Origin: Oceanicoccus sagamiensis
GTDB taxonomy: Bacteria > Pseudomonadota > Gammaproteobacteria > Pseudomonadales > Dasaniaceae
DNA: 64,000 nucleotides
Assembly: GCF_002117105.1 (NCBI RefSeq)
Contig: NZ_CP019343.1
Coordinates: forward strand, 2,852,001-2,916,000
Direction: 5' to 3'
Part shown: piece by piece, positions 1-64,000 of the stretch
Position numbering within the stretch: position 1 is the first letter of the stretch
Layout of the letters: the number at the start of each line of letters is the position of its first letter
Notes under the pieces: generated by a model
Databases searched by the model: none
The model's input: the letters and a program-made list of their open reading frames with translations, nothing else
Told to the model about the DNA's origin: nothing
Made by a program: the position numbers and the translations under genes

Positions 1-124
1 TATTAATAGCCTCAGAGTCTGCACCGCTAGAGTCAATGCTCAGCAGTGTTTGCTCCATGCCGTCCAGTCCTTCCAGGCTTTCTTCAAAAAAAACCTGATG
101 GAATTGCTCCAAATCTATAGCCAT
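1..124 (-). CDS. cheA: Chemotaxis histidine kinase CheA, N-terminal start (cut by window edge)
   Basis: Only the first 41 codons are inside the window. Read on the minus strand from the ATG at 124, the protein opens MAIDLEQFHQVFFEESLEGL and continues with an acidic, helical stretch ending in DSEAIN. This is the usual start of the CheA Hpt (P1) domain, in which a histidine shortly beyond the visible part receives phosphate. CheA phosphorylates CheY and CheB in response to chemoreceptors at the inner membrane. It lies 103 bases downstream of a cheY-like gene on the same strand, which fits a chemotaxis operon. The rest of the kinase is outside the window, so whether it is intact cannot be judged. 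Confidence 0.8.
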   Translation of the reverse strand, partial: MAIDLEQFHQVFFEESLEGLDGMEQTLLSIDSSGADSEAIN

Positions 125-227
125 TGCCTGCCTTTATCGGTGCTTACAACATATTGAAAGAACAGCTTACCCTCAACCGCGAGGTTGATGAGGCTTGCCA
201 GTGGCCGTTTTTAGTAGGCTGTGGTCT

Positions 228-590
228 TTAGCCCAATACGCGGTCCACCGTTGCCAGTAGTTTCTCGGGGTTAAACGGCTTTACTAGCCACCCTGTTGCT
301 CCTGCCTGTTTCCCTTCTGCCTTTTTTTCCGCCGATGACTCCGTAGTTAGCAGTAACATCGGAGTGTATTTGTAGTTCGGCAGAGTTCTTAAATTCTTAA
401 TTAAATCAATACCATTCATTACTGGCATATTGAGGTCGGTGATAACTGCGTCGTAGCTGCCACTTTTGGCTTTGGTCAGTGCATTTTGGCCATTGTCAGC
501 ATCGGCGACCTGGTGGCCGGATGATTGCAGGGTTGCAGAGACCATATTGCGCATCGATGCTGAGTCATCAACGATTAAAATATTTGCCAT
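228..590 (-). CDS. cheY: CheY-like single-domain response regulator
   Basis: This is a 120-residue receiver domain with no output domain. The acidic pair D8-D9 (LIVDDS), the phosphoacceptor D52 (VITDLNMPVMNG), the switch Thr in LLLTTESS and the conserved Lys in WLVKPF are all present. Such stand-alone receivers are phosphorylated by CheA and act on the flagellar motor or a twitching system. The gene sits between a STAS-domain gene (45 bases upstream) and cheA, all on the minus strand, which matches the cheY-like/STAS/cheA order of secondary chemotaxis clusters in Gammaproteobacteria. Whether it is the motor-binding CheY or a paralogue cannot be told from this fragment. Confidence 0.85.
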   Translation of the reverse strand: MANILIVDDSASMRNMVSATLQSSGHQVADADNGQNALTKAKSGSYDAVITDLNMPVMNGIDLIKNLRTLPNYKYTPMLLLTTESSAEKKAEGKQAGATGWLVKPFNPEKLLATVDRVLG

Positions 591-635
591 TGTTTGAAAA
601 GCTCCATTAGCGTTTTAGCGTAGTCGGTTAAATAA

Positions 636-920
636 TTACGTGTTTTCTAGCATCAGAGCCTGGCTTAAGCCTAGCTGCTGTGCTGTGGTTAATAGGGTGT
701 CGCTGGGCTTTTTCCAGATTAGGTGGCCACCTCTGCGGGTGACTTCTATGGCGAGAGCCGCTAGTAGTTGCAACCCGGCGGTATCCGCCTTGCTGACTTT
801 GTCGGCTTTAAGTTCTATAACAGCTGATTTTTGCAGGGATTTTTGCAGCCGCTGATGCATGCTATTGGCATGGGCGATATCAAGGTTTTCACCGCATGAG
901 AAGCTGGTACGGTTCGTCAT
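636..920 (-). CDS. STAS-domain protein of the chemotaxis cluster
   Basis: This 94-residue protein is a single STAS (anti-anti-sigma/SpoIIAA-like) domain. The signature loop KADTAGLQLLAALA occurs around residues 44-57, where the family has D-(S/T)-A-G before the long helix. Thr takes the place of the serine phosphorylated in SpoIIAA-type proteins. Small STAS proteins of this kind often open chemotaxis operons, and their exact job there is not settled. It is the first gene of the visible cluster: 45 bases to cheY, then cheA. MlaB-type STAS proteins are an alternative family, but the neighbours here argue for chemotaxis. Confidence 0.75.
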   Translation of the reverse strand: MTNRTSFSCGENLDIAHANSMHQRLQKSLQKSAVIELKADKVSKADTAGLQLLAALAIEVTRRGGHLIWKKPSDTLLTTAQQLGLSQALMLENT

Positions 921-1169
921 ATAAATCCTTTACATTACCTAAATCAGGGCCGGTACAACACAATCACTTAGTCGGCTTCAGTAAATATAGTCTACTTTAA
1001 TACGCTAGTTCAAAAATGTCGGCCGGGCAATCAAATACTTTAGTCTTTTGGTGGGCTATTATTATTAGCGGAGGTCCGCATACCGTCTTTTTAGCCAGAT
1101 TTTAAGTATTGGCCAAATCTGGAAAATGAGTATAAGTACATACACTTACATAAGGTAGAAAAGTGATAT

Positions 1170-1823
1170 TTAAGGCTTTTTGACTTTTTTAGGGTGTTTG
1201 CGGTTGGGGTAGCAGGTGGTGCAAATCTCGCAGACAGTGCCATCACAGCCTCGGGCGCTGCAATATTCACGGCCATAATAAATGATTTGCAGATGCAGGG
1301 CATTCCAGCTCTCGATAGGGAATAGGCGCTTTAAGTCTTTTTCGGTCTGGGTGACATTTTTGCCATTGGTCAGGCCCCAGCGCTGGGCCAGGCGGTGGAT
1401 ATGGGTATCAACCGGAAAAGCTGGCACTCCAAAGGCCTGTGACATCACCACACTGGCGGTCTTATGACCTACACCGGGCAGTTCTTCCAGTGCGTCCATA
1501 TCCTGCGGGACTTCACCGTCATAGCGTTCTACCAGCATGCCCGATAGAATTTTTATGGCTTTGGATTTTTGCGGTGACAGACCGCAGGGACGAATAATGG
1601 CTTTGATCGCCTCGACAGTTTGCTCAGCCATATCGAAGGGGTTGTCGGCTAGCTCAAATAGCGCAGGAGTGACCTGGTTAACCCGCTCGTCAGTGCACTG
1701 GGCTGATAGTAATACGGCAACCAGCAGCGTGTAGGGGTCTTTATGGTCCAGCGGGATAGGCTGCGTAGGGTAAAGTGTTTGCAGCTTTTGCTGGATATAT
1801 TCAACCCGTTGTTGTTTTAACAT
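1170..1823 (-). CDS. nth: Endonuclease III (DNA glycosylase/AP lyase)
   Basis: This 217-residue protein is a base-excision repair enzyme that removes oxidised pyrimidines and nicks abasic sites. The helix-hairpin-helix reads LPGVGHKTASVV with catalytic K121, and the catalytic aspartate is D139 in FPVDTHIHR; both positions match the E. coli enzyme closely. The iron-sulfur end is unusual. It has five cysteines (C188, C193, C198, C201, C204) instead of the textbook C-X6-C-X2-C-X5-C of the [4Fe-4S] loop. The gene starts 9 bases after the dapC stop and is probably the last gene of the map-glnD-dapC-nth operon. Confidence 0.93.
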   Translation of the reverse strand: MLKQQRVEYIQQKLQTLYPTQPIPLDHKDPYTLLVAVLLSAQCTDERVNQVTPALFELADNPFDMAEQTVEAIKAIIRPCGLSPQKSKAIKILSGMLVERYDGEVPQDMDALEELPGVGHKTASVVMSQAFGVPAFPVDTHIHRLAQRWGLTNGKNVTQTEKDLKRLFPIESWNALHLQIIYYGREYCSARGCDGTVCEICTTCYPNRKHPKKVKKP

Positions 1824-1832
1824 GGATCAGCG

Positions 1833-3044
1833 TTATCCCTGTTGTAAAGTGTTTACAAATTCCTTAATCCGCTGTGCTGCGCTAATACACTCTTCCAGCG
1901 GTGCTACCAAGGCCATTCTGACACGATTTTCCCCGGGGTTTAAGCCGTCAACAGTTCTGCCGATATAGCGGCCCGGCAGCACCGTAATATGCTGTTGGGC
2001 AAATAACTGCTGGGCAAAATCCGTGTCGCTAATCGGAGTTTTGGCCCAGAGATAAAAACCAGCATCGGGTTTTGATACCTCTAAGTCGTCACCGAGTATC
2101 TCTAATACCGCATCAAACTTGGCGCGGTACTGGTCGCGGTTAAGTTTGACATGGGCTTCGTCAGACCAGGCGGCAATACTGGCCAGTTGGTGCTGAATGG
2201 GCATGGCGCAGCCGTGGTAAGTGCGGTAAAGCAAAAAGGGCTTAAGGATATCCGCATCCCCGGCAATAAAACCGGAACGAAGGCCTGGCAGGTTAGAGCG
2301 TTTCGACAAGCTATGAAATACCACGCAACGGCTATAGTCGTCCCGACCTATCTCACTACAAGCCTGCAGCAAACCGGTAGGAGGGTGCTGTTCATCAAAA
2401 TAGAGTTCGGAGTAACACTCGTCACTGGCAATAATAAAATCATGTTTATCGGCAAGCGCGATTAATTGGTGCAGGGTTTTGCTGTCGAACACAGCACCGG
2501 TTGGGTTGCCCGGTGAGCAGAGAAATAATAATTGGCAACGTTGCCAAATCTCATCACTGACTGCGTCAAAGTCAGGAATAAAGTTATGCTCTTCCAGACA
2601 GGGTAAAAAGTGTGGTTCTGCACCGGCTAAAAACGCCGCCCCTTCATAAATCTGATAAAACGGATTGGGGGTGACAATCAATGGGTTGTCACCTGTGGTT
2701 CTATCTATAGCTGCCTGGGCAAAAGAAAAAATCGCTTCACGGGTGCCGTTGACGGGAATGACATGACGCTGCGGGTCAATACTGCCTGTCGTTAAATTAA
2801 AACGGCGCGTTAACCACTGGCCAATGGTGGCGTTTAATTCTGGCAGCCCTTTAGTGGTAGGGTAATTGGCCAGTTTGTCCATATTGTCATTCAGGCTTTG
2901 CTTAACAAAGCTCGGTGACTCGTGTTTGGGTTCGCCAATAGATAAGGCAATATGCGGCAAGTTTTCTGGTGGTGTTACCGCAGCTTTTAAAGCGTTGAGT
3001 TTTTCAAAAGGGTAAGGCTGTAAGCGGTTTAAATCCGGGTTCAT
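1833..3044 (-). CDS. dapC: N-succinyldiaminopimelate aminotransferase
   Basis: This 403-residue class I PLP aminotransferase forms N-succinyl-LL-2,6-diaminopimelate in lysine and peptidoglycan synthesis. It has the DapC-type opening NPDLNRLQPYPFEKL, the LSIGEPKHESP segment, PGNPTG near residue 180, and SLSKRSNLPGLR with the PLP-binding lysine. The neighbourhood supports DapC over other class I enzymes: it follows glnD by 22 bases, where E. coli has dapD, so a PII-modifying enzyme and a DAP-pathway enzyme are still linked. nth follows 9 bases later. The gene looks intact. Confidence 0.9.
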   Translation of the reverse strand: MNPDLNRLQPYPFEKLNALKAAVTPPENLPHIALSIGEPKHESPSFVKQSLNDNMDKLANYPTTKGLPELNATIGQWLTRRFNLTTGSIDPQRHVIPVNGTREAIFSFAQAAIDRTTGDNPLIVTPNPFYQIYEGAAFLAGAEPHFLPCLEEHNFIPDFDAVSDEIWQRCQLLFLCSPGNPTGAVFDSKTLHQLIALADKHDFIIASDECYSELYFDEQHPPTGLLQACSEIGRDDYSRCVVFHSLSKRSNLPGLRSGFIAGDADILKPFLLYRTYHGCAMPIQHQLASIAAWSDEAHVKLNRDQYRAKFDAVLEILGDDLEVSKPDAGFYLWAKTPISDTDFAQQLFAQQHITVLPGRYIGRTVDGLNPGENRVRMALVAPLEECISAAQRIKEFVNTLQQG

Positions 3045-3066
3045 ATTCAGTTCTTTTCTCTAATAA

Positions 3067-5757
3067 TTAAGCGGCAGCTTTTTCATCCAGCTCTTTACAA
3101 ATGGCGGCTTGAATTGCCGTGCATAATTCCGGGTCTTCAATCGGTTGTTGATGTTGGTCAGTAATAAAAAATACATCTTCTACCCGCTCACCCAGTGTGG
3201 CAATTTTTGCGTTTTGCAGTTGTATATTGTAGTCAAAAAATATTTTACCGATACGGGCCAGTAGGCCGGGGCGGTCCGGCGTCATGACTTCCAGTATGCT
3301 GTGGGTGCCCGATGGGTCGGTGACTAAAGTGGTCTGTGTAGGCACAGAAAATAATCGCATTTTTCGCGGCGTGCGGCGTTGCATAAAATCGATATAGTCT
3401 GTGGTTTGTTTAATATGCTCGGTTAGGAAATTTTTGATTTGCTCAGTTCTTTCCGGGTTGTCACCGATAGGTTGGCCGTTATTGTCCAGTACATAAAATG
3501 TATCCAGGGTGAAGCCGGTGCCTGAATTGTAGATACGGGCATCCTGAATATTTAAATCCAGCTGCTCAAGGCCAGAGGCGACCAGGGCAAATAAAGTGTC
3601 CTGGTGGCGGGCGTGAATAAAAATTTGTGTTGCCCCTTCAAAATCCAGATCGCTGGTTTCTTTCAGTAATACGAAGGGGTTCTCAGTATCATCGTGTTGG
3701 CTAATCGCTTCGGTATGCCAGACGATATCATCGACTTTTTCCCGTAAGAAATAGTCTTCTCCGGTTTTTGCCCAGACTTCATGGATCTCTTCTTCGGTAA
3801 AACCTAAGTCTTCCAATTGGTCGATGGCGGCGGTTTGTGTATCTCGAATCCAGTCGGCTTTATCGATGGGGTTTTCTAAACCGCGGCGCAATGCGCGTTT
3901 GGTTTCCGCATAAAGTTGGCGCAATAAAGAGGCGCGCCAGCTATTCCAAAGATTGGGGTTGGTGGCATTGATATCAGCCACAGTTAGGGCATAGATATAG
4001 TCCAAATGGGTTTGGTCGCCAACGACTTGCGCAAATTCCGCAATCACATCTGGGTCAGTAATATCTTTTCTTTGGGCAACGGATGACATCAATAGGTGGT
4101 GCTCAACTAACCAGCAGACCAGGTTGGCATCGTGCTTACCCAGCTCATGGCGCTCACAAAAATTCCGTGCGTCTACAATTCCCAGAGTGGAATGATCACC
4201 GCCACGCCCTTTAGCAATGTCATGATATAAGCCAGAGATATAGAGTAATTCAATTTTTGGCAGGCGTTTAACTACACGTGCAGCTACGGGGTATTTCTTT
4301 TTGGATTCTTCATAGTGAAAGCGGCGCATATTTTTGACTACTTCCATAATATGCGCATCCACCGAATAAATATGGAACAGATCGTGTTGCATCTGGCCAA
4401 TAATTTTGCCGAACTCGGGTAGATATTTGCCTAATACTCCAAAGCGCAGCATGCGGCGTAATTGCAGGGCCACTTTATGGGGGGAGCGTAATATTTCCAA
4501 AAAGGCGCGGGTATTTTGTGGGTCATTGCGAAACTCGTCATCAATAAGATGGCGGTTTAAGCGGATAAGGCGAATGGTCGATGCGCGGGCGCCATCAATT
4601 TTTGGGCTTTGCGCCATTAAGACAAAGATTTCTAATAAAGCGGAGGGGTTTTCTTCAAACACTTTATCATTGGCCGCTTCAATATGGCCGTTACGGACTT
4701 GAAAGCGGGAGTTTATTTTATACACTTCTTCCGCTTCACTGGCGCGCAAAATGGTTTCATCAAAATGCTGCATTAACACATCGTTAAGCTCACCCAGTGA
4801 TAAGGCCCAGCGATAGTAATATTGCATAAATTGTTCAACGGCCATTTTGGCATTGTCATCATCATAGCCAAACATTTTTGCCAGAGTGCGCTGATGGTCA
4901 AACAAAAGGCGATCTTCTTCGCGGTTGGTGATCATATGCAGGGCGTAACGCATACGCCACATAAAATCCATGCCACGGTTGAGAATATCCAGCTCTTCTG
5001 CCGTTAAGAAACCTTTGCCGATTAGCTCATCTACGCTATTGGTTGAGAAGTGGCGCTGGGCTATCCAGCTAATCATCTGGATATCGCGCAGGCCGCCCGG
5101 GGAGTTTTTAACATTGGCTTCCAGTACGTATTCACTATTGCCGTGTTTTTGGTGGCGAGCAATTTGCTCGTCCCACTTGGCGCGGAAAAATTGCTGGCTG
5201 GTCCACATATGGTCGGTACTGGTTGCTGCCATCATGCCCTGGTGAAGTAGAGCCTCGCCACATAGCACTCTGGATTCCATCAAGTTGGTCACCACGGTGA
5301 TATCTTTCTCAGCTTCCTGTGTGCATTCATCAATGGTGCGAACGCTATGGCCAATATCCAGATTAATATCCCAGAGCAGGGTGATAAAGTCGCTGATATT
5401 CTGTTGCAGTCGCTCTACGGCGGGTTCATCTTTTAGCAGAATCAATAGATCAATATCAGAATGCGGGTGCAACTCGCCACGGCCATAACCACCCACGGCA
5501 ATCAGGCAGATGTCATGATGATCACCCCAGTCAAAACGTTGCCAGCTTGCTTGCAGTAATTGATCGACAAAGTTAGCGCGGGCCCAGACCAGTTCACGAA
5601 TATAGGCGCCTTGCTGATACTGCTGGTGCAGAAAATCCGTCATGCGCTCAATATTTTTTTTCAGCAAGGGAATAGGGGATTTGGCGCTTTTAAGTGCCTG
5701 GGTAAAAAGCTCGGGGTCAAAAACCGTCGCCGGAATAGAAAAGGGCTGCTCGCTCAT
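3067..5757 (-). CDS. glnD: Bifunctional uridylyltransferase/uridylyl-removing enzyme GlnD
   Basis: This 896-residue protein is the glutamine sensor that adds UMP to PII (GlnB/GlnK) when nitrogen is short and removes it when glutamine is plentiful. Domains in order: a nucleotidyltransferase around residues 60-250 with GGYGRGELHPHSDIDLLIL carrying the metal-binding Asp pair; a linker; an HD hydrolase around 460-600 with YSVDAHIMEVV and GLYHDIAKGRGGDHS; and two C-terminal ACT domains (about 715-790 and 820-890, the second beginning near LEVMTPDRPGLLARI). The length is normal for the family. It is the second gene of map-glnD-dapC-nth, 40 bases after map. Confidence 0.96.
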   Translation of the reverse strand: MSEQPFSIPATVFDPELFTQALKSAKSPIPLLKKNIERMTDFLHQQYQQGAYIRELVWARANFVDQLLQASWQRFDWGDHHDICLIAVGGYGRGELHPHSDIDLLILLKDEPAVERLQQNISDFITLLWDINLDIGHSVRTIDECTQEAEKDITVVTNLMESRVLCGEALLHQGMMAATSTDHMWTSQQFFRAKWDEQIARHQKHGNSEYVLEANVKNSPGGLRDIQMISWIAQRHFSTNSVDELIGKGFLTAEELDILNRGMDFMWRMRYALHMITNREEDRLLFDHQRTLAKMFGYDDDNAKMAVEQFMQYYYRWALSLGELNDVLMQHFDETILRASEAEEVYKINSRFQVRNGHIEAANDKVFEENPSALLEIFVLMAQSPKIDGARASTIRLIRLNRHLIDDEFRNDPQNTRAFLEILRSPHKVALQLRRMLRFGVLGKYLPEFGKIIGQMQHDLFHIYSVDAHIMEVVKNMRRFHYEESKKKYPVAARVVKRLPKIELLYISGLYHDIAKGRGGDHSTLGIVDARNFCERHELGKHDANLVCWLVEHHLLMSSVAQRKDITDPDVIAEFAQVVGDQTHLDYIYALTVADINATNPNLWNSWRASLLRQLYAETKRALRRGLENPIDKADWIRDTQTAAIDQLEDLGFTEEEIHEVWAKTGEDYFLREKVDDIVWHTEAISQHDDTENPFVLLKETSDLDFEGATQIFIHARHQDTLFALVASGLEQLDLNIQDARIYNSGTGFTLDTFYVLDNNGQPIGDNPERTEQIKNFLTEHIKQTTDYIDFMQRRTPRKMRLFSVPTQTTLVTDPSGTHSILEVMTPDRPGLLARIGKIFFDYNIQLQNAKIATLGERVEDVFFITDQHQQPIEDPELCTAIQAAICKELDEKAAA

Positions 5758-5797
5758 GGTTGCAGTGTCTGCCTTAATTTGCTGTTTGTTGCTGGGT

Positions 5798-6580
5798 TTA
5801 GCCTTTGAAATAGGGCTCGTCTTTACGGGCGGTTAATACATCGACGCCGTCTGCGGTAATAACGAGGGTATGTTCCCACTGGGCTGATGGGCGGTTGTCT
5901 TTGGTGGTGACTGTCCAGCCATCTTTCTTGTTCAGTTTAACGTGGCGTTTGCCAGCATTAAGCATGGGTTCAATGGTGAAGGTCATGCCTTCTTTTAACA
6001 CCAGGCCAGCCCCTTTTTTACCATAGTGCAGTACCTGTGGTTCTTCATGGAAAACTTCGCCGATACCGTGGCCGCAATATTCCCGGACCACAGAGTAGTA
6101 ATTGGCCTCGGCATGCTTTTGGATAACATGGCCGATATCACCCAGAGTAGCGCCGGGGCGGACAATATCAATGGCTTTATAGAGGCACTCCTGGGTAATG
6201 GAGACCAGTCGCTGATTGTGTTTTAGCGGTTCACCGATATGGAACATCTGGCTGGTATCGCCGTGGAAGCCATCTTTAATTACAGTAATGTCGATATTGA
6301 TGATATCGCCGTTTTTAAGGATTTTCTTTTCAGAGGGAATGCCATGGCAGACCACCTCATTGACTGAGGTGCAGATGGACTTGGGGAAACCGTGGTAATT
6401 AAGCGGTGCAGGGATGGCTTGCTGGGTGTTGACGATATAGTCGTGACAGATTCTGTCCAGCTCATCCGTACTGATGCCTGCCTGTACGGAGGGGGCGATC
6501 ATTTCCAGTACTTCGGCGGCTAAACGGCCCGCTACCCGCATTTTCTCGATTTGATCAGCAGTTTTAATTGCAACGCTCAT
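5798..6580 (-). CDS. map: Type I methionine aminopeptidase
   Basis: This 260-residue cytosolic metalloprotease removes the initiator Met from new proteins. Metal ligands are visible in NIDITVIKDGFHGDTSQM (two Asp), YCGHGIG (His), FTIEPMLN (Glu) and the QWEHTLVIT end (Glu). The start is taken at the ATG at 6578-6580 (MSVAIKTADQIEKMRVAG), which matches the family. The frame stays open for 34 more codons upstream, but that extension is low-complexity and matches nothing in the family. It is divergent from rpsB, as in E. coli, and is probably the first gene of the operon with glnD, dapC and nth. Confidence 0.95.
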   Translation of the reverse strand: MSVAIKTADQIEKMRVAGRLAAEVLEMIAPSVQAGISTDELDRICHDYIVNTQQAIPAPLNYHGFPKSICTSVNEVVCHGIPSEKKILKNGDIINIDITVIKDGFHGDTSQMFHIGEPLKHNQRLVSITQECLYKAIDIVRPGATLGDIGHVIQKHAEANYYSVVREYCGHGIGEVFHEEPQVLHYGKKGAGLVLKEGMTFTIEPMLNAGKRHVKLNKKDGWTVTTKDNRPSAQWEHTLVITADGVDVLTARKDEPYFKG

Positions 6581-6851
6581 GGTGTTTTTTGGTTTTAACT
6601 CTTTGATATTAAAAGAAATTAACTCTGAGGCGGCCGTGGGTGACGCCGCGAACTCGCTATTGTAAACCAAGCTTGTCGGCAATAGCTAAAGTTATCTTCT
6701 GTTCAGGCTTATTAAACATAGCGTTATCCCTGCCTTCGCGCATTGCTGTCTGGGGCAAATATCGTGAGGCATGGCGCTGTCGTGTCTTGGCAGGGGTAAG
6801 CTGGGGGTGGAGTGAGCAAGGCCTTCAGGTTCGCGTAGTCATTCAGTCATT

Positions 6852-6921
6852 GTAGGGTGGATTATAATCCACCAGGCCTAGCCAGTAGCGGTCATAAGCG
6901 GTGGATTATAATCCACCCTAC
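6852..6921. repeat. REPIN-like inverted repeat, copy 1
   Basis: Two 22-base arms (6852-6873 and 6900-6921) are exact reverse complements separated by 26 bases. Each arm is GTAG plus the 18-base self-palindrome GGTGGATTATAATCCACC, or its complement. The same unit recurs at 21815, 48281, 50792 and 55995. Paired REP-like units of this kind are typical REPINs, which are non-autonomous elements moved by RAYT transposases. No RAYT gene is in the window. This copy lies in the divergent map/rpsB intergenic region, well upstream of the likely rpsB promoter. Confidence 0.9.
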
Positions 6922-6979
6922 GTCGTATTCGTGGGGATGAGGGCGAAGAGGCTGTAGCAGGCCCCAAATCAGGGGTAAA

Positions 6980-7008
6980 TTGACACAAAAACAGCACATT
7001 GGCTTTAA
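6980..7008 (+). promoter_or_regulatory. Candidate sigma-70 promoter for rpsB-tsf
   Basis: A perfect -35 box TTGACA at 6980-6985 is followed after 17 bases by a weak -10 CTTTAA (7003-7008). A better -10-like TATAAA at 7027-7032 has no good -35 at normal spacing, so the true start site may differ. This is the only strong promoter-like signal in the 647-base divergent gap 6581-7227. It would give an rpsB leader of about 200 bases, in line with the long S2 leaders of this class. Confidence 0.4.
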
Positions 7009-7109
7009 GTCGCCATGGTGTTGTGGTATAAAGCGCGCACTCAAATTTAGGGCCAGATTGTAAGCGGTAGCAATACCTCCTATTTCAACCCTGAAATTGA
7101 GTAAAACTA

Positions 7110-7227
7110 TTAACTAAATCCGCACATATACCGTCACATGGGTCAGGGTGCTCCCAACGGATACTTGAATCCGAACCGGAGTTGATCGATGGGGTATATG
7201 GAGGCCTAACCCGTAAAAGGTGTATTT
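7110..7227 (+). promoter_or_regulatory. Possible rpsB 5' leader (S2 autoregulation)
   Basis: The 110 or so bases before rpsB are G-rich and can form several short stems, for example GGAT...ATCC around 7159-7174. They end in the ribosome-binding site AAGGTG at 7216-7221, a few bases before the ATG. In Gammaproteobacteria, S2 binds its own mRNA leader to repress rpsB-tsf. I infer the same here from position and length only; I could not match a consensus structure. Confidence 0.3.
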
Positions 7228-7992
7228 ATGACTACTCAAGTAAGCATGCGTGACATGTTGCAAGCTGGCGTCCACTTTGGTCACCAGACTCGCTACTGGA
7301 ATCCAAAAATGGGCGAATATATTTTCGGCGCCCGTAACAAGATCCATATCATCAATCTGGAGCACACTGTTCCAGCCTTCAACGAAGCTTTAGCCTTTAT
7401 CCAGAAGCTAGCTGTTGGTAAAAACAAGATTTTATTCGTGGGTACCAAGCGTGCCGCCGGTAAAATCATGCAAGAGCAGGCCGTTCGCGCCAGCCAGCCC
7501 TATGTTAGCCACCGCTGGTTGGGCGGCATGTTAACAAACTACAAAACAATCCGCGGTTCTATCAAGCGTCTGCGTGACCTTGAAACTCAGCAGTCAGACG
7601 GTACTTTCGAGAAGTTGACCAAGAAAGAAGCCCTGATGCGCACCCGTGCGATGGAAAAATTAGAGCGTTCTATCGGTGGTATTAAGGATATGGGTGGTTT
7701 ACCTGACGCCTTATTCGTAATCGATGTTGATCAAGAGCGTATTGCGATTCAAGAAGCTAACAATCTGGGCATACCTGTTATCGGTATCGTGGATACTAAC
7801 AGCAACCCTGATGGTGTTGATTATGTTATCCCTGGTAACGACGATGCTATCCGCGCTATCAAGCTCTATGCAACAGCAGTTGCCGATGCAATCCTGGCCG
7901 GTAAAGTAGCCGACGGTTCTGCACCAAAAGATGAGTTTGTTGAAGAAGCTCCTGCTGCAGAAGCAGCACCAGAAGCGCCTGCCGCTGAGTAA
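7228..7992 (+). CDS. rpsB: 30S ribosomal protein S2
   Basis: This 254-residue protein is S2 of the small subunit. It opens with [20 protein letters not shown] and contains the family blocks [37 protein letters not shown] and [17 protein letters not shown]. The C-terminus (from about residue 235) is an Ala/Glu/Pro-rich acidic tail longer than in E. coli, which is common in marine gammaproteobacteria. It has a good Shine-Dalgarno (AAGGTG) and is followed by a strong terminator before tsf. Confidence 0.98.
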
Positions 7993-8013
7993 GTTCAGCA
8001 GCTAGTAAGCTTT

Positions 8014-8037
8014 AAAGGGGGCTGCGCCCCCTTTTTT
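8014..8037 (+). terminator. Intrinsic terminator between rpsB and tsf
   Basis: A perfect six-pair GC stem (GGGGGC at 8017-8022, GCCCCC at 8026-8031) with a 3-base loop is preceded by AAA and followed by six T. As in E. coli it probably works as an attenuator, so that only part of the transcripts reach tsf. Confidence 0.85.
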
Positions 8038-8104
8038 GAAACCTTTTTTTAGTTTTATGCGCTTTTCCTTCGGGGTTTAGTGCATGTGTTAGAGGAATAA
8101 GACG

Positions 8105-8968
8105 ATGGCAGCTATTTCTGCAAAAATGGTTAAAGAATTACGTGATCGCACCGGTCTTGGCATGATGGAGTGCAAAAAAGCACTGGCTGAAGCTGGCGGT
8201 GATATTGACGCGGCAATTGAAGAAATGCGTAAAAACAGTGGTATGAAGGCAGCTAAAAAAGCTGGCCGTACTGCTGCTGAAGGTGTGGTATCGGTTAAAG
8301 TGGCTGACGATGGCAGCTACGGCCTGGTAATTGAAGTAAACAGTGAGACTGACTTCGCCGCTCGTGATGAAGGTTTACTGGCTTTTGTTGGTCAGGTGAC
8401 TGATAAAGCCTTTGCTGACAAGCAAACGGATATCGAAGCCTTAATGGACGGTGACTTAAGCACTGCCCGTGAAGCTCTGGTACAGAAAATCGGTGAGAAT
8501 ATCTCGGTTCGTCGTAGCGACGTATTAGAGTCTGACGGTGTTGTCGGCAGCTACACTCACTCCAACAATCGTATCGCGGTATTGGTATCACTGAAAGGTG
8601 GTGATGCTGAGCTGGCTAAAGATATCGCTATGCACGTAGCGGCAGTTAACCCACAGGTTGTTCGCTCTGACGATATGCCTGCTGAAGCGGTTGAGAAAGA
8701 GAAAGATATCATCAAGGCTCAGCCAGATATGGAAGGCAAGCCAGAGAATATCGTTGAGAAAATGATGGTTGGCCGGATCCAGAAGTTCTTGAAAGAGAAC
8801 AGCTTGCTGGACCAGCCTTTTGTTAAAAACCCTGAAGTGACCGTTGGCCAGTTGGCGAAAGATGGCGGTGCTGAAGTGATTACCTTTGTTCGCTACGAAG
8901 TAGGCGAAGGTATCGAGAAGGATGAGACAGACTTCGCAGCTGAGGTTGCCGCTCAATTGAACGGTTAA
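8105..8968 (+). CDS. tsf: Elongation factor Ts
   Basis: This 287-residue protein is the nucleotide exchange factor for EF-Tu. The N-terminal UBA-like domain carries the conserved [18 protein letters not shown]. The core contains [12 protein letters not shown] (the TDF motif that contacts EF-Tu) and the later block [10 protein letters not shown]. An AGAGGAAT ribosome-binding site precedes the ATG. It lies between two strong terminators, the first separating it from rpsB and the second from pyrH. Confidence 0.98.
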
Positions 8969-8980
8969 TCGAAGTTGTTA

Positions 8981-9006
8981 AAAAGGGGCCTTAGGGCCCC
9001 TTTTTT
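8981..9006 (+). terminator. Intrinsic terminator after tsf
   Basis: The stem GGGGCC (8985-8990) pairs with GGCCCC (8995-9000) around the loop TTAG. AAAA precedes it and six T follow. It marks the end of the rpsB-tsf unit, so pyrH probably has its own promoter in 9007-9050. Confidence 0.88.
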
Positions 9007-9060
9007 CTGTCTGACTGTTATACAATCACCCACCATAATCTTTTGCACCAGGAGTTTGTT

Positions 9061-9786
9061 ATGCCCGGCACCGATAAAAAATATAAGCGCATTTTGCTAA
9101 AGCTGAGTGGCGAGGCATTGATGGGTGATGAGGGTTTTGGGATTGACCCTAAGGTGCTGGACCGTATGGCACTGGAAATTGGCCAGCTGGTCGGTATTGG
9201 TATTCAGGTTGGGCTGGTTATCGGTGGTGGTAATCTGTTTCGTGGTGCCTCACTGCAAAAAGCCGGTTTAGACCGGGTAACCGGTGATCATATGGGTATG
9301 CTGGCCACCGTCATGAATGCTCTGGCGATGCGTGACGCACTGGAGCGAGCCAATATACCTTCTCGAGTCATGTCATCTATCCCTATGAGCGGCGTGGTTG
9401 ATCACTATGATCGCCGTAAAGCCATGCGTGCTCTTGAGCGTGCTGAAGTGGTTATTTTTTCAGCGGGCACCGGCAACCCTTTCTTTACGACTGATTCAGC
9501 CGCTTGTTTGCGCGGCATTGAAGTTGAGGCTGAGTTGGTACTCAAGGCGACCAAGGTGGATGGCGTTTACACCGCTGACCCAGTGAAGGACCCTTCTGCC
9601 ACTAAATATGACCAGTTGAGTTATGATGAAGTGCTAAATAAGCAGCTTGAGGTGATGGATTTAACGGCGATTGTCTTGTGCCGTGACCATAAGATGCCGT
9701 TGCGCATTTTTGAAATGGAGAAGCAGGGTGCCTTGTTAAATATCGTTAATGGTGGCGATGAAGGTACTTTGGTTGTAGAGCTGTAA
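9061..9786 (+). CDS. pyrH: UMP kinase
   Basis: This 241-residue hexameric kinase turns UMP into UDP using ATP. It shows [15 protein letters not shown] at the start, the glycine-rich [12 protein letters not shown], and [16 protein letters not shown] near residue 165. The ATG at 9061 is chosen because CAGGAG lies 7 bases before it. An in-frame ATG 18 bases upstream would add residues not seen in the family. It opens the pyrH-frr-uppS-cdsA-dxr-rseP run. Confidence 0.96.
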
Positions 9787-9839
9787 TAAGCAGATTATAT
9801 ATACTTAATATTTACTGATAGCGAGTTTGGAGACGGCCC

Positions 9840-10397
9840 GTGATTGAAGATCTAAAAAAAGATGGTGAAGAGCGTATGGAGAAAACCCTGATCGCTCTGG
9901 GGACTAGCTTAAATAAAATTAGAACCGGACGTGCACACCCCAGCATTTTGGATGGTATTCGTGTGTCTTATTACGGTTCAGAAACACCGCTTAGCCAAGT
10001 GGCAGCTATTAATGTAGAAGATGCCCGCACACTGTCTGTTGTGCCCTGGGAAAAAAATATCGTTCCCGATGTTGAAAAAGCCATTATGAAATCTGATTTG
10101 GGTTTAAACCCTTCAACAGCCGGTACGGTAATCCGTATTCCTATGCCGATGCTAACTGAAGAAACCCGTAAAGGTTTTACCAAGCGTGCCAAGCAAGAAG
10201 CGGAGCAATCTCGCGTTTCGGTACGTAATATTCGTCGTGATATTTTGGCTGATTTAAAAGAGCTGCAAAAAGACAAAGAAATTTCTGAAGATGAAGAGCG
10301 TAAAGCACAGGACGATGTGCAAAAAATTACCGATCGCTTTATCGCTGAAATTGAAAAAATCCTGGCCGCTAAAGAAGCCGATTTAATGGAAATATAA
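9840..10397 (+). CDS. frr: Ribosome recycling factor
   Basis: This 185-residue protein splits post-termination ribosomes together with EF-G. The start is a GTG at 9840 with GGAG upstream. The resulting [20 protein letters not shown] lines up with E. coli frr, whereas the internal ATG would truncate it. The conserved [15 protein letters not shown] and [11 protein letters not shown] blocks are present. It lies 53 bases after pyrH. Confidence 0.97.
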
Positions 10398-10462
10398 ACG
10401 GCTTTCGCCGATGATTTCTATCATAATGGATACTGTACTGTTGAAAACATTGTTTAAGCGCT

Positions 10463-11227
10463 ATGTCTGAACCCTCTGGCCCGCATACCTTTGCGGCAGT
10501 CCCTCAGCACCTTGCCATTATTATGGATGGCAATAGCCGCTGGGCAAAAAGCCAGGGTAAGTCAACGCCTATGGGTCATAAGGCCGGGGTAGAAGCGGTG
10601 CGATCAGTGCTGGGTCTTGCCAAAGATTACGGTATTGAGATCGTCACCCTGTTTGCTTTTAGCAGTGAAAATTGGCAGCGCCCCAGCATGGAAGTCAAAG
10701 CCCTGATGACTTTGTTTTCTACCTACCTCAAAGGTGAAATTAAACAACTTAATAACGACGGCGTGCGAGTGCGCTTTATTGGCGATCGCCAACGCTTTAG
10801 TGATGGCCTCGTCAAGCAGATGGAATATGCCGAGCAACTCACGGCAGACAATAGCGACACGACATTGGTGATCGCTGTCGATTATGGTGGTCAGTGGGAT
10901 ATTGCCAATGCCGCCCGCCAATTAGCTGAACAAGTTAAAGCTGGCAGCCTTGAGCCAGAGCAAATTGATGAAAATTTATTAGATCAATATATCTCCCTGT
11001 CAGACCTGCCCAAACCCGATATGTGTATTCGCACGGCGGGAGAGCAACGTGTCAGCAATTTTTTATTATGGCAAATGGCCTACTCGGAATATTTTTTTAC
11101 TGACACCCTGTGGCCCGATTTTGGTGAGGCGGATATGCAGGCGGCGTTAAGTAGCTACAACCAGCGAGACCGTCGTTATGGTGGCCGTGAAAGCGAAGAA
11201 GAAACCTCTATCAAGGGAGTCGTTTAA
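10463..11227 (+). CDS. uppS: Undecaprenyl diphosphate synthase (cis-prenyltransferase)
   Basis: This 254-residue enzyme builds the C55 lipid carrier for peptidoglycan and O-antigen from FPP and IPP. The catalytic Asp is D22 in IIMDGNSRWAKSQG (Ser replaces the more usual Gly after DGN). The family blocks FAFSSENWQRP and RTAGEQRVSNFLLWQ and the SEYFFTDTLWPDF end are present. It runs almost directly into cdsA: the stop is followed 2 bases later by the cdsA GTG, so the two are translationally linked. Confidence 0.96.
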   Translation: MSEPSGPHTFAAVPQHLAIIMDGNSRWAKSQGKSTPMGHKAGVEAVRSVLGLAKDYGIEIVTLFAFSSENWQRPSMEVKALMTLFSTYLKGEIKQLNNDGVRVRFIGDRQRFSDGLVKQMEYAEQLTADNSDTTLVIAVDYGGQWDIANAARQLAEQVKAGSLEPEQIDENLLDQYISLSDLPKPDMCIRTAGEQRVSNFLLWQMAYSEYFFTDTLWPDFGEADMQAALSSYNQRDRRYGGRESEEETSIKGVV

Positions 11228-11229
11228 CT

Positions 11230-12063
11230 GTGTTAAAGCAACGGATTATCACTGCCGTTATTATGATCACGCTGATTGGTGCGGGTATTTTTCTATTACC
11301 GCCGCTGGGTTTGGCGGGCTTAATCGGTTTGCTGGTGGTGATTGCGGCCTGGGAGTGGAGTGCTCTGGCGGGGCTGACATCGGCAATCACTAAAGTTCTG
11401 TTTACGTTATCGGTACTGGCCTTATTGGCGCTATCGGCCTGGCATACTCAAATACTGACTGCCCATGCTGACTGGGACCGGGTGCGCGATATTCTCGGTT
11501 TGGGTTGCCTATGGTGGGCTATCGCTTTGTTATGGGTAAGAAGCTACCCAGGCAGTGCAGTGATTTGGCGCTCTACGCCGATGCGCCTGTTGATGGGCTT
11601 TGTTACGCTGGTGCCGGCCTGGTTGGCGCTGGTGTATTTACGGGTTCACAGTCACGGTATTGCGCTAATTTTCCTTTTAATTGCCATGGTGGCAGCCGCT
11701 GACATCGGCGCTTACTTCTCCGGTTTACGCTGGGGTAAAGCCAAATTGGCACCGAATGTAAGCCCGGGTAAATCCTGGGCTGGTTTTTGGGGTGGGCTTG
11801 TCGCCAGTACTGGCTTGGTGCTTATAGTCTGGTTGTTATTTGGCAGTGCCGAGCATGGATTAGCCGCTGTGATCACGGTGGCCATTGTGACCTCACTGGC
11901 CTCAGTGCTGGGCGACTTATTAGAAAGTATGATTAAGCGCCAGCAGGGCGTTAAAGACAGTGGTCGGATTTTACCCGGCCACGGTGGCATGATGGACCGT
12001 TTGGATAGTATGACAGCGGCCGCGCCGGTGTTTGCTTTGAGCTTATTATTGGCTGGCTGGTAA
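11230..12063 (+). CDS. cdsA: Phosphatidate cytidylyltransferase
   Basis: This 277-residue integral membrane enzyme makes CDP-diacylglycerol from phosphatidate and CTP. Several hydrophobic segments precede the C-terminal CDS signature [29 protein letters not shown] (about residues 230-262), which is intact. The start is a GTG at 11230, 2 bases after the uppS stop. dxr begins 1 base after its stop. Confidence 0.95.
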
Positions 12064-12064
12064 T

Positions 12065-13294
12065 ATGAATACTGACAATGCATCACCCGTGCAGCCGATT
12101 ACTGTGCTGGGCTCTACCGGCTCTATTGGTGTTAGCACTCTGGATGTAGTGGCGCGCCACCCGGACCGTTATAGCATTTACGCCTTAACCGCCAATACCC
12201 GTGTTGATTTAATACTCCCACAGATTAAAGCCCACCAGCCACGTTATGCGGTGATGCGTGATGAGCAATCCGCTGAAGCATTATCCTTACAGCTAAAAGC
12301 TGCTGGTATTAGCGGTACCGAGGTACTGTCCGGCGAGCAAGGCTTGCTGACCGTTGCCAGCGCTGAGGTTGTGACTAGTGTGATGGCGGCCATTGTCGGC
12401 AGTGCCGGTTTAGCGCCTACAATGGCGGCGGTAGAAGCGGGTAAAAAAGTCCTGTTGGCCAATAAAGAATCTCTGGTGATGGCGGGCCATTTATTGATGC
12501 AGGCGGTGCAGCGCAGTGGTGCCACCCTGTTACCGATTGATAGTGAACACAATGCTATTTTTCAGTGTATGCCAGCCAGATACCAATCCGGCGAAAGCCT
12601 TGGTCTGGCAGCGGAAGGGGTGCGCAAAATTTTGCTGACAGGCTCTGGTGGCCCGTTTCGCCAAACCCCATTAGATCAGTTGGCGGCTATGACGCCCGAT
12701 CAGGCCTGCGCCCACCCGAATTGGGATATGGGGCGTAAGATTTCGGTGGACTCTGCCACCATGATGAATAAAGGGCTTGAGCTGATTGAAGCCTGCTGGT
12801 TATTTGATACCGGGCCGGAAGATATTGATATTGTGGTGCACCCACAGAGCGTGATCCACTCCATGGTGGAATACGATGATGGCTCAGTGCTGGCCCAGTT
12901 AGGCAACCCGGATATGCGCACGCCGATTGCTCACGCATTGGCTTTCCCCGAGCGTATTGCCTCTGGCGTGCCCAGCCTGGATATTATTGCTACCGCCCAG
13001 CTGGATTTTGAAGCGCCGGACTACCAGCGCTTCCCCTGTTTACGGCTGGCAACTGAAGCCGTAACGACCGGTGCCACCGCTATGGCCATACTCAATGCTG
13101 CCAATGAAATGGCGGTGCAGGCTTTTCTTGACCAGCGTGTTCGTTTTACCGATATCCCTGTTATTATTGAGCATGTACTGGCGACCATGTCGCTGGTTGA
13201 ACCCTCAACGCTGGCGGTTGTCCAAGAGCAGGATCTTGAGGCAAGGCAGATTGCTGCTGAATTTATTAAGGGGAGCCATAAGGTTACCGGATAG
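12065..13294 (+). CDS. dxr: 1-deoxy-D-xylulose 5-phosphate reductoisomerase
   Basis: This 409-residue enzyme catalyses the first committed step of the MEP isoprenoid pathway, the NADPH-dependent conversion of DXP to MEP. The nucleotide-binding loop is [15 protein letters not shown]. Further blocks are [24 protein letters not shown] (metal and substrate binding) and [17 protein letters not shown]. It sits directly behind cdsA in the conserved order. Confidence 0.97.
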
Positions 13295-13322
13295 GGATAA
13301 TTCCGGCTGACGACTAAAAGCT

Positions 13323-14678
13323 ATGGAACTACTACAAACAATACTGATTACTATCGCCACCCTCGCCATTTTGGTGACTATCCATGAATACGGTCATTTT
13401 TGGGTAGCGCGGCGCTGCGGCATTAAGGTGATTCGCTTTTCTGTGGGCTTTGGTAAGGCCTTATACCGCTGGCATGACAAGCAGGGCACAGAATATGTTA
13501 TTGCTGCAATCCCCCTGGGCGGCTACGTCAAAATGGTGGATGAGCGCGAGGGCAATGTGGCGGAAGAAGACCTGCCCTATGCCTTTAATCGCAAGCCTGT
13601 TAGCCAGCGTCTGGCGACAGTAGCGGCGGGGCCCCTAGCCAACTTTATCCTGGCCATTTTTGTATACTGGTGTGTATTTGTCGGCGGTGTTACCGGGGTT
13701 ATTCCGGTGGTTGGTAGTATCGAGCCAGGCTCCATTGCCGAACAAGCCAGTCTGGAACCGGGCCAGCAGATTATTGCGGTCGATGGTGAAGCAACCCCTA
13801 CCATGGAAGCCCTGCACCTGCGTTTGTTACAGCGTATTGGTGAAAGCGGCCCAATTACTTTTGCCGTTAAATACCCCGATTCCGATTTAACCTATGAATC
13901 TACCGCCCAGCTGGATGAATGGTTGGCCGGTGATGATGCTGTTAACTTGATTGGTGGTTTGGGTATTGAACTATACCGCCCCCCCGTATTGGCGATAGTC
14001 GATCAGGTGATTGCCGATAGCCCCGCCGAGCAGGCTGGCTTATTAACCGGTGATAAGGTAATCAGTGCGGATGATATTTCCATTGCAGACTGGCAGGCAT
14101 GGGTGGAATACGTGCGTGACCGTCCCGGTCAGGCAATCAGTTTGGTTTATGAGCGAGATAACAGCCAGTTTAGTACCATCCTTACGCCCGCTACCAAATA
14201 CGATGAAAACAACCAGCCCTATGGTCAGGTGGGTGTCAGTGTGCAGTGGCCTGAGTGGCCGGAAGAGATGAAGCGCAGCTTTAGCTATGGGGTCTTTGGT
14301 GCCGTTGGCCAGGCTCTTGACCGCACCTGGTCCATGAGCGTATTTACCCTACAATCCATAAAAAAGATGCTAATGGGGCTTATCTCCCCGAAAAACTTGA
14401 GTGGGCCGATAACCATTGCTAAAGTGGCCTCCGCCTCGGCTAATTCAGGTTTGGAAGCCTATTTGGGCTTTTTGGCACTATTGAGTGTCAGTTTGGGAGT
14501 GCTTAACCTGCTGCCCATTCCAGTATTGGATGGTGGTCATATTTTGTACTTTTTAGTGGAAATGATCACCGGTAAAGAAGTGTCGTTGCGAATCCAGATG
14601 CTGGGTTACCAGTTAGGCTTATTTATTATTGTCGGCGTTATGATTCTGGCGCTGTATAACGATATATCTCGGCTGTAA
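13323..14678 (+). CDS. rseP: Site-2 intramembrane protease RseP
   Basis: This 451-residue zinc protease cuts anti-sigma factor RseA within the membrane during the sigma-E response. The zinc motif HEYGH is in the first transmembrane segment (about residues 21-25), and the third ligand lies in the C-terminal LLPIPVLDGGHILYF. Two PDZ domains lie between (about 115-200 and 215-300). A pairing with bamA downstream is the usual arrangement. The 328 bases after it hold a tandem repeat and a lone -10-like TATAAT at 14824. Confidence 0.96.
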   Translation: MELLQTILITIATLAILVTIHEYGHFWVARRCGIKVIRFSVGFGKALYRWHDKQGTEYVIAAIPLGGYVKMVDEREGNVAEEDLPYAFNRKPVSQRLATVAAGPLANFILAIFVYWCVFVGGVTGVIPVVGSIEPGSIAEQASLEPGQQIIAVDGEATPTMEALHLRLLQRIGESGPITFAVKYPDSDLTYESTAQLDEWLAGDDAVNLIGGLGIELYRPPVLAIVDQVIADSPAEQAGLLTGDKVISADDISIADWQAWVEYVRDRPGQAISLVYERDNSQFSTILTPATKYDENNQPYGQVGVSVQWPEWPEEMKRSFSYGVFGAVGQALDRTWSMSVFTLQSIKKMLMGLISPKNLSGPITIAKVASASANSGLEAYLGFLALLSVSLGVLNLLPIPVLDGGHILYFLVEMITGKEVSLRIQMLGYQLGLFIIVGVMILALYNDISRL

Positions 14679-14686
14679 TCAGGTTT

Positions 14687-14734
14687 GTAGTTAGGGCTGT
14701 AGTTTGGGCTGTAGTTAGGGCTGTAGTTAAGGCT
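14687..14734. repeat. Four tandem 12-base repeats between rseP and bamA
   Basis: Four head-to-tail copies of GTAGTTAGGGCT begin 9 bases after the rseP stop. Units 1 and 3 match exactly, unit 2 has T for A, and unit 4 has A for G. A degenerate fifth start follows. The rest of the gap to bamA (14735-15006) contains no open frame with a ribosome-binding site. It has a TATAAT at 14824-14829 without a convincing -35, and no clear sigma-E promoter. Confidence 0.9.
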
Positions 14735-15006
14735 GTATTGAGACTAAAGTTCAGACTCAAGCCAAGAGAATAAAATTGTCCCATCAGGCGGTTTTGAGGC
14801 ATACATATGGTCGCAATGTCGTTTATAATAGCGCGCTGGAAAATACTATAAGAGCTTCAGTCTGGAATGCGATAAGCAGCAGAAGCCGTAACGGGAAATA
14901 AATTGAGTTGCTGATTGTCTCTGTATTGATGACTCACTATGAGCGTCCAGACAATCAAGAGTTAGCCTGCATTAGGCCTATAAAAAATTTTGGTATAAGA
15001 CCTTAG

Positions 15007-17682
15007 ATGAAACGTTATTTCCTGTTGTTTTTAGTGGTTGTGCTAAGTGCTGTTTCTGCGCGTGCCAACGAGTCTTTTGTGGTATCCGATATCCGTGTTG
15101 AGGGTCTACAGCGGATTTCAGCGGGTAGTATCTTTGCCTCCCTGCCGATCAATGTCGGCGACAATATTGATGCGGGCACCATTCGCAATAGTATTCGTAC
15201 CCTGTTCCGTACCGGTAACTTCGACAATATCTATATTGCCCGTGATGGCAGCATCCTGGTAGTCACCGTAGAAGAGCGTCCCTCTATCAGTGAAATCAAT
15301 ATCGACGGGAACAAGGCCATTGATACTGAGTCCCTGTTAGAGGGCTTAAAAGGTGCGGGCCTGTCAGAAGGTAAGGTGTTTAAGCGTTCCACCCTGGAAG
15401 GGATGAAAATGGAACTGACCCGGCAATATGTCTCCCAGGGTCGCTATGATGCGGGTATAGAAACCGATGTAACCTCGCTTCCCCGTAACCGTGTGGGTGT
15501 CAATATCAATATCGATGAGGGTACTACCGCCTCAATCCAGCATATCAATATTGTCGGCAATTCCGTGTATAACGATGAAGACCTATTGGATTTGTTTGAG
15601 CTGAAATCTACCGGCTGGTTATCCTGGATTAGCAGCGATGATAAATACGCTAAAGAAAAACTCTCCGGCGATTTAAATACCTTAGAGTCCTATTACCTCG
15701 ACCGGGGCTATATCAAATTCAGCATCGATTCATCCCAGGTTTCCGTCACCCCTGACCGCGAAGCGGTTTATATCACCGTCAATATTATTGAGGGCGATAA
15801 GTATGAAGTGGGTGAGGTCGATTTGTCGGGTGATATTGTATTGCCAGAGGCGCAACTTACCCCCTATATCCTGATCAAAAGCGGCCAGACTTTCTCTCAG
15901 GCAGCCGTGACCAGTACCGAAGAATGGCTGACCAAACGTCTGGGTAATGAAGGTTATAACTTTGCCAATGTTGAAGGTATTCCGGATATTAACGATGAAG
16001 ACAAAACCGTAGCCATCAAGTTCTTTATCGACCCCGGCAAGCGTACCTATGTTAATCGTATAAACTTTGAGGGTAATACTCGAACGGCGGATGAAGTACT
16101 GCGCCGGGAAATGCGTCAGATGGAAAGCGCCCCCGCCTCATCGGCCAGTATTGAGCAATCCCGTGTTCGTTTGGAGCGCTTGGGTTATTTCAAACAAGCT
16201 CGTATCGATACTCAGGAAATTCCCGGTAGTGATGATTTAATTAACCTGCTCTATAGCGTAGAGGAACAATCTTCTGGCAGTATTGGCGCCAGTGTCGGTT
16301 TCTCTCAGGATAGCGGTATTCTGTTAGGCGCGAATATTCAGCAAGACAATTTCTTAGGTACGGGCAAACAGATTGGTATAGGCTTAAACAAAAGTGACTT
16401 CCTAACCAATATCCGTTTTAGTTTTGTTGATCCATACTACACCAAAGACGGCGTGAGTCGCGGTTTCTCGGTGTTCTACCGGGAAGCAGATCTCGATGAA
16501 ATTAACGTATCTCGCTATACCACCAACACTCTGGGTACGAGCTTAAACTTTGGTTACCCCATTAAAGAAACTGAGCGTTTAGGTTTTAGCCTGGGTTATA
16601 CCAATACCGAAATCAAAGCCGGTTTTGGTGCCGTACAGGAAATTGCCGCCAGCCCGCGCTTGTTTGATGTCGTTAGAGTTGATGGTGAAGATTGGTATCG
16701 GGATTATTATGAGTTCGAGCCAGATTCAACAGTAGAAGAAGTGCCGATTCGATTTATTGATGACAACGATAATGTTATCCCGGGTTTTGAGAGCATTTTA
16801 TCGCCGCCGACTGTAGAAGGTTTCCTGGATACCAATGGCGATACCTTTGATAATTTTAGCATCACCACCAGTTGGACTCAGTCAACCCTAAACCGTGGTC
16901 GTATGGCAACCCGTGGTGCATCTCAGAGTTTGTCACTTGAGTTGACGGTGCCTGGCAGTGATTTGGAATATTTCAAATTAGTCTATAACGGCCAGGTGTT
17001 CTTCCCAATTACCCGTTCCTGGACCGTGCGTTTACGCACCGAGCTCGGCTATGGTGATGGTATTGGTAATGATGAGTTGCCATTCTTTAATAATTTCTAC
17101 TCCGGTGGTTTTGGCTCAGTCCGAGGCTTTAAGAGTAATACCCTTGGGCCCCGTAGTACCCCGGCGCAAATCTACCAAACCGACAGGGCCAGAGTGGCTA
17201 TCCAAGAGGGTGACGATGGTTGTGAAACCGTTAGCAATGGCTTCTGTGATGGCACCAATGGCACTATAGCACCAGGTGATCTGGTATTGGATAACAAACT
17301 GTCTTACGTGGCAGTTAACGATATCAATGGCGATACCAAAATATTCTTCAGCCCCTATGAAAATGATCCAGACCCCTTTGGTGGTAATGTCCTTATCGAA
17401 GGTGGTGCAGAATTATTATTCCCGCTACCCTTTATCAAAGATCAGCGTTCAGTGCGCACGGCGTTCTTTGTTGATGTGGGTAATGTCTTTAGTACCGAAT
17501 GTGGTGACTCACAGGCTAACTGCTTTGAGGCAGACCTGGATGAGCTACGTTATTCTGTCGGTTTGGGGCTGAGTTGGATTACCGGTTTTGGCCCGCTAAC
17601 CTTTAGTTATGCTAAACCGTTAAATGATAGCGAAGATGACGAAACTGAAGCTTTCCAGTTCTCTTTGGGAAGAAGCTTTTAA
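15007..17682 (+). CDS. bamA: Outer-membrane beta-barrel assembly protein BamA
   Basis: This 891-residue essential outer-membrane insertase opens with a signal peptide MKRYFLLFLVVVLSAVSARA. Five POTRA domains follow (to about residue 425, first FVVSDIRVEGLQRISAGSI), then a 16-strand barrel with the VRGF motif in GSVRGFKSNTLGPR. It ends in Phe (FQFSLGRSF), the signature of outer-membrane barrels. The protein is roughly 80-90 residues longer than E. coli BamA. The extra length is in acidic extracellular loops around residues 545-620 and 720-800, and two of these regions hold cysteine pairs. ompH follows after 94 bases. Confidence 0.96.
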   Translation: MKRYFLLFLVVVLSAVSARANESFVVSDIRVEGLQRISAGSIFASLPINVGDNIDAGTIRNSIRTLFRTGNFDNIYIARDGSILVVTVEERPSISEINIDGNKAIDTESLLEGLKGAGLSEGKVFKRSTLEGMKMELTRQYVSQGRYDAGIETDVTSLPRNRVGVNINIDEGTTASIQHINIVGNSVYNDEDLLDLFELKSTGWLSWISSDDKYAKEKLSGDLNTLESYYLDRGYIKFSIDSSQVSVTPDREAVYITVNIIEGDKYEVGEVDLSGDIVLPEAQLTPYILIKSGQTFSQAAVTSTEEWLTKRLGNEGYNFANVEGIPDINDEDKTVAIKFFIDPGKRTYVNRINFEGNTRTADEVLRREMRQMESAPASSASIEQSRVRLERLGYFKQARIDTQEIPGSDDLINLLYSVEEQSSGSIGASVGFSQDSGILLGANIQQDNFLGTGKQIGIGLNKSDFLTNIRFSFVDPYYTKDGVSRGFSVFYREADLDEINVSRYTTNTLGTSLNFGYPIKETERLGFSLGYTNTEIKAGFGAVQEIAASPRLFDVVRVDGEDWYRDYYEFEPDSTVEEVPIRFIDDNDNVIPGFESILSPPTVEGFLDTNGDTFDNFSITTSWTQSTLNRGRMATRGASQSLSLELTVPGSDLEYFKLVYNGQVFFPITRSWTVRLRTELGYGDGIGNDELPFFNNFYSGGFGSVRGFKSNTLGPRSTPAQIYQTDRARVAIQEGDDGCETVSNGFCDGTNGTIAPGDLVLDNKLSYVAVNDINGDTKIFFSPYENDPDPFGGNVLIEGGAELLFPLPFIKDQRSVRTAFFVDVGNVFSTECGDSQANCFEADLDELRYSVGLGLSWITGFGPLTFSYAKPLNDSEDDETEAFQFSLGRSF

Positions 17683-17776
17683 CCCTTGTGCCGACGCCGT
17701 ATGAGAATGCGGCAATATGAGAGTATCCGGTGCAATAACTATTTAAATGTAATAATTGATGAGATGGAGATTTATT

Positions 17777-18289
17777 GTGAATAAACTGATTAAGCTAAGC
17801 CTGCTTGCCCTTGCTCTGTGTGCCTCTGTTGCCGCCAATGCTGAAGGCAAGATTGCAGTATTAAATGCGCAGCAAGCGATTATCAATACCGAAGTTGCTC
17901 AGGCGCGTTTAAAGGCTTTGCGTGAAGAGTCTGGTTATGCGGATAACCGCAAGCAATTGGAAGCTTTAGGTAAAAGCTATCAGGACACAGTTGCCCAATT
18001 GCAAAAAGATGCGGCGGTAATGAGTGCTGAGCAAAAGCAGGCTGAAGCGAAAAAAATTCAGGAAAAACGTACGGATATTGAATTTGTACAAAGAAAATTG
18101 CAAACCGCTGAGCAGCAGTTGTTACAGGCTGTCGCTCAGGAGATGGCACCTAAGTTACAAAAGGCGGTTAGTGAATTAATTGAAGCTGAAGGTATTGGCT
18201 TATTGCTTAACCAGCAGGCAGCAATGCATGTAGACAGCAGCTTTAATATTACGGCGAAAGTCACTGACAAACTTAACCAAGTTCAGTAA
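17777..18289 (+). CDS. skp: Periplasmic chaperone OmpH/Skp
   Basis: This 170-residue holdase carries unfolded outer-membrane proteins to the BAM machine. The GTG at 17777 is preferred because GGAG lies 7 bases before it and it gives a clean signal peptide, MNKLIKLSLLALALCASVAANA. The TTG and ATG further upstream would add a charged segment ahead of the signal. The middle (about residues 45-130) is a long Lys/Gln/Glu/Ala coiled coil that forms the tentacles of the trimer. It lies between bamA and lpxD, as in E. coli. Confidence 0.92.
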   Translation: MNKLIKLSLLALALCASVAANAEGKIAVLNAQQAIINTEVAQARLKALREESGYADNRKQLEALGKSYQDTVAQLQKDAAVMSAEQKQAEAKKIQEKRTDIEFVQRKLQTAEQQLLQAVAQEMAPKLQKAVSELIEAEGIGLLLNQQAAMHVDSSFNITAKVTDKLNQVQ

Positions 18290-18317
18290 TCCCTTAGTTT
18301 AGGTTCGGCAGAAAATC

Positions 18318-19352
18318 ATGGCTGATCATCAATATACGCTGGCTGAATTAGCCGAGCTATTAGAGGTGACATGTGTAGGCGATGCGGAAATTGTTATTTC
18401 CGGGTTGGCTACACTGGCCAGTGCTGGCTCAGGTCAGCTGAGCTTTCTTGCCAATCCCAAATACCAAAAAGCTCTGGCGACTACTCAGGCCGAAGCGGTG
18501 ATTGTAGCCGCTGATATGGTCGATATTGGCCCAGCCAATTGTCTGGTCTCTGCAAACCCTTACCTGACTTACGCCAAAGCTTCCCAGCTATTTGATCAAT
18601 CTTCCTCCACGGTGGCGGGTATCCATCCATCCGCTGTGATCAGTTCAAGCGCAGCTATCGACCCATCCGCCAGTATTGGCCCCCATGTCAGCATTGCTGA
18701 TAATGTGGTGGTTGGTGCGGCTACGGTGATTGCTGCGGGTTGCTCCATCGGCAAAAATACTGTGTTAGGCGAAGCCTGTTTGCTGCATGCCAATGTGAGC
18801 CTTTATCATGGTGTTAGCCTTGGTGACCGGGTGATTATTCATAGCGGCGCGGTTATTGGCAGCGACGGCTTTGGTTTTGCACCCTCTCCCGATAGAGAGA
18901 AGGGGGGGTGGGTCAAAATCGCCCAGTTGGGTGGTGTCGTGGTTGGTGATGATGTTGAAATTGGGGCCGGGTGTACCATTGACCGCGGAGCCCTGGATAA
19001 CACCCGCATTGGTGATCGCGTTATCCTCGATAATCAGGTACAAATAGCCCATAACGTTGAATTGGGTGACAATACCGCCATCGCTGGCTGTGCAGCGATT
19101 GCGGGCAGTACCCAAGTCGGTAAAAACTGTACTATAGCGGGAGGTGCAGGCATTGTTGGTCATCTAACCATTGCCGATAATGTGCATATCACTGCCTTTA
19201 CACTAGTGACTAAATCTATCGCTGAGGCAGGTGCTTATTCTTCGGGTACGCCAATGCAAGATAGCCGCAGCTGGCGCAGAAGCGCGGTAAGGTTTTCACA
19301 ATTAGATGCTATGTCCAAACGTTTATCGGACATAGAAAAAAAATTAGATTAA
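18318..19352 (+). CDS. lpxD: UDP-3-O-acylglucosamine N-acyltransferase
   Basis: This 344-residue enzyme is the third lipid A step and adds the N-linked hydroxyacyl chain. The N-terminal uridine-binding domain (1-100) is followed by a left-handed beta-helix of hexapeptide repeats (about 105-310). The catalytic His is expected in the [16 protein letters not shown] stretch. It ends in a short helix, [15 protein letters not shown]. It lies 28 bases after skp and 25 before fabZ. Confidence 0.96.
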
Positions 19353-19377
19353 AGTTAGCTCAACAGGATTACCATCC

Positions 19378-19815
19378 ATGATGGATATAAAAGAAATACA
19401 AGAGTATTTGCCTCACCGCTATCCTTTTTTGTTAGTTGATAAGGTCGTAGAGCTCAACCTGGGCGAGTCCATTACCGCCATTAAAAATGTCTCCATCAAT
19501 GAGCCGTTTTTTCAGGGCCATTTCCCGCAAGTATCGGTGATGCCCGGTGTATTAATTGTTGAAGCCATGGCTCAGGCCGCTGGTATTTTAGGCTTTAAAA
19601 CCTCGGACAAAACACCGGCCGATGGTTCGATTTATTTATTTGTTGGCGCAGACAATGTACGTTTTAAGCGTCAGGTTGTGCCGGGTGACCAGTTGGTACT
19701 CAAAGTCGAGTATGTCTCTGATCGCCGCGGTATCTGGAAATTTAAGTGCAGCTCTTATGTCGGCGATGACCTCGCTGCCACGGCTGATATTATTTGTGCT
19801 GATAGGCCGTTTTGA
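19378..19815 (+). CDS. fabZ: 3-hydroxyacyl-ACP dehydratase FabZ
   Basis: This 145-residue hot-dog-fold enzyme dehydrates hydroxyacyl-ACP in fatty acid synthesis. Catalytic His and Glu are visible in [13 protein letters not shown] and [20 protein letters not shown]. Two ATGs occur back to back (19378 and 19381) and either may be used. Its place between lpxD and lpxA links hydroxymyristoyl-ACP use for lipid A to chain elongation. Confidence 0.96.
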
Positions 19816-19869
19816 GACAGGCCCTTTTAATAGACTCACAAAGAAACAAACATATAGGAAGGTGCGGTC

Positions 19870-20640
19870 TTGATAGATCCTCGAGCGATTATTGACCCCA
19901 GTGCCACGGTAGCCGACGATGCAGAGATTGGCCCGTGGACCATTATTGGGGCAGATGTACATATTGGTTCTGGTACAGTGGTGGCTTCCCATGTTGTTAT
20001 AAAGGGGCCGACAACGATCGGTGCTAACAACAAGATATACCAGTTTTCCTCAGTGGGTGAAGATACTCCGGACCTGAAATATCAGGGAGAACCCACCCGT
20101 TTAGTGATTGGCGATAATAATGTTATTCGCGAGGGTGTCACTATTCACCGGGGCACAGTGCAGGATCGCGGCGAAACCATTATTGGTGATAATAATCTGT
20201 TTATGGCCTATGCCCATATTGGCCATGATTCGGTGGTCGGTAACCATACGATTTTTGTCAACAACGCCTCGGTTGCAGGCCATGTCCATGTGGGTGATTG
20301 GGCCATACTGGCGGGTTATACGTTGGTGCACCAGTTTTGCTCTATTGGCGCCCATAGTTTTACCGGCTATGGCAGTCACCTCAGCAAAGATGTTCCCGCC
20401 TATGTTACGGTCAACGGCCAGCCCGCAGAACCTAAAACCGTGAATGTTGAAGGCCTGCGTCGCAGGGGCTTTAGCAGTGAAGCGATTACCGCTATCCGCC
20501 GGGCTTATAAAGTGGTTTACCGTCAGGGCCTAACCACCGAAGAAGCTCTGGTTAAGCTGCGTGAAATGCAGCAGGAGCACCCTGAGATTGGCCTGTTAAC
20601 AGAGTCTTTAGAGGCTTCAACACGCGGTATAGTGCGTTAA
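19870..20640 (+). CDS. lpxA: UDP-N-acetylglucosamine O-acyltransferase
   Basis: This 256-residue trimeric enzyme catalyses the first lipid A step. It has left-handed beta-helix hexapeptide repeats from residue 1 to about 185, with the catalytic His in the FMAYAHIGHDSVVGNH stretch. A helical C-terminal domain begins near NVEGLRRRGFS. The start is a TTG at 19870 preceded by AGGAAGG, giving MIDPRAIIDPSA as in the family. lpxB starts 15 bases after its stop. Confidence 0.96.
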   Translation: MIDPRAIIDPSATVADDAEIGPWTIIGADVHIGSGTVVASHVVIKGPTTIGANNKIYQFSSVGEDTPDLKYQGEPTRLVIGDNNVIREGVTIHRGTVQDRGETIIGDNNLFMAYAHIGHDSVVGNHTIFVNNASVAGHVHVGDWAILAGYTLVHQFCSIGAHSFTGYGSHLSKDVPAYVTVNGQPAEPKTVNVEGLRRRGFSSEAITAIRRAYKVVYRQGLTTEEALVKLREMQQEHPEIGLLTESLEASTRGIVR

Positions 20641-20654
20641 TCGAGACAAGCTCT

Positions 20655-21818
20655 ATGTCCACATTGCGTATCGGTATTGTAGCGGGTGAGGCCTCAGGGG
20701 ATATCCTCGGTTCCAGCCTGATGCAGGCGATTAAAAGCAAACACCCGGATGTGACCTTTGAGGGCGTGGGTGGCCCACTCATGATCGCTGAGGGCTTTGA
20801 AAGCCACTTTCCCATGGATCGTTTATCGGTGATGGGTTTTGTTGAGCCGCTTAAGCGCCTGCCGGAATTGCTGCGTATTCGCCGCAGCCTTAAAGCGCAT
20901 TTTATTGCATCTCCCCCGGATTTATTTATTGGCATTGATTCCCCGGATTTCACCTTGAATATCGAGTTAGCGTTGCGTCAAGAAGGTATTTTGACCGCGC
21001 ACTATGTCAGCCCTTCGGTTTGGGCCTGGCGTCAGGGTCGGGTGAAGAACATTGCCAAAGCAGTGGACCGTATGCTGACGCTATTGCCTTTTGAGGCTGA
21101 GTTTTATCATCAGCATAATGTACCGGTCACCTTTGTTGGCCATCCTCTGGCGGATAAATTTTCTATCGAGCTTGATCAACTGGCTCGGCAAAAACAAGCC
21201 GCAAGAGGCACTTTATCCCTGGCTAATGACGATACCATTGTGGCTTTATTACCGGGTAGTCGTGGCGGTGAAGTCAACATGTTAGGCCAGTCGTTTATTG
21301 AAACGGCACGCTGGTGTTTGCACCAAAGGGCGGACCTGAAGTTTGTTATTCCCGCCGCCAATGAGGCACGCAGGGCGCAGTTAGAGGCTTTGCTGGAGGA
21401 GTATGGTAAAGGTCTGCCGATTAGCCTGGTCGATGGCCAGTCGCAAACAGTGATGGCCGCGGCGGACGTCGTTTTAATGGCTTCCGGTACCACGACACTG
21501 GAAGCGCTGCTGCTGAAAAAGCCGATGGTAGTTGCCTACCGCTTGGCAGCCTTAACGTATTTTATTGCTTCCCGTCTGGTGAAGTCGCCGTATTTTTCGC
21601 TCCCCAATTTATTGGCCGGCGAAGAAATGGTGCCTGAAGTTTTGCAACACGATGTGCGGCCAGAAATGTTGGGCCCGTTGGTATTGGAGCGGTTGCATAA
21701 AGATGCCCAGGCCCAGATTGTTGAGCGTTTTACCGAGATTCATAAGACGCTCAAGCTAAATGCCAGCGAACGAGCGGCGGATGTATTGTTAACGATGATT
21801 GAGAATAATCAGTCGTAG
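20655..21818 (+). CDS. lpxB: Lipid A disaccharide synthase
   Basis: This 387-residue GT19 glycosyltransferase joins UDP-2,3-diacylglucosamine and lipid X. Typical blocks are [18 protein letters not shown] at the start, [37 protein letters not shown] and [13 protein letters not shown]. The stop TAG (21816-21818) lies inside the left arm of a REPIN repeat (GTAGGG...), so the element has set the end of this protein (..IENNQS). Confidence 0.96.
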
Positions 21819-21880
21819 GGTGGATTTTAATCCACCAAAACCCGGACCAGAAAACCATGGTGGATGAGAATCCACCCCTA
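21815..21880. repeat. REPIN-like inverted repeat, copy 2
   Basis: The left arm at 21815-21836 has the core GGTGGATTTTAATCCACC. The right arm at about 21859-21880 has GGTGGATGAGAATCCACC and is more diverged. It fills the lpxB/rnhB junction: its GTAG supplies the lpxB stop, and it ends 12 bases before the rnhB start, between the two coding regions. Confidence 0.85.
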
Positions 21881-21892
21881 TCAGGACTCATT

Positions 21893-22498
21893 ATGGAACC
21901 ATTTATCTCTATCTATTCTGGGCACCTGTTTGCGGGTGTAGATGAAGTAGGCAGAGGCCCACTGGCTGGTGATGTCGTTGCTGCTGCTGTAATCCTTGAC
22001 CCTGACAAGCCTATCGAGGGCTTGGATGACTCCAAAAAACTGACCGAAAAAAAGCGCGAAACCTTATTCCCTCTGATTCAAGAAAGGGCCCTAAGTTGGT
22101 GTGTTTCCCGAGCCTCTGTGCAGGAAATAGACGATATTAATATATTGCATGCCAGCTTATTGGCGATGAAGCGAGCAGTTGAAGGCCTGGAGCAGCAACC
22201 GGAGCATGTATTGGTTGATGGCAATAAAATACCGAAATGGACTTACCCCGCAGAAGCCGTGGTCAAAGGGGATAGCCGGGTACAGGCAATAGCGGCAGCA
22301 TCCATTCTGGCCAAGGTAGTACGTGACCGGGAAATGGTCGCCTTTGACCAGCAATACCCGGAATACGGCTTTGCCGGGCATAAGGGTTACCCCACCAAAG
22401 TGCATATGGCGGCGCTGGAAAAGTATGGTGTTACTCCGATCCACCGAATCAGCTTTGGGCCGGTAAAAAAGCAGATTGAGCAAATGGCCTTACGGTGA
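21893..22498 (+). CDS. rnhB: Ribonuclease HII
   Basis: This 201-residue enzyme cuts the RNA strand of RNA-DNA hybrids and removes misinserted ribonucleotides. The active-site Asp-Glu pair is in [20 protein letters not shown] and further acidic residues are in [10 protein letters not shown]. The ATG at 21893 is used. An ATG 36 bases earlier lies inside the REPIN repeat and adds only repeat-encoded residues. dnaE follows 61 bases later, as in the usual lpxB-rnhB-dnaE order. Confidence 0.95.
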
Positions 22499-22559
22499 TG
22501 ATTCCGTTACACTCCAAGGCCATAAAACCTCTAATACATATCGACCACGTAGTCCTTTT

Positions 22560-25500
22560 ATGAGCGCCTCTTTCGTCCATCTCCGCCTGCACAGTGAATT
22601 TTCATTGATTGATGGCCTGGTTCGTATCAAGCCAATGGTCAAACAGGTGGCGGAGTTAGGCATGCCTGCGGTGGCGCTCACCGACCATACCAATTTCTAT
22701 GCCCTGATCAAATTTTATAAAGCCGCCATTGGAGCCGGTGTTAAGCCAATCTATGGCAGTGATTTTCATCTGGTGGACGATAATGATGAAACCCAGATCA
22801 GCACCTTGTGTTTGCTGGCACAGAATAATCAAGGCTATCGCAACCTCACCGAGTTAATCTCCAGAGCCTACCAGGAAGGTCAGCATCTGGGTGTGCCCTA
22901 TATTAAAAGCTCCTGGTTGGCTGAATATGCGGATGGTTTGATTGCCCTCTCAGGGGGGCGTAAAGGTGAGGTAGGGCAAGCTTTATTGGCCTCAAGGCAT
23001 GACATGGCCAGACAGCGCCTTGGCGAGTTAATGGCCTTGTTTCCCAACCGTTTTTATCTTGAGCTACAGCGAACGGGCCGTGAATACGAAGAAGACTATT
23101 TACATGCGGCGGTAGAGTTGGCGGCGGAGCTGGATTGCCCTGTGGTTGCTACTAACGAGGTTTGCTTTTTAACCGCCAGTGATTTTGAAGCCCATGAAAC
23201 CCGCGTCTGCATTCACGATGGCAGAGCTTTGGATGACCCTCGTCGCAACCGCGGCTATAGTGACCAGCAGTACCTGCGCACGCCGGAAGAAATGCAGGCG
23301 TTGTTTAGTGATATTCCCGAGGCTCTGGCCAATACCGTGGAAGTTGCCAAGCGCTGTAATGTAGAAATTTCTCTGGGTACTTATTATTTACCGGAGTACC
23401 CCATTCCCGAAGATTTTGAAAGTGATCCCTTTTTCAAAATTGAATCCTATGACGGCCTGAAACAACAAACAGAGAAGTCTTTAAAAGCCAAGTGGGAGGG
23501 TAAGGAAGATACCCCCGAGTATGCCAAGGAATTAATTACCGGCATCTTTTTTAGAAAAATTTCTATTGAAGGCTTAAACGAACGGCTGGATTTCTTATTT
23601 GGTGAACAGGCGAAAGAACAGGCGCCTACCTACCGGGAACGACTGGATTTTGAACTCGATATTATTCTGGAAATGGGTTTTCCGGGTTACTTCCTTATCG
23701 TTATGGACTTTATTCAATGGTCAAAAGACCACGATATTCCCGTCGGCCCCGGGCGAGGTTCCGGTGCCGGTTCACTGGTGGCCTATGCCCAGAAAATTAC
23801 TGACCTTGATCCGTTGGAATACGACCTGTTATTTGAGCGCTTTCTAAACCCGGAACGTGTTTCCATGCCGGATTTCGATGTTGATTTCTGTATGGATAAC
23901 CGCGACCAGGTGATTAGCTACGTGGCGGATAACTATGGCCGTGATGCCGTAAGCCAGATTATTACCTTTGGTACCATGGCCGCAAAAGCGGTGGTGCGTG
24001 ATGTAGCCCGTGCCCAGGGTAAGTCCTATGGCCTGGCGGACAAACTCTCAAAAATGATCCCTTTTGAAGTTGGCATGACCTTGCAAAAAGGTTTTGAGCA
24101 GGAAGAAGTCTTAAGGGACTTTCTACGCGATGATGAGCAGGCTCAGGAAATCTGGGATATGGCGCTGCAACTGGAAGGTGTTACCCGAAATGTGGGTAAG
24201 CACGCCGGTGGTGTGGTTATCGCGCCCTCAAAGCTGACAGACTTTGCCCCGCTTTATTGCGATGAAAGCGGTAGTGGTTTGGTCACCCAGTTCGATAAAA
24301 ACGATGTAGAAGAGGCCGGTCTGGTTAAGTTCGACTTCCTGGGTTTGCGTACCCTGACCATCATCGACTGGGCGTTAAAAATGATCAACCGCCCGAAAGA
24401 CGATGGCAGTTCGGTGAATGTCGAAATAGAGCGCATTCCCCTCGATGACCCCGCGTCTTATCAGTTGTTGAAACGTGCAGAAACCACCGCGGTATTCCAG
24501 CTGGAATCCCGGGGGATGAAAGACCTGATCAAACGCCTGCAACCGGATAATCTCGAAGATATGATCGCGTTGGTGGCGTTATTTCGTCCCGGGCCGCTCG
24601 ATTCAGGGATGGTGGATGACTTTGTTAACCGTAAGCACGGCCGCGCCGAAGTGGCCTACCCGGATGCCCAATACCAGCATGAGTGGCTAAAACCGATTCT
24701 TGAGCCTACCTACGGCGTTATTGTTTACCAGGAACAGGTTATGCAAATCGCCCAGGAATTGGCGGGCTATAGTCTGGGCGGTGCAGATATGTTGCGCCGG
24801 GCCATGGGTAAGAAAAAACCTGAAGAAATGGCCAAGCAGCGGCAGACCTTTGAAGAGGGTGCGAAAAGCAAAGGGGTTGATCCAACCCTGGCGATCAAAA
24901 TCTTTGATCTGGTGGAAAAATTTGCCGGTTATGGTTTTAATAAATCCCACTCCGCAGCGTATGCCTTGGTGTCCTACCAGACCGCCTGGCTAAAAGCCCA
25001 TTACCCCGCTGAGTTTATGGCGGCCACCATGAGCTCGGAATTACAAAACACCGATAAAATCGTTATCTTTATTGAAGAATGCCGGGCGATGAAACTGGAC
25101 TATCGCCTGCCGGACGTGAATGAAGGCGAGTATATGTTTACCGTGAACAAGGAGGGGGCGATTGTTTACGGTCTGGGGGCGATTAAAGGTTTGGGTGAAG
25201 GCCCAATAGAAAATATTATTGCCGCCCGGGAAGAGGGTGGCCCGTTTAACAACCTGTTTGATTTCTGTGAGCGTACCGACCCGCGCAAAGTGAATAAGCG
25301 TGCGATTGAAGCCCTGATACGTTCCGGCTCCTTTGATACCCTGGGTGTTGAAAGGGCCGTATTGCTGTCCGCTATGCCCGAAGCGGTAAAAGCGGCTGAG
25401 CAAAGTGCCGGTAACCGCGATGCGGGGATGATGGATTTATTTGGCGAAGTGGTACAGGCTGATGATAGCGGTGATGTCTATGCCGACCATCATAAAGTCA

Positions 25501-26171
25501 GGCCGCTCACCCCCAAAGAAAAACTCGGTGGCGAGAAAGATACGCTGGGCCTTTATGTTACCGGCCACCCGATTGATGAATATGAGAAAGAGTTGCGCCA
25601 GTTTGTGCGCAATCGCATTGTTGATTTAAAAGCCGATTTTAATAACCAGACCATGGCTGGCCTGGTGGTCGATTTACGCACCATGAAAAACAAGCGCGGC
25701 GATACCATGGCGTTTCTAACTCTGGATGACCGTTCGGCCCGTATTGAAATCAGCTTATTTTCAGAGGCCTTTGAGCTAGCCAGAGAAAAAATCAGCAAAG
25801 GTGCCATCCTGGTGGTAGAAGGCAAGGTCAGCTTTGATGATTATTCTGGACAGCTTAAGGTGCGCGGCAGCACCGTAAGAACTCTGTTAGACGCTCGTCA
25901 GTCGAATGTGAAGGCGCTGGAGCTGACCTTGCAAACCGCCGACTTTAACGGCATCAATGGCAGCAACGGCTTTAGCAATGAGTTTAAGCGCTTATTGGAG
26001 CCGAGCCGTTTAAATGGCCGCTGCCCGGTATTTATCGATTACCAGCGCGATGGCGCCAAAGGCCAGGTCAGGCTGGGCAGTGAATGGCAGATCCAACCCA
26101 GTGATGAGCTTATTCAACGTTTAAAAGACCGGTTTGGGGACAATAGCGTCCGCCTGAACTTTGGCGAGTAA
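22560..26171 (+). CDS. dnaE: DNA polymerase III alpha subunit
   Basis: This 1203-residue replicative polymerase has an N-terminal PHP domain (from FVHLRLHSEFSLIDGLVRI), the polymerase core with the catalytic motif PDFDVDFCMDNRD (D438 and D440), the fingers region, a helix-hairpin-helix and an OB-fold C-terminus (about 1000-1090). It is some 40 residues longer than E. coli DnaE, with part of the excess ahead of the catalytic Asp. The start is at the ATG at 22560 (MSASFVHLRLHSEF). The frame is open 28 codons further upstream, overlapping rnhB, but that stretch is not family-like. Confidence 0.97.
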   Translation: MSASFVHLRLHSEFSLIDGLVRIKPMVKQVAELGMPAVALTDHTNFYALIKFYKAAIGAGVKPIYGSDFHLVDDNDETQISTLCLLAQNNQGYRNLTELISRAYQEGQHLGVPYIKSSWLAEYADGLIALSGGRKGEVGQALLASRHDMARQRLGELMALFPNRFYLELQRTGREYEEDYLHAAVELAAELDCPVVATNEVCFLTASDFEAHETRVCIHDGRALDDPRRNRGYSDQQYLRTPEEMQALFSDIPEALANTVEVAKRCNVEISLGTYYLPEYPIPEDFESDPFFKIESYDGLKQQTEKSLKAKWEGKEDTPEYAKELITGIFFRKISIEGLNERLDFLFGEQAKEQAPTYRERLDFELDIILEMGFPGYFLIVMDFIQWSKDHDIPVGPGRGSGAGSLVAYAQKITDLDPLEYDLLFERFLNPERVSMPDFDVDFCMDNRDQVISYVADNYGRDAVSQIITFGTMAAKAVVRDVARAQGKSYGLADKLSKMIPFEVGMTLQKGFEQEEVLRDFLRDDEQAQEIWDMALQLEGVTRNVGKHAGGVVIAPSKLTDFAPLYCDESGSGLVTQFDKNDVEEAGLVKFDFLGLRTLTIIDWALKMINRPKDDGSSVNVEIERIPLDDPASYQLLKRAETTAVFQLESRGMKDLIKRLQPDNLEDMIALVALFRPGPLDSGMVDDFVNRKHGRAEVAYPDAQYQHEWLKPILEPTYGVIVYQEQVMQIAQELAGYSLGGADMLRRAMGKKKPEEMAKQRQTFEEGAKSKGVDPTLAIKIFDLVEKFAGYGFNKSHSAAYALVSYQTAWLKAHYPAEFMAATMSSELQNTDKIVIFIEECRAMKLDYRLPDVNEGEYMFTVNKEGAIVYGLGAIKGLGEGPIENIIAAREEGGPFNNLFDFCERTDPRKVNKRAIEALIRSGSFDTLGVERAVLLSAMPEAVKAAEQSAGNRDAGMMDLFGEVVQADDSGDVYADHHKVRPLTPKEKLGGEKDTLGLYVTGHPIDEYEKELRQFVRNRIVDLKADFNNQTMAGLVVDLRTMKNKRGDTMAFLTLDDRSARIEISLFSEAFELAREKISKGAILVVEGKVSFDDYSGQLKVRGSTVRTLLDARQSNVKALELTLQTADFNGINGSNGFSNEFKRLLEPSRLNGRCPVFIDYQRDGAKGQVRLGSEWQIQPSDELIQRLKDRFGDNSVRLNFGE

Positions 26172-26314
26172 AATGCTTTTTACCGCGACATAAGGTCGAC
26201 TATAAGGCCAGAATCGCGTATCGTTGCGCAGATAAAATTATTAGCCTGTAGCCTTGGAAACAGCGCAAGACAATACGACATTCGCAGACGCAAAAAAGAC
26301 TCTGAATTGACATT

Positions 26315-27265
26315 ATGAACCCCAATTACCTCGATTTTGAACAACCCATCGCCGAGCTGGAAGTAAAGATAGAAGAGCTGCAGCTAGTGGGCTCCGATAA
26401 TGACATCAATATCGGCGAAGAGATCAATAAACTCCGTGAAAAAAGCACCAAACTAACCGAGAAAATTTATTCTGACCTCAGCCCCTGGGAGACGGTCAAA
26501 GTTGCTCGTCACCCCATGCGCCCCTATACACTGGATTATATCTCCCGTGTATTTACCGACTTTGAAGAACTGCACGGCGACCGCCACTTTGCCGATGATG
26601 CCGCTATTGTCGGCGGTCTGGCCCGATTAAATGGTGAGCCAGTCATGGTGATTGGCCAGGAAAAAGGCCGCGGTGTTCAGGAAAAAGTCAAACGTAACTT
26701 TGGTATGCCCAAGCCTGAAGGCTACCGTAAAGCCCTGCGCTTAATGGAGATGGCCGAACGCTTTAAATTGCCTATCGTCACCCTGATCGACACACCGGGA
26801 GCCTATCCGGGTATTGATTCAGAAGAGCGTGGTATTTCCGAAGCTATTGCCCAGAATTTGGCCGTGATGTCACGGTTAAAAACCCCGATTATCTGCGTGG
26901 TGATTGGCGAAGGTAGTTCCGGCGGTGCTTTAGGTATCGGTGTAGGTGATCACTTGGCCATGCTGCAATATGCCACCTACTTTGTTATCTCCCCCGAAGG
27001 TTGCGCCAATATTATTTGGAAAACCTCGGAAAAGGCTCCTGATGCTGCTGAAGCGATGGGTTTAACCTCAACTGTTCTTGAGGGTTTGGGGATTGTAGAT
27101 GCCACCATTAAAGAGCCACTGGGCGGTGCTCACCGTGATATCGATGTGATGGCGGCTCGAATTAAAGAGCACCTGATTGAACAGTTAGCCACGCTTAATG
27201 AGTTGCCAGAAGATCAGTTATTAGACAAGCGCTACCAGCGTCTAATGTCCTACGGCAACGAGTAA
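26315..27265 (+). CDS. accA: Acetyl-CoA carboxylase carboxyltransferase subunit alpha
   Basis: This 316-residue protein pairs with AccD to transfer CO2 from biotin to acetyl-CoA, the first step of fatty acid synthesis. The N-terminal coiled helix ([18 protein letters not shown]) and the crotonase-like core with [37 protein letters not shown] and [15 protein letters not shown] are complete. It lies 143 bases after dnaE and 39 before tilS. Confidence 0.97.
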
Positions 27266-27304
27266 AACCAGGGGGCTACGCTTAACCACCCGGCGAAGAA
27301 GTCT

Positions 27305-28624
27305 ATGTCTTTTTCATCCAGCCAGTTGGCTAAACAGCTTTCCCCCTACCGCAATGCGCCGCGCTGGCTGGTAGCCTATAGTGGCGGTGTTGATTCCCAT
27401 GTGCTGCTGCACGCTCTGTTGCAGTACCCCGATCATCCCCCTATTGAAGCAGTGCATATCAACCATCAGCTACAGGATGAATCCGGTCAATGGTCGGCCC
27501 ATTGCCAGCACCAGGTGGATAAGCTTGGTATCCCGCTGCATACGGTCAACGTCACTGTTGCGGCACAGGGCAGTCCTGAAGAGCAGGCGCGGCGGGTGCG
27601 TTACCAGGCCTTTGAATCGCTGCTTAAAGCCGGTGATATCTTAATGATGGGTCACCATCAGGATGATCAGGTAGAGACCTTGATGCTGCGCCTGTTGCGC
27701 GGCAGTGGCAGCCGCGGTGCTGCGGCTATGCCCGCCAATCGCCCATTGGGGCAGGGCAGTGTCGTGAGACCTTTACTCGATATCCCTCGTCAGGCCATTG
27801 AAGGCTATGCCCGGCAACAGCAGTTACAGTGGGTCGAAGACCCCAGCAACCAATCCAGTGATTTTGATCGTAACTACCTGCGTTTGGAATTGCTTCCGGC
27901 TATGGCTGCGCGTTGGCCAGAATATCGCCAAACCCTCGCCAGAGCAGCATCACTTAGCGAAGAGTCTGCGGCGTTAAATGATGAACTGGCCTTATTGGAC
28001 TTTGAGCGCGCTGCGGTCTCTTCACAGCAAGCCTCTATCCCGCTGACTTTATTAGAAGCTCTCAGCCCGGCGCGGCAAAAAAACCTGTTGCGCTTTTGGT
28101 TAAACACTAACGGCTTTAGCTTGCCGGCGGCCAGCCAGTTAGAGCAGCTATTAGAACAGGTGCTCAACGCCGACTCTCAGGCACAACCTCTGATCAGCTG
28201 GGGCAAGGTACAAATTCGGCGATTTAATGGCTTGCTCTATGCAATGGATCAACTGGCTGAATTTGATGGGCAGCAGGTGTTTCATTGGGATCTGTCTGCA
28301 CCGCTGGCACTGGAGCCGGGGAGTTGCTTACTGGCAAAGCCGGTGAGTGGTGAGGGTATCGATCGAGCCTTATTGGCCAGTGAGCCGGTTACCGTGCGTT
28401 TTCGCCAGGGTGGCGAACGCTGCCAACCCGATGAGCGTGAACATTCACAGAGTTTAAAAAAATTATTTCAGGAGTACGAGCTAGAGCAGTGGCTAAGGGA
28501 TAGAGCCCCCTTAGTCTATTGCGGCGATAAGCTGGTGGCGGTGGCCGACCTCTGGATATGCAAAGGCTGGCGAGCTGCGCCGGGCCGGGCTGGCATAGCT
28601 CTTCAGTGGCAGCGCGCTATCTAA
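27305..28624 (+). CDS. tilS: tRNA(Ile)-lysidine synthetase
   Basis: This 439-residue enzyme puts lysine on C34 of the CAU anticodon of tRNA-Ile so that it reads AUA. The PP-loop is WLVAYSGGVDSHVLLHAL (about residues 21-38), with HHQDDQVETLMLRLLRGSG further on. The C-terminal substrate-binding domain (about 360-435) contains RFRQGGERCQPDEREHSQSLKKLFQEY. Its stop is at 28622-28624 and the convergent lipoprotein gene ends at 28625, leaving no gap and no visible terminator. Confidence 0.95.
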   Translation: MSFSSSQLAKQLSPYRNAPRWLVAYSGGVDSHVLLHALLQYPDHPPIEAVHINHQLQDESGQWSAHCQHQVDKLGIPLHTVNVTVAAQGSPEEQARRVRYQAFESLLKAGDILMMGHHQDDQVETLMLRLLRGSGSRGAAAMPANRPLGQGSVVRPLLDIPRQAIEGYARQQQLQWVEDPSNQSSDFDRNYLRLELLPAMAARWPEYRQTLARAASLSEESAALNDELALLDFERAAVSSQQASIPLTLLEALSPARQKNLLRFWLNTNGFSLPAASQLEQLLEQVLNADSQAQPLISWGKVQIRRFNGLLYAMDQLAEFDGQQVFHWDLSAPLALEPGSCLLAKPVSGEGIDRALLASEPVTVRFRQGGERCQPDEREHSQSLKKLFQEYELEQWLRDRAPLVYCGDKLVAVADLWICKGWRAAPGRAGIALQWQRAI

Positions 28625-30292
28625 CTACTCAACCAGTAAACTGATTGGTGATGAAATTTCACTTTCCAGACCATCGGCATCGATAGTGGCAATAGCAAAA
28701 TTATAAGTACCTGGTGCTGTGAGTATGATGTCCTGGCTGGTCGCGGAGCCATCATTAATGGTAATGATATCACCGTTGCTGTCATCCCCTTCCAGATAGT
28801 AATAAATCTCGTAACCGGCAAGCTCCGCGATAGTCAGTGGGTCACCATTTAGGCGAGTGGTTGGGATTGACCAGGAGAGGGTAACAGAGGTGCTAAATGG
28901 CTCTGCTTCTTCAGTGACTTCCTCTTGAGTAACTTCTTGCTCAGGCTGCTCCGTTTGAGTTTGCTGCTCAACCACTTCTTGTTCAATTTGTGATTGCTGT
29001 TCGGTGCTGTTTTGCTCGGAACCAGAATTTTGTTGCTCTGACACCGTGGCCTGTTGCTGAGGTGCGGGTGGTGAGTTGGCTGACGAGGGCTGGCTTTCAG
29101 TGTGGGTGCTTTGCTGATCTGTGGAGGCAGCCGACTCAGTTTCTGTTTGCTCCTGGGCAGTGTCTGTTACTGTGGTGCTTGCTGTCACCACTTCGTCACC
29201 AGAGGCATCTGTCGCTGCAAAGAGTTTCGCTAAGGGCCGTGGTGTTACCTCGGGAGCCACCTGCTGGGCTTCTGAAGCGAGAACATCATTCAGGTCGCTA
29301 ATCGCTATTTCTGTACCTGGAATTTTTAGATTAGCCGGGTCTTCATTCAGAATTGCCCTCAACTCATTGTTATCCAGTGCTGCCAGTTCGTTGATGGGCT
29401 GGCCGTTATTCTCACCGTCCAAATCACCATCCAGCATATCTTTGGCAAAGAGAGGTACCAGTGTTTCCGGTTCAATCGTGCTGCCCTGTTGTTCAGACTC
29501 CGTCTTAACATTATCGGCCCGAGCTGCAAACACTTCTATAGTCGTTCGGTAAGCTAAAGACTGCTCCTGGTCGGTATTGTCTGACAGGATAGGGGCGGTA
29601 GTAAAAATATTGAGATCACTGCCTAAAATACCAAGGCCAGTAGCTTGTTTGGTGACCGTGGCAGAAGCATTAACCGCTGCGACAAACTCACTGACTGAAA
29701 TATCTGTGCCGGAGCTTTGCAGCAACCCTTCGATAGCATTATCAATAGCCAGAGTGGTGAGTGGGGTGGCGTAAACCGCGGTGCCATTGTTTAATTGTTC
29801 AGAGCTAACCAGCGTGCGCAGGGTAGGGATAACCGGAGTTGAACCATTAAGCTCCTGGCCCAGTGTATATTCAAGGATAAAAAATGACTCGGTTAAAAAG
29901 CTATTGTCAATATCCATGACTAACTGGGCATCGCCATCAGTAAAACCCTCAGCCGCCAGTTGGCCTTTAAAGCCGTCGTTATTGGTATCAATCAGATAAA
30001 TCGATGCAATCGCATCGGTTAAGGGGCCTTTAACCGCCATGCTTTTAACCGCGGTGTAAGTCGTGGTCTCAGTGGCCTCAGTTGGTTCTGCTTCCGCTGT
30101 GTTAGCACTTGAGTCGGCGCTGCTGGTTAATGGCGTCGCTTGTCCAGTAGAACCGGTTGTTGACGCGGGGCTTTGGGACGTATTGCTCTGGGGGCTAGCT
30201 TCCGAGCCACCGCCTCCGCCACCGCCTCCACCACAGGCAGTGGTTAAAAAAGCGAGTAGAGCAATCACTACCAGATGTTTGATTGTATGCAT
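28625..30292 (-). CDS. Large lipoprotein with Gly-rich anchor, Gln/Glu-rich linker and C-terminal FnIII-like domain
   Basis: This is a predicted 555-residue exported lipoprotein. The ATG at 30292 gives MHTIKHLVVIALLAFLTTAC with a lipobox ending LTTAC, then nine Gly in a row. The body (about 60-360) contains a segment seen in Gly-anchored surface proteins (VKGPLTDAIASIYLIDTNNDGFKG). A low-complexity Gln/Glu/Thr/Ser linker follows (about 370-470), and then an FnIII-like domain (TLSWSIPTTRLNGDPL ... GYEIYYYLEGDDSNG ... YNFAIATIDADGLES). An in-frame ATG 72 bases upstream lacks a signal peptide. I do not know its function; the form suggests a cell-surface or periplasmic scaffold. It is convergent with tilS. 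Confidence 0.75.
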   Translation of the reverse strand: MHTIKHLVVIALLAFLTTACGGGGGGGGGSEASPQSNTSQSPASTTGSTGQATPLTSSADSSANTAEAEPTEATETTTYTAVKSMAVKGPLTDAIASIYLIDTNNDGFKGQLAAEGFTDGDAQLVMDIDNSFLTESFFILEYTLGQELNGSTPVIPTLRTLVSSEQLNNGTAVYATPLTTLAIDNAIEGLLQSSGTDISVSEFVAAVNASATVTKQATGLGILGSDLNIFTTAPILSDNTDQEQSLAYRTTIEVFAARADNVKTESEQQGSTIEPETLVPLFAKDMLDGDLDGENNGQPINELAALDNNELRAILNEDPANLKIPGTEIAISDLNDVLASEAQQVAPEVTPRPLAKLFAATDASGDEVVTASTTVTDTAQEQTETESAASTDQQSTHTESQPSSANSPPAPQQQATVSEQQNSGSEQNSTEQQSQIEQEVVEQQTQTEQPEQEVTQEEVTEEAEPFSTSVTLSWSIPTTRLNGDPLTIAELAGYEIYYYLEGDDSNGDIITINDGSATSQDIILTAPGTYNFAIATIDADGLESEISSPISLLVE

Positions 30293-30625
30293 GTTGTTTC
30301 CCCGAAAGTATACGCGTCCTTTACTTTTGAAGTCGTCGTATCGCCGAATATGAATCTGTTTCAATCATAGAGGCCGCAGAAGGGTATTCAAGGGTTTTCC
30401 TGCCTTTGCCCTGCCTGCTTGCTGAGGATGTGACTAGGTTCACTCCAGGTATGTTATCTGGCTTTGATTTATCCGCCGCCCATTGCGGTCATGATAGCGG
30501 CTGACTTGATATCGGTGGTGCTAATATTAATCAGCCCTATCGCTCCTTAAGGGGGTGAGAAATCGTCCTTCAGCCCGTATAATCGTGCGCCTTAAGTAAA
30601 CGATAGTAAAGAGAAAAATCCCGCC

Positions 30626-32113
30626 ATGACCGTACGCACCCGTATTGCACCGTCCCCAACCGGCGATCCTCATGTTGGCACCGCCTATATTGCCTTGTTT
30701 AACCTGTGTTTTGCCCGTAAGCATGGTGGCCAGTTTGTATTGAGGATCGAAGATACCGACCAGACCCGCTCGACCCCTGAGTCTGAGCAGGCGATCTTCG
30801 ATTCATTGCGCTGGATGGGGCTTGAATGGGATGAAGGTCCGGATGTTGGCGGTGAATATGGCCCCTATCGCCAAAGTGAGCGCAAGGGCATGTATGCCGA
30901 GTATGCCGAGCAACTGATCGAAAAAGGCCATGCCTTTCGCTGCTACCGCACCTCAGAAGAGCTCGATGCGCTTAGAGCTGGCTTGAAGGAACAGGGCTAT
31001 AACCGGGCCCTTAAACCCTATGACCTTGAATTACCCAAAGACGAAGTGGCAAAACGAGAGGCGGCCAATGCTCCTTACGTTATTCGCATGAAGGTACCGA
31101 TGGAAGGCAAGGTTGATATCGAGGATATGTTAAGGGGCACCATGGAGCTGGACTGGGCTCTGGTCGATGCGCAAATCCTGCTGAAATCTGATGGTATGCC
31201 GACTTACCATCTGGCCAATGTGGTGGATGATTATCTGATGAAAATCACCCATGTGCTGCGTGGTGAAGAGTGGATTAACTCGGCCCCTAAACATAAATTA
31301 TTGTATGAATATTTTGGCTGGGATATGCCACAGCTCTGCCATTTACCCCTGCTGCGCAATCCCGATAAATCCAAACTCAGCAAACGTAAAAATCCAACCA
31401 GTATCTTGTACTACCAGCGTATGGGGTATTTGCCCGAAGCTCTGGTGAACTATCTGGGCCGGATGGGTTGGTCCATGCCCGATGAAAGCGAGAAGTTTAC
31501 CCTGCAACAAATGCTGGACCATTTTGATATTCAGCGCGTCAGCCTGGGCGGCCCCATTTTTGATGTTGAGAAACTCAGCTGGCTAAATGGCCTATGGATA
31601 CGCGAAGACCTGAGCCATGAGCAACTGGCAGAGCGTTTACATGATTGGGCCCTAAATAAGGATAATCTATTAAAAATACTGCCCCACGCCCAACAGCGAA
31701 TGGAAACCCTGAGCGACTTTGCACCGCTGGCGGCCTTTTTTGCGTCAGGCATGCTGCCGATTAATGCCGACAGCTTTGCGAGTTTAAAGCTGCAAGATGA
31801 CGACCTGGTGCAAGCCCTGCAATTTGCCTTGTGGAAGCTTGAAGCTCTGCGTAACTGGGAGCGGGATGATATTTTTGCAGCTATGAAAGCCGTGGCCGAT
31901 AGCCTGGATATCAAAGTCAAAGACTTCTTTGCGCCACTGTTTATCGCGATTGCTGGCACCACAGCCTCCGTATCAGTGATTGACTCAATGACCCTGTTAG
32001 GCCCTGATATGTCGCGGGCAAGAGTGCGCTATGCCATCGACCAGCTCGGCGGCGTTGGCAAGAAAAAGCTGAAGAAGTTGGAAAAAGCCTATGCTGCACT
32101 GCCCAGCAGCTAA
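30626..32113 (+). CDS. gltX: Glutamyl-tRNA synthetase
   Basis: This 495-residue class I synthetase charges tRNA-Glu. The HIGH-type motif is [19 protein letters not shown] near residue 7 and the KMSKS-type motif is [13 protein letters not shown] near residue 255. The C-terminal anticodon-binding domain is present. It belongs to the GltX form with KLSKR rather than the short GluQ-type paralogue. The 261-base gap before it holds only a lone TATAAT at 30578-30583. Confidence 0.96.
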
Positions 32114-32235
32114 GGGCTGGTGATAGCTAGGGGAAAATCTAGGACATTTTCACACTGCGAAATCTAGCTGTTGGGCTATGCTTTGCATACGGAAATAACT
32201 ATTAAGTCGTAGTCACATAGTCAAAGGATAGCCAG

Positions 32236-33990
32236 GTGCTTTTTCGACATCCCAACTACAGAGGGGCGCAGTCAGTAGTCGCCCGTATTATCAGAGCCGC
32301 AGCACTTTGTGTGGGCCTTTTGGCGTCTACCTATGCCCATGCGCTTGGCCTGGGTGAGCTGCGTTCCAGCTCCTTTCTTGGGGAGCCTCTGGTGGCGACG
32401 ATTGATGTGTTACTCGAGGGGGAAGACTATGGCCCCGACGATATTAAAGTACGCCAGCTTAACAGTGTAGAATCGAGCAAGCTCGGCATTGACCTGGCTG
32501 GTTATCAATCCTTTTACCGCCTGACACCCATTACCCGCAATGGCCGCTTAATCATTAAGTTAACCAGCTCAGAGCCCGTGCGGGAACCGTTTTTAAATAT
32601 GCTGGTGGAACTGAAATGGCCAACAGGCACCGTCTATCGTGAGTACACGGTATTTTTAGATCCGGTGACTTTGCGCCCGTCTGCCGAACCTGCACCCCAG
32701 CCGCAAGCTACCAGCCCGGTAAAACCCACTGTCACGCCAGAGCCCAATAGCCGCTTGCAAGCCGGTAGTGGAACCTACCGTGTGCGCAGCGGCGATAGCT
32801 TGTCTAAAATTGCCAGCCGTCTGGTAGAGGGCACTGATACCTCCCGTAGCAATATGATGCAATGGCTGCTGCAAAATAATCCTCGGGCCTTTATCAATGG
32901 CGAAATGAATCGTTTATTAGCCGGAGTCCAACTTAAGCTCCCGGCAGGTAATGAGGCCAAAGATATTAGCCCCCGGCCCGCCGCACAGCCCAGGCCCCAA
33001 CCTGTGGCAGCAGCCCCAAAGGCGGCACCACAGCCTGCACCACCAGAGCCAGAGACTAAGCAGCGGCTCACCATTGTTACCCCTATGGCTGATCGGGCCG
33101 CAGTAGCAAAGGGCAAAACCGCCGAGACCGATAATCTCGAAGCCTTGCAAACACAAATGGCAGTCACTAACGAGGTGGTTGAGCGCCTGCGCCGCGAAAA
33201 TGAAGCGATGCGTCAGCGATTAATTGCTATTGAGAAATCTGGCTATGTGACCTCCCTGGAGCGTTTAGTCCTGCTAAAAGAACAGGAAATATCGACCTTA
33301 GAGGAAAGGTTAAGCCAGTCGCCAGCAGTAGCTCCTGCCGCTGAGCCGGCAGCGCCGGAGCCAACAGCCGCTCCCACGGTAGAGCCCGCCCAACCAGCTA
33401 AAGACTCATCCAGTACGGTACAGCAACTGTGGTTGGCGATTATCTTACTAGTGACTGCTTTGCTGGGTATGCTGTTTTTTCTACTGCGCTGGCGCTCACA
33501 GTCAAGCCCGGTAGCCGCAGCCGCTGCTAGCGAAAATACACAGCAGGAAAGCGAGTTGCTGCAAGAGTTGGACGACATTATCGATGCCCAGAGCGCCTTT
33601 GATGTTACCGCCAATACCGCCGCATCCGCCCCCGAGTCCAGTGGCAGCAAAGATGTCTTTGATGCGATAAACCAACCTCCGTCGAACCGCTTTGACCGCC
33701 GCCCCGATGATATCGTTAAACAGAGTATTCAAGCCAAAACCCAAACCTACAGCCCACCCCAGCTGCAAGAGAGCGACAAAACCTACCATGACGAAGTCGA
33801 TGAACTGATCTCAGATGCTATTGAAGCCGCCAATCGAGGGGCCTTCGATGTGGCCGAAGCCCTGCTGGTAGCAGAGCGAACCCACCAGGCCCGTGACCCT
33901 AGCGGTGACCGAGGTGAAATTGATTCCCGCATTGAATTGGCGCTGGAATTTGTAGAACAGCTACGCCAGGGTCAGCATTCTGCTGGATAA
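32236..33990 (+). CDS. fimV: FimV-like LysM-domain membrane protein
   Basis: This 584-residue protein has a FimV-type plan. A signal peptide (GTG start at 32236, cleavage near STYAHA) is followed by the FimV N-terminal domain LGLGELRSSSFLGEPLVATI, and a LysM motif YRVRSGDSLSKIASRLVEG (about 182-235). Then come a Pro/Ala-rich stretch, a coiled coil (about 297-355), one transmembrane helix WLAIILLVTALLGMLFFLL (about 398-416) and an acidic cytoplasmic tail with an LISDAIEAANRGAFDVAEALL repeat-like end. FimV anchors at the cell pole and supports type IV pili. This one is much shorter than P. aeruginosa FimV, so it may be a reduced homologue. Confidence 0.75.
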   Translation: MLFRHPNYRGAQSVVARIIRAAALCVGLLASTYAHALGLGELRSSSFLGEPLVATIDVLLEGEDYGPDDIKVRQLNSVESSKLGIDLAGYQSFYRLTPITRNGRLIIKLTSSEPVREPFLNMLVELKWPTGTVYREYTVFLDPVTLRPSAEPAPQPQATSPVKPTVTPEPNSRLQAGSGTYRVRSGDSLSKIASRLVEGTDTSRSNMMQWLLQNNPRAFINGEMNRLLAGVQLKLPAGNEAKDISPRPAAQPRPQPVAAAPKAAPQPAPPEPETKQRLTIVTPMADRAAVAKGKTAETDNLEALQTQMAVTNEVVERLRRENEAMRQRLIAIEKSGYVTSLERLVLLKEQEISTLEERLSQSPAVAPAAEPAAPEPTAAPTVEPAQPAKDSSSTVQQLWLAIILLVTALLGMLFFLLRWRSQSSPVAAAAASENTQQESELLQELDDIIDAQSAFDVTANTAASAPESSGSKDVFDAINQPPSNRFDRRPDDIVKQSIQAKTQTYSPPQLQESDKTYHDEVDELISDAIEAANRGAFDVAEALLVAERTHQARDPSGDRGEIDSRIELALEFVEQLRQGQHSAG

Positions 33991-34032
33991 TCGTACAAGC
34001 CGTTGAATTGCTAAACTTTTTCCCAACAATTG

Positions 34033-34061
34033 TTGACAATAAGGGCCTCCCTACTTATGAT
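34033..34061 (+). promoter_or_regulatory. Sigma-70 promoter of tRNA-Ala
   Basis: TTGACA (34033-34038), a 17-base spacer and TATGAT (34056-34061) form a near-consensus promoter ending 17 bases before the tRNA. The downstream discriminator is GC-rich (GCTGCCTCCC), typical of stable-RNA promoters under stringent control. Confidence 0.85.
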
Positions 34062-34078
34062 GCTGCCTCCCAAATTCA

Positions 34079-34154
34079 GGGGCTATAGCTCAGCTGGGAG
34101 AGCGCAACACTGGCAGTGTTGAGGTCAGCGGTTCGATCCCGCTTAGCTCCACCA
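34079..34154 (+). tRNA. tRNA-Ala (anticodon GGC)
   Basis: This 76-base tRNA has CCA encoded. The acceptor stem GGGGCTA pairs with TAGCTCC and includes the G3-U70 pair that marks alanine tRNAs. The anticodon stem CAACA/TGTTG encloses loop CTGGCAG with anticodon GGC. The T-loop is TTCGATC. Its last 33 bases (34122-34154) are repeated at 43485-43517, showing that this gene is the attachment site of the following island. Confidence 0.97.
34122..34154 (+). repeat. attL: island attachment repeat within the 3' end of tRNA-Ala
   Basis: A 33-base direct repeat is identical to 43485-43517. A further 12 bases to the left (CTGGCAGTGTTG at 34110-34121) also match, but at the other end they are separated from the rest by a 17-base insertion. 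Integration into the T-arm and 3' end of a tRNA that stays functional is the common pattern for tyrosine integrases. Confidence 0.85.
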
Positions 34155-34161
34155 TATTCAG

Positions 34162-34193
34162 AACCCTCGTAGGTTAGTAACCGCGGGGGTTTT
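34162..34193 (+). terminator. Terminator after tRNA-Ala
   Basis: The stem AACCCTCG (34162-34169) pairs with CGGGGGTT (34184-34191) with one G-U pair, followed by a short T run. A closely related terminator follows the attR tRNA fragment at 43545, so the island end carries its own copy of the tRNA terminator. Confidence 0.75.
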
Positions 34194-34235
34194 GTCATTT
34201 TGGAGCATTCAAAAATGCTCTGCCAGATTTAGTAA

Positions 34236-34454
34236 CTAATCCCCAGCGTGACAAATACGTGACAAAACACCATCGAGCTTTGACACGGAGTCACTTCGGT
34301 TTATGGGGACCAAATGCCCGTACTCTTCCGTTTGGGTGATTGATGCGTGACGCATGCAGTCTTTCACCAAGTAAATAGAAACGCCTGCCTGAAGCAGCCA
34401 GCTACAAAACGTATGCCTTAACGCATGAGGAAAGAGGTGTGGTGCACCGGCCTT
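34236..34454 (-). pseudogene. C-terminal remnant of a tyrosine integrase
   Basis: A 72-codon open stretch on the minus strand ends at the TAG at 34236-34238. It reads GAPHLFPHALRHTFCSW (box with the R and H of the active site) and then MRHASITQTEEYGHLVP with the nucleophile Tyr. These are the last catalytic parts of a phage-type tyrosine recombinase. A TGA (34455-34457) closes the frame directly upstream, and the missing 250 or so N-terminal residues are not found before hepT at 34523. It points toward the tRNA, the normal place for the island integrase, so the gene was probably cut off by deletion. Confidence 0.88.
34246..34265. repeat. 20-base island-end repeat, left copy
   Basis: GCGTGACAAATACGTGACAA is identical to 43320-43339. 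It contains two direct GTGACAA heptamers 4 bases apart. The left copy overlaps the last codons of the integrase remnant (LSRICHA). It may be an arm-type recombinase site or the trace of a second integrase 3' end. Confidence 0.85.
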
Positions 34455-34522
34455 TCACTTATGAATATAAGTTCCGGTGGGAGAGACCAGTTAACCTTCG
34501 GAATAGGAGTTAATTATTTAAG

Positions 34523-34849
34523 TTAAATAGTAAGCAGGACTTTTTTAAGTGCGGGTAAGTCCTGCTCCACAACTGACCACACAGCATCACAATCAATACC
34601 TAAATAATCGTGAACTAAAATATTTCGGAAGCCAGCTATTTCTCGCCAGGGAATGGAAGGGAATTGGGATTTTAACTCATCTGACATACGCTGGCTGGAT
34701 TCAGCCATAATCTGTAGATTGCGAATAACGGCATCCTGAACCAAGGTAGATTGATAAAATGCCTCCTTGTCATTACCGATATAGTCCAGGACCCGGTCAA
34801 TACAAGTCAGCATATGCTCTACATAGACTGCATCGTCCTTGTGACTCAC
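34523..34849 (-). CDS. hepT: HepT-like HEPN toxin (DUF86)
   Basis: This 108-residue HEPN-domain protein carries the RX4HXY motif intact: R75-N-I-L-V-H80-D-Y82. HEPN toxins of this type are ribonucleases that are silenced when the partner MntA adds AMP to the motif tyrosine, which would be Y82 here. The gene overlaps the 3' end of mntA by 4 bases (ATGA), the usual coupling of this pair. It is the last gene of an XRE-mntA-hepT operon at the left end of the island, next to the integrase stump. Confidence 0.88.
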   Translation of the reverse strand: MSHKDDAVYVEHMLTCIDRVLDYIGNDKEAFYQSTLVQDAVIRNLQIMAESSQRMSDELKSQFPSIPWREIAGFRNILVHDYLGIDCDAVWSVVEQDLPALKKVLLTI

Positions 34850-35130
34850 AGGGGCTGAGCCTCCTGAACAATTTTTCCACGTAACTTTGGATGCAGTGCC
34901 TTTTCTGTCACAACATCGACTTTACGGTTTAAGAGTTCAGAGACATCCATCAAGAAGCCACCCAGAGCTAATCCTGAACGGCCAGATTGTAGCTCCACCA
35001 GTAAATCAACATCACTATCTGGCCCGGCATCATTGCGTGACATAGAGCCGAACACGCGGACATTCATCACGCCCCGTTGGTTGGCAATATCTAATATTTC
35101 TTGCCGGTGATTATGAATAATGGAATTCAT
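34846..35130 (-). CDS. mntA: MntA-like minimal nucleotidyltransferase antitoxin
   Basis: This 94-residue protein has the exact GSX10DXD motif (G28-S29 ... D40-V41-D42) and a later acidic residue in NRKVDVVTEKAL for the third metal ligand. In the MntA-HepT system it uses ATP to AMPylate the HEPN toxin. It begins 13 bases after the XRE gene and overlaps hepT by 4 bases, so the three genes form one transcription unit on the minus strand. Confidence 0.88.
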   Translation of the reverse strand: MNSIIHNHRQEILDIANQRGVMNVRVFGSMSRNDAGPDSDVDLLVELQSGRSGLALGGFLMDVSELLNRKVDVVTEKALHPKLRGKIVQEAQPL

Positions 35131-35143
35131 AGTAGCTGCCTTT

Positions 35144-35356
35144 TTATTCCTCTATACAGACGCAGTTATTACCTTCAAAGCGAACCTTACCAGAAGAGAG
35201 TAGGGCTTGCTCAAGTGCCTTGGCAGTATTGGTTTGTGCGCCGCGGCCTTTCTCGAAATTAGAAACGGTATTTGGCATAACCTTAGCTTTATCGGCCAAT
35301 TCTCTTACAGTCCAGTCTAGTCCGACACGGGCCATTTTACATTGCTTTGGGGTCAA
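35144..35356 (-). CDS. Small XRE-family HTH regulator upstream of mntA-hepT
   Basis: The protein is about 70 residues and mostly a helix-turn-helix: TPKQCKMARVGLDWTVRELADKAKVMPNTVSNFEKGRG. The TTG at 35354-35356 is chosen as start because it gives the TPxQCxxAR opening common in this family and has AGGA upstream. The frame remains open to an ATG at 35413, but those residues are not family-like. It probably represses its own operon through the inverted repeat just upstream at 35369-35384. Confidence 0.75.
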   Translation of the reverse strand: MTPKQCKMARVGLDWTVRELADKAKVMPNTVSNFEKGRGAQTNTAKALEQALLSSGKVRFEGNNCVCIEE

Positions 35357-35368
35357 AATGATATCCTG

Positions 35369-35384
35369 TATCAATATTTTGATA
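35369..35384. promoter_or_regulatory. Inverted repeat, candidate operator of the XRE-mntA-hepT operon
   Basis: TATCAA and TTGATA are separated by TATT, 13 bases upstream of the XRE start. Further GATA/TATC half-sites occur at about 35418-35445 in the divergent promoter region. Binding by the XRE protein is inferred from position. Confidence 0.45.
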
Positions 35385-35570
35385 TAAATAATTGATTCAT
35401 TGAGTTGCTTCACTTATGATACAGCGTATCGATTAATTGATATAGAGACGTACTTATATTTAATCGATCACTGTCATCTCTACCTGAGCTGGTTTATCAA
35501 TGCGCCCATCTGGCGAGTTCGCACCTCACCAGACGGACGACTTACCACAACCGATACAGGAGTATCCGTT

Positions 35571-36077
35571 ATGATCGACAAAGATTCTACACAAGCGACA
35601 TCCCAGGTGTCTCCCCACTATAAAAAGCTGAGCCATCCTTTGGTTCATACTCCTAGCTCTTATTCATACTTTGACTGTCTGGATGTCTTGGACAATGCAG
35701 CAAACCTGCTGGATTTATTTCGACATCTAGATCTGGAAGAAAACGGTGAGCATGGCGGATTGTCTTCGGGGGCAACATGCGCACTATTTAATCTGGCTAA
35801 AATGCTGGAAGATACCTTGGAGTATGTAGGTCACAATCTAGACAATGCATGGCGGCAAAAGGAAGGGCAGGGCTCCATTAAAGAGTTACAACATTCTGTC
35901 TTTTTAAAAGCCCTACAACAATCAACTGGTGATAAACGAACAGAGGTATGCAGCAAAATCGCTTCTCTCCTGAATGTAGCCAGTACCGATGTTGAAGTAT
36001 TCCTGGGAATGGTTGAGCAGAAAGACAATGGTGCTAACGAGATTAAAGAACCCGCTGGCGTCTATCTTGTTCAATAG
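35571..36077 (+). CDS. Hypothetical protein, island-borne
   Basis: The protein has 168 residues from the ATG at 35571, which is preceded by AGGAG about 9 bases upstream. The frame is open a further 57 codons upstream, but that stretch overlaps the divergent regulatory region. It appears soluble and helical, with no signal or membrane segment. A central block reads DCLDVLDNAANLLDLFRHLD, then a Gly/Ser turn (GLSSGATCALFNLAKMLEDT). I do not recognise the family. It is divergent from the toxin-antitoxin operon and ends 21 bases before the large palindrome. Confidence 0.6.
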   Translation: MIDKDSTQATSQVSPHYKKLSHPLVHTPSSYSYFDCLDVLDNAANLLDLFRHLDLEENGEHGGLSSGATCALFNLAKMLEDTLEYVGHNLDNAWRQKEGQGSIKELQHSVFLKALQQSTGDKRTEVCSKIASLLNVASTDVEVFLGMVEQKDNGANEIKEPAGVYLVQ

Positions 36078-36098
36078 GCGGACAGTGGTTTCAAATCC

Positions 36099-36142
36099 TC
36101 CCCTCTCTGGGTGTTGAGTTAACTCAACACCCAGAGAGGGGA
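36099..36142. repeat. Perfect 44-base palindrome
   Basis: Arms of 22 bases (36099-36120 and 36121-36142) are exact complements with no spacer, centred on GTTAAC. As RNA it would form a long hairpin but lacks a T run. As DNA it could extrude a cruciform. It begins 21 bases after the stop at 36077. Possible roles are a two-way transcription stop, a recombination or replication structure, or a folded insertion end. Confidence 0.95.
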
Positions 36143-36205
36143 CCCAAAGGGGCCCTGACTACCGAGCCCTTGCAGCGTTTGCTCTGCTGATTACTGCGAG
36201 ACCCA

Positions 36206-36243
36206 GCTCCGCGTCACTGCAAAAAAATGCAGTGACACGGAGC
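36206..36243. repeat. Long stem-loop with A6 loop
   Basis: The arms 36206-36221 and 36228-36243 (GCTCCGCGTCACTGCA and its near-complement) pair over 16 bases with one C-A mismatch. The loop is six A. It lies 64 bases after the perfect palindrome in the same gene-free stretch. No T run follows, so it is not a standard terminator. Confidence 0.85.
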
Positions 36244-36921
36244 GCGAACCCTTACGGTATCTGGTCTACAGAAACCTTTCTGACATGCCGAAAGCATTAT
36301 GGGGGGCTCTTTCCCTGATTTTTCCGATAATACAAACTCGATGTGTGGCTACTGCACTTTCAGTAGTAAACCAGCCCGAAAGGGCTTTTCAAGTTGGCTT
36401 ATGCAACAGCAATAAGCGGCTTATCACTTAACAGAGGAGGAATGCCTAGCAAAAAAGAGTAAAACTGTCTGATGCGTGAAAACTAAACAGGGTCGTATCC
36501 ATCCGGAAATTGGCGTTGTTGATTATGTCATTATTCAGGTTTTGTGGGATTGGTGTCCCGAGACATTAGCAATCCGTATTATCGATTGTTATCCAGCCGC
36601 CGTGGTGTCTGGGTAGTCATTAACACTAACCTAAGCCTCTAACACCTATCGGTTTTATCCATTAGCGACTGTTCTGAACGGTTGATTGTCTGTTCAGAGC
36701 AGTCATTGAAATTATGGCGTCTGATCAAAACAGTCGTGATTGGAAAAAACAGTAAAACAGACCTGGCCGGATCGTAGAAGATGCAAATACCTTGCTCAAA
36801 GTGTTGTAGCAATGAAATTAAGCCCGTGAGCCTAAAAAATACATAGGTGGGGTGGGGTTTTATGCACTTTAAGTGTCTTACTTTAGATAGATGGACTCCC
36901 GATAAGGTAGGAAAGAAAAAG
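36244..36921. other. Gene-free stretch of the island with gene fragments
   Basis: No convincing gene is seen. A small hairpin AGCCC-GAAA-GGGCT followed by TTT lies at 36373-36389. Short open pieces include a GTG frame of 46 codons ending at about 36618 (VDYVIIQVLWDWCPETLA) and a 21-codon frame at 36781-36846 starting MQIPCSKCCSNEIKP, which looks like the first half of a zinc-ribbon. These read as decayed genes rather than functional ones. Confidence 0.5.
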
Positions 36922-38124
36922 ATGAAACTTACTTCAAAATATGTTGCTCCCTTAGCGCTAGTGGTGTTGGCGGTAACAGTCAGTGTGGCAATGAATCAAT
37001 TCAAACCGGCACCTCCCAAACTTGAGTCGCCGGATACCGCATTACCGGTAGAAACCTTTAGCCCTAAAGAGCGGGTTGTTCAGTTTCATATTAATACGCA
37101 GGGTACGGTTGAGCCACGCACCCGTACCACTCTGGTTTCTGAGGTCTCTGGTCGGGTTGAATTTGTTGCTGAGCAATTTGTGAGCGGGGGTGTGGTCAAA
37201 CAGGGTGATGTTTTGTTGCGGCTCGATCCCAGTGATTATCGAGTAGCCCTGCACCGGGCCGAAGCCGAGCTGGCCAGTAAAAAAGCCCAGTTTGTTTTGG
37301 AGCAGGCCAAGGCAACCCAAGCCAAAAAAGAATGGCGGCTGACTGGCCAGCCTTTAAACAAAGCGCCGGTGCTGGCCCTGCGTCAGCCTTATCTGGACGA
37401 GGCGCGAGCCAATGTACAAAGGGCTGAGGCAGAGCTACAACAAGCGCAAGTCAAGTTGGCGAGAACCCGCATTCGTGCACCCTATGATGCGATTGTTGTA
37501 GACAAGCTGGTTGATGTGGGGCACTACGTCAGTACCGCTACAGAAATGGGCGAAGTGTTTGCGGTTGACCGCGTCGAAGTACGCCTGCCATTGACCGATA
37601 GTGACTTGGCTCTGATGGGCTTGTCCCTGCCGATGGTCGCCAGCGACTTGGCGGTAACCCCTTTGCCTGTGCAGCTAAGCGCGACGGTAGCGGGTAAATC
37701 ACAACAGTGGCAGGCAACCATTGTGCGCTCTGAGGGTGTTGTAGACACCCGCAATCGCTCCCATTACCTGATCGCCAGTATCACCGACCCCTATGGTTTA
37801 AAATCTGCGCGGCCCACAGCTTTGGTTATTGGCAGCTTTGTTAACGCCCGTATCCAAAGCCCACAACAGCATACCCTGTTTGTTGTTCCCCGCAATGCCG
37901 TACTTGAAGGCAGCCAGCTGGCGCTGGTTGATGCGCATCAGCGCTTGCACCTTCAGGGAGTTTATGTGCAGCATCGAGACGACCAGTTTGCCTATATTGC
38001 TAGCGGTATCGATGAGGGGCAGTCGATAATCGTTAGTCCTGTTGGCCTGCCGATTGAGGGTATGAAGGTGAAACCGGTTGCGCCCCCGAGCATAAGCATG
38101 AGGAAGATGCCGCGCTGGCTTTGA
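36922..38124 (+). CDS. RND efflux periplasmic adaptor (HlyD/AcrA family)
   Basis: This 400-residue membrane-fusion protein has an N-terminal membrane anchor (YVAPLALVVLAVTVSVAMNQF) with no lipobox. Then come a split lipoyl domain (TRTTLVSEVSGRVEFVAEQF ... QGDVLLRLDPSDYRVAL and TRIRAPYDAIVVDKLVDVG) around a coiled-coil hairpin (about 97-165), and a beta-barrel region. It links the inner-membrane pump to an outer-membrane channel. The ATG at 36922 has AGGAAAG upstream; a GTG 75 bases earlier is unlikely. It is followed 25 bases later by the pump gene. No channel (TolC-type) gene is in the island. Confidence 0.88.
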   Translation: MKLTSKYVAPLALVVLAVTVSVAMNQFKPAPPKLESPDTALPVETFSPKERVVQFHINTQGTVEPRTRTTLVSEVSGRVEFVAEQFVSGGVVKQGDVLLRLDPSDYRVALHRAEAELASKKAQFVLEQAKATQAKKEWRLTGQPLNKAPVLALRQPYLDEARANVQRAEAELQQAQVKLARTRIRAPYDAIVVDKLVDVGHYVSTATEMGEVFAVDRVEVRLPLTDSDLALMGLSLPMVASDLAVTPLPVQLSATVAGKSQQWQATIVRSEGVVDTRNRSHYLIASITDPYGLKSARPTALVIGSFVNARIQSPQQHTLFVVPRNAVLEGSQLALVDAHQRLHLQGVYVQHRDDQFAYIASGIDEGQSIIVSPVGLPIEGMKVKPVAPPSISMRKMPRWL

Positions 38125-38149
38125 CGCCCAAATCTCCAAGGTCTGTGTT

Positions 38150-41100
38150 ATGAAGGCTGAGGGGCATGGGTTAATTGGTTGGTTTGCCAATAATCCAGTG
38201 GCGGCCAATCTACTGATGTTACTGATTGTTGTAGCAGGGCTGCTCTCAGCCCAAAGTATCAGCAAAGAGATGTTCCCCCAAGCCGAAACAGGCAATATTC
38301 AAATTACGGCCAGCTATCCCGGTGCGGCTCCGATTGAAGTGGAGACAGGGGTGATCTTGCCGATTGAAGCGGCGCTTCAAGGTGAAAAAGGTATTAAGCA
38401 GATACGCTCAACAGCAAGCCGCGATATGGGATCGGTGGTGTTAGAGTTGGAAAGTGACGAAGACCTGAATGAAGTACTGGGCAGGGTAAAAAACCGGATT
38501 GATGGTATTGTCAATTTCCCCGAGCATTTAGAGAAGCCAACGATAAACAAAGAGGAGGTCTTCAGGTTTGTACTGAGCGTTAATGTGGCAGGTAGTTTGG
38601 AGCGCAAGGCGCTCAAGCGTTTGGGGCAGCAGGTTCACGACGAGTTGCTAGCCTTGCCAGAGATAAAACGCTTGATGTTGTGGGGCGTGGAAAATGACGA
38701 AGTCGCCATCGAAGTGCACGAGCAACAGCTGCGTGAATTTGACCTCACTCTCAACGAGGTAGCTTCAATACTCCGGGCCTCCTCGTTTGACCTACCAGCG
38801 GGAATGATCAGGGCTCGGGAAGGCCATATTATGGTTCGCACTCAGGGTAAGGCCTATACCGCCGAAGATTTCTCTGCTCTGGTGCTACGCAGTCATAGCG
38901 ATGGTACAGAGCTGCGTTTGTCCGACGTAGCTACTGTGCGTGACACGCTAGTGGAAACCAATGGTCAGGTACGCTTCGATCAACAATCAGCGGTAAGCAT
39001 TGGGGTGTTTGCACTGCAAGGTCAGAGTCTGTTGGCTATTGATCAGGCTGTAGTCCGTTATGTTGATAATAAACGTTCCAATCTGCCTGAAGGTGTCAGT
39101 CTGGATACCAACTTCCAGACCGCGTTCTATTTGCAAGGGCGTTTGGATATGATGCTGAATAATCTGGCGGTGGGGGCGCTGTTAGTCATGATAGTGCTAA
39201 GCCTGTTTCTCAACCTGTCTGTTGCCGGTTGGGTCATGCTTGGTATTCCGGTAAGTTTTTTAGGTGCGCTATGGTTGATGCCTGTTAACCCCTTTCCAGT
39301 GAATATAACTATTCCCAGTTTGTTCGCCTTTATACTGGTGCTAGGTATCGTGGTGGATGATGCGATAGTGATTGGCGAAAGTATTTATGCGCAAACTCGA
39401 CGACAGGCTGCCAACAAACCCGAGCTGCGTGCAAGCGTTGATACGGTTATCCGCGGCACCAGAAAAGTGGCCGCTCCCGCCACTATTGGTGTACTAACTA
39501 CGGTAGCCGCCTTTGTGCCGATGTTATTTGTTGGCGGTACCATGGCGCCCATGCTGGAAAGCATCGCAGTGGTGGTGATTTTGTGCCTGCTGTTTTCATT
39601 GATCGAATCCAAGCTAATTTTACCCGCTCATTTGGTAGGTATGTCGACGAAGATCAATACTTCGCCGCGCTTTAGTTGGCTCAACAGCTGCCAGCGAGGC
39701 ACTCAAGTGTTGCTTGGCAAACTGATTGAGCGTGGCTATCGTCCCTTGCTAAGCAAAGCTATAGTTTATCGCTATACCGCGCTTGCCGCTTTTTTGGCTT
39801 GCTTGTTAATTGCCATTAATGCGGTGCGTAGTGGTTTAGTCGCTTATGAATTTTTCCCCAATGTCCCCGGCGATATGGTGATGGCAGATATCGTTATGCA
39901 GGAGGGGGCTTCGCGTGACCGGCGAGAGCAAGTTCTGCAAGCGGTGGAGCAGGCTGCCTATCGAGTTAGTGAGAGGCATCAACAACAATATCCGCAGGAA
40001 CCGGTATTACTGGAACATTTATTACTCTATAGCCTGGATGATAACAGTGTACGTTTTAACGCTTCCTTAAATCGCTCAGAACTTAGAAGTGTTAATGCCC
40101 CCGAATTTGAAAAGCTGTGGCGGGAAGCCATGGGGCCGCAGGTGGGTGTGAGGCAGCAGCGCTACTATTCTACAAGCAACGCTTGGGGCGCCAAAATTAA
40201 CCTGTCCCTATCCGGGGCGGATACCTCAGAGTTAACAGCAGCTGGCCGTGAATTACAGAATAAACTGGCAGAATATAAAGGAGTTTATGATATTTATAAC
40301 TCTCAGGGTATCGGTGGCCGCGAGGTGCAAATCAGCCTGAAGCCCCACGCGCAACAAATGGGTATACAACTGGCGGATGTGGCGAGGCAGGTGCGGCAGG
40401 CTTTCTATGGCGAAGAAGTACAACGTCTGCAACGAGGCCCAGATACGGTCAAAGTGATGGTGCGATACCCGCTGGACGAGCGGCGCTCTCTGGCTAGCTT
40501 GGAGCGTATGCAAATTCGCGCTGCCGATGGTCGGGCTGTGGATATTAGAGAGGTCGCTAATTTGCACTTGGGGAATACGGTTTCAGCGATTTCCCGGCTA
40601 GACCGTAAGCGCACGGTTACCATTACGGCCGATGTGGATTCGGAGCTGGCACAAAGTGGCAAAGTGATTAATGAAATAACGACGGAATTTATTCCGCAAC
40701 TGTTAAAGCGTTACCCCTCAGTGTCTTTTGGTCTGGGTGGGGCTAGCTTGGAGCAGCAAACCTTGATGAAGCGAATGATTATTGGCTTTATCGCGTCGTT
40801 GTTTTTTATCTATTCACTGTTGGCTATTCCCTTGCGCTCTTATGTGCAGCCGCTGATTATTATGGCGGCGATTCCTTTTGGTTTTATCGGTGCGCTAATC
40901 GGCCACAGTCTATTTGGGGTTTCCTTTAGTTTGATGTCACTGTTTGGCTTGGTCGCCTTGGCTGGCGTGGTCGTCAATGACAGCCTGATTTTGGTGGAGT
41001 TTACCAATCGTGCCCGCGCCAAGGGCGACTCGGTGGAGGCGGCTCTAGTTAAGGCGGGAACCCAGCGTTTTCGAGCGATTGTACTGACGACCCTGACCAC

Positions 41101-41305
41101 CTTTGCGGGTTTACTCCCCATTTTATTTGAGCGCAGTTTACAAGCGCAATTTGTTATCCCCATGGCGCTGTCGTTGGGTTTTGGTATTGTCTTTGCAACA
41201 GCGATTACTTTGGTTTTAGTGCCTTGTTTATATCGTTCGATTGATGACTTGCCCAAGTTTAGTCGGGGAAAGGTTGTGAGGCCAATGGATGGAGTGCCTG
41301 ACTAG
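38150..41305 (+). CDS. RND-family efflux transporter (AcrB/MexF type)
   Basis: This 1051-residue inner-membrane proton-driven pump has the full RND plan. A first membrane helix (VAANLLMLLIVVAGLLS), a large periplasmic domain, helices 2-6 with the proton-relay Asp pair in LGIVVDDAIVIGESI (about residue 403), the second periplasmic domain and helices 8-12 with GVVVNDSLILVEFTNRARAKG are all present. Substrate cannot be told from sequence. The divergence from the AcrB core fits the poorly studied RND branch common in marine Gammaproteobacteria. It is co-transcribed with the adaptor upstream. No local regulator gene is present. Confidence 0.92.
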   Translation: MKAEGHGLIGWFANNPVAANLLMLLIVVAGLLSAQSISKEMFPQAETGNIQITASYPGAAPIEVETGVILPIEAALQGEKGIKQIRSTASRDMGSVVLELESDEDLNEVLGRVKNRIDGIVNFPEHLEKPTINKEEVFRFVLSVNVAGSLERKALKRLGQQVHDELLALPEIKRLMLWGVENDEVAIEVHEQQLREFDLTLNEVASILRASSFDLPAGMIRAREGHIMVRTQGKAYTAEDFSALVLRSHSDGTELRLSDVATVRDTLVETNGQVRFDQQSAVSIGVFALQGQSLLAIDQAVVRYVDNKRSNLPEGVSLDTNFQTAFYLQGRLDMMLNNLAVGALLVMIVLSLFLNLSVAGWVMLGIPVSFLGALWLMPVNPFPVNITIPSLFAFILVLGIVVDDAIVIGESIYAQTRRQAANKPELRASVDTVIRGTRKVAAPATIGVLTTVAAFVPMLFVGGTMAPMLESIAVVVILCLLFSLIESKLILPAHLVGMSTKINTSPRFSWLNSCQRGTQVLLGKLIERGYRPLLSKAIVYRYTALAAFLACLLIAINAVRSGLVAYEFFPNVPGDMVMADIVMQEGASRDRREQVLQAVEQAAYRVSERHQQQYPQEPVLLEHLLLYSLDDNSVRFNASLNRSELRSVNAPEFEKLWREAMGPQVGVRQQRYYSTSNAWGAKINLSLSGADTSELTAAGRELQNKLAEYKGVYDIYNSQGIGGREVQISLKPHAQQMGIQLADVARQVRQAFYGEEVQRLQRGPDTVKVMVRYPLDERRSLASLERMQIRAADGRAVDIREVANLHLGNTVSAISRLDRKRTVTITADVDSELAQSGKVINEITTEFIPQLLKRYPSVSFGLGGASLEQQTLMKRMIIGFIASLFFIYSLLAIPLRSYVQPLIIMAAIPFGFIGALIGHSLFGVSFSLMSLFGLVALAGVVVNDSLILVEFTNRARAKGDSVEAALVKAGTQRFRAIVLTTLTTFAGLLPILFERSLQAQFVIPMALSLGFGIVFATAITLVLVPCLYRSIDDLPKFSRGKVVRPMDGVPD

Positions 41306-41338
41306 GTTATGTGTACTCTAGCTAAGAGGTAGTCCGGC

Positions 41339-41959
41339 ATGACAATAGAAACGGGAATTCTATTTTTTACTGCCATTCTGATTTTTGCGGTTACACCAGG
41401 ACCTGGGGTTTTTGCTGTACTCGCCCGTTCTTTGGCTTTTGGGGTTCATCGTAGCTTGGCAATGATTATAGGTATCGTGATTAGCGATATCGTATATTTG
41501 CTGATGGCATGCAAAGGGCTATCGTATATTGCAGAAAACTGGTCGCAAGTATTCACTATTATACGGCTGGCCGGTGCAGCCTACCTGATTTATCTGGGTT
41601 GGAATATATGGAATACCCCAGTGACTTTTTATCTGGATGAAAAGCCAACAAATCAGGCGAACGATCATATCAAGTCATTTTTACAAGGCTTTCTGATTTC
41701 GGCCTCTAACCCGAAAGTTATCCTGTTTTATCTGGCCTTTCTTCCTACTTTTATAGATTTAAGCAATCTTACTGGCTCAGATTTATTACTGATGGGGTTT
41801 CTGACATTTGCTGGGCTTTTTTTGTCGCTAATCATTATATCGACAGGTGCAGCTGCGGCCAGACAGTATTTCCAGTCGAAATCGGCAATAGGTCGTCTCA
41901 ATAAAACGGCTGGAGCAACCATGATGGGTGCGGGTGCTTTTCTTGCTTCCCGCCAATAA
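41339..41959 (+). CDS. LysE/RhtB-family exporter
   Basis: This 206-residue protein has five to six hydrophobic helices. The family opening is FFTAILIFAVTPGPGVFAVLARSLAFG, which contains the conserved TPGP, followed by AGAAYLIYLGWNIW and SASNPKVILFYLAFLP. LysE/RhtB members export amino acids and related small molecules; the substrate here is unknown. It lies 33 bases after the RND pump and 35 before the OsmC-type gene, all on the plus strand, so it may share their transcript. Confidence 0.88.
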   Translation: MTIETGILFFTAILIFAVTPGPGVFAVLARSLAFGVHRSLAMIIGIVISDIVYLLMACKGLSYIAENWSQVFTIIRLAGAAYLIYLGWNIWNTPVTFYLDEKPTNQANDHIKSFLQGFLISASNPKVILFYLAFLPTFIDLSNLTGSDLLLMGFLTFAGLFLSLIIISTGAAAARQYFQSKSAIGRLNKTAGATMMGAGAFLASRQ

Positions 41960-41994
41960 GTTTTATCGTTATCAATACAATCCAAGGAGCTATT

Positions 41995-42462
41995 ATGTCT
42001 GAATATACCGCCCAAGTAAGCTGGTCACGCGCTGAAGATGAAAAATACCTCGACAATAAATACAGCAGGGCGCACGAGTGGCATTTTGATGGTGGAGTAA
42101 CTGTCCCCGCATCATCATCGCCCCATATAGTGCCTCTACCTTACTCGGACGAAAACAGTGTAGACCCAGAAGAGGCTTTTGTTGCAGCGCTATCTAGCTG
42201 CCATATGCTCTTTTTTCTTTCTATTGCGGCCAGGCAATCCTTTATTGTGGATAGTTATATTGATAATGCCATGGGAGTGATGGCCAAGAATGAAGAGGGC
42301 CAGTTTGCTATGACTAAGGCTACATTATCACCGGTAATCCAATTTTCAGGTGATAACCAACCCTCACTTGAGCAAATTGACAGGATGCATCATGAAGCCC
42401 ATGAGCAGTGCTTTATTGCTAATTCAGTAAAAACTGATATTACTATTCAGGCGGGTGCTTAA
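41995..42462 (+). CDS. OsmC-family peroxide-reducing protein
   Basis: This 155-residue protein shows the OsmC fold markers SVDPEEAFVAALSSCHMLFFLSIA and AHEQCFIANSVKTDI, giving two conserved cysteines in the positions used for thiol peroxidase chemistry in OsmC/Ohr. An AAGGAG lies 6 bases before the ATG. It probably detoxifies organic peroxides in the cytoplasm. With the pump and exporter it makes a stress-resistance cargo segment of the island. Confidence 0.85.
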   Translation: MSEYTAQVSWSRAEDEKYLDNKYSRAHEWHFDGGVTVPASSSPHIVPLPYSDENSVDPEEAFVAALSSCHMLFFLSIAARQSFIVDSYIDNAMGVMAKNEEGQFAMTKATLSPVIQFSGDNQPSLEQIDRMHHEAHEQCFIANSVKTDITIQAGA

Positions 42463-42571
42463 TGATGGAGTATCTGGCAAGTCTCTATTGAACAGGCTGC
42501 TTCAATATATTGGCCTTGATTTATTATAACTAGACTAGTATTCTGGTCTGGTAATGTATGGAGGAATAATC

Positions 42572-42811
42572 ATGCTCGAAGAAATCGGCTCTTATGACGC
42601 CAAGACCAAGCTGCCTGAGATACTTCGCCGAGTGGAGGCGGGGGAATCTTTTACGATAACCAATCGCGGTAAGCCCATTGCTGATGTTGTGCCAAGTCGT
42701 GCCACTAGTCGCCAGAAGTGCAAGACTGCCATTTCCAACATCAAAAAAGCCAAGAAGTATGAAGTGTCTGATTCGGAGCTTAAGGATATGATGGAATCAG
42801 GCCGGAAATGA
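42572..42811 (+). CDS. Phd/YefM-family antitoxin
   Basis: This 79-residue protein starts MLEEIGSYDAKTKLPEILRRV and contains GESFTITNRGKPIADVVP, the standard DNA-binding N-terminal half of Phd antitoxins. The Lys-rich C-terminal part would wrap the toxin. The ATG at 42572 has GGAGG 8 bases upstream; an earlier ATG at 42554 is less likely. It overlaps the vapC gene by 4 bases (ATGA). Confidence 0.88.
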   Translation: MLEEIGSYDAKTKLPEILRRVEAGESFTITNRGKPIADVVPSRATSRQKCKTAISNIKKAKKYEVSDSELKDMMESGRK

Positions 42812-43236
42812 CGGATTTCGTTTTAGATAACTCGGTCGCCATGCGTTGGCTATTGAATACGAAAAAGGCAGCTGACCAGCAATATGCATTAGATGTTCTG
42901 GATAGCTTGGTAGATGGAACTGCTATCGTGCCTAGCTTGTGGCACCTTGAAGCGACCAATGTGTTGCTGTCGGCAGAGAGGCGCGACGAGATTGGTCTTG
43001 GTGAAATTGAAGGCTTTATCTCTCAACTTGAAAACCTTTCAATTCAAACCGATACGATGACCTCGCATCATGCTTTTAATCGAACATTGACACTGGCGCG
43101 GGCTTATAAGTTGAGCAGCTATGATGCTGCTTATTTGGAGCTGGCTATTCGTGAGGGCTTGCCCTTAGCCACTCTGGATAAAAATCTGGTAAAAGCGGCT
43201 GTTAAAGCAGATATTGAGATACATCTCAGGGAGTAA
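42808..43236 (+). CDS. vapC: VapC-like PIN-domain toxin
   Basis: This 142-residue PIN ribonuclease has all four acidic active-site residues: D7 (FVLDNSVAMRWLL), E48 (WHLEATNVL), D106 (SSYDAAYLELA) and D124 (ATLDKNL). VapC toxins cut tRNA or rRNA when the antitoxin is lost. It is the right-most gene of the island, translationally coupled to the Phd antitoxin, and 219 bases from the attR tRNA fragment. Confidence 0.9.
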   Translation: MTDFVLDNSVAMRWLLNTKKAADQQYALDVLDSLVDGTAIVPSLWHLEATNVLLSAERRDEIGLGEIEGFISQLENLSIQTDTMTSHHAFNRTLTLARAYKLSSYDAAYLELAIREGLPLATLDKNLVKAAVKADIEIHLRE

Positions 43237-43319
43237 TGTTTGATAACGGGCGGCCAATATAGTCAAGGAATTGCCAGGGTGCGCTATGCTCAAAGCCTGG
43301 AATCTCAAAACTGATATTC

Positions 43320-43339
43320 GCGTGACAAATACGTGACAA
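43320..43339. repeat. 20-base island-end repeat, right copy
   Basis: This copy is identical to 34246-34265 and in the same orientation. On the minus strand it again encodes LSRICHA, and that frame continues 30 codons to a stop at about 43230 without integrase similarity. GTGACC at about 43374 may be a further half-site. Confidence 0.8.
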
Positions 43340-43455
43340 GCCACCTGCACAAAAGCGCCTTTTGCTGATTAAACGTGACCAAATTGCACAGAAGCCAGTT
43401 TTTTAAGTGATTGAAAAATAAAGAATTTTAAGCATTATGAAATTCTAATATGCCT

Positions 43456-43517
43456 CTGGCAGTGTTGTACCCTCCGGGCATAAAAGGTCAGCGGTTCGAT
43501 CCCGCTTAGCTCCACCA
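43456..43517 (+). other. attR: partial tRNA-Ala 3' end with 17-base insertion
   Basis: CTGGCAGTGTTG (43456-43467) and the 33 bases 43485-43517 match the 3' part of tRNA-Ala at 34110-34154. They are split by 17 foreign bases (43468-43484). The acceptor 5' half, D-arm and 5' anticodon stem are absent, so this is not a functional tRNA. It marks the right island junction. Confidence 0.88.
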
Positions 43518-43544
43518 CTCTTTTGTAGATAGCAGTAGTAAGTC

Positions 43545-43580
43545 AAAACCCTCGTCCGGCTAACCGCCACGGGGGTTTTT
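43545..43580 (+). terminator. Terminator after the attR tRNA fragment
   Basis: AAAACCCTCGT (43545-43555) pairs with ACGGGGGTTTT (43569-43579) with one G-U pair, followed by T. It is closely related to the terminator after tRNA-Ala at 34162-34193 and is probably the original chromosomal terminator of that tRNA. Confidence 0.75.
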
Positions 43581-44040
43581 GCTTTTGGTCTGTAAGCATA
43601 TTTCTAATTTCCCTCTCCGTATTTTGCTATCAAGGCTCCTGCTCGACCAAGGCGGTTTTTTATGTCGTTTCAGCAGTGCTCAAGTGGTGCTGAGTTCGAC
43701 TATTGTTTTTAGTGCTTTTAAAAGCGCAGCTCATGGTGGGGTTGGGCTCAGTCGAGAGCCCTATAAAGCTGAGGTTTAATTTATTCGGTTTTAAAATTTA
43801 AACTGCGAAGAAATATAATGATTTTTTTAGCATAGCTGCCGTTTTATGCTTTGCACAGACAACATTGTGCAGGAGATCTGGTAGATAGTGTGATGACTGC
43901 CGCTATTTGAAGTTATCAGGCTGGTATTGCAGCTTGCTATCGCGTTGAATAGAAATATATCAGCAAAAATAGCGTAAATTTTAAATATTGGACTAGACTA
44001 AAGCTACATTATTTTAGGGTGAAGTGGTAAAGGTAGATCG
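43581..44040. other. Intergenic region right of the island
   Basis: This is AT-rich and apparently non-coding. A 66-codon frame at 43579-43779 starts inside the terminator and has no ribosome-binding site or family look. A possible promoter for the next small gene is described separately. Confidence 0.5.
43988..44015 (+). promoter_or_regulatory. Candidate promoter for the small gene at 44041
   Basis: TTGGAC (43988-43993), a 16-base spacer and TATTTT (44010-44015) lie 25 bases before the small gene. The boxes are imperfect. Confidence 0.35.
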
Positions 44041-44238
44041 ATGAAAGCATTAGCCAGTATGGCCGTTAAATTTAAGTCAAAAACTTCCGGTGGCAACGGT
44101 TCTGTTGCCGTCAAGATAGATCAAAATAGTGCCTGGGAAAAACCGCCAGAAGTGTTGGTTAAACAGCGCCCGGTTAGCGAGCAGGTTAAGCCTATGGTGG
44201 CAGAAGATAGCCAGTATTTTGAGCTTGGGTATAACTAA
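44041..44238 (+). CDS. Small hypothetical protein
   Basis: This 65-residue basic protein (MKALASMAVKFKSKTSGGNG...) has no signal peptide or membrane segment. An AAGGTAG lies 7-12 bases before the ATG and a plausible promoter lies just upstream. The sequence is Lys/Val/Gln-rich and probably disordered. I do not recognise a family, and it could be chance, though the ribosome-binding site and isolation favour a real gene. Confidence 0.45.
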   Translation: MKALASMAVKFKSKTSGGNGSVAVKIDQNSAWEKPPEVLVKQRPVSEQVKPMVAEDSQYFELGYN

Positions 44239-44291
44239 TAGTTAGCTGAATATCGGTATTTTAAACTGTGGGTGCTGTGCTGCCCTCACGC

Positions 44292-45131
44292 TTAGTTCCC
44301 CGTATTATCTTTAGCAATCTGCGTAACACAGTCAGGGTTTTCCACTTTATCGGTAATTTTAAGGTGGGGGACTAAGTCCGGTGCATCCATCCCCAGCAAT
44401 AATTGCTCAAGCTTGCCGTTATTACTCAATTTTTTATTGGTCAGGAAGTAGTCTCGACAGAGGCTGGCAGCCTTTTTTTCGCCCAGAGTTTGGCTGGAGA
44501 ACGCGATATAAATATTTAATGTATCAATCTGAAGCAGCCGTTCAATTTCAACCTCAAATTTTTCACTCCAGACATGATCAAAGTATAAGGCGCCAATGGC
44601 AAAATCAATTTTACCTTTTGCCAGGGCCTTAAACAGAAACTCGTTGCGGGGATAGTAAAAGACATTGTCGGCCTGACCGGCGGGTTGTTTTTCTACCCGT
44701 ACTAAACCGACCCGGTAATTGGCTAAATCCCTGGGCGTTTGTATGGTTAAATCCCTTGAAGCCAACTTATAAATCGACAGTGGAATATTACCAACCGGCG
44801 CTGGGCTGACGTAAGTATCAGGTGGGGGCTGTATCGATTGTGTGGAACCTATGGTTAGTGCCATTACATCCGCCTTACCTGTTTTTAAACTGTGCAATGC
44901 TCGGGTATATAGCAGCGCTTTATAGTTGACTGGCACCGCCATATCATCAAACACCGCGCCCATTAGCTCTCGACTAATACCCTGGGGTTTGCCCTGGTCG
45001 TCGATATAGCTCCATGGTTTGCCTGCTGCTGTGACGATGACCTTGAGGGGTTCTTCAGCTTGAGCGCTGGCAGTACTTGCGAGAGTGAATAAAAGAGCTA
45101 TTTGCACGGTGAAGGTGTATAGATATGACAT
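44292..45131 (-). CDS. Periplasmic solute-binding protein (SBP_bac_3-like)
   Basis: This protein of about 279 residues has a signal peptide (MSYLYTFTVQIALLFTLASTASA). The mature part opens LKVIVTAAGKPWSYIDDQGKPQGISRELM, the typical ligand-binding start of the amino-acid binding-protein fold (PF00497). No transporter permease is adjacent, so it may work as a stand-alone sensor or binding protein, as many such proteins do in marine Gammaproteobacteria. The ATG at 45131 is used; a GTG 15 bases upstream (45146) is equally possible because neither has a clear ribosome-binding site. Confidence 0.75.
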   Translation of the reverse strand: MSYLYTFTVQIALLFTLASTASAQAEEPLKVIVTAAGKPWSYIDDQGKPQGISRELMGAVFDDMAVPVNYKALLYTRALHSLKTGKADVMALTIGSTQSIQPPPDTYVSPAPVGNIPLSIYKLASRDLTIQTPRDLANYRVGLVRVEKQPAGQADNVFYYPRNEFLFKALAKGKIDFAIGALYFDHVWSEKFEVEIERLLQIDTLNIYIAFSSQTLGEKKAASLCRDYFLTNKKLSNNGKLEQLLLGMDAPDLVPHLKITDKVENPDCVTQIAKDNTGN

Positions 45132-45304
45132 AAGTGTGATCGGCACTGTTGAGTTGTCAGTTTCTTTAAGTAAAGCAGATTTAGCGGGATTTTAAAATAT
45201 AACCCGGTTTTCTAGTCGGCAGGCCTTTCGTGGGGGGCTTCTGTCATAAAAATACTTAGTGTATATTGCGGTTTCATTCATTGATGTTTCCAGGACGACC
45301 TGCC

Positions 45305-45553
45305 ATGAAAAAGTTTATGTTATTAATTGCCATCGCCTTATATTTTCCTGCTCTGGCCTCCGCGGTTGATTACGGTAAGTTGGCTGACTCTGTCGACAAA
45401 GAAAAAGCTGCTGGCTCTGTTGATGGGGCCAAATTAAAAGACGCTGTCGAGGGTGATAAGGTCGACTATAAGAAGGCGTATGACTCAGTCGATAAAGAAA
45501 AAGCGGCGGATTCCATTGATAAGAAAAAGGCTACAGAAGCACTGATGAAGTAA
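45305..45553 (+). CDS. Small periplasmic protein with internal charged repeats
   Basis: This 82-residue protein has a signal peptide (MKKFMLLIAIALYFPALASA). The mature 62 residues consist of two tandem copies of a 30-32 residue unit, VDYGKLADSVDKEKAAGSVD... and VDYKKAYDSVDKEKAADSID.... Inside each, shorter D-S-V-D-K-E-K-A-A units alternate acidic and basic residues. The repeat is also visible in the DNA. No enzyme motif is present. The alternating charge suggests a flexible polyampholyte or an amphipathic helix. The ATG at 45305 gives the clean signal peptide; an upstream ATG does not. Confidence 0.65.
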   Translation: MKKFMLLIAIALYFPALASAVDYGKLADSVDKEKAAGSVDGAKLKDAVEGDKVDYKKAYDSVDKEKAADSIDKKKATEALMK

Positions 45554-45570
45554 TATACCGTCGAAATCTT

Positions 45571-45786
45571 TTGAAGACTATTAACCCTAAAAAACTCTTA
45601 AACAGTAAATGGACCTCGGTATCACCCGCTAAAAAAGAAAAACATTTTATCGTGACCGAGGTTGAATTTGATGAAGAGGGTATCGTTGTTCACTGCATGA
45701 TTGAGGCGGTTATCTCCAAGCGCTCAAGCCCTATTGAATGGCGAGCGTTAAAAGATTCCAGGCAATGGCTGTATGGCTGGAAGTAG
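45571..45786 (+). CDS. Conserved small protein, TIGR02450 family
   Basis: This 71-residue protein begins with a TTG at 45571. The pattern NPKKLLNSKWTSVSPAKKEKHFIV ... EAVISKRSSPIEWRALKDSRQWLYGWK matches my memory of the TIGR02450 family: small, Trp-containing, of unknown function and common in Gammaproteobacteria. It starts 17 bases after the repeat-protein stop and 21 bases before the next gene, so the three may share a transcript. Confidence 0.75.
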   Translation: MKTINPKKLLNSKWTSVSPAKKEKHFIVTEVEFDEEGIVVHCMIEAVISKRSSPIEWRALKDSRQWLYGWK

Positions 45787-45807
45787 CAGGCTAGCAGTAC
45801 TGGAAGT

Positions 45808-46143
45808 ATGAAAAAAACCGATAAGAAAATAGATAAGGCTATTATTGCCGCGTTGACGGATGTCTGCGATATAGCTCTGGCTGAGGTGGCCGGTTTTCAG
45901 TGGCTTACCCATCGGGTTGATTATAAAAGGTTTCCGGGTTCCCTGCTGGTTGTGTGTGTCTTCGCTAGCAAGGCCGAGCTGTCAACGGCGATAGAGCTAG
46001 GCAAAGACCATTATCTACGGCAATTAATCAAAGAAAAGCTACAGCCTGTTATTCCTGTTAAAAATGCGGCTTATCAACTGAAGTTTGATACGGAAGAAGC
46101 CTGTGAGTTGGAGCATGGCGGCCAATGGAGCCAGCGTTTGTAG
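45808..46143 (+). CDS. Conserved hypothetical protein
   Basis: This 111-residue cytoplasmic protein (MKKTDKKIDKAIIAALTDVCDIALAEVAGFQWLTHRVDY...) has no membrane segment. It resembles a small protein found in many marine Gammaproteobacteria whose role is unknown. In databases it is sometimes loosely labelled as a Fis-type regulator, but I see no helix-turn-helix. It lies between the TIGR02450 gene and the dehalogenase gene on the same strand. Confidence 0.65.
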   Translation: MKKTDKKIDKAIIAALTDVCDIALAEVAGFQWLTHRVDYKRFPGSLLVVCVFASKAELSTAIELGKDHYLRQLIKEKLQPVIPVKNAAYQLKFDTEEACELEHGGQWSQRL

Positions 46144-46181
46144 TTCGATAGCTTACTGTTTTTATTGAGGAATTATTGATT

Positions 46182-46865
46182 ATGAGCCATCAGCCATTAG
46201 CGGGAAAACGTATTTTTATCACCCATGCCGATGTGTTTATGGGGCCTACCTTATGTAAGGTCTTAACCGAGCAGGGGGCTACCGTTATTGCTGATACCCA
46301 CTCTCTGCTAGATAAAGATGAGCCTGCCGCGCTGATAGAAGCCGCAGGTGATATTGATATATTAATTGCCAGCCTGGCGATACCGGCACCGACCTCATTG
46401 GCTATTGAAGCTAGCGATCAGGAGTGGGCCCATACCTTTGCCCATTTGGTGGACCCTTTGCCACGCCTGTGTCGTGCTGTCTTGCCACAGATGATTGAGC
46501 GCCAGGCGGGTAAAATACTGGTGGTGGGCAGTGCTTCGGCCCTGCGAGGTATTAAGCGTGCCAGCACATACAGTGCGGCACGGGGTGCGCAGTTAGCCTA
46601 TGCGCAATCGCTGGCTCTGGAGGTGGCAAAAGAGGGGGTGCAGGTTAATGCGATTGCACAAAACTTTGTCGATAACCCCACCTATTTCCCGCAAGAGGTA
46701 CAGCAAATGCCGGCGTTTCAGGAGAGGCTAAAGCGGGAAGTCCCGCTGGGTCGTTTGGTGACGATGGAGGAAGATTCAACGTTTATTGCTTATCTTTGCA
46801 GCGATGCCGCCAACTGTTTTGTTGGTCAGGTATTTCCTGTCTGTGGCGGCTGGGTTAACCGCTAG
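46182..46865 (+). CDS. Halohydrin dehalogenase (SDR-type haloalcohol dehalogenase)
   Basis: This 227-residue protein of the SDR fold shows the full halohydrin dehalogenase fingerprint. In place of the NAD-binding glycine loop it has T14-x4-F19-x-G21 (ITHADVFMGP), which forms the halide pocket. The catalytic set is S117-x12-Y130-x3-R134 (SASALRGIKRASTYSAAR), with Arg instead of the SDR lysine. The later QNFVDNPTYFPQE resembles the halide-side loop of HheC. Such enzymes close vicinal haloalcohols to epoxides, releasing halide, and can run in reverse with azide, cyanide or nitrite. The gene is tail to tail with pdxJ, overlapping by 4 bases. The native substrate is unknown, and no haloalkane dehalogenase or epoxide hydrolase is nearby. 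ATG 46182 is used; a TTG 6 bases upstream is possible. Confidence 0.85.
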   Translation: MSHQPLAGKRIFITHADVFMGPTLCKVLTEQGATVIADTHSLLDKDEPAALIEAAGDIDILIASLAIPAPTSLAIEASDQEWAHTFAHLVDPLPRLCRAVLPQMIERQAGKILVVGSASALRGIKRASTYSAARGAQLAYAQSLALEVAKEGVQVNAIAQNFVDNPTYFPQEVQQMPAFQERLKREVPLGRLVTMEEDSTFIAYLCSDAANCFVGQVFPVCGGWVNR

Positions 46866-47641
46866 GTCTTACCTAAGCAGCGTTGATAGGCTTTGACGGC
46901 ATTGGCCAGCCCCATGCTGATGGCATCGACAGTCATGGCATGGCCAATTGAAACCTCTAGCAGTTGCGGGATAGTGGCAAAGCGGCTCAGGTTATCCAGA
47001 TTTAAATCATGACCTGCATTAAGGCCAATATTAATATCCTGAGCTTTTTCCCCAGCGCGGTAAAACTGTTCGAACACGGCATCGGCATTGTTATTAGTCT
47101 TAATAGCATCGGCATAGGGCCCCGTATATAACTCAATACGATCAGCTCCTACCTGTTTGGCCAGTTCAATTTGCTGCAAATCCGGGTCCATAAATAGACT
47201 GACACGGACCCCCAGCTTTTGCAGTTCCTGAATAATAGGGGCCAGTTGATCACCGCTTTGGGTTAAATCAAAACCATGGTCAGAGGTCAGTTGCTCATTG
47301 CTATCCGGCACCAAGGTGCATTGAGCCGGTTTGATATCTTTCACTAAATCAATAAAACCCGGGTAATCACTAACACCAGGTCGATCGCTCTTCATAGCGG
47401 GTGCAAAAGGGTTGCCCTCAATATTAAACTCCACGCTTAACATCGTGGCTAGATCATAGCAGTCATCCACGCGGATATGACGCTGGTCTGGGCGGGGGTG
47501 AACGGTAATGCCATCGGCGCCTGCATCAATACAGATTTGCGCATGGTGGGTAACGCTGGGGTAGGTGGTATCGCGGGAATTTCTAATCAGGGCGATTTTA
47601 TTCAGATTAACGCTAAGATCAGCTGGCTTGGATTGGCTCAC
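46862..47641 (-). CDS. pdxJ: Pyridoxine 5'-phosphate synthase
   Basis: This 259-residue TIM-barrel enzyme joins 1-deoxyxylulose 5-phosphate and 3-amino-2-oxopropyl phosphate to make vitamin B6. Family blocks are VNLNKIALIRNSRDTTYPS, AGADGITVHPRPDQRHI and GLNAGHDLNLDNL near the end. It diverges from the E. coli form (HPRPDQRHI against HLREDRRHI) and is away from its usual recO-pdxJ place, so it may belong to another branch of the family. The 3' end overlaps the dehalogenase gene by 4 bases. Confidence 0.88.
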   Translation of the reverse strand: MSQSKPADLSVNLNKIALIRNSRDTTYPSVTHHAQICIDAGADGITVHPRPDQRHIRVDDCYDLATMLSVEFNIEGNPFAPAMKSDRPGVSDYPGFIDLVKDIKPAQCTLVPDSNEQLTSDHGFDLTQSGDQLAPIIQELQKLGVRVSLFMDPDLQQIELAKQVGADRIELYTGPYADAIKTNNNADAVFEQFYRAGEKAQDINIGLNAGHDLNLDNLSRFATIPQLLEVSIGHAMTVDAISMGLANAVKAYQRCLGKT

Positions 47642-47665
47642 AGTATTCCCGCTTAATGGCTTCAG

Positions 47666-48250
47666 TTACTTAATAATTTCAACGCGTTCGATATAGACCG
47701 GTTCAACCGGCACATCGGCGTAGCTACCTAATGTCATGGTCGGTGTTTTTTCAATGCTTTTAACCACATACTGGCCGTCGGTAACAATGGCAAAAACTGC
47801 ATAACCCGGGGTTTTGCCTTTTTTATCCAGACTGGAATTCATTTTGGTATTAATAAAAAATTGCGAGGTGGCGCTGTCGGGGTCGTTGGTTCTTGCCATA
47901 GCCAGAGTCCAGCGGTCGTTGTGCAGGCCGTTGCCGGATTCGTTAGCGATAGGCGCCTTGGGGTTTTTTCTCTGCATCTCTTTGGTAAAGCCACCGCCTT
48001 GAATCATAAAGCGTTTAATCACCCGGTGAAAAATCGTGTCGTTGTAAAAGCCAGACTCGGCATAGTCAATAAAGTTGGCTACGGTGATGGGGGCTTCTTT
48101 AGCATATAGCTCAATAGTGATTGGACCTTTGGTGGTGTGGATGATCGCCGTTGGATTTTTTGGCGTACTGTCCTTATCGGCTGCAAAGACAGGCATACAG
48201 GCCAAGCCTGAAAAAATTAAAGATAATAATAAGAGCGTCTGTTTTTTCAT
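47666..48250 (-). CDS. Periplasmic peptidyl-prolyl isomerase (cyclophilin type)
   Basis: This 194-residue protein has a signal peptide (MKKQTLLLLSLIFSGLACMPVFA). The mature cyclophilin domain has IELYAKEAPITVANF, FHRVIKRFMIQGGGF, NESGNGLHNDRWTLAMARTNDPDSATSQFFIN and GYAVFAIVTDG. The catalytic FHR and FMIQGG residues are kept. It speeds folding of exported proteins in the periplasm, like PpiA. It is 25 bases upstream of pdxJ on the same strand, and a repeat element lies just before its start. Confidence 0.92.
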   Translation of the reverse strand: MKKQTLLLLSLIFSGLACMPVFAADKDSTPKNPTAIIHTTKGPITIELYAKEAPITVANFIDYAESGFYNDTIFHRVIKRFMIQGGGFTKEMQRKNPKAPIANESGNGLHNDRWTLAMARTNDPDSATSQFFINTKMNSSLDKKGKTPGYAVFAIVTDGQYVVKSIEKTPTMTLGSYADVPVEPVYIERVEIIK

Positions 48251-48280
48251 TACTGTATCCCGTTCTTCTGAATGACTGAT

Positions 48281-48325
48281 GCCGGATTATAATCCGGCCT
48301 ACTGTAGGGTGGATTATAATCCACC
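48281..48325. repeat. REPIN-like repeat, copy 3 (irregular)
   Basis: A complete arm (48304-48325, core GGTGGATTATAATCCACC) is preceded by a related palindrome GCCGGATTATAATCCGGC at 48281-48298. The pair is closely spaced and not a standard inverted pair, so this copy is rearranged or a different subtype. It lies in the gap between two minus-strand genes (48251-48344). Confidence 0.8.
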
Positions 48326-48344
48326 ACCCACCCACACTAATACA

Positions 48345-49004
48345 TTATGCCCAATCAGTACTTTTCTTGGGCCATGCTCTGGGGACAATCAAGGTAATCA
48401 TAACACCAATCAACACGGCAAAAGCGCCATTCAGAAAAGCATCGCTCTCCTGATTATCTACCAGACGTTGGTTATCCGTAGAGAGCACCTCGACTTCATT
48501 TTTTAACATTTGATTTTCTTCGAGTAAGCGCTGGTTGTCTTCATTCAGTTGAATCGCATTGGCAGAGATCGCTTTAATATTTTCCAGCTCTTTGCTGACT
48601 TCGTTGTTGTTGCTGGTAAGCGATGTCAGTTTATCCTGAGTACTGGCATGCTTGCTGCTGATCTCATTAAGCTGCTGTTTAAGCGCTGAATTTTTACCTT
48701 CCAGGTTGGCAATCGTGCCCTGGGCGGTTTTATACATCGCCCTGCCGGAAGGTTGTTGGCTTAAGTCCTGATTTTGAACCCAGCCTTCGATACCTTTGCG
48801 GGTGCGTACCTGGATGTAACTGCCATCTTCGCTTGTCCCAATTTGAGTGAGTGATGTCCCGCTAACCAGATATTTAACAATACGGTATTCATTGCTTTGG
48901 CCACTGCGCATTGCCACCGTTAGCTGGTCGCTGACATAAAGGGTTTGGCTGTAAAGTTGGCTGCTGGCGGCGAATAACGCCAACCATAGAACAAGGTTTT
49001 TCAC
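48345..49004 (-). CDS. SH3/coiled-coil membrane protein (TIGR04211/YgiM type)
   Basis: This 219-residue protein has a signal peptide (MKNLVLWLALFAASSQLYS). A bacterial SH3 domain (about 22-85, TLYVSDQLTVAMRSGQSNEYRIV ... GIEGWVQNQDL) is followed by a long coiled coil (about 95-180, Leu/Gln/Asn/Glu-rich) and a C-terminal membrane helix (LNGAFAVLIGVMITLIV). The plan is the same as E. coli YgiM. Its role is unknown; SH3b domains often bind cell wall. Confidence 0.82.
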   Translation of the reverse strand: MKNLVLWLALFAASSQLYSQTLYVSDQLTVAMRSGQSNEYRIVKYLVSGTSLTQIGTSEDGSYIQVRTRKGIEGWVQNQDLSQQPSGRAMYKTAQGTIANLEGKNSALKQQLNEISSKHASTQDKLTSLTSNNNEVSKELENIKAISANAIQLNEDNQRLLEENQMLKNEVEVLSTDNQRLVDNQESDAFLNGAFAVLIGVMITLIVPRAWPKKSTDWA

Positions 49005-49097
49005 TGGGTTTTCCTTCTGGTCTGGCTGTGCTGATTGCTAATAAGAATTATACGTTTTTTATCTTGCTATTATAGACCCTGATCAGGGGTGCGACGC

Positions 49098-49814
49098 TTA
49101 AGCCTCGTTAAATATTTCCTCAGCTTTTAAATGCGTTAATTTTTGAATATGGTGCAGCAAATAATACAGCGCGCCCATGAGTACAATGGTGCTGGGTAGA
49201 GCTATAACGGGGAAGCTAAGTGCGGTCATTTTGCCGAGTTCCTCGGTAAAGGCTACGGTGCCCGGCTCGCTGACCAGGATGACTTTGGCCAGAATATAAT
49301 TGAGTACCGATGATAGAAAAAACGAGCCAGCGACCATATACGAGGCATTGACCAGTTTATGCTCAAAGGCATCCTGGTTATGGTTGGCCTCCAGCGCTGC
49401 TTTGACCTTGTCGATTTGCAGTATTTGATCATTAAACAGAAAGGTTTTGACCAGCGGGTATTTGGTTCGAACGGAGAATAGGGTGGCAAGGCCAAAACAA
49501 GCGGGAATAGCGGCCTCTTTAATCGCAATATATTGCGGGTCCAGTTGTAACAGGCTAATACCGCCTGTTAATACCACACTCAGGATACCCAGAGCAGAAA
49601 AGAAGTTGGCTTTATGGTTCTCCAGATAATCTTTGACTCCAAAGATGATCGGGAAGCTGAGCGCCACCACAATACTGTAAACCGGCCCCAAATAATCCTC
49701 GGAGCTGAGTTTGGTCATAATCAGGGTAGGGATAATGATATTAAAGGCCAAATTGGCGAGCATGCTGGGCTTTTTTTCTTTTTTGGGCTGCTGCTGTGTT
49801 GGTTCGGTGGTCAC
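49098..49814 (-). CDS. Multi-pass membrane protein, VC0807-like
   Basis: This 238-residue inner-membrane protein has about five to six helices. It opens with a charged KKEKKPSMLANLAFNIIIPTLIM, then GPVYSIVVALSFPIIFG, SALGILSVVLTGGISLLQ, MVAGSFFLSSVLNYILAKVIL and LSFPVIALPSTIVLMGALYYLLHHI. The order of these segments recalls the VC0807 family of unknown function, but that match is from memory. It lies 93 bases upstream of the SH3 gene on the same strand. Confidence 0.6.
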   Translation of the reverse strand: MTTEPTQQQPKKEKKPSMLANLAFNIIIPTLIMTKLSSEDYLGPVYSIVVALSFPIIFGVKDYLENHKANFFSALGILSVVLTGGISLLQLDPQYIAIKEAAIPACFGLATLFSVRTKYPLVKTFLFNDQILQIDKVKAALEANHNQDAFEHKLVNASYMVAGSFFLSSVLNYILAKVILVSEPGTVAFTEELGKMTALSFPVIALPSTIVLMGALYYLLHHIQKLTHLKAEEIFNEA

Positions 49815-49967
49815 TGAGTAAACGGCTCCTGATTAAATCACGCTTTAATCACTGGTATTGTGCTGCTAGGCATTAATGGAGGCAAATAATGCCACAAATT
49901 GCGTTACTATGTTGTCCACCATTTCTCCAATTGGCGATTTATTTTTCTGACTGCAAGGTATCTACCG

Positions 49968-50795
49968 GTGAATATTGATTTTCACAGCCATACTACCGCC
50001 TCCGATGGCGCCCTGACCCCAATGGATGTATTACTCCGTGCCAGAGAGCAGGGCGTTGAGATGATGGCGATTACTGATCACGATACGGTCAGTGGCTATC
50101 AGTCTGTGCGGGAGCAGTGGCAGGACGATACGATGCAGTTAATCGCCGGGGTGGAGTTGTCCTGCCTCTGGGGGCGACGTTTGATTCATGTAGTAGGCCT
50201 GAATATCAATATTGATAACCAGCTCCTGCAACAGGGTCTGGCCGAACAGCAGCAGTCGCGCCTTGATCGGGCGGTATTGATCGGCGATAAGCTGGCTAAA
50301 CAAGGCTTTGAGGGGGGGTATGCCTTTGTTGCGCAATTGGCCGGTGACAGCCAAATTGGCCGCCCGCATTTTGCTCAATTTCTGGTTGAGCGAGGGCATG
50401 TTAGCTCGGAGAAAGAGGCTTTTAAGCGTTATCTGGGCGCTGGCAAAATTGGCGATGTAAAATCCAGCTGGCCGGAGATGGCCAAGGTTATCCAGTGGAT
50501 TAATGATAGCGGTGGGGTCGCGGTTTTGGCCCACCCCTTACATTATAAAATGACAGCCACTAAACTGCGGGCCCTGGTGACAGATTTTAAAGCACAAGGT
50601 GGCGCCGCTATTGAGGTGATTAGTGGCAAACAGCCCAAAGACCGCACCCAGTACCTGGCACAACTAACCGAGCAGTTTGACTTGGCGGCATCCATTGGCA
50701 GTGATTTCCACCGCCCCGGCATGCCATGGAATGAGTTAGGGCAGGCAGGCGTTTTGCCCAAGAGTTGCCAACCCGTTTGGTCAGTATTCAAGTAG
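49968..50795 (+). CDS. rnm: RNase AM (PHP-domain 5'-3' exonuclease, YciV type)
   Basis: This 275-residue PHP-domain enzyme has metal ligands in IDFHSHTTASDGALTP, ITDHDTVSGY, AGVELSC, VLAHPLHY and IGSDFHRPG. The E. coli homologue (formerly YciV) trims the 5' ends of rRNA. The GTG at 49968 starts at the first PHP strand (MNIDFHSH); the frame is open 23 codons upstream, but those residues are not family-like. The stop TAG (50793-50795) lies inside a REPIN arm. yciO follows, as in E. coli. Confidence 0.9.
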   Translation: MNIDFHSHTTASDGALTPMDVLLRAREQGVEMMAITDHDTVSGYQSVREQWQDDTMQLIAGVELSCLWGRRLIHVVGLNINIDNQLLQQGLAEQQQSRLDRAVLIGDKLAKQGFEGGYAFVAQLAGDSQIGRPHFAQFLVERGHVSSEKEAFKRYLGAGKIGDVKSSWPEMAKVIQWINDSGGVAVLAHPLHYKMTATKLRALVTDFKAQGGAAIEVISGKQPKDRTQYLAQLTEQFDLAASIGSDFHRPGMPWNELGQAGVLPKSCQPVWSVFK

Positions 50796-50857
50796 GGTGG
50801 ATTACAATCCATCATGATGCATAAGCGGTGATAATGGTGGATTATAATCCACCCGAC
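50792..50857. repeat. REPIN-like inverted repeat, copy 4
   Basis: The left arm at 50792-50813 has the core GGTGGATTACAATCCATC and the right arm at 50836-50857 has GGTGGATTATAATCCACC. They are near-complementary with three mismatches. The GTAG of the left arm provides the rnm stop codon, and the repeat ends 11 bases before the yciO start. Confidence 0.88.
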
Positions 50858-50868
50858 GGAGTGAGTTA

Positions 50869-51495
50869 ATGAGTCAGTTTTTCCAAATACACCCGGATAA
50901 CCCGCAATCGCGGTTGATTAACCAGGCGGTGGATATTATTCGCAAAGGAGGGGTGGTGGTTTACCCCACGGATTCTGGCTATGCTCTGGGCTGCCATTTG
51001 GGCGATAAAAGGGCGCTGGAAACCATCCGCCGTATCCGCAAGCTGGATGCCAAGCACAACTTTACCCTGATCTGTCGGGATTTATCGGAGTTGGGCAACT
51101 ATGCCCGGGTTGATAATAGCGCCTACCGCTTGCTTAAAAATCATACCCCAGGGCCTTATACCTTTATTCTCAAAGCCACCAGCGAAGTGCCCAAACGCTT
51201 AATGCATCCCAAGCGTAAAACCATTGGCCTGCGGGTGCCGGAAAACAATATCACCCGTGAGCTATTGGCGGGCCTGAATGAGCCTATGATGAGTGTTACG
51301 ATGATGCTGCCGGGAGATGACCAGCCCATGACCGACCCTTATGAGATCCGCCAGACTCTGGAACATGAGCTGGATCTGGTGATTGATGGTGGATACTGCG
51401 GTATGGAGCCTACCTCGGTGATTGATCTGGTGGAAGATACCCCGGAAATTATCCGCCGCGGCCAGGGTGACGTAAGCCACTTTGAGGTGGATTAA
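50869..51495 (+). CDS. yciO: YciO-family (Sua5/YrdC-like) protein
   Basis: This 208-residue protein of the YrdC/Sua5 fold has blocks GGVVVYPTDSGYALGCHLGD, PGPYTFILKATSEVPKRL, KRKTIGLRVP and a C-terminal PTSVIDLV. YrdC itself makes threonylcarbamoyl-AMP for tRNA t6A; YciO is a paralogue with a weaker or different role. The rnm-yciO-scpA order is common in Gammaproteobacteria. Confidence 0.9.
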   Translation: MSQFFQIHPDNPQSRLINQAVDIIRKGGVVVYPTDSGYALGCHLGDKRALETIRRIRKLDAKHNFTLICRDLSELGNYARVDNSAYRLLKNHTPGPYTFILKATSEVPKRLMHPKRKTIGLRVPENNITRELLAGLNEPMMSVTMMLPGDDQPMTDPYEIRQTLEHELDLVIDGGYCGMEPTSVIDLVEDTPEIIRRGQGDVSHFEVD

Positions 51496-51600
51496 TCGGT
51501 CTGGCTACTGTGATCAGATAAGCATTGCCTATATAATGGCTGCCATTGAAATAGCACCCTTTAGCCCAACAACCCCAAGCAGTGAGATAACAATAAATCC

Positions 51601-52530
51601 GTGGATGACGAGCTAGTAATAGACAAGGCCCCTGAAGATCAGGCTTTTGCCCCAGAAGAACCCGTGCTGGTGGACGCTGTGGCGGAAACTGCGGCGGCGG
51701 AGAATCAGCCCTCACCGGGTTTAAAAGAGTTGCGCAGCGGTGGTTCACAGCAGGGTGAGATGCCTTTTGCTGTTGTTCAGGGTGAGGCTGTTACCGAGAT
51801 CCCTCAGGATTTATATATTCCCCCCGATGCGCTGGAAGTCTTTCTGGACGCCTTTGAAGGCCCCCTGGATCTGTTGCTCTATCTGATCAAGCGCCAGAAT
51901 ATTGATATTCTCGAAATCAATGTCGCCAATATCACCCATCAATATATGCAGTATGTGGCGATGATGGATTCTATGCAGTTTGAGCTGGCGGCGGAATATC
52001 TGCTAATGGCGGCGATGCTGGCCGAAATTAAATCCCGTATGCTTTTACCCCGTTCTGCCGATGCGGAAGAAGATGAAGAAGATCCGCGGGCACAGCTGAT
52101 TCGTCGCTTGCAGGAATATGAGCGCTTTAAGCAAGCCGCTGAAGATATTGACGAGATGCCCCGTCTGGGCCGTGAAATCTTTGAAGCCAGCGCTGCGCCA
52201 CCGGATGTTAAAAAGGAACGCCCGGAGCCGGTGGTTGAAATGAAAGAAATTCTATTAGCCCTGGGTGAAGTGCTGCGCCGCGCCGATATGTATGAAAGCC
52301 ATCAGGTACAAAAAGAAAAGCTGTCTACCCGTGAGCGTATGTCGCAGGTATTGACCATGTTATCGGATAATTCCTTTACCCCATTTGTATCCCTGTTTAC
52401 CGTTGAAGAAGGCCGCCTGGGTGTGGTGGTTACCTTTCTGGCGGTTATGGAATTAATTAAAGAATCACTGGTTGAAATTGTTCAGTCTGAACCTTTTGGC
52501 CCCATCCACGTTAAAGCAAGATCATCATGA
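51601..52530 (+). CDS. scpA: Segregation and condensation protein A
   Basis: This 309-residue kleisin subunit bridges the SMC ring. The conserved core starts at VFLDAFEGPLDLLLYLIKRQ (about residue 80) and contains EYLLMAAMLAEIKSRMLLPR. The first 75 or so residues are an acidic, Ala/Glu-rich extension. The GTG start at 51601 keeps that extension, and an internal ATG near GEMPFAVVQGEAV could also serve. It overlaps scpB by 4 bases (ATGA). Confidence 0.92.
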   Translation: MDDELVIDKAPEDQAFAPEEPVLVDAVAETAAAENQPSPGLKELRSGGSQQGEMPFAVVQGEAVTEIPQDLYIPPDALEVFLDAFEGPLDLLLYLIKRQNIDILEINVANITHQYMQYVAMMDSMQFELAAEYLLMAAMLAEIKSRMLLPRSADAEEDEEDPRAQLIRRLQEYERFKQAAEDIDEMPRLGREIFEASAAPPDVKKERPEPVVEMKEILLALGEVLRRADMYESHQVQKEKLSTRERMSQVLTMLSDNSFTPFVSLFTVEEGRLGVVVTFLAVMELIKESLVEIVQSEPFGPIHVKARSS

Positions 52531-53366
52531 GTATCGATAGCAAACAATTACAAAATATTCTTGAAGGTGCCTTATTGGCTTCGGCAAAACCCTTGACCGT
52601 GGCACAAATGGCCGAGTTGTTTGATGAGGAAATGGAAGAGCGTCCGGCCAATGATGTGATTCGCGCGGTGTTGGAAGATATTCAACACGCCTGTGAAGGC
52701 CGCGGCTTTGAATTAAAAGAAGTGAATAGTGGTTTTCGCTTTCAGGTAGTGCAAACGGTTGCCCCTTGGGTGGGTCGTTTATGGGAAGAAAAACCCCAGA
52801 AATATTCTCGTGCCCTGTTGGAGACACTGGCCTTAATCGCTTATCGCCAGCCTATTACCCGAGGTGATATCGAAGATATTCGCGGTGTTGCGGTTAGCTC
52901 CAATATTATTAAAACCCTGTTAGAGCGTGAGTGGGTTCGTGTAGTAGGCCATAAAGATGTACCGGGTCGCCCTGCCATGTATGCGACTACAAGGCGTTTC
53001 CTGGATTATTTTAATCTTAAAAATCTGGAAGATTTACCGACGCTGGCTGAAATTCGTGACCTTGATACCATGAATGAAGAGTTAGCCCTTGAAGGGGCTG
53101 ATACGCTTGACCCTGAAGCCGTTGCTGCGGGTACTGAAGATACTCTGGGTGAAGATACGGTCAGTGAAGAAAGCCCTGCTGCGGATTTAGATAACGACGA
53201 TACGGCCAATACTGACGATGCTACCGTTGAAATGGAATTTATTGATGAGCTGGATGACCATGCAAACGATGATAGTAATACCGTTGAAGCGGTTGAGACA
53301 GACGCTGGCGATAGCGAGTCCATCGACGAGACCAAAGCGGGCGATGAAAGCGATATCCCTGCTTAA
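52527..53366 (+). CDS. scpB: Segregation and condensation protein B
   Basis: This 279-residue protein has two winged-helix domains (about 1-90 and 95-180) with LESALALIAYRQPITRGDIEDIRGV-like sequence (here ALLETLALIAYRQPITRGDI) and DVPGRPAMYATT. The last 90 or so residues are a strongly acidic Asp/Glu/Ala/Thr tail, probably disordered and longer than in most ScpB. It works with ScpA and SMC in chromosome compaction. Confidence 0.93.
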   Translation: MSIDSKQLQNILEGALLASAKPLTVAQMAELFDEEMEERPANDVIRAVLEDIQHACEGRGFELKEVNSGFRFQVVQTVAPWVGRLWEEKPQKYSRALLETLALIAYRQPITRGDIEDIRGVAVSSNIIKTLLEREWVRVVGHKDVPGRPAMYATTRRFLDYFNLKNLEDLPTLAEIRDLDTMNEELALEGADTLDPEAVAAGTEDTLGEDTVSEESPAADLDNDDTANTDDATVEMEFIDELDDHANDDSNTVEAVETDAGDSESIDETKAGDESDIPA

Positions 53367-53404
53367 TTGCTATTCCCTTTTAAAGTAAACAAAAGCTAAA
53401 TGTT

Positions 53405-54250
53405 ATGACTGATTCTCCTGCTGGCGAAAAACTGCAAAAACTCCTCGCCCAAGCCGGCGTTGGCTCTCGCCGTGAGATGGAAAAGGTGATCAGTGCCGGA
53501 CGCGTACAGGTTAATGGCACCATCGCCCGGCTGGGTGATCGTGCCTCTCGCCGCGATAAGATTTCAGTGGATGGCCACCTGGTCAAGCTAACCGATGAAA
53601 ACGTCGGTCGCGTTCTGGTCTACAACAAGCCCGAAGGTGAAATTTGTTCCCGCAATGACCCTGAAGGCCGCAAAACCGTTTTTGACCGTCTACCTAAAGT
53701 CAAAGATGGTCGCTGGATTGCAGTGGGCCGTCTCGATTTTAATACCACCGGCTTATTATTGTTTACCACCGATGGTGAGTTGGCCAATGCACTAATGCAC
53801 CCCTCATCAGAAATTGACCGCGAGTACTTATGCCGTGTGTTAGGCAATGTGGATGAGGCGATGTTACAGCGGATGATGGATGGCATTTTGCTGGATGACG
53901 GTGTGGCCAAGTTTACCGATATTGTCGATGGTGGCGGTGAAGGCGCCAACCGCTGGTTCTATGTTGCCTTAATGGAAGGTCGCAACCGAGAAGTACGCCG
54001 CCTGTGGGAATCCCAGGAGGTTCAGGTCAGCCGCTTAAAGCGGGTGCGCTTTGGTAAAGTCTTTTTACCCCCCAAGCTTAAGCAGGGGCAGTGGGAAGAG
54101 ATGAACTATAAGGATATGCAAGAGCTTTACAAAATGGTGTCCATGGATGCGCCCAAGCCGGTAAAAATTCTACCCAAAGAGTTGGAAACCATGGAGCGTA
54201 TGCAGCGTAAAAATCGTGGTATTAAACGTCCCACACGAGGCCGACGCTAA
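53405..54250 (+). CDS. rluB: 23S rRNA pseudouridine synthase B
   Basis: This 281-residue protein has an N-terminal S4 RNA-binding domain (EKLQKLLAQAGVGSRREMEKVI) and an RsuA-type catalytic domain with the active Asp in VGRLDFNTTGLLLFTTDG (about residue 109). Family length and the KRVRFGKVFLPPKLKQGQW block are normal. It ends in a basic tail (RKNRGIKRPTRGRR). It modifies a 23S uridine near the peptidyl-transferase centre (U2605 in E. coli) and follows scpAB, as in relatives. Confidence 0.92.
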   Translation: MTDSPAGEKLQKLLAQAGVGSRREMEKVISAGRVQVNGTIARLGDRASRRDKISVDGHLVKLTDENVGRVLVYNKPEGEICSRNDPEGRKTVFDRLPKVKDGRWIAVGRLDFNTTGLLLFTTDGELANALMHPSSEIDREYLCRVLGNVDEAMLQRMMDGILLDDGVAKFTDIVDGGGEGANRWFYVALMEGRNREVRRLWESQEVQVSRLKRVRFGKVFLPPKLKQGQWEEMNYKDMQELYKMVSMDAPKPVKILPKELETMERMQRKNRGIKRPTRGRR

Positions 54251-54277
54251 GTTCACACTATCTGTTAGATGTAGCTT

Positions 54278-54760
54278 ATGTCAGAGAAGAAAAAACTGAT
54301 CATCATTACTCTCGCTACGCTGTTAGTGGTTAACAGTGTTTTTTTAGCGGTGTATTTTCTGTATTTTTCTCCTTCTGTTGATAAAGACGATGCCGCTACT
54401 GCCGCTGCTTTATCAGCATCCACCACCCAGAAACAAGCAGGCAATGAAACTGCCGACGCTGCCGAAGTCAATCCGCTGGACGCCTATTACAGTGTGCATT
54501 TTAACTTTGGTGATGCGGTCGATTTATGCATGAATGAAGCCCGTTCCAGAAATAAAAATCTGGTGCAGCTAGTGCTCAATGAGCATTCCAGCCGCTTTAA
54601 TGAAACGGATAATAGATATCTGATTAAGTTGGATAGCTATGTGGGTACACCGATGCTTTACGATGAAAAACAGCATACCTGCGAGATCGACCCGGAAACT
54701 CAGGGCGTCGCTTTTTACAAGGAAATTGTTAGAAGAACGGCAGTCAGGCCTAAGGGTTAA
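54278..54760 (+). CDS. Hypothetical membrane-anchored protein
   Basis: This 160-residue protein has one N-terminal membrane helix (LIIITLATLLVVNSVFLAVYFLYF), an Ala/Thr/Asp-rich linker and a periplasmic domain of about 95 residues with two cysteines (VDLCMNEA and HTCEIDP) that could bond. I recognise no family. It starts 27 bases after rluB and ends 3 bases before the convergent GGDEF gene. Possibly a small cell-envelope protein. Confidence 0.6.
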   Translation: MSEKKKLIIITLATLLVVNSVFLAVYFLYFSPSVDKDDAATAAALSASTTQKQAGNETADAAEVNPLDAYYSVHFNFGDAVDLCMNEARSRNKNLVQLVLNEHSSRFNETDNRYLIKLDSYVGTPMLYDEKQHTCEIDPETQGVAFYKEIVRRTAVRPKG

Positions 54761-54763
54761 CGG

Positions 54764-55690
54764 CTAGGCGTTAACCACCCGGTTTCTGCCTTCACGCTTG
54801 GCCTGGTAGAGCGCCTTATCGGCACGGCTAAATAGCGTCGCCATATCATCTTCGTCTTCCAGCGTGGCAACACCGACACTCACCGTTACATTGAGCGAGT
54901 TCTCTTCAAAGGTGGTGGTCATATTTTCAATATATTGACGAATACGTTCTGCCACAACCGCGGAGCCATTGGCTTCAGTATTGTTAAGAATTAACACAAA
55001 TTCCTCACCACCAAAACGATAAGCGCGGTAGGCTGCATCGGTTTCGCGGCTGCAAAGTGTCAAAATATGCGCGACATCTTTCAGTACATAATCACCGGCA
55101 GTATGGCCATAGTTGTCATTAATAGTTTTAAATTTATCAATATCAACAACCAGTACCGATAGCGCCTGGTTATGACGTTTGGCCAGCGCCACTTCGCGTT
55201 CAAGCGTATTTTCCAGTGCCATACGGTTGCCGGAACCTGTAAGCGGGTCCCGCAGTGCACTTTGCACGGCTTCACGGTACATCAGGGAATTGCGGATAGG
55301 GCAGATCAGGCAGCCAATCAGCATTTCCAGTAACTGTAATTCTTTTTCACTAAAGCGTTTGCCGCGGCTAAAGGCCACCTCACCCAGTGAGTCTTTATTG
55401 GTGACCAGTTTGTAGTGGCAGTTATGGCGGGCGCCTATGCCAAGCTCAATATTAGAGGTCAGTTTGCTGTTGCGGTAAGTCAGGCTGTCGATGGATAAGG
55501 TGCGCTGCACTTCATCAAAAAATAGTTGCAGAACCAGCGGCAGTTCCAGTGTGGTTTGCAGGATATTGCTGAGCTGGAGGCGTAATTCGGCATGTTGTTC
55601 AACACGAATAGCTTCAGTACGTTTCCGGTTACCCGGTGATTTCGGGGTGGGGAAAGCAACAGTATTTGAACTTTGTACTGTGGTTACCAT
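54764..55690 (-). CDS. Diguanylate cyclase (GGDEF protein with sensory N-terminus)
   Basis: This 308-residue protein is predicted to make cyclic-di-GMP. The N-terminal half (about 1-135) is a GAF-like sensor without membrane helices. The GGDEF domain (about 140-305) has DPLTGSGNRMALENTLER, VLVVDIDKFKTINDNYGHTAGD and the active loop RFGGEEFVLIL. The RxxD sequence upstream (RETD) is followed by AAYRAYRF before GGEEF, three residues more than the usual I-site spacing, because AYR is duplicated. Product inhibition may therefore differ. Confidence 0.85.
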   Translation of the reverse strand: MVTTVQSSNTVAFPTPKSPGNRKRTEAIRVEQHAELRLQLSNILQTTLELPLVLQLFFDEVQRTLSIDSLTYRNSKLTSNIELGIGARHNCHYKLVTNKDSLGEVAFSRGKRFSEKELQLLEMLIGCLICPIRNSLMYREAVQSALRDPLTGSGNRMALENTLEREVALAKRHNQALSVLVVDIDKFKTINDNYGHTAGDYVLKDVAHILTLCSRETDAAYRAYRFGGEEFVLILNNTEANGSAVVAERIRQYIENMTTTFEENSLNVTVSVGVATLEDEDDMATLFSRADKALYQAKREGRNRVVNA

Positions 55691-55994
55691 AACTCTAAAG
55701 CCTCAAAGCATTACTACATATTATCCGGTGGCAGGTATGGCAAAACACACCTGAAACGGTCTACTAAAGGCTAAATAGCGAAAACTGTGCCACAAATCAC
55801 ACTGTCTTATTAAGTCTATGATAAATAAGAGAAAAAATATTAAAGAGGGTTGTGTTTGGGGGCTTGGGCGGCAAAAGCGGCAATGTTTGATTGCCGTCAG
55901 TCAAAGTTCTGCCGCTGGCTTTGCCGCTTTGGTTGATGCTGTCTGTACAGCGGTTTGTGGAAGGTTGCGCGACTCAAATCAGGGCCCGAACACT
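55691..55994. other. Intergenic region upstream of the diguanylate cyclase
   Basis: No supported gene. An 85-codon frame (55818-56075) runs through the REPIN and is not convincing. The region should hold the promoter of the minus-strand cyclase gene, but I see no clear boxes. Confidence 0.4.
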
Positions 55995-56065
55995 GTAGGG
56001 TGGATTGTAATCCACCAGAGTCATACCCAGAGCAGCTGGAACAGGTGGATTACAATCCACCCTAC
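55995..56065. repeat. REPIN-like inverted repeat, copy 5
   Basis: The arms 55995-56016 (core GGTGGATTGTAATCCACC) and 56044-56065 (core GGTGGATTACAATCCACC) are exact complements even though each core has lost its own central symmetry. The paired change (G in one arm, C in the other) indicates that the two arms stay matched with each other. It ends 6 bases before the yciK stop. Confidence 0.9.
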
Positions 56066-56071
56066 CTTAGG

Positions 56072-56833
56072 CTAGCTTTTAGGTTGGGCATCCAGCGCTT
56101 GCCCATTAATGCCCTGGCTATCAGCACCCATCAAATATAGATATAAGGGCATAATCTCTTTGGGTAAGGGATTTACCGAGGGGTCTTCAGCGGGGTAGGC
56201 GGTATGGCGCATCCCGGTATTGGTTGCACCGGGGTTGAGGGAGTTAACCCGGATATTGCTGGTATTGGCGAGTTCATCTGCCAGTGTTTCCATCAGGCCT
56301 TCGGTGGCGAATTTCGAGATGGCATAAGGTCCCCAGTAAGCACGTCCTTTGCGGCCAACACTGGAAGCGGTAAAAATAATCGAAGCGTCCGGGGATTTTT
56401 CCATCAGTGGCAGCAGGGCTTGAGTCATCATAAAGGGGGCATTGGCATTAATCTGCATCACCTCCAGCCATTCTTCACTATCAGTTTGGGCTATCGGTTT
56501 GCGGTCACCCAAAATACTGGCGTTATGCAATAAACCATCGAGTTGGCCAAACTCCTGCTCCAGAGTGTCATGCAGATCGTGGTAATCTTTCATCACCGCA
56601 CCGCCCAGATGGATAGGGTAAATGGCAGCCTGCGGATAGCCGGCATGTTCAATTTCGTCATAGACCGCTTCGAGTTTCTCGATGGTTTTACCCACCAGAA
56701 TCACCGTTGCTCCATAGGCGGCGAAGGTAATGGCAGCGCAGCGGCCAATGCCATCGCCGGCACCGGTTACCAGAATGATACGGCCTGTTAACAGATCATC
56801 AGGGGCTTGATAGAGGTGGGGGGTGTCGGACAT
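56072..56833 (-). CDS. yciK: SDR-family oxidoreductase YciK
   Basis: This 253-residue short-chain dehydrogenase has a complete NAD(P) motif VTGAGDGIGRC (about residue 22), NASIL and catalytic S...YAISK (SSVGRKGRAYWGPYAISKFA). The opening YQAPDDLLTGRIILVTGAG is the YciK signature. Its substrate is unknown. It is the last gene of mtaD-ubiG-gph-yciK, 32 bases after gph, an order found in pseudomonads and relatives. Confidence 0.9.
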   Translation of the reverse strand: MSDTPHLYQAPDDLLTGRIILVTGAGDGIGRCAAITFAAYGATVILVGKTIEKLEAVYDEIEHAGYPQAAIYPIHLGGAVMKDYHDLHDTLEQEFGQLDGLLHNASILGDRKPIAQTDSEEWLEVMQINANAPFMMTQALLPLMEKSPDASIIFTASSVGRKGRAYWGPYAISKFATEGLMETLADELANTSNIRVNSLNPGATNTGMRHTAYPAEDPSVNPLPKEIMPLYLYLMGADSQGINGQALDAQPKS

Positions 56834-56865
56834 GGTGATTACCGTTATCGATGGACAGTGGTGGA

Positions 56866-57537
56866 TTAAAAGTGTTGGATTAATAAGGCCTGAATCTCAT
56901 CGGCGTGATCGACATAAAAGTCCGCCTGCCAGTTTTCCGCAGGATCATCCGCTTCTATATAGCCATAGTTAACCGCCATAGTTTTCATATCGGCATTTTT
57001 TCCAGCCTCTATATCACGGCGATGATCACCAATATAGAGCGTCTGTTGCGCTTCGCAGCCGATGTGTTCGCAGGCTAGCAACAGTGGTTCCGGGTCTGGC
57101 TTGGTATGGGTGACGTCATCCGGGCAGACCAATGCGCTGCAACGCTCGCTCAATAGCAAGTCCCTGAGAATGGGCTCGGCATAGAGGCGTGGCTTATTGG
57201 TGACAATGCCCCAGGGGATGTTGTTGGACTCCAGCCATAGCAACAATTCATGCATGCCGGGGAATAGCGAGGTTTCGACGCTAAGGTGCTGGCCGTATAG
57301 CTCCAGTAACTCCAGTCGTAAGGCTTCAAAGCCGTCATCGCCTTCTTGCAGCTCAAACGCCAGAGTGATCAGGGCTCTGGCACCGTGTGAGACCGTTTCG
57401 CGAATAGCGCTATAGGGCAGTTCAGCTTTACCGTGGCGCTCTAATAACAGATTAACCACCACGGCAAAATCTGGCGCGGTATCAATGAGCGTGCCGTCCA
57501 GGTCAAAGAGTACGGCTTGTAGTGCGGTGCTTGTCAT
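56866..57537 (-). CDS. gph: Phosphoglycolate phosphatase (HAD family)
   Basis: This 223-residue HAD hydrolase has motif I FDLDGTLIDTAPDF (nucleophile and acid Asp), motif II in GIVTNKP and motif IV YIGDHRRDIEAGKNAD. Gph removes phosphate from 2-phosphoglycolate, a by-product of DNA repair. In the ubiG-gph order of pseudomonads the enzyme may also act on other sugar phosphates (the MupP activity in peptidoglycan recycling), so substrate is not certain. It lies 11 bases after ubiG. Confidence 0.88.
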   Translation of the reverse strand: MTSTALQAVLFDLDGTLIDTAPDFAVVVNLLLERHGKAELPYSAIRETVSHGARALITLAFELQEGDDGFEALRLELLELYGQHLSVETSLFPGMHELLLWLESNNIPWGIVTNKPRLYAEPILRDLLLSERCSALVCPDDVTHTKPDPEPLLLACEHIGCEAQQTLYIGDHRRDIEAGKNADMKTMAVNYGYIEADDPAENWQADFYVDHADEIQALLIQHF

Positions 57538-57548
57538 AAAAAAGTCGC

Positions 57549-58259
57549 TTACAGAGGTTTGCGGGTATGGACTAAATAATTAACATCGATATCGTCATCG
57601 TTAAGTCGGTAGTGTTTACTCAGGGGGTTATAGGTCATCCCTGTGATATCCTGCATCTGTAAACCCGCTTCACGAACCCATTGCCCCAACTCAGAAGGCT
57701 TAATAAATTTATCGTAATCGTGGGTGCCCTTGGGCAGTAGCTTCAATAAATACTCAGCACCAATAATACTAAATAAGTACGACTTGGGATTGCGGTTAAT
57801 GGTAGAAAAATACAGGTCTCCACCGGGGCGTACCAAGGTAGCGCAGGCCTTAATCACCGAGCCTGGGTCAGGCACATGTTCCAGCATTTCCAAGCAGGTC
57901 ACTATATCGTATTGGCCAGCCTCTACCGCGGCTAAATCTTCGGCGGTGCTCTGTCGGTAATTTACCTTTACGCCCGATTCCAGTTGGTGCAATTTGGCCA
58001 CGGATAAAGGTGCTTTGCCCATATCAATACCGCTAACCGTCGCACCGCGCTGGGCCATGGCTTCACATAAAATACCGCCGCCGCAACCTACATCCAATAG
58101 CGTTTTGCCTGCCACCGGTGAGCGCAGGTCAATATAGTTTGAGCGCAACGGGTTAATCTCATGCAGTGGTTTAAATTCACTGTTTTTATCCCACCAGCGG
58201 CTGGCCAGGGCTTCAAACTTGGCGATTTCCGCGGGATCTACATTGGCTGAGGCTGTCAC
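57549..58259 (-). CDS. ubiG: Ubiquinone O-methyltransferase UbiG
   Basis: This 236-residue SAM-dependent methyltransferase carries out both O-methylations of coenzyme Q. The AdoMet loop is [20 protein letters not shown] (about residue 55). Further blocks are [38 protein letters not shown] and [13 protein letters not shown], and [13 protein letters not shown] at the end. It lies 19 bases after mtaD and upstream of gph on the minus strand. Confidence 0.94.
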
Positions 58260-58278
58260 TTGGCTTACCTTTTACTAA

Positions 58279-59616
58279 TCAGTGTTTGGTGGTGATAATT
58301 TTATCGCGCCAGTTTTGAGCTTTTGCGACGATTTCCGGAATATCCAGATTGGCCGGTTGTCGGTCGGCCAGTACCTGTTGCCCGTGAATCCAGCTATGGG
58401 TGACATGGTGGCCGCAGGCGGTATAGACCAATTGGGAGATCGGTTCATAAACCGGCTGTAGCTCAATAGCGCTAAAATCTATGGCAATAATATCCGCCTG
58501 CTTGCCAACTTCCAATGAACCCAGTTTCGTATCCATGGATAAAGCTTTGGCGCCACCCAATGTTGCGGCCTCCAAAGCCTGCCAATCAGCCAGTGCAGAG
58601 GCATCCGCTGAAACCGCCTTAGCCAATAGGGCCGCTGTGCGCATTTCTGCAAACATATCGAGGCCGTTGTTACTAGCCGCGCCATCTGTACCCAGCGCAA
58701 TGGTAATACCGTCTTCAGCCAATACTTTCACCGGGCAGAAACCACTGGCCAGTTTTAAGTTCGATTGCGGGCAGTGAATCACTGAGGCGCCGCTGGCTTT
58801 AACAATGGCAATATCCTCTTCAGTGAGTGCAGTCATATGCACTAGCTGGGTTTTGGGGCCGAGTATGCCGAGCTCGTTCAGTCGGGCAATAGGGCGCTGG
58901 CCATACAGTTTAAGGTCGTCATCGACTTCCTGCTGGGTTTCATGGACATGGATATGGATACTGATATCCAGCTCCGCCGCTAACATGCTGACTTTCTGTA
59001 GGCCTTCATCGCTAACCGTATAGGGAGCATGGGGGCCAAATACCACATCAACCAGCTCACTGTGTTTAAAGTCGTCCCTTACCGCCAGACCTTTTTCAAT
59101 ATAGTTGCTTGGGTCCTGGCCCCAAATGGTGGGGAAGTTAAAGATCGGGAAGGCAATTTGTGCCCTGATACCGGCTTCGCTGGCAACTTTTGCCACCACA
59201 TTGGGAAAGAAGTACATATCACTAAAGGTGGTTGTGCCTGAGCGCAGCATCTCTGCCACCGCTAGCTGAGTGCCATCGCGGACAAATTCCTCGCTGACCC
59301 ATTGGCCCTCGGCCGGCCAGATAAATTCCTCCAGCCAGGTTTGTAATGGCTGGTCATCGGCCATACCGCGAAACAGGCTCATGGCGGCATGGCCATGGGC
59401 ATTGATTAGCCCAGGGGTTAGCGCATGTTCCGGTAGATCGATACCGTAATTGGCATCAAAGCGGGCCATGGCTTCGTCTTTCGGCAGGATGGCAATAATA
59501 GTGCCGCCGTCGATAGCGATACTGTGGTTTTCCAGTACCGTTTTGGCGGGCCTGACAGGAATAATCCAGCGCGCGCTGATTAAAGTATCGATCGTTTGAG
59601 GTGTTTGATGGCTCAT
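58279..59616 (-). CDS. mtaD: Methylthioadenosine/S-adenosylhomocysteine deaminase (TRZ/ATZ family)
   Basis: This 445-residue amidohydrolase has metal ligands in GLINAHGHAAMSLFRG, HIHVHETQQE, LVHMTAL and ALGTDGAASNN. It deaminates MTA or SAH, by-products of SAM use, which suits its position before ubiG. The ATG at 59616 (MSHQTPQTIDTLISARWIIP) is family-like; 21 upstream codons in frame are not. It is divergent from gyrA. Confidence 0.9.
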   Translation of the reverse strand: MSHQTPQTIDTLISARWIIPVRPAKTVLENHSIAIDGGTIIAILPKDEAMARFDANYGIDLPEHALTPGLINAHGHAAMSLFRGMADDQPLQTWLEEFIWPAEGQWVSEEFVRDGTQLAVAEMLRSGTTTFSDMYFFPNVVAKVASEAGIRAQIAFPIFNFPTIWGQDPSNYIEKGLAVRDDFKHSELVDVVFGPHAPYTVSDEGLQKVSMLAAELDISIHIHVHETQQEVDDDLKLYGQRPIARLNELGILGPKTQLVHMTALTEEDIAIVKASGASVIHCPQSNLKLASGFCPVKVLAEDGITIALGTDGAASNNGLDMFAEMRTAALLAKAVSADASALADWQALEAATLGGAKALSMDTKLGSLEVGKQADIIAIDFSAIELQPVYEPISQLVYTACGHHVTHSWIHGQQVLADRQPANLDIPEIVAKAQNWRDKIITTKH

Positions 59617-59739
59617 AGAAACGCTGAAATATTGTCTGGATTTTTGTGTGCTGGCGAGTATAACCGGATTCCTTGACAATTGCCCTTTATCGGCTGGAAA
59701 AAGAAGCTATTTAAGGGCGATTTAAGCGGATTAGAACTG

Positions 59740-59767
59740 TCGATATCGTATTGATTTATGGTATGAT
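59740..59767 (+). promoter_or_regulatory. Candidate gyrA promoter (extended -10)
   Basis: TATGAT at 59762-59767 is directly preceded by TGG, the extended -10 form. A weak -35 TCGATA lies at 59740-59745 with a 16-base spacer. The leader to gyrA would be about 125 bases. A perfect TTGACA at 59673 lacks a -10 at normal distance. Confidence 0.45.
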
Positions 59768-59898
59768 TTTGCCCTTGTTCAGGCAGCACTTTCAGCAGGG
59801 AAGTGATAGATAATTGCTGGTGTAACACCTGGCATAATAATGACAAACAAACGCCTTAAAACTGATCAAATCCAAAATAATTAGGAATGCCATTCCCT

Positions 59899-62544
59899 AT
59901 GGGTGAATCAACCGATATTGCAAGCAATGAAATCCTTCCGGTTAACATCGAAGATGAGCTAAAACAGTCTTATCTTGATTATTCCATGAGCGTTATTGTC
60001 GGCCGAGCCTTGCCCGATGTGCGCGATGGTTTGAAGCCCGTTCACCGTCGTGTGTTATTCGCCATGAGCGAACTCAATAACGATTGGAACAAAGGCTATA
60101 AAAAATCAGCCCGTGTGGTCGGCGATGTGATTGGTAAATACCACCCGCACGGTGATTCTGCGGTGTATGAGACGATTGTTCGTATGGCACAGCCGTTTTC
60201 GCTGCGCTATATGCTGGTAGACGGACAGGGTAACTTTGGTTCCGTCGATGGTGATTCAGCGGCGGCTATGCGTTATACCGAAATCCGCATGCGTAAGATT
60301 GCCCACGAAATTCTGGCCGATCTTGATAAAGAAACCGTGGATTGGGTGCCTAACTACGATGGCACTGAGATGATCCCGGCGGTTATGCCCACCAAAATAC
60401 CCAATCTACTGGTGAATGGTTCTTCCGGTATCGCGGTTGGTATGGCGACCAATATCCCGCCACATAACCTTAATGAAGTCGTTACCGGCTGTTTAGCCCT
60501 GATCGACAACCCCGATATCACCATCGACGAATTGATGGAGCATATTCCAGGCCCTGATTTCCCCACCGCGGCCATTATCAATGGTCGTGCGGGTATCTTG
60601 CAGGCCTACCGCACCGGCAAAGGCCGTATTTATATTCGCGCTCGGGCGGAAGTGATTAGCAACGAAAAAACCAACAAAGATACGATTATCATCAACGAGA
60701 TTCCTTATCAGGTAAACAAGGCTCGTTTGATTGAAAAAATTGCCGAGCTGGTTAAAGAGAAAAAGATCGAAGGTATTGCCGAGCTGCGCGATGAGTCTGA
60801 TAAAGACGGTATGCGTATAGTGATCGAAATGAAGCGCGGCGAAATGGGCGATGTCTGCCTGAACAACCTCTACGCTCAAACCCAGTTAGAAAATGTCTTC
60901 GGTATTAATATTGTGGCGCTGGTTGATGGCCAGCCCCGCTTATTGAACTTAAAAGAATTGTTAGAGTACTTTGTACTGCACCGTCGTGAAGTGGTCACAC
61001 GCCGTACCGTTTACCTGTTAAGAAAAGCCCGCGAGCGTGGCCATATTCTGGAAGGTCTGGCGGTGGCGATTTCCAATATCGATGAAATGATCGAATTGAT
61101 TAAATCCTCCGATACAACCGCAGAAGCCAAAGAAAAATTGTCTGCCCGAAGCTGGGAACCCGGCGAAGTGATGGGTATGTTAGAGCGTGCCGGAGCGGGT
61201 GATTTACAAGCAGCAGCTTCTCGCCCTGAAGATTTGGCGGAAGGTTTCGGTTTTATCGATGGCAAATACAACCTGTCACCGGTTCAGGTGCAAGCCATTC
61301 TCGATATGCGCTTACAGAAACTGACCGGCCTTGAGCATGAAAAACTGCTAAAGGAATACCAGGAAAAACTCGACGAAATTACCGAATACCTAAGCATATT
61401 GGCGGATGCCCTTAAGCTAATGGGTATTATCCGCGAAGAACTACAACTGGTTGTTGATGAATACGGTGATGAGCGTCGCTCTGAAATTATCGAGTCACAG
61501 CGCGATTTGACCGAAGAAGACCTGATTACCGAAGAAGACCGAGTGGTGACTATCTCTAACGGTGGTTACGCCAAAACTCAGGCCCTTAGTGATTACCAGG
61601 CCCAGCGTCGCGGCGGTATGGGTAAGTCAGCAACAGCGGTTAAAGATGAAGATTTTGTAGAGCATCTGATTATTGCCAGTACCCACGATACGATTTTGTG
61701 TTTCTCCAATGTGGGCAAAGTGTATTGGCTCAAAGTTTTCCATATTCCTCTGGCCGGACGTAATGCACGGGGCCGTCCAATGGTTAATTTATTGCCATTG
61801 GAAGAGGGTGAGCGTATTACCTCGATTATGCCAGTCAGTGAATATACTGAAGGCCACTATATCTTTATGGCTACCGCTAACGGTACCGTTAAGAAAACAG
61901 CCCTCACTGATTTTGCCCGCCAGCGTAGCGTAGGTTTACGTGCACTGGAACTGGAAGAAGGCGATGTACTGATCGGTACCGAAGTCACCACCGGTGATTG
62001 CGATGTGATGCTGTTTAGCTCCGCGGGTAAAGCGGTGCGCTTTAACGAAAACGATGTGCGTGCTATGGGCCGTACCGCCAAAGGTGTTCGTGGTATTCGC
62101 CTTGAAGACGGTCAGAAAATGATTTCCTTGCTAGTGCCCAAAGACGGTGGTCGGATGCTATCAGTCTCTGTTAATGGCTATGGTAAGCGCACCGAGTTTA
62201 CCGAGTTTGCTACTAAAGGCCGTGGTAACAAGGGTATGATCTTTATGCAGGCTTCTGAGCGTAACGGCGATATCGTCGGTGCGGTACAGGTGTTTGATGG
62301 CGATGAACTGATGATGATCTCTGACCAAGGCACTATGGTGCGTACCCGTACTGATGAGATTTCAGTGCTGGGTCGTAATACCCAGGGCGTGCGCGTTATT
62401 CGCTTGAAAGAAGGTGAGCATGTGGTGGGTGTTGAGCGTATCGACGAGCCTGATGAAGTCGCTATTATAGAAGAAGACGCTGAATCTGGGGAAGTAAGTG
62501 CCAGCCCTGCTAGTGATGCCGGTGAAAGCTCGCCAGAAGAATAA
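59899..62544 (+). CDS. gyrA: DNA gyrase subunit A
   Basis: This 881-residue gyrase A subunit has [20 protein letters not shown] at the start, catalytic Tyr126 (MRYTEIRM) and the quinolone-resistance region [16 protein letters not shown]. The positions equal to E. coli S83 and D87 are S87 and E91; Glu there is natural in some genera. The C-terminal pinwheel domain begins near residue 530 and has [10 protein letters not shown], the GyrA box. The ATG at 59899 is preferred; the ATG 12 bases earlier sits directly on the AGGA ribosome-binding site. It ends with an acidic Ser/Glu tail. Confidence 0.96.
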
Positions 62545-62578
62545 AGTATTAAGGCTTTATTCTAGCAATAGTTCCAGT

Positions 62579-62625
62579 AACGTCAGGCACCTTTTCCTAA
62601 GGTTCAGGCCTGACGTTCTGTTTTT
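62579..62625 (+). terminator. Terminator after gyrA
   Basis: A perfect 10-pair stem AACGTCAGGC (62579-62588) / GCCTGACGTT (62608-62617) encloses a smaller inner stem ACCTT/AAGGT (62589-62593 with 62599-62603). It is followed after 3 bases by five T. It separates gyrA from serC, which begins 17 bases later. Confidence 0.85.
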
Positions 62626-62641
62626 AAAAGAGGTTGATTGA

Positions 62642-63718
62642 ATGTCCCGTAAATATAATTTTTGTGCAGGCCCTGCTGCATTACCTGAAGCTGTTTTACA
62701 ACAAGCCGCCGCTGAGCTGGTTGATTACCAGAGTGCTGGTTTATCGATTATGGAAATGAGCCACCGTTCACCCGAGATTGTGGCAATAGCTGAAAAAGCC
62801 GAAGCGGATTTTCGTGAGTTATTAGATATTTCTAATGATTACGCAGTATTGTTTTTACAAGGTGGGGCCAGCACACAGTTTGCCTCTGTGCCGCTGAACT
62901 TATTGGGCGATAAAACCGCCGCCGATTATGTTAATACCGGGCAGTGGTCTAAAAAAGCCATCAAAGAAGCCAAGCGCTTTGCCGATGTTAACGTGGTGGC
63001 CAGCTCAGAAGATAGCAACTTTACCTCCATCCCTGCTTTTGATAGCTGGAACCTAAATAAAGATGCCGCCTATTTACACTACACCCCTAACGAAACGATT
63101 GGTGGTGTTGAATTTATGTGGACGCCGGAAGTTGATGTGCCGTTAGTGGCCGATATGTCTTCAACCATTTTATCGCGCCCCATTGATGTGAATCAGTTTG
63201 GTGTTATCTATGCCGGTGCGCAAAAGAATATTGGCCCAGCTGGCCTAACCATTGCGATTGTTCGCAAGGATTTATTAGGCAAGTCCAGCTCCCATTGCCC
63301 AACCATGTTGGATTACCAGACCGCGGCTGATAATGACTCCATGTATAACACTCCGCCGACTTACGGTATGTATCTGGCTGGTTTGGTGTTCCAGTGGTTA
63401 AAAGATCAGGGTGGTTTGGCCGCGATCGAAACCATTAATTGTCGTAAAGCGGATAAATTATATCACTTTATTGATACCAGCGACTTTTACGCCAACCCGG
63501 TTGAAGTGGCCAGTCGTTCATTAATGAATGTCCCCTTCACTCTGGCTAACGCCGATTTGGATAAGCAGTTTTTGGCGGAATCAGAACAAGCCGGTATGCT
63601 AAACCTTAAAGGTCATCGCAGTGTCGGTGGTATGCGCGCGAGTATTTATAACGCGGTACCGGAAGCGGCTGTCGATGCCCTGATCGACTTTATGAAAGAC
63701 TTTGAATCAAGAGCCTAA
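62642..63718 (+). CDS. serC: Phosphoserine aminotransferase
   Basis: This 358-residue PLP enzyme makes phosphoserine for serine and also works in vitamin B6 synthesis. The opening is YNFCAGPAALPEAVLQQ, with MEMSHRSPE, FLQGGASTQFASVP and the PLP lysine in VIYAGAQKNIGPAGLT. AGAGGTTGATTGA precedes the ATG. pheA follows 5 bases after the stop in the usual gyrA-serC-pheA order. Confidence 0.96.
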   Translation: MSRKYNFCAGPAALPEAVLQQAAAELVDYQSAGLSIMEMSHRSPEIVAIAEKAEADFRELLDISNDYAVLFLQGGASTQFASVPLNLLGDKTAADYVNTGQWSKKAIKEAKRFADVNVVASSEDSNFTSIPAFDSWNLNKDAAYLHYTPNETIGGVEFMWTPEVDVPLVADMSSTILSRPIDVNQFGVIYAGAQKNIGPAGLTIAIVRKDLLGKSSSHCPTMLDYQTAADNDSMYNTPPTYGMYLAGLVFQWLKDQGGLAAIETINCRKADKLYHFIDTSDFYANPVEVASRSLMNVPFTLANADLDKQFLAESEQAGMLNLKGHRSVGGMRASIYNAVPEAAVDALIDFMKDFESRA

Positions 63719-63723
63719 ACGCC

Positions 63724-64000
63724 ATGTCAGAGAATAAGGACTTAGACCAGCTGCGTCAGGAAATCGATACTATCGATACGCAGATTCACCAACTACTTAA
63801 TCAGCGCGCAGAGTGTGCTGAGCGCGTAGCAGAAACCAAGTTGCGAGAATTTGGTGCTGAAAATGGTGAAGGGGATTTATCTCGGGTTATGTTCTATCGC
63901 CCTGAGCGGGAAGCTCAGGTGCTGCGTAAAGTGATTGATCGTAATAGCGGGCCACTGGAAGGTAAAACCGTTGCCCGCATCTTCCGTGAAATTATGTCGG
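63724..64000 (+). CDS. pheA: Bifunctional chorismate mutase/prephenate dehydratase, N-terminal part
   Basis: The first 92 codons (MSENKDLDQLRQEIDTIDTQ...) form an AroQ-type chorismate mutase domain: LRQEIDTIDTQIHQLLNQRA, with RPEREAQVLRKVI further on and the FREIMS helix at the window edge. The prephenate dehydratase and ACT parts lie outside. It starts 5 bases after serC, as in pseudomonads and relatives, and leads toward phenylalanine. Confidence 0.92.
   Translation, partial: MSENKDLDQLRQEIDTIDTQIHQLLNQRAECAERVAETKLREFGAENGEGDLSRVMFYRPEREAQVLRKVIDRNSGPLEGKTVARIFREIMS

Follow-up and report, generated by a model that had tools for sequence, protein, structure and literature searches.

Does the gene at positions 46182 to 46865 of the Oceanicoccus sagamiensis DNA studied here (a stretch of 64,000 nucleotides of contig NZ_CP019343.1, hereafter the window) encode a halohydrin dehalogenase (HHDH) or an ordinary SDR protein, and what could such an enzyme do next to pdxJ? 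The features that bear on this question are the following.

46182-46865, plus strand: coding sequence of 227 amino acids, assigned to the D-type halohydrin dehalogenases from its motifs, homologues, tree position and predicted fold
46221-46244, plus strand: motif 1, THADVFMG, residues 14-21, putative nucleophile (halide) pocket loop, from sequence motif and conservation
46530-46583, plus strand: motif 2, S117-x12-Y130-x3-R134, predicted catalytic triad, from sequence motif and conservation
46167-46171, plus strand: GAGGA, likely ribosome-binding site 10 bases 5' of the ATG, as read from the sequence
45808-46143, plus strand: ORF of 111 amino acids upstream of the HHDH gene, ending 38 bases before its start codon
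46862-47641, minus strand: pdxJ, convergent with the HHDH gene and overlapping it by 4 bases at the stop codon

The HHDH start codon is the ATG at 46182; the program-made list of ORFs has an alternative TTG start two codons further 5', which gives a protein of 229 amino acids. A scan for promoters and terminators at the gene yielded no more than expected by chance. The GC content of block 46000-46999 (0.509) falls within the range of 0.42-0.55 spanned by blocks 36000 to 55999 and thus gives no argument for or against recent transfer.

Two HHDH motifs, described together with the reaction mechanism in passages of a 2016 review (PMC4989007), are found at exactly the residues numbered in a preliminary description of this DNA. 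Motif 1, T-x4-F/Y-x-G, is THADVFMG at residues 14-21 (T14, F19, G21), and motif 2, S-x12-Y-x3-R, is SASALRGIKRASTYSAAR at residues 117-134 (S117, Y130, R134), with arginine instead of the SDR lysine. Pattern searches of the 227-residue sequence return neither the SDR glycine loop [TS]-G-x3-[GA]-x-G, which had rightly been described as missing, nor the SDR triad S-x12-Y-x3-K. Among the stop-to-stop ORFs of at least 100 amino acids in the window (n = 105), motif 1 occurs in nine and motif 2 in five, and the only one with both is the HHDH itself; shuffling of the HHDH protein brings both motifs together, at any position, in 63 of 200,000 shuffles. At E ≤ 1e-3 the protein has 33 matching places in the host genome, and the motif comparison covered eight of these 33, HHDH included: the seven SDR relatives compared all have S-x12-Y-x3-K, five have the glycine motif and none has either HHDH motif. 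Neither HHDH motif is found in L019 to L027, the nine weakest of the 27 loci obtained in the genome-contig search.

The alternative that these motifs are matched by chance in an ordinary NAD(P)-dependent FabG-like SDR draws on the general family libraries. Pfam assigns adh_short_C2 and adh_short, both over the cut-off, and the best 25 of the 186 NCBIfam rows are mostly SDR reductases, all below the cut-off. As no NCBIfam row among these best 25 passes the cut-off and the Pfam domains are generic to SDRs, automatic annotation would probably call the protein an SDR; the PDB molecule names of entries 7b73 and 8xxb are likewise "SDR". The lack of both the glycine loop and Y-x3-K argues against this alternative, as does the comparison with solved proteins. 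phmmer against the PDB places 7b73 (E = 3e-99) and 8xxb (E = 3.8e-88) on top, followed by HheB (4zd6, E = 1.9e-49; 5b12, E = 9.7e-49) and then by 6a41 and other HHDHs. The first ordinary SDR, 8y11, comes at E = 6.9e-21 and the first FabG at 2.7e-20, and HheD2 scores about 258 bits above the best FabG. HheG and HheC, more distant relatives of the window protein, rank behind 8y11 and FabG.

A structural model, which the preliminary description had called for, was obtained with AlphaFold2 for the monomer from a 50-row alignment, with a mean pLDDT of 90.8 and a pTM of 0.90. The last five residues (223-227) have pLDDT below 50, and the block 121-130, which includes Y130, averages 69, so that the modelled detail around the catalytic loop is untrustworthy. 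Foldseek titles identify two of the matched structures as HheD2 (7b73, 66% identity) and a triple mutant of HheD8 (8xxb). VIA also gives HheD2 as the best match (Z 34.9 and rmsd 1.4, with 223 residues aligned), with Z values of 32.3-32.6 for HheD8 and HheB, whereas the other 46 of the 50 entries listed, including 6a41, have Z ≤ 28.7 and the FabG chains Z ≤ 28.6. The Rossmann fold of the model thus fits best the solved HHDHs HheD2, HheD8 and HheB, while the fold by itself is common to SDRs (Z about 28), a point in favour of the FabG-like alternative.

The phylogeny, also proposed earlier, separates the two readings further. The IQ-TREE tree has 62 rows, namely 50 HHDH-like frames (window and fetched loci), five PDB stretches and seven other SDRs; it leaves aside L008 (a near copy), L017 (a fragment), HheA, HheF and HheG, and includes HheC and 6a41 as the partial stretches printed by HMMER. 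The window protein, HheD2 and HheD8 fall into one group of 36 rows (support 99/99), to which a 6-row HheB group (99/96) adjoins, the two together being supported at 100/99. Beyond these two groups lie 11 rows that come from the order of the host and are 37-44% identical to the window protein. The seven other SDRs split from the HHDHs at 99/96, a separation to be read with three of these seven rows (L019, L020 and L022) themselves lacking Y-x3-K, with long branches leading to HheC and four SDR rows, and with a program warning about adjoining long branches among the SDRs. L069 sits on a zero-length branch to 7b73. By path, two loci from Betaproteobacteria (L009 and L010) come nearest to the window protein, which belongs to no starred set comprising at most half of the rows and whose place within the D group is thus not fixed. 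The missing SDR motifs, the PDB scores and the grouping with HheD2 and HheD8, away from the seven other SDRs, leave the ordinary SDR with chance motifs a negligible probability.

The motifs, the best solved homologues, the tree and the predicted fold lead us to conclude, with high confidence, that the product of the window gene is a halohydrin dehalogenase that works without a cofactor and belongs to subtype D (HheD), the enzyme family being the one named from the outset; by homology, we infer that it would release halide. It resembles HheD2 most: the two are 66% identical across 224 aligned columns and share both motifs, and HheD2 is the top match of the predicted fold. They differ at positions 64 (S in the window protein, N in HheD2), 124 (I and M) and 145 (A and G). 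HheD8 is likewise a D-type enzyme with both motifs; the mutant is 60-62% identical to the window protein, but the protein crystallised in 8xxb, with chloride, is engineered (A69F/M124P/R127G). HheB (4zd6, 5b12) represents a neighbouring subtype with a common fold and 40-41% identity, yet forms its own group in the tree (99/96). By its description in part of PMC6922532, HheD12 of Pseudomonas pelagia is comparable as a D-type enzyme of a marine gammaproteobacterium. For HheD19 to HheD38, passages of PMC4989007 give an identity of 57-95% with verified D enzymes, a range within which the window protein falls with its 66% to HheD2.

Conservation was assessed on alignment A2, in which 33 fetched rows are D-type, with more than 55% identity to the window protein. 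T14, F19, G21, F86, S117, A118, Y130 and R134 are invariant in all 33, and so are Q160, N161, F162 and Y168. Since the catalytic residues are conserved, the mechanism given in those parts of PMC4989007 can be carried over to the window enzyme. By homology, Ser117 would hold the hydroxyl of a vicinal haloalcohol and Arg134 would lower the pKa of Tyr130, which would take the proton; the alkoxide would then displace the halide into the pocket of the T14-F19-G21 loop, yielding an epoxide. In the reverse reaction, which runs with several nucleophiles in HHDHs according to the same review, halide, azide, cyanide or nitrite would open the epoxide. The window protein departs from the ≥80% D consensus at nine positions, including S64, I124 and A145. 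Position 124 is M in 28 of the 33 D rows and is one of the three residues altered in the HheD8 mutant 8xxb; position 145 is G in all 33. Because I124 and A145 are off the D consensus and residue 124 was engineered in HheD8, the substrate preference of the window enzyme may be shifted relative to other D enzymes.

The genes around the HHDH could have offered a clue to its substrate. The adjacency of pdxJ, already remarked upon, is real, and Pfam and family searches found no halogenated-compound pathway, as had also been stated; pdxJ does not serve as a clue. In nine of nine genus and family relatives the gene after pdxJ is the same cyclophilin gene, and the other side of pdxJ, over the 1.7 to about 7 kb available per genome, carries in these nine neither an HHDH nor any other gene of the 19 from the window that were compared. 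In a whole-genome search at E ≤ 1e-40 eight of the nine have no HHDH (one of the nine, G004, being 64% complete), and in G005 the HHDH homologue is on a different contig from pdxJ. As no HHDH lies beside pdxJ in the nine relatives, we take pdxJ as a chance neighbour, uninformative and probably functionally unrelated to HHDH. The arrangement fits an HHDH gene located at the edge of a conserved backbone and inserted in the host lineage.

The 111-amino-acid gene, which has no Pfam match, is close enough in front and on the same strand for a possible co-transcription with the HHDH gene, and it is no known HHDH partner. Its homologues are found in seven of the 27 genomes searched, window included, and in the five genus and family relatives with a homologue it is on another contig than pdxJ. 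A pathway joining HHDH to pdxJ or to this gene, for which the adjacency of both speaks, is therefore very improbable in view of these separate locations and of pdxJ standing apart from any HHDH in the relatives.

Other genes of the window are noted for the record. Positions 36847-42462 (plus strand) carry efflux genes of HlyD and AcrB type and, after them, genes for a LysE-type exporter and an OsmC-like protein. Positions 42554-43236 (plus strand) encode a Phd/YefM-like antitoxin (28.2 bits; Pfam cut-off 29.8) and then a protein with a PIN domain; the two probably form a type II toxin-antitoxin pair. At 45266-45553 (plus strand) is a 95-amino-acid protein that has no Pfam match, an apparent signal peptide and, by eye, repeated units like DSVDKEKAAD.

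Neighbours were also compared by ORF clustering at 52 HHDH loci, window included, of which 36 are D-like (with L017 and L008); the locus of G040 (L039, on a short contig) and four further matches of the class were outside this set. Adjacent genes recur mainly among close kin, and no halogen-linked neighbour was recognised at the other D loci, where Pfam was run on few neighbours. In family f42, a GNAT acetyltransferase gene upstream and a DnaT-domain gene downstream are found in six of six loci (Pfam on L066 only), and five loci of Comamonadaceae type have in common a downstream gene of 191-211 amino acids with no Pfam match (L016 tested). A signalling pair, made of an 813-879-amino-acid protein (REC-PAS-GGDEF-EAL by Pfam on L072) and a 459-478-amino-acid gene, lies directly 3' of HHDH in four of five f29/g57 loci (L067, L072, L074 and L077); in L081, from another family, the pair is 3-4 genes before HHDH and 47-57% identical. 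Signalling genes of this kind are common, and in the window the cluster is represented only by a distant member of 308 amino acids, 11 genes from HHDH; the pair is therefore not taken as a functional clue.

The D-type gene is widespread but patchy, as seen in the match counts of the order, class, genus and contig searches. In the order of the host, 35 of 390 genomes match the HHDH at E ≤ 1e-30: 18 are D-like (at least 59% identity, window included), five HheB-like (46-53%) and 12 distant (37-44%), the D-like gene being present in 17 of the 389 other genomes drawn. Matches were found in five of 369 genomes in the class draw and, at E ≤ 1e-40, in five of 57 relatives, the window counted in both. 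Two of the seven genomes of the genus have one, the window and G005, whose homologue (L094) is 42% identical and outside the D group. Of the 27 loci of the genome-contig search, 18 are at 62-76% identity and 15 of these come from Betaproteobacteria. A single plasmid record of 72,556 matches at E ≤ 1e-30 (Novosphingobium, 42.8% identity).

What remains is the physiological role. Passages of PMC11536340 give the detoxification and degradation of haloalcohols as the assumed natural function of HHDHs, and we privilege, tentatively, the hypothesis of a stand-alone gene, probably acquired horizontally, whose product detoxifies or uses small natural haloalcohols. The host genome was searched for four halogen- or epoxide-related families, which represent some but not all possible routes. 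Five matches to haloacid dehalogenase type II (TIGR01428) came up, none over the cut-off, and neither the epoxide hydrolase N-terminal domain (PF06441) nor tryptophan halogenase (PF04820) has a match; the LEH family (limonene-1,2-epoxide hydrolase, PF07858) has three matches over the cut-off, unlinked to HHDH. That these LEH-family proteins hydrolyse the epoxide product of HHDH is speculation. The D-type scaffold could also serve physiologically to open an endogenous epoxide with another anion, or to make a halohydrin from an epoxide and environmental halide, a proposal in keeping with the several nucleophiles of the reverse reaction, with the lack of a recognised halocarbon gene near D-type genes and with the LEH-family matches. 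Nothing positive favours it, however, and the literature, as far as that part of PMC11536340 goes, assumes haloalcohol detoxification; we consider it unlikely. More doubtful still is the broader idea that D-type HHDHs are roaming stand-alone genes that serve in aquatic bacteria to control natural bromo- or chlorohydrins or endogenous epoxides rather than to break down xenobiotics, with the I124 enzyme of the window preferring a substrate of no characterised HheD.

The question of the natural substrate, put in the preliminary description, is not special to the gene: it is already a question for all HheD enzymes, and no new one is raised. The motifs, the D subtype, the HheD2 and HheD8 structures and a D member from a marine gammaproteobacterium (HheD12, in the portion of PMC6922532 cited above) are known; what is new here is a sequence of a known subtype. 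The D subtype was populous already in 2016, judging from the enzymes named in PMC4989007. One well-supported D member, 66% identical to HheD2, is added as a candidate biocatalyst, together with a reminder that general family libraries label such HHDH genes as plain SDRs.

Two groups outside the D subtype have settings of their own. In three loci of one genus (L083, L084 and L085; f40/g42) the HHDH is HheB-like, 49-53% identical to the window protein. A few genes past it are a glyoxalase-family gene, a glutathione S-transferase gene, a gene of 367-377 amino acids and a large gene in the same cluster as the AcrB-type transporter of the window, while malate synthase G is divergent upstream (Pfam on L084 only); this common setting hints at glutathione-linked detoxification. 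In seven genomes of f45/g65 (L088 to L093 and L095), which carry a distant HHDH group 37-44% identical to the window protein, a DsbA-like thioredoxin-domain gene is directly upstream of HHDH in six of the seven loci and a family III CoA-transferase gene is near it, also in six of seven (Pfam on L090 only for both).
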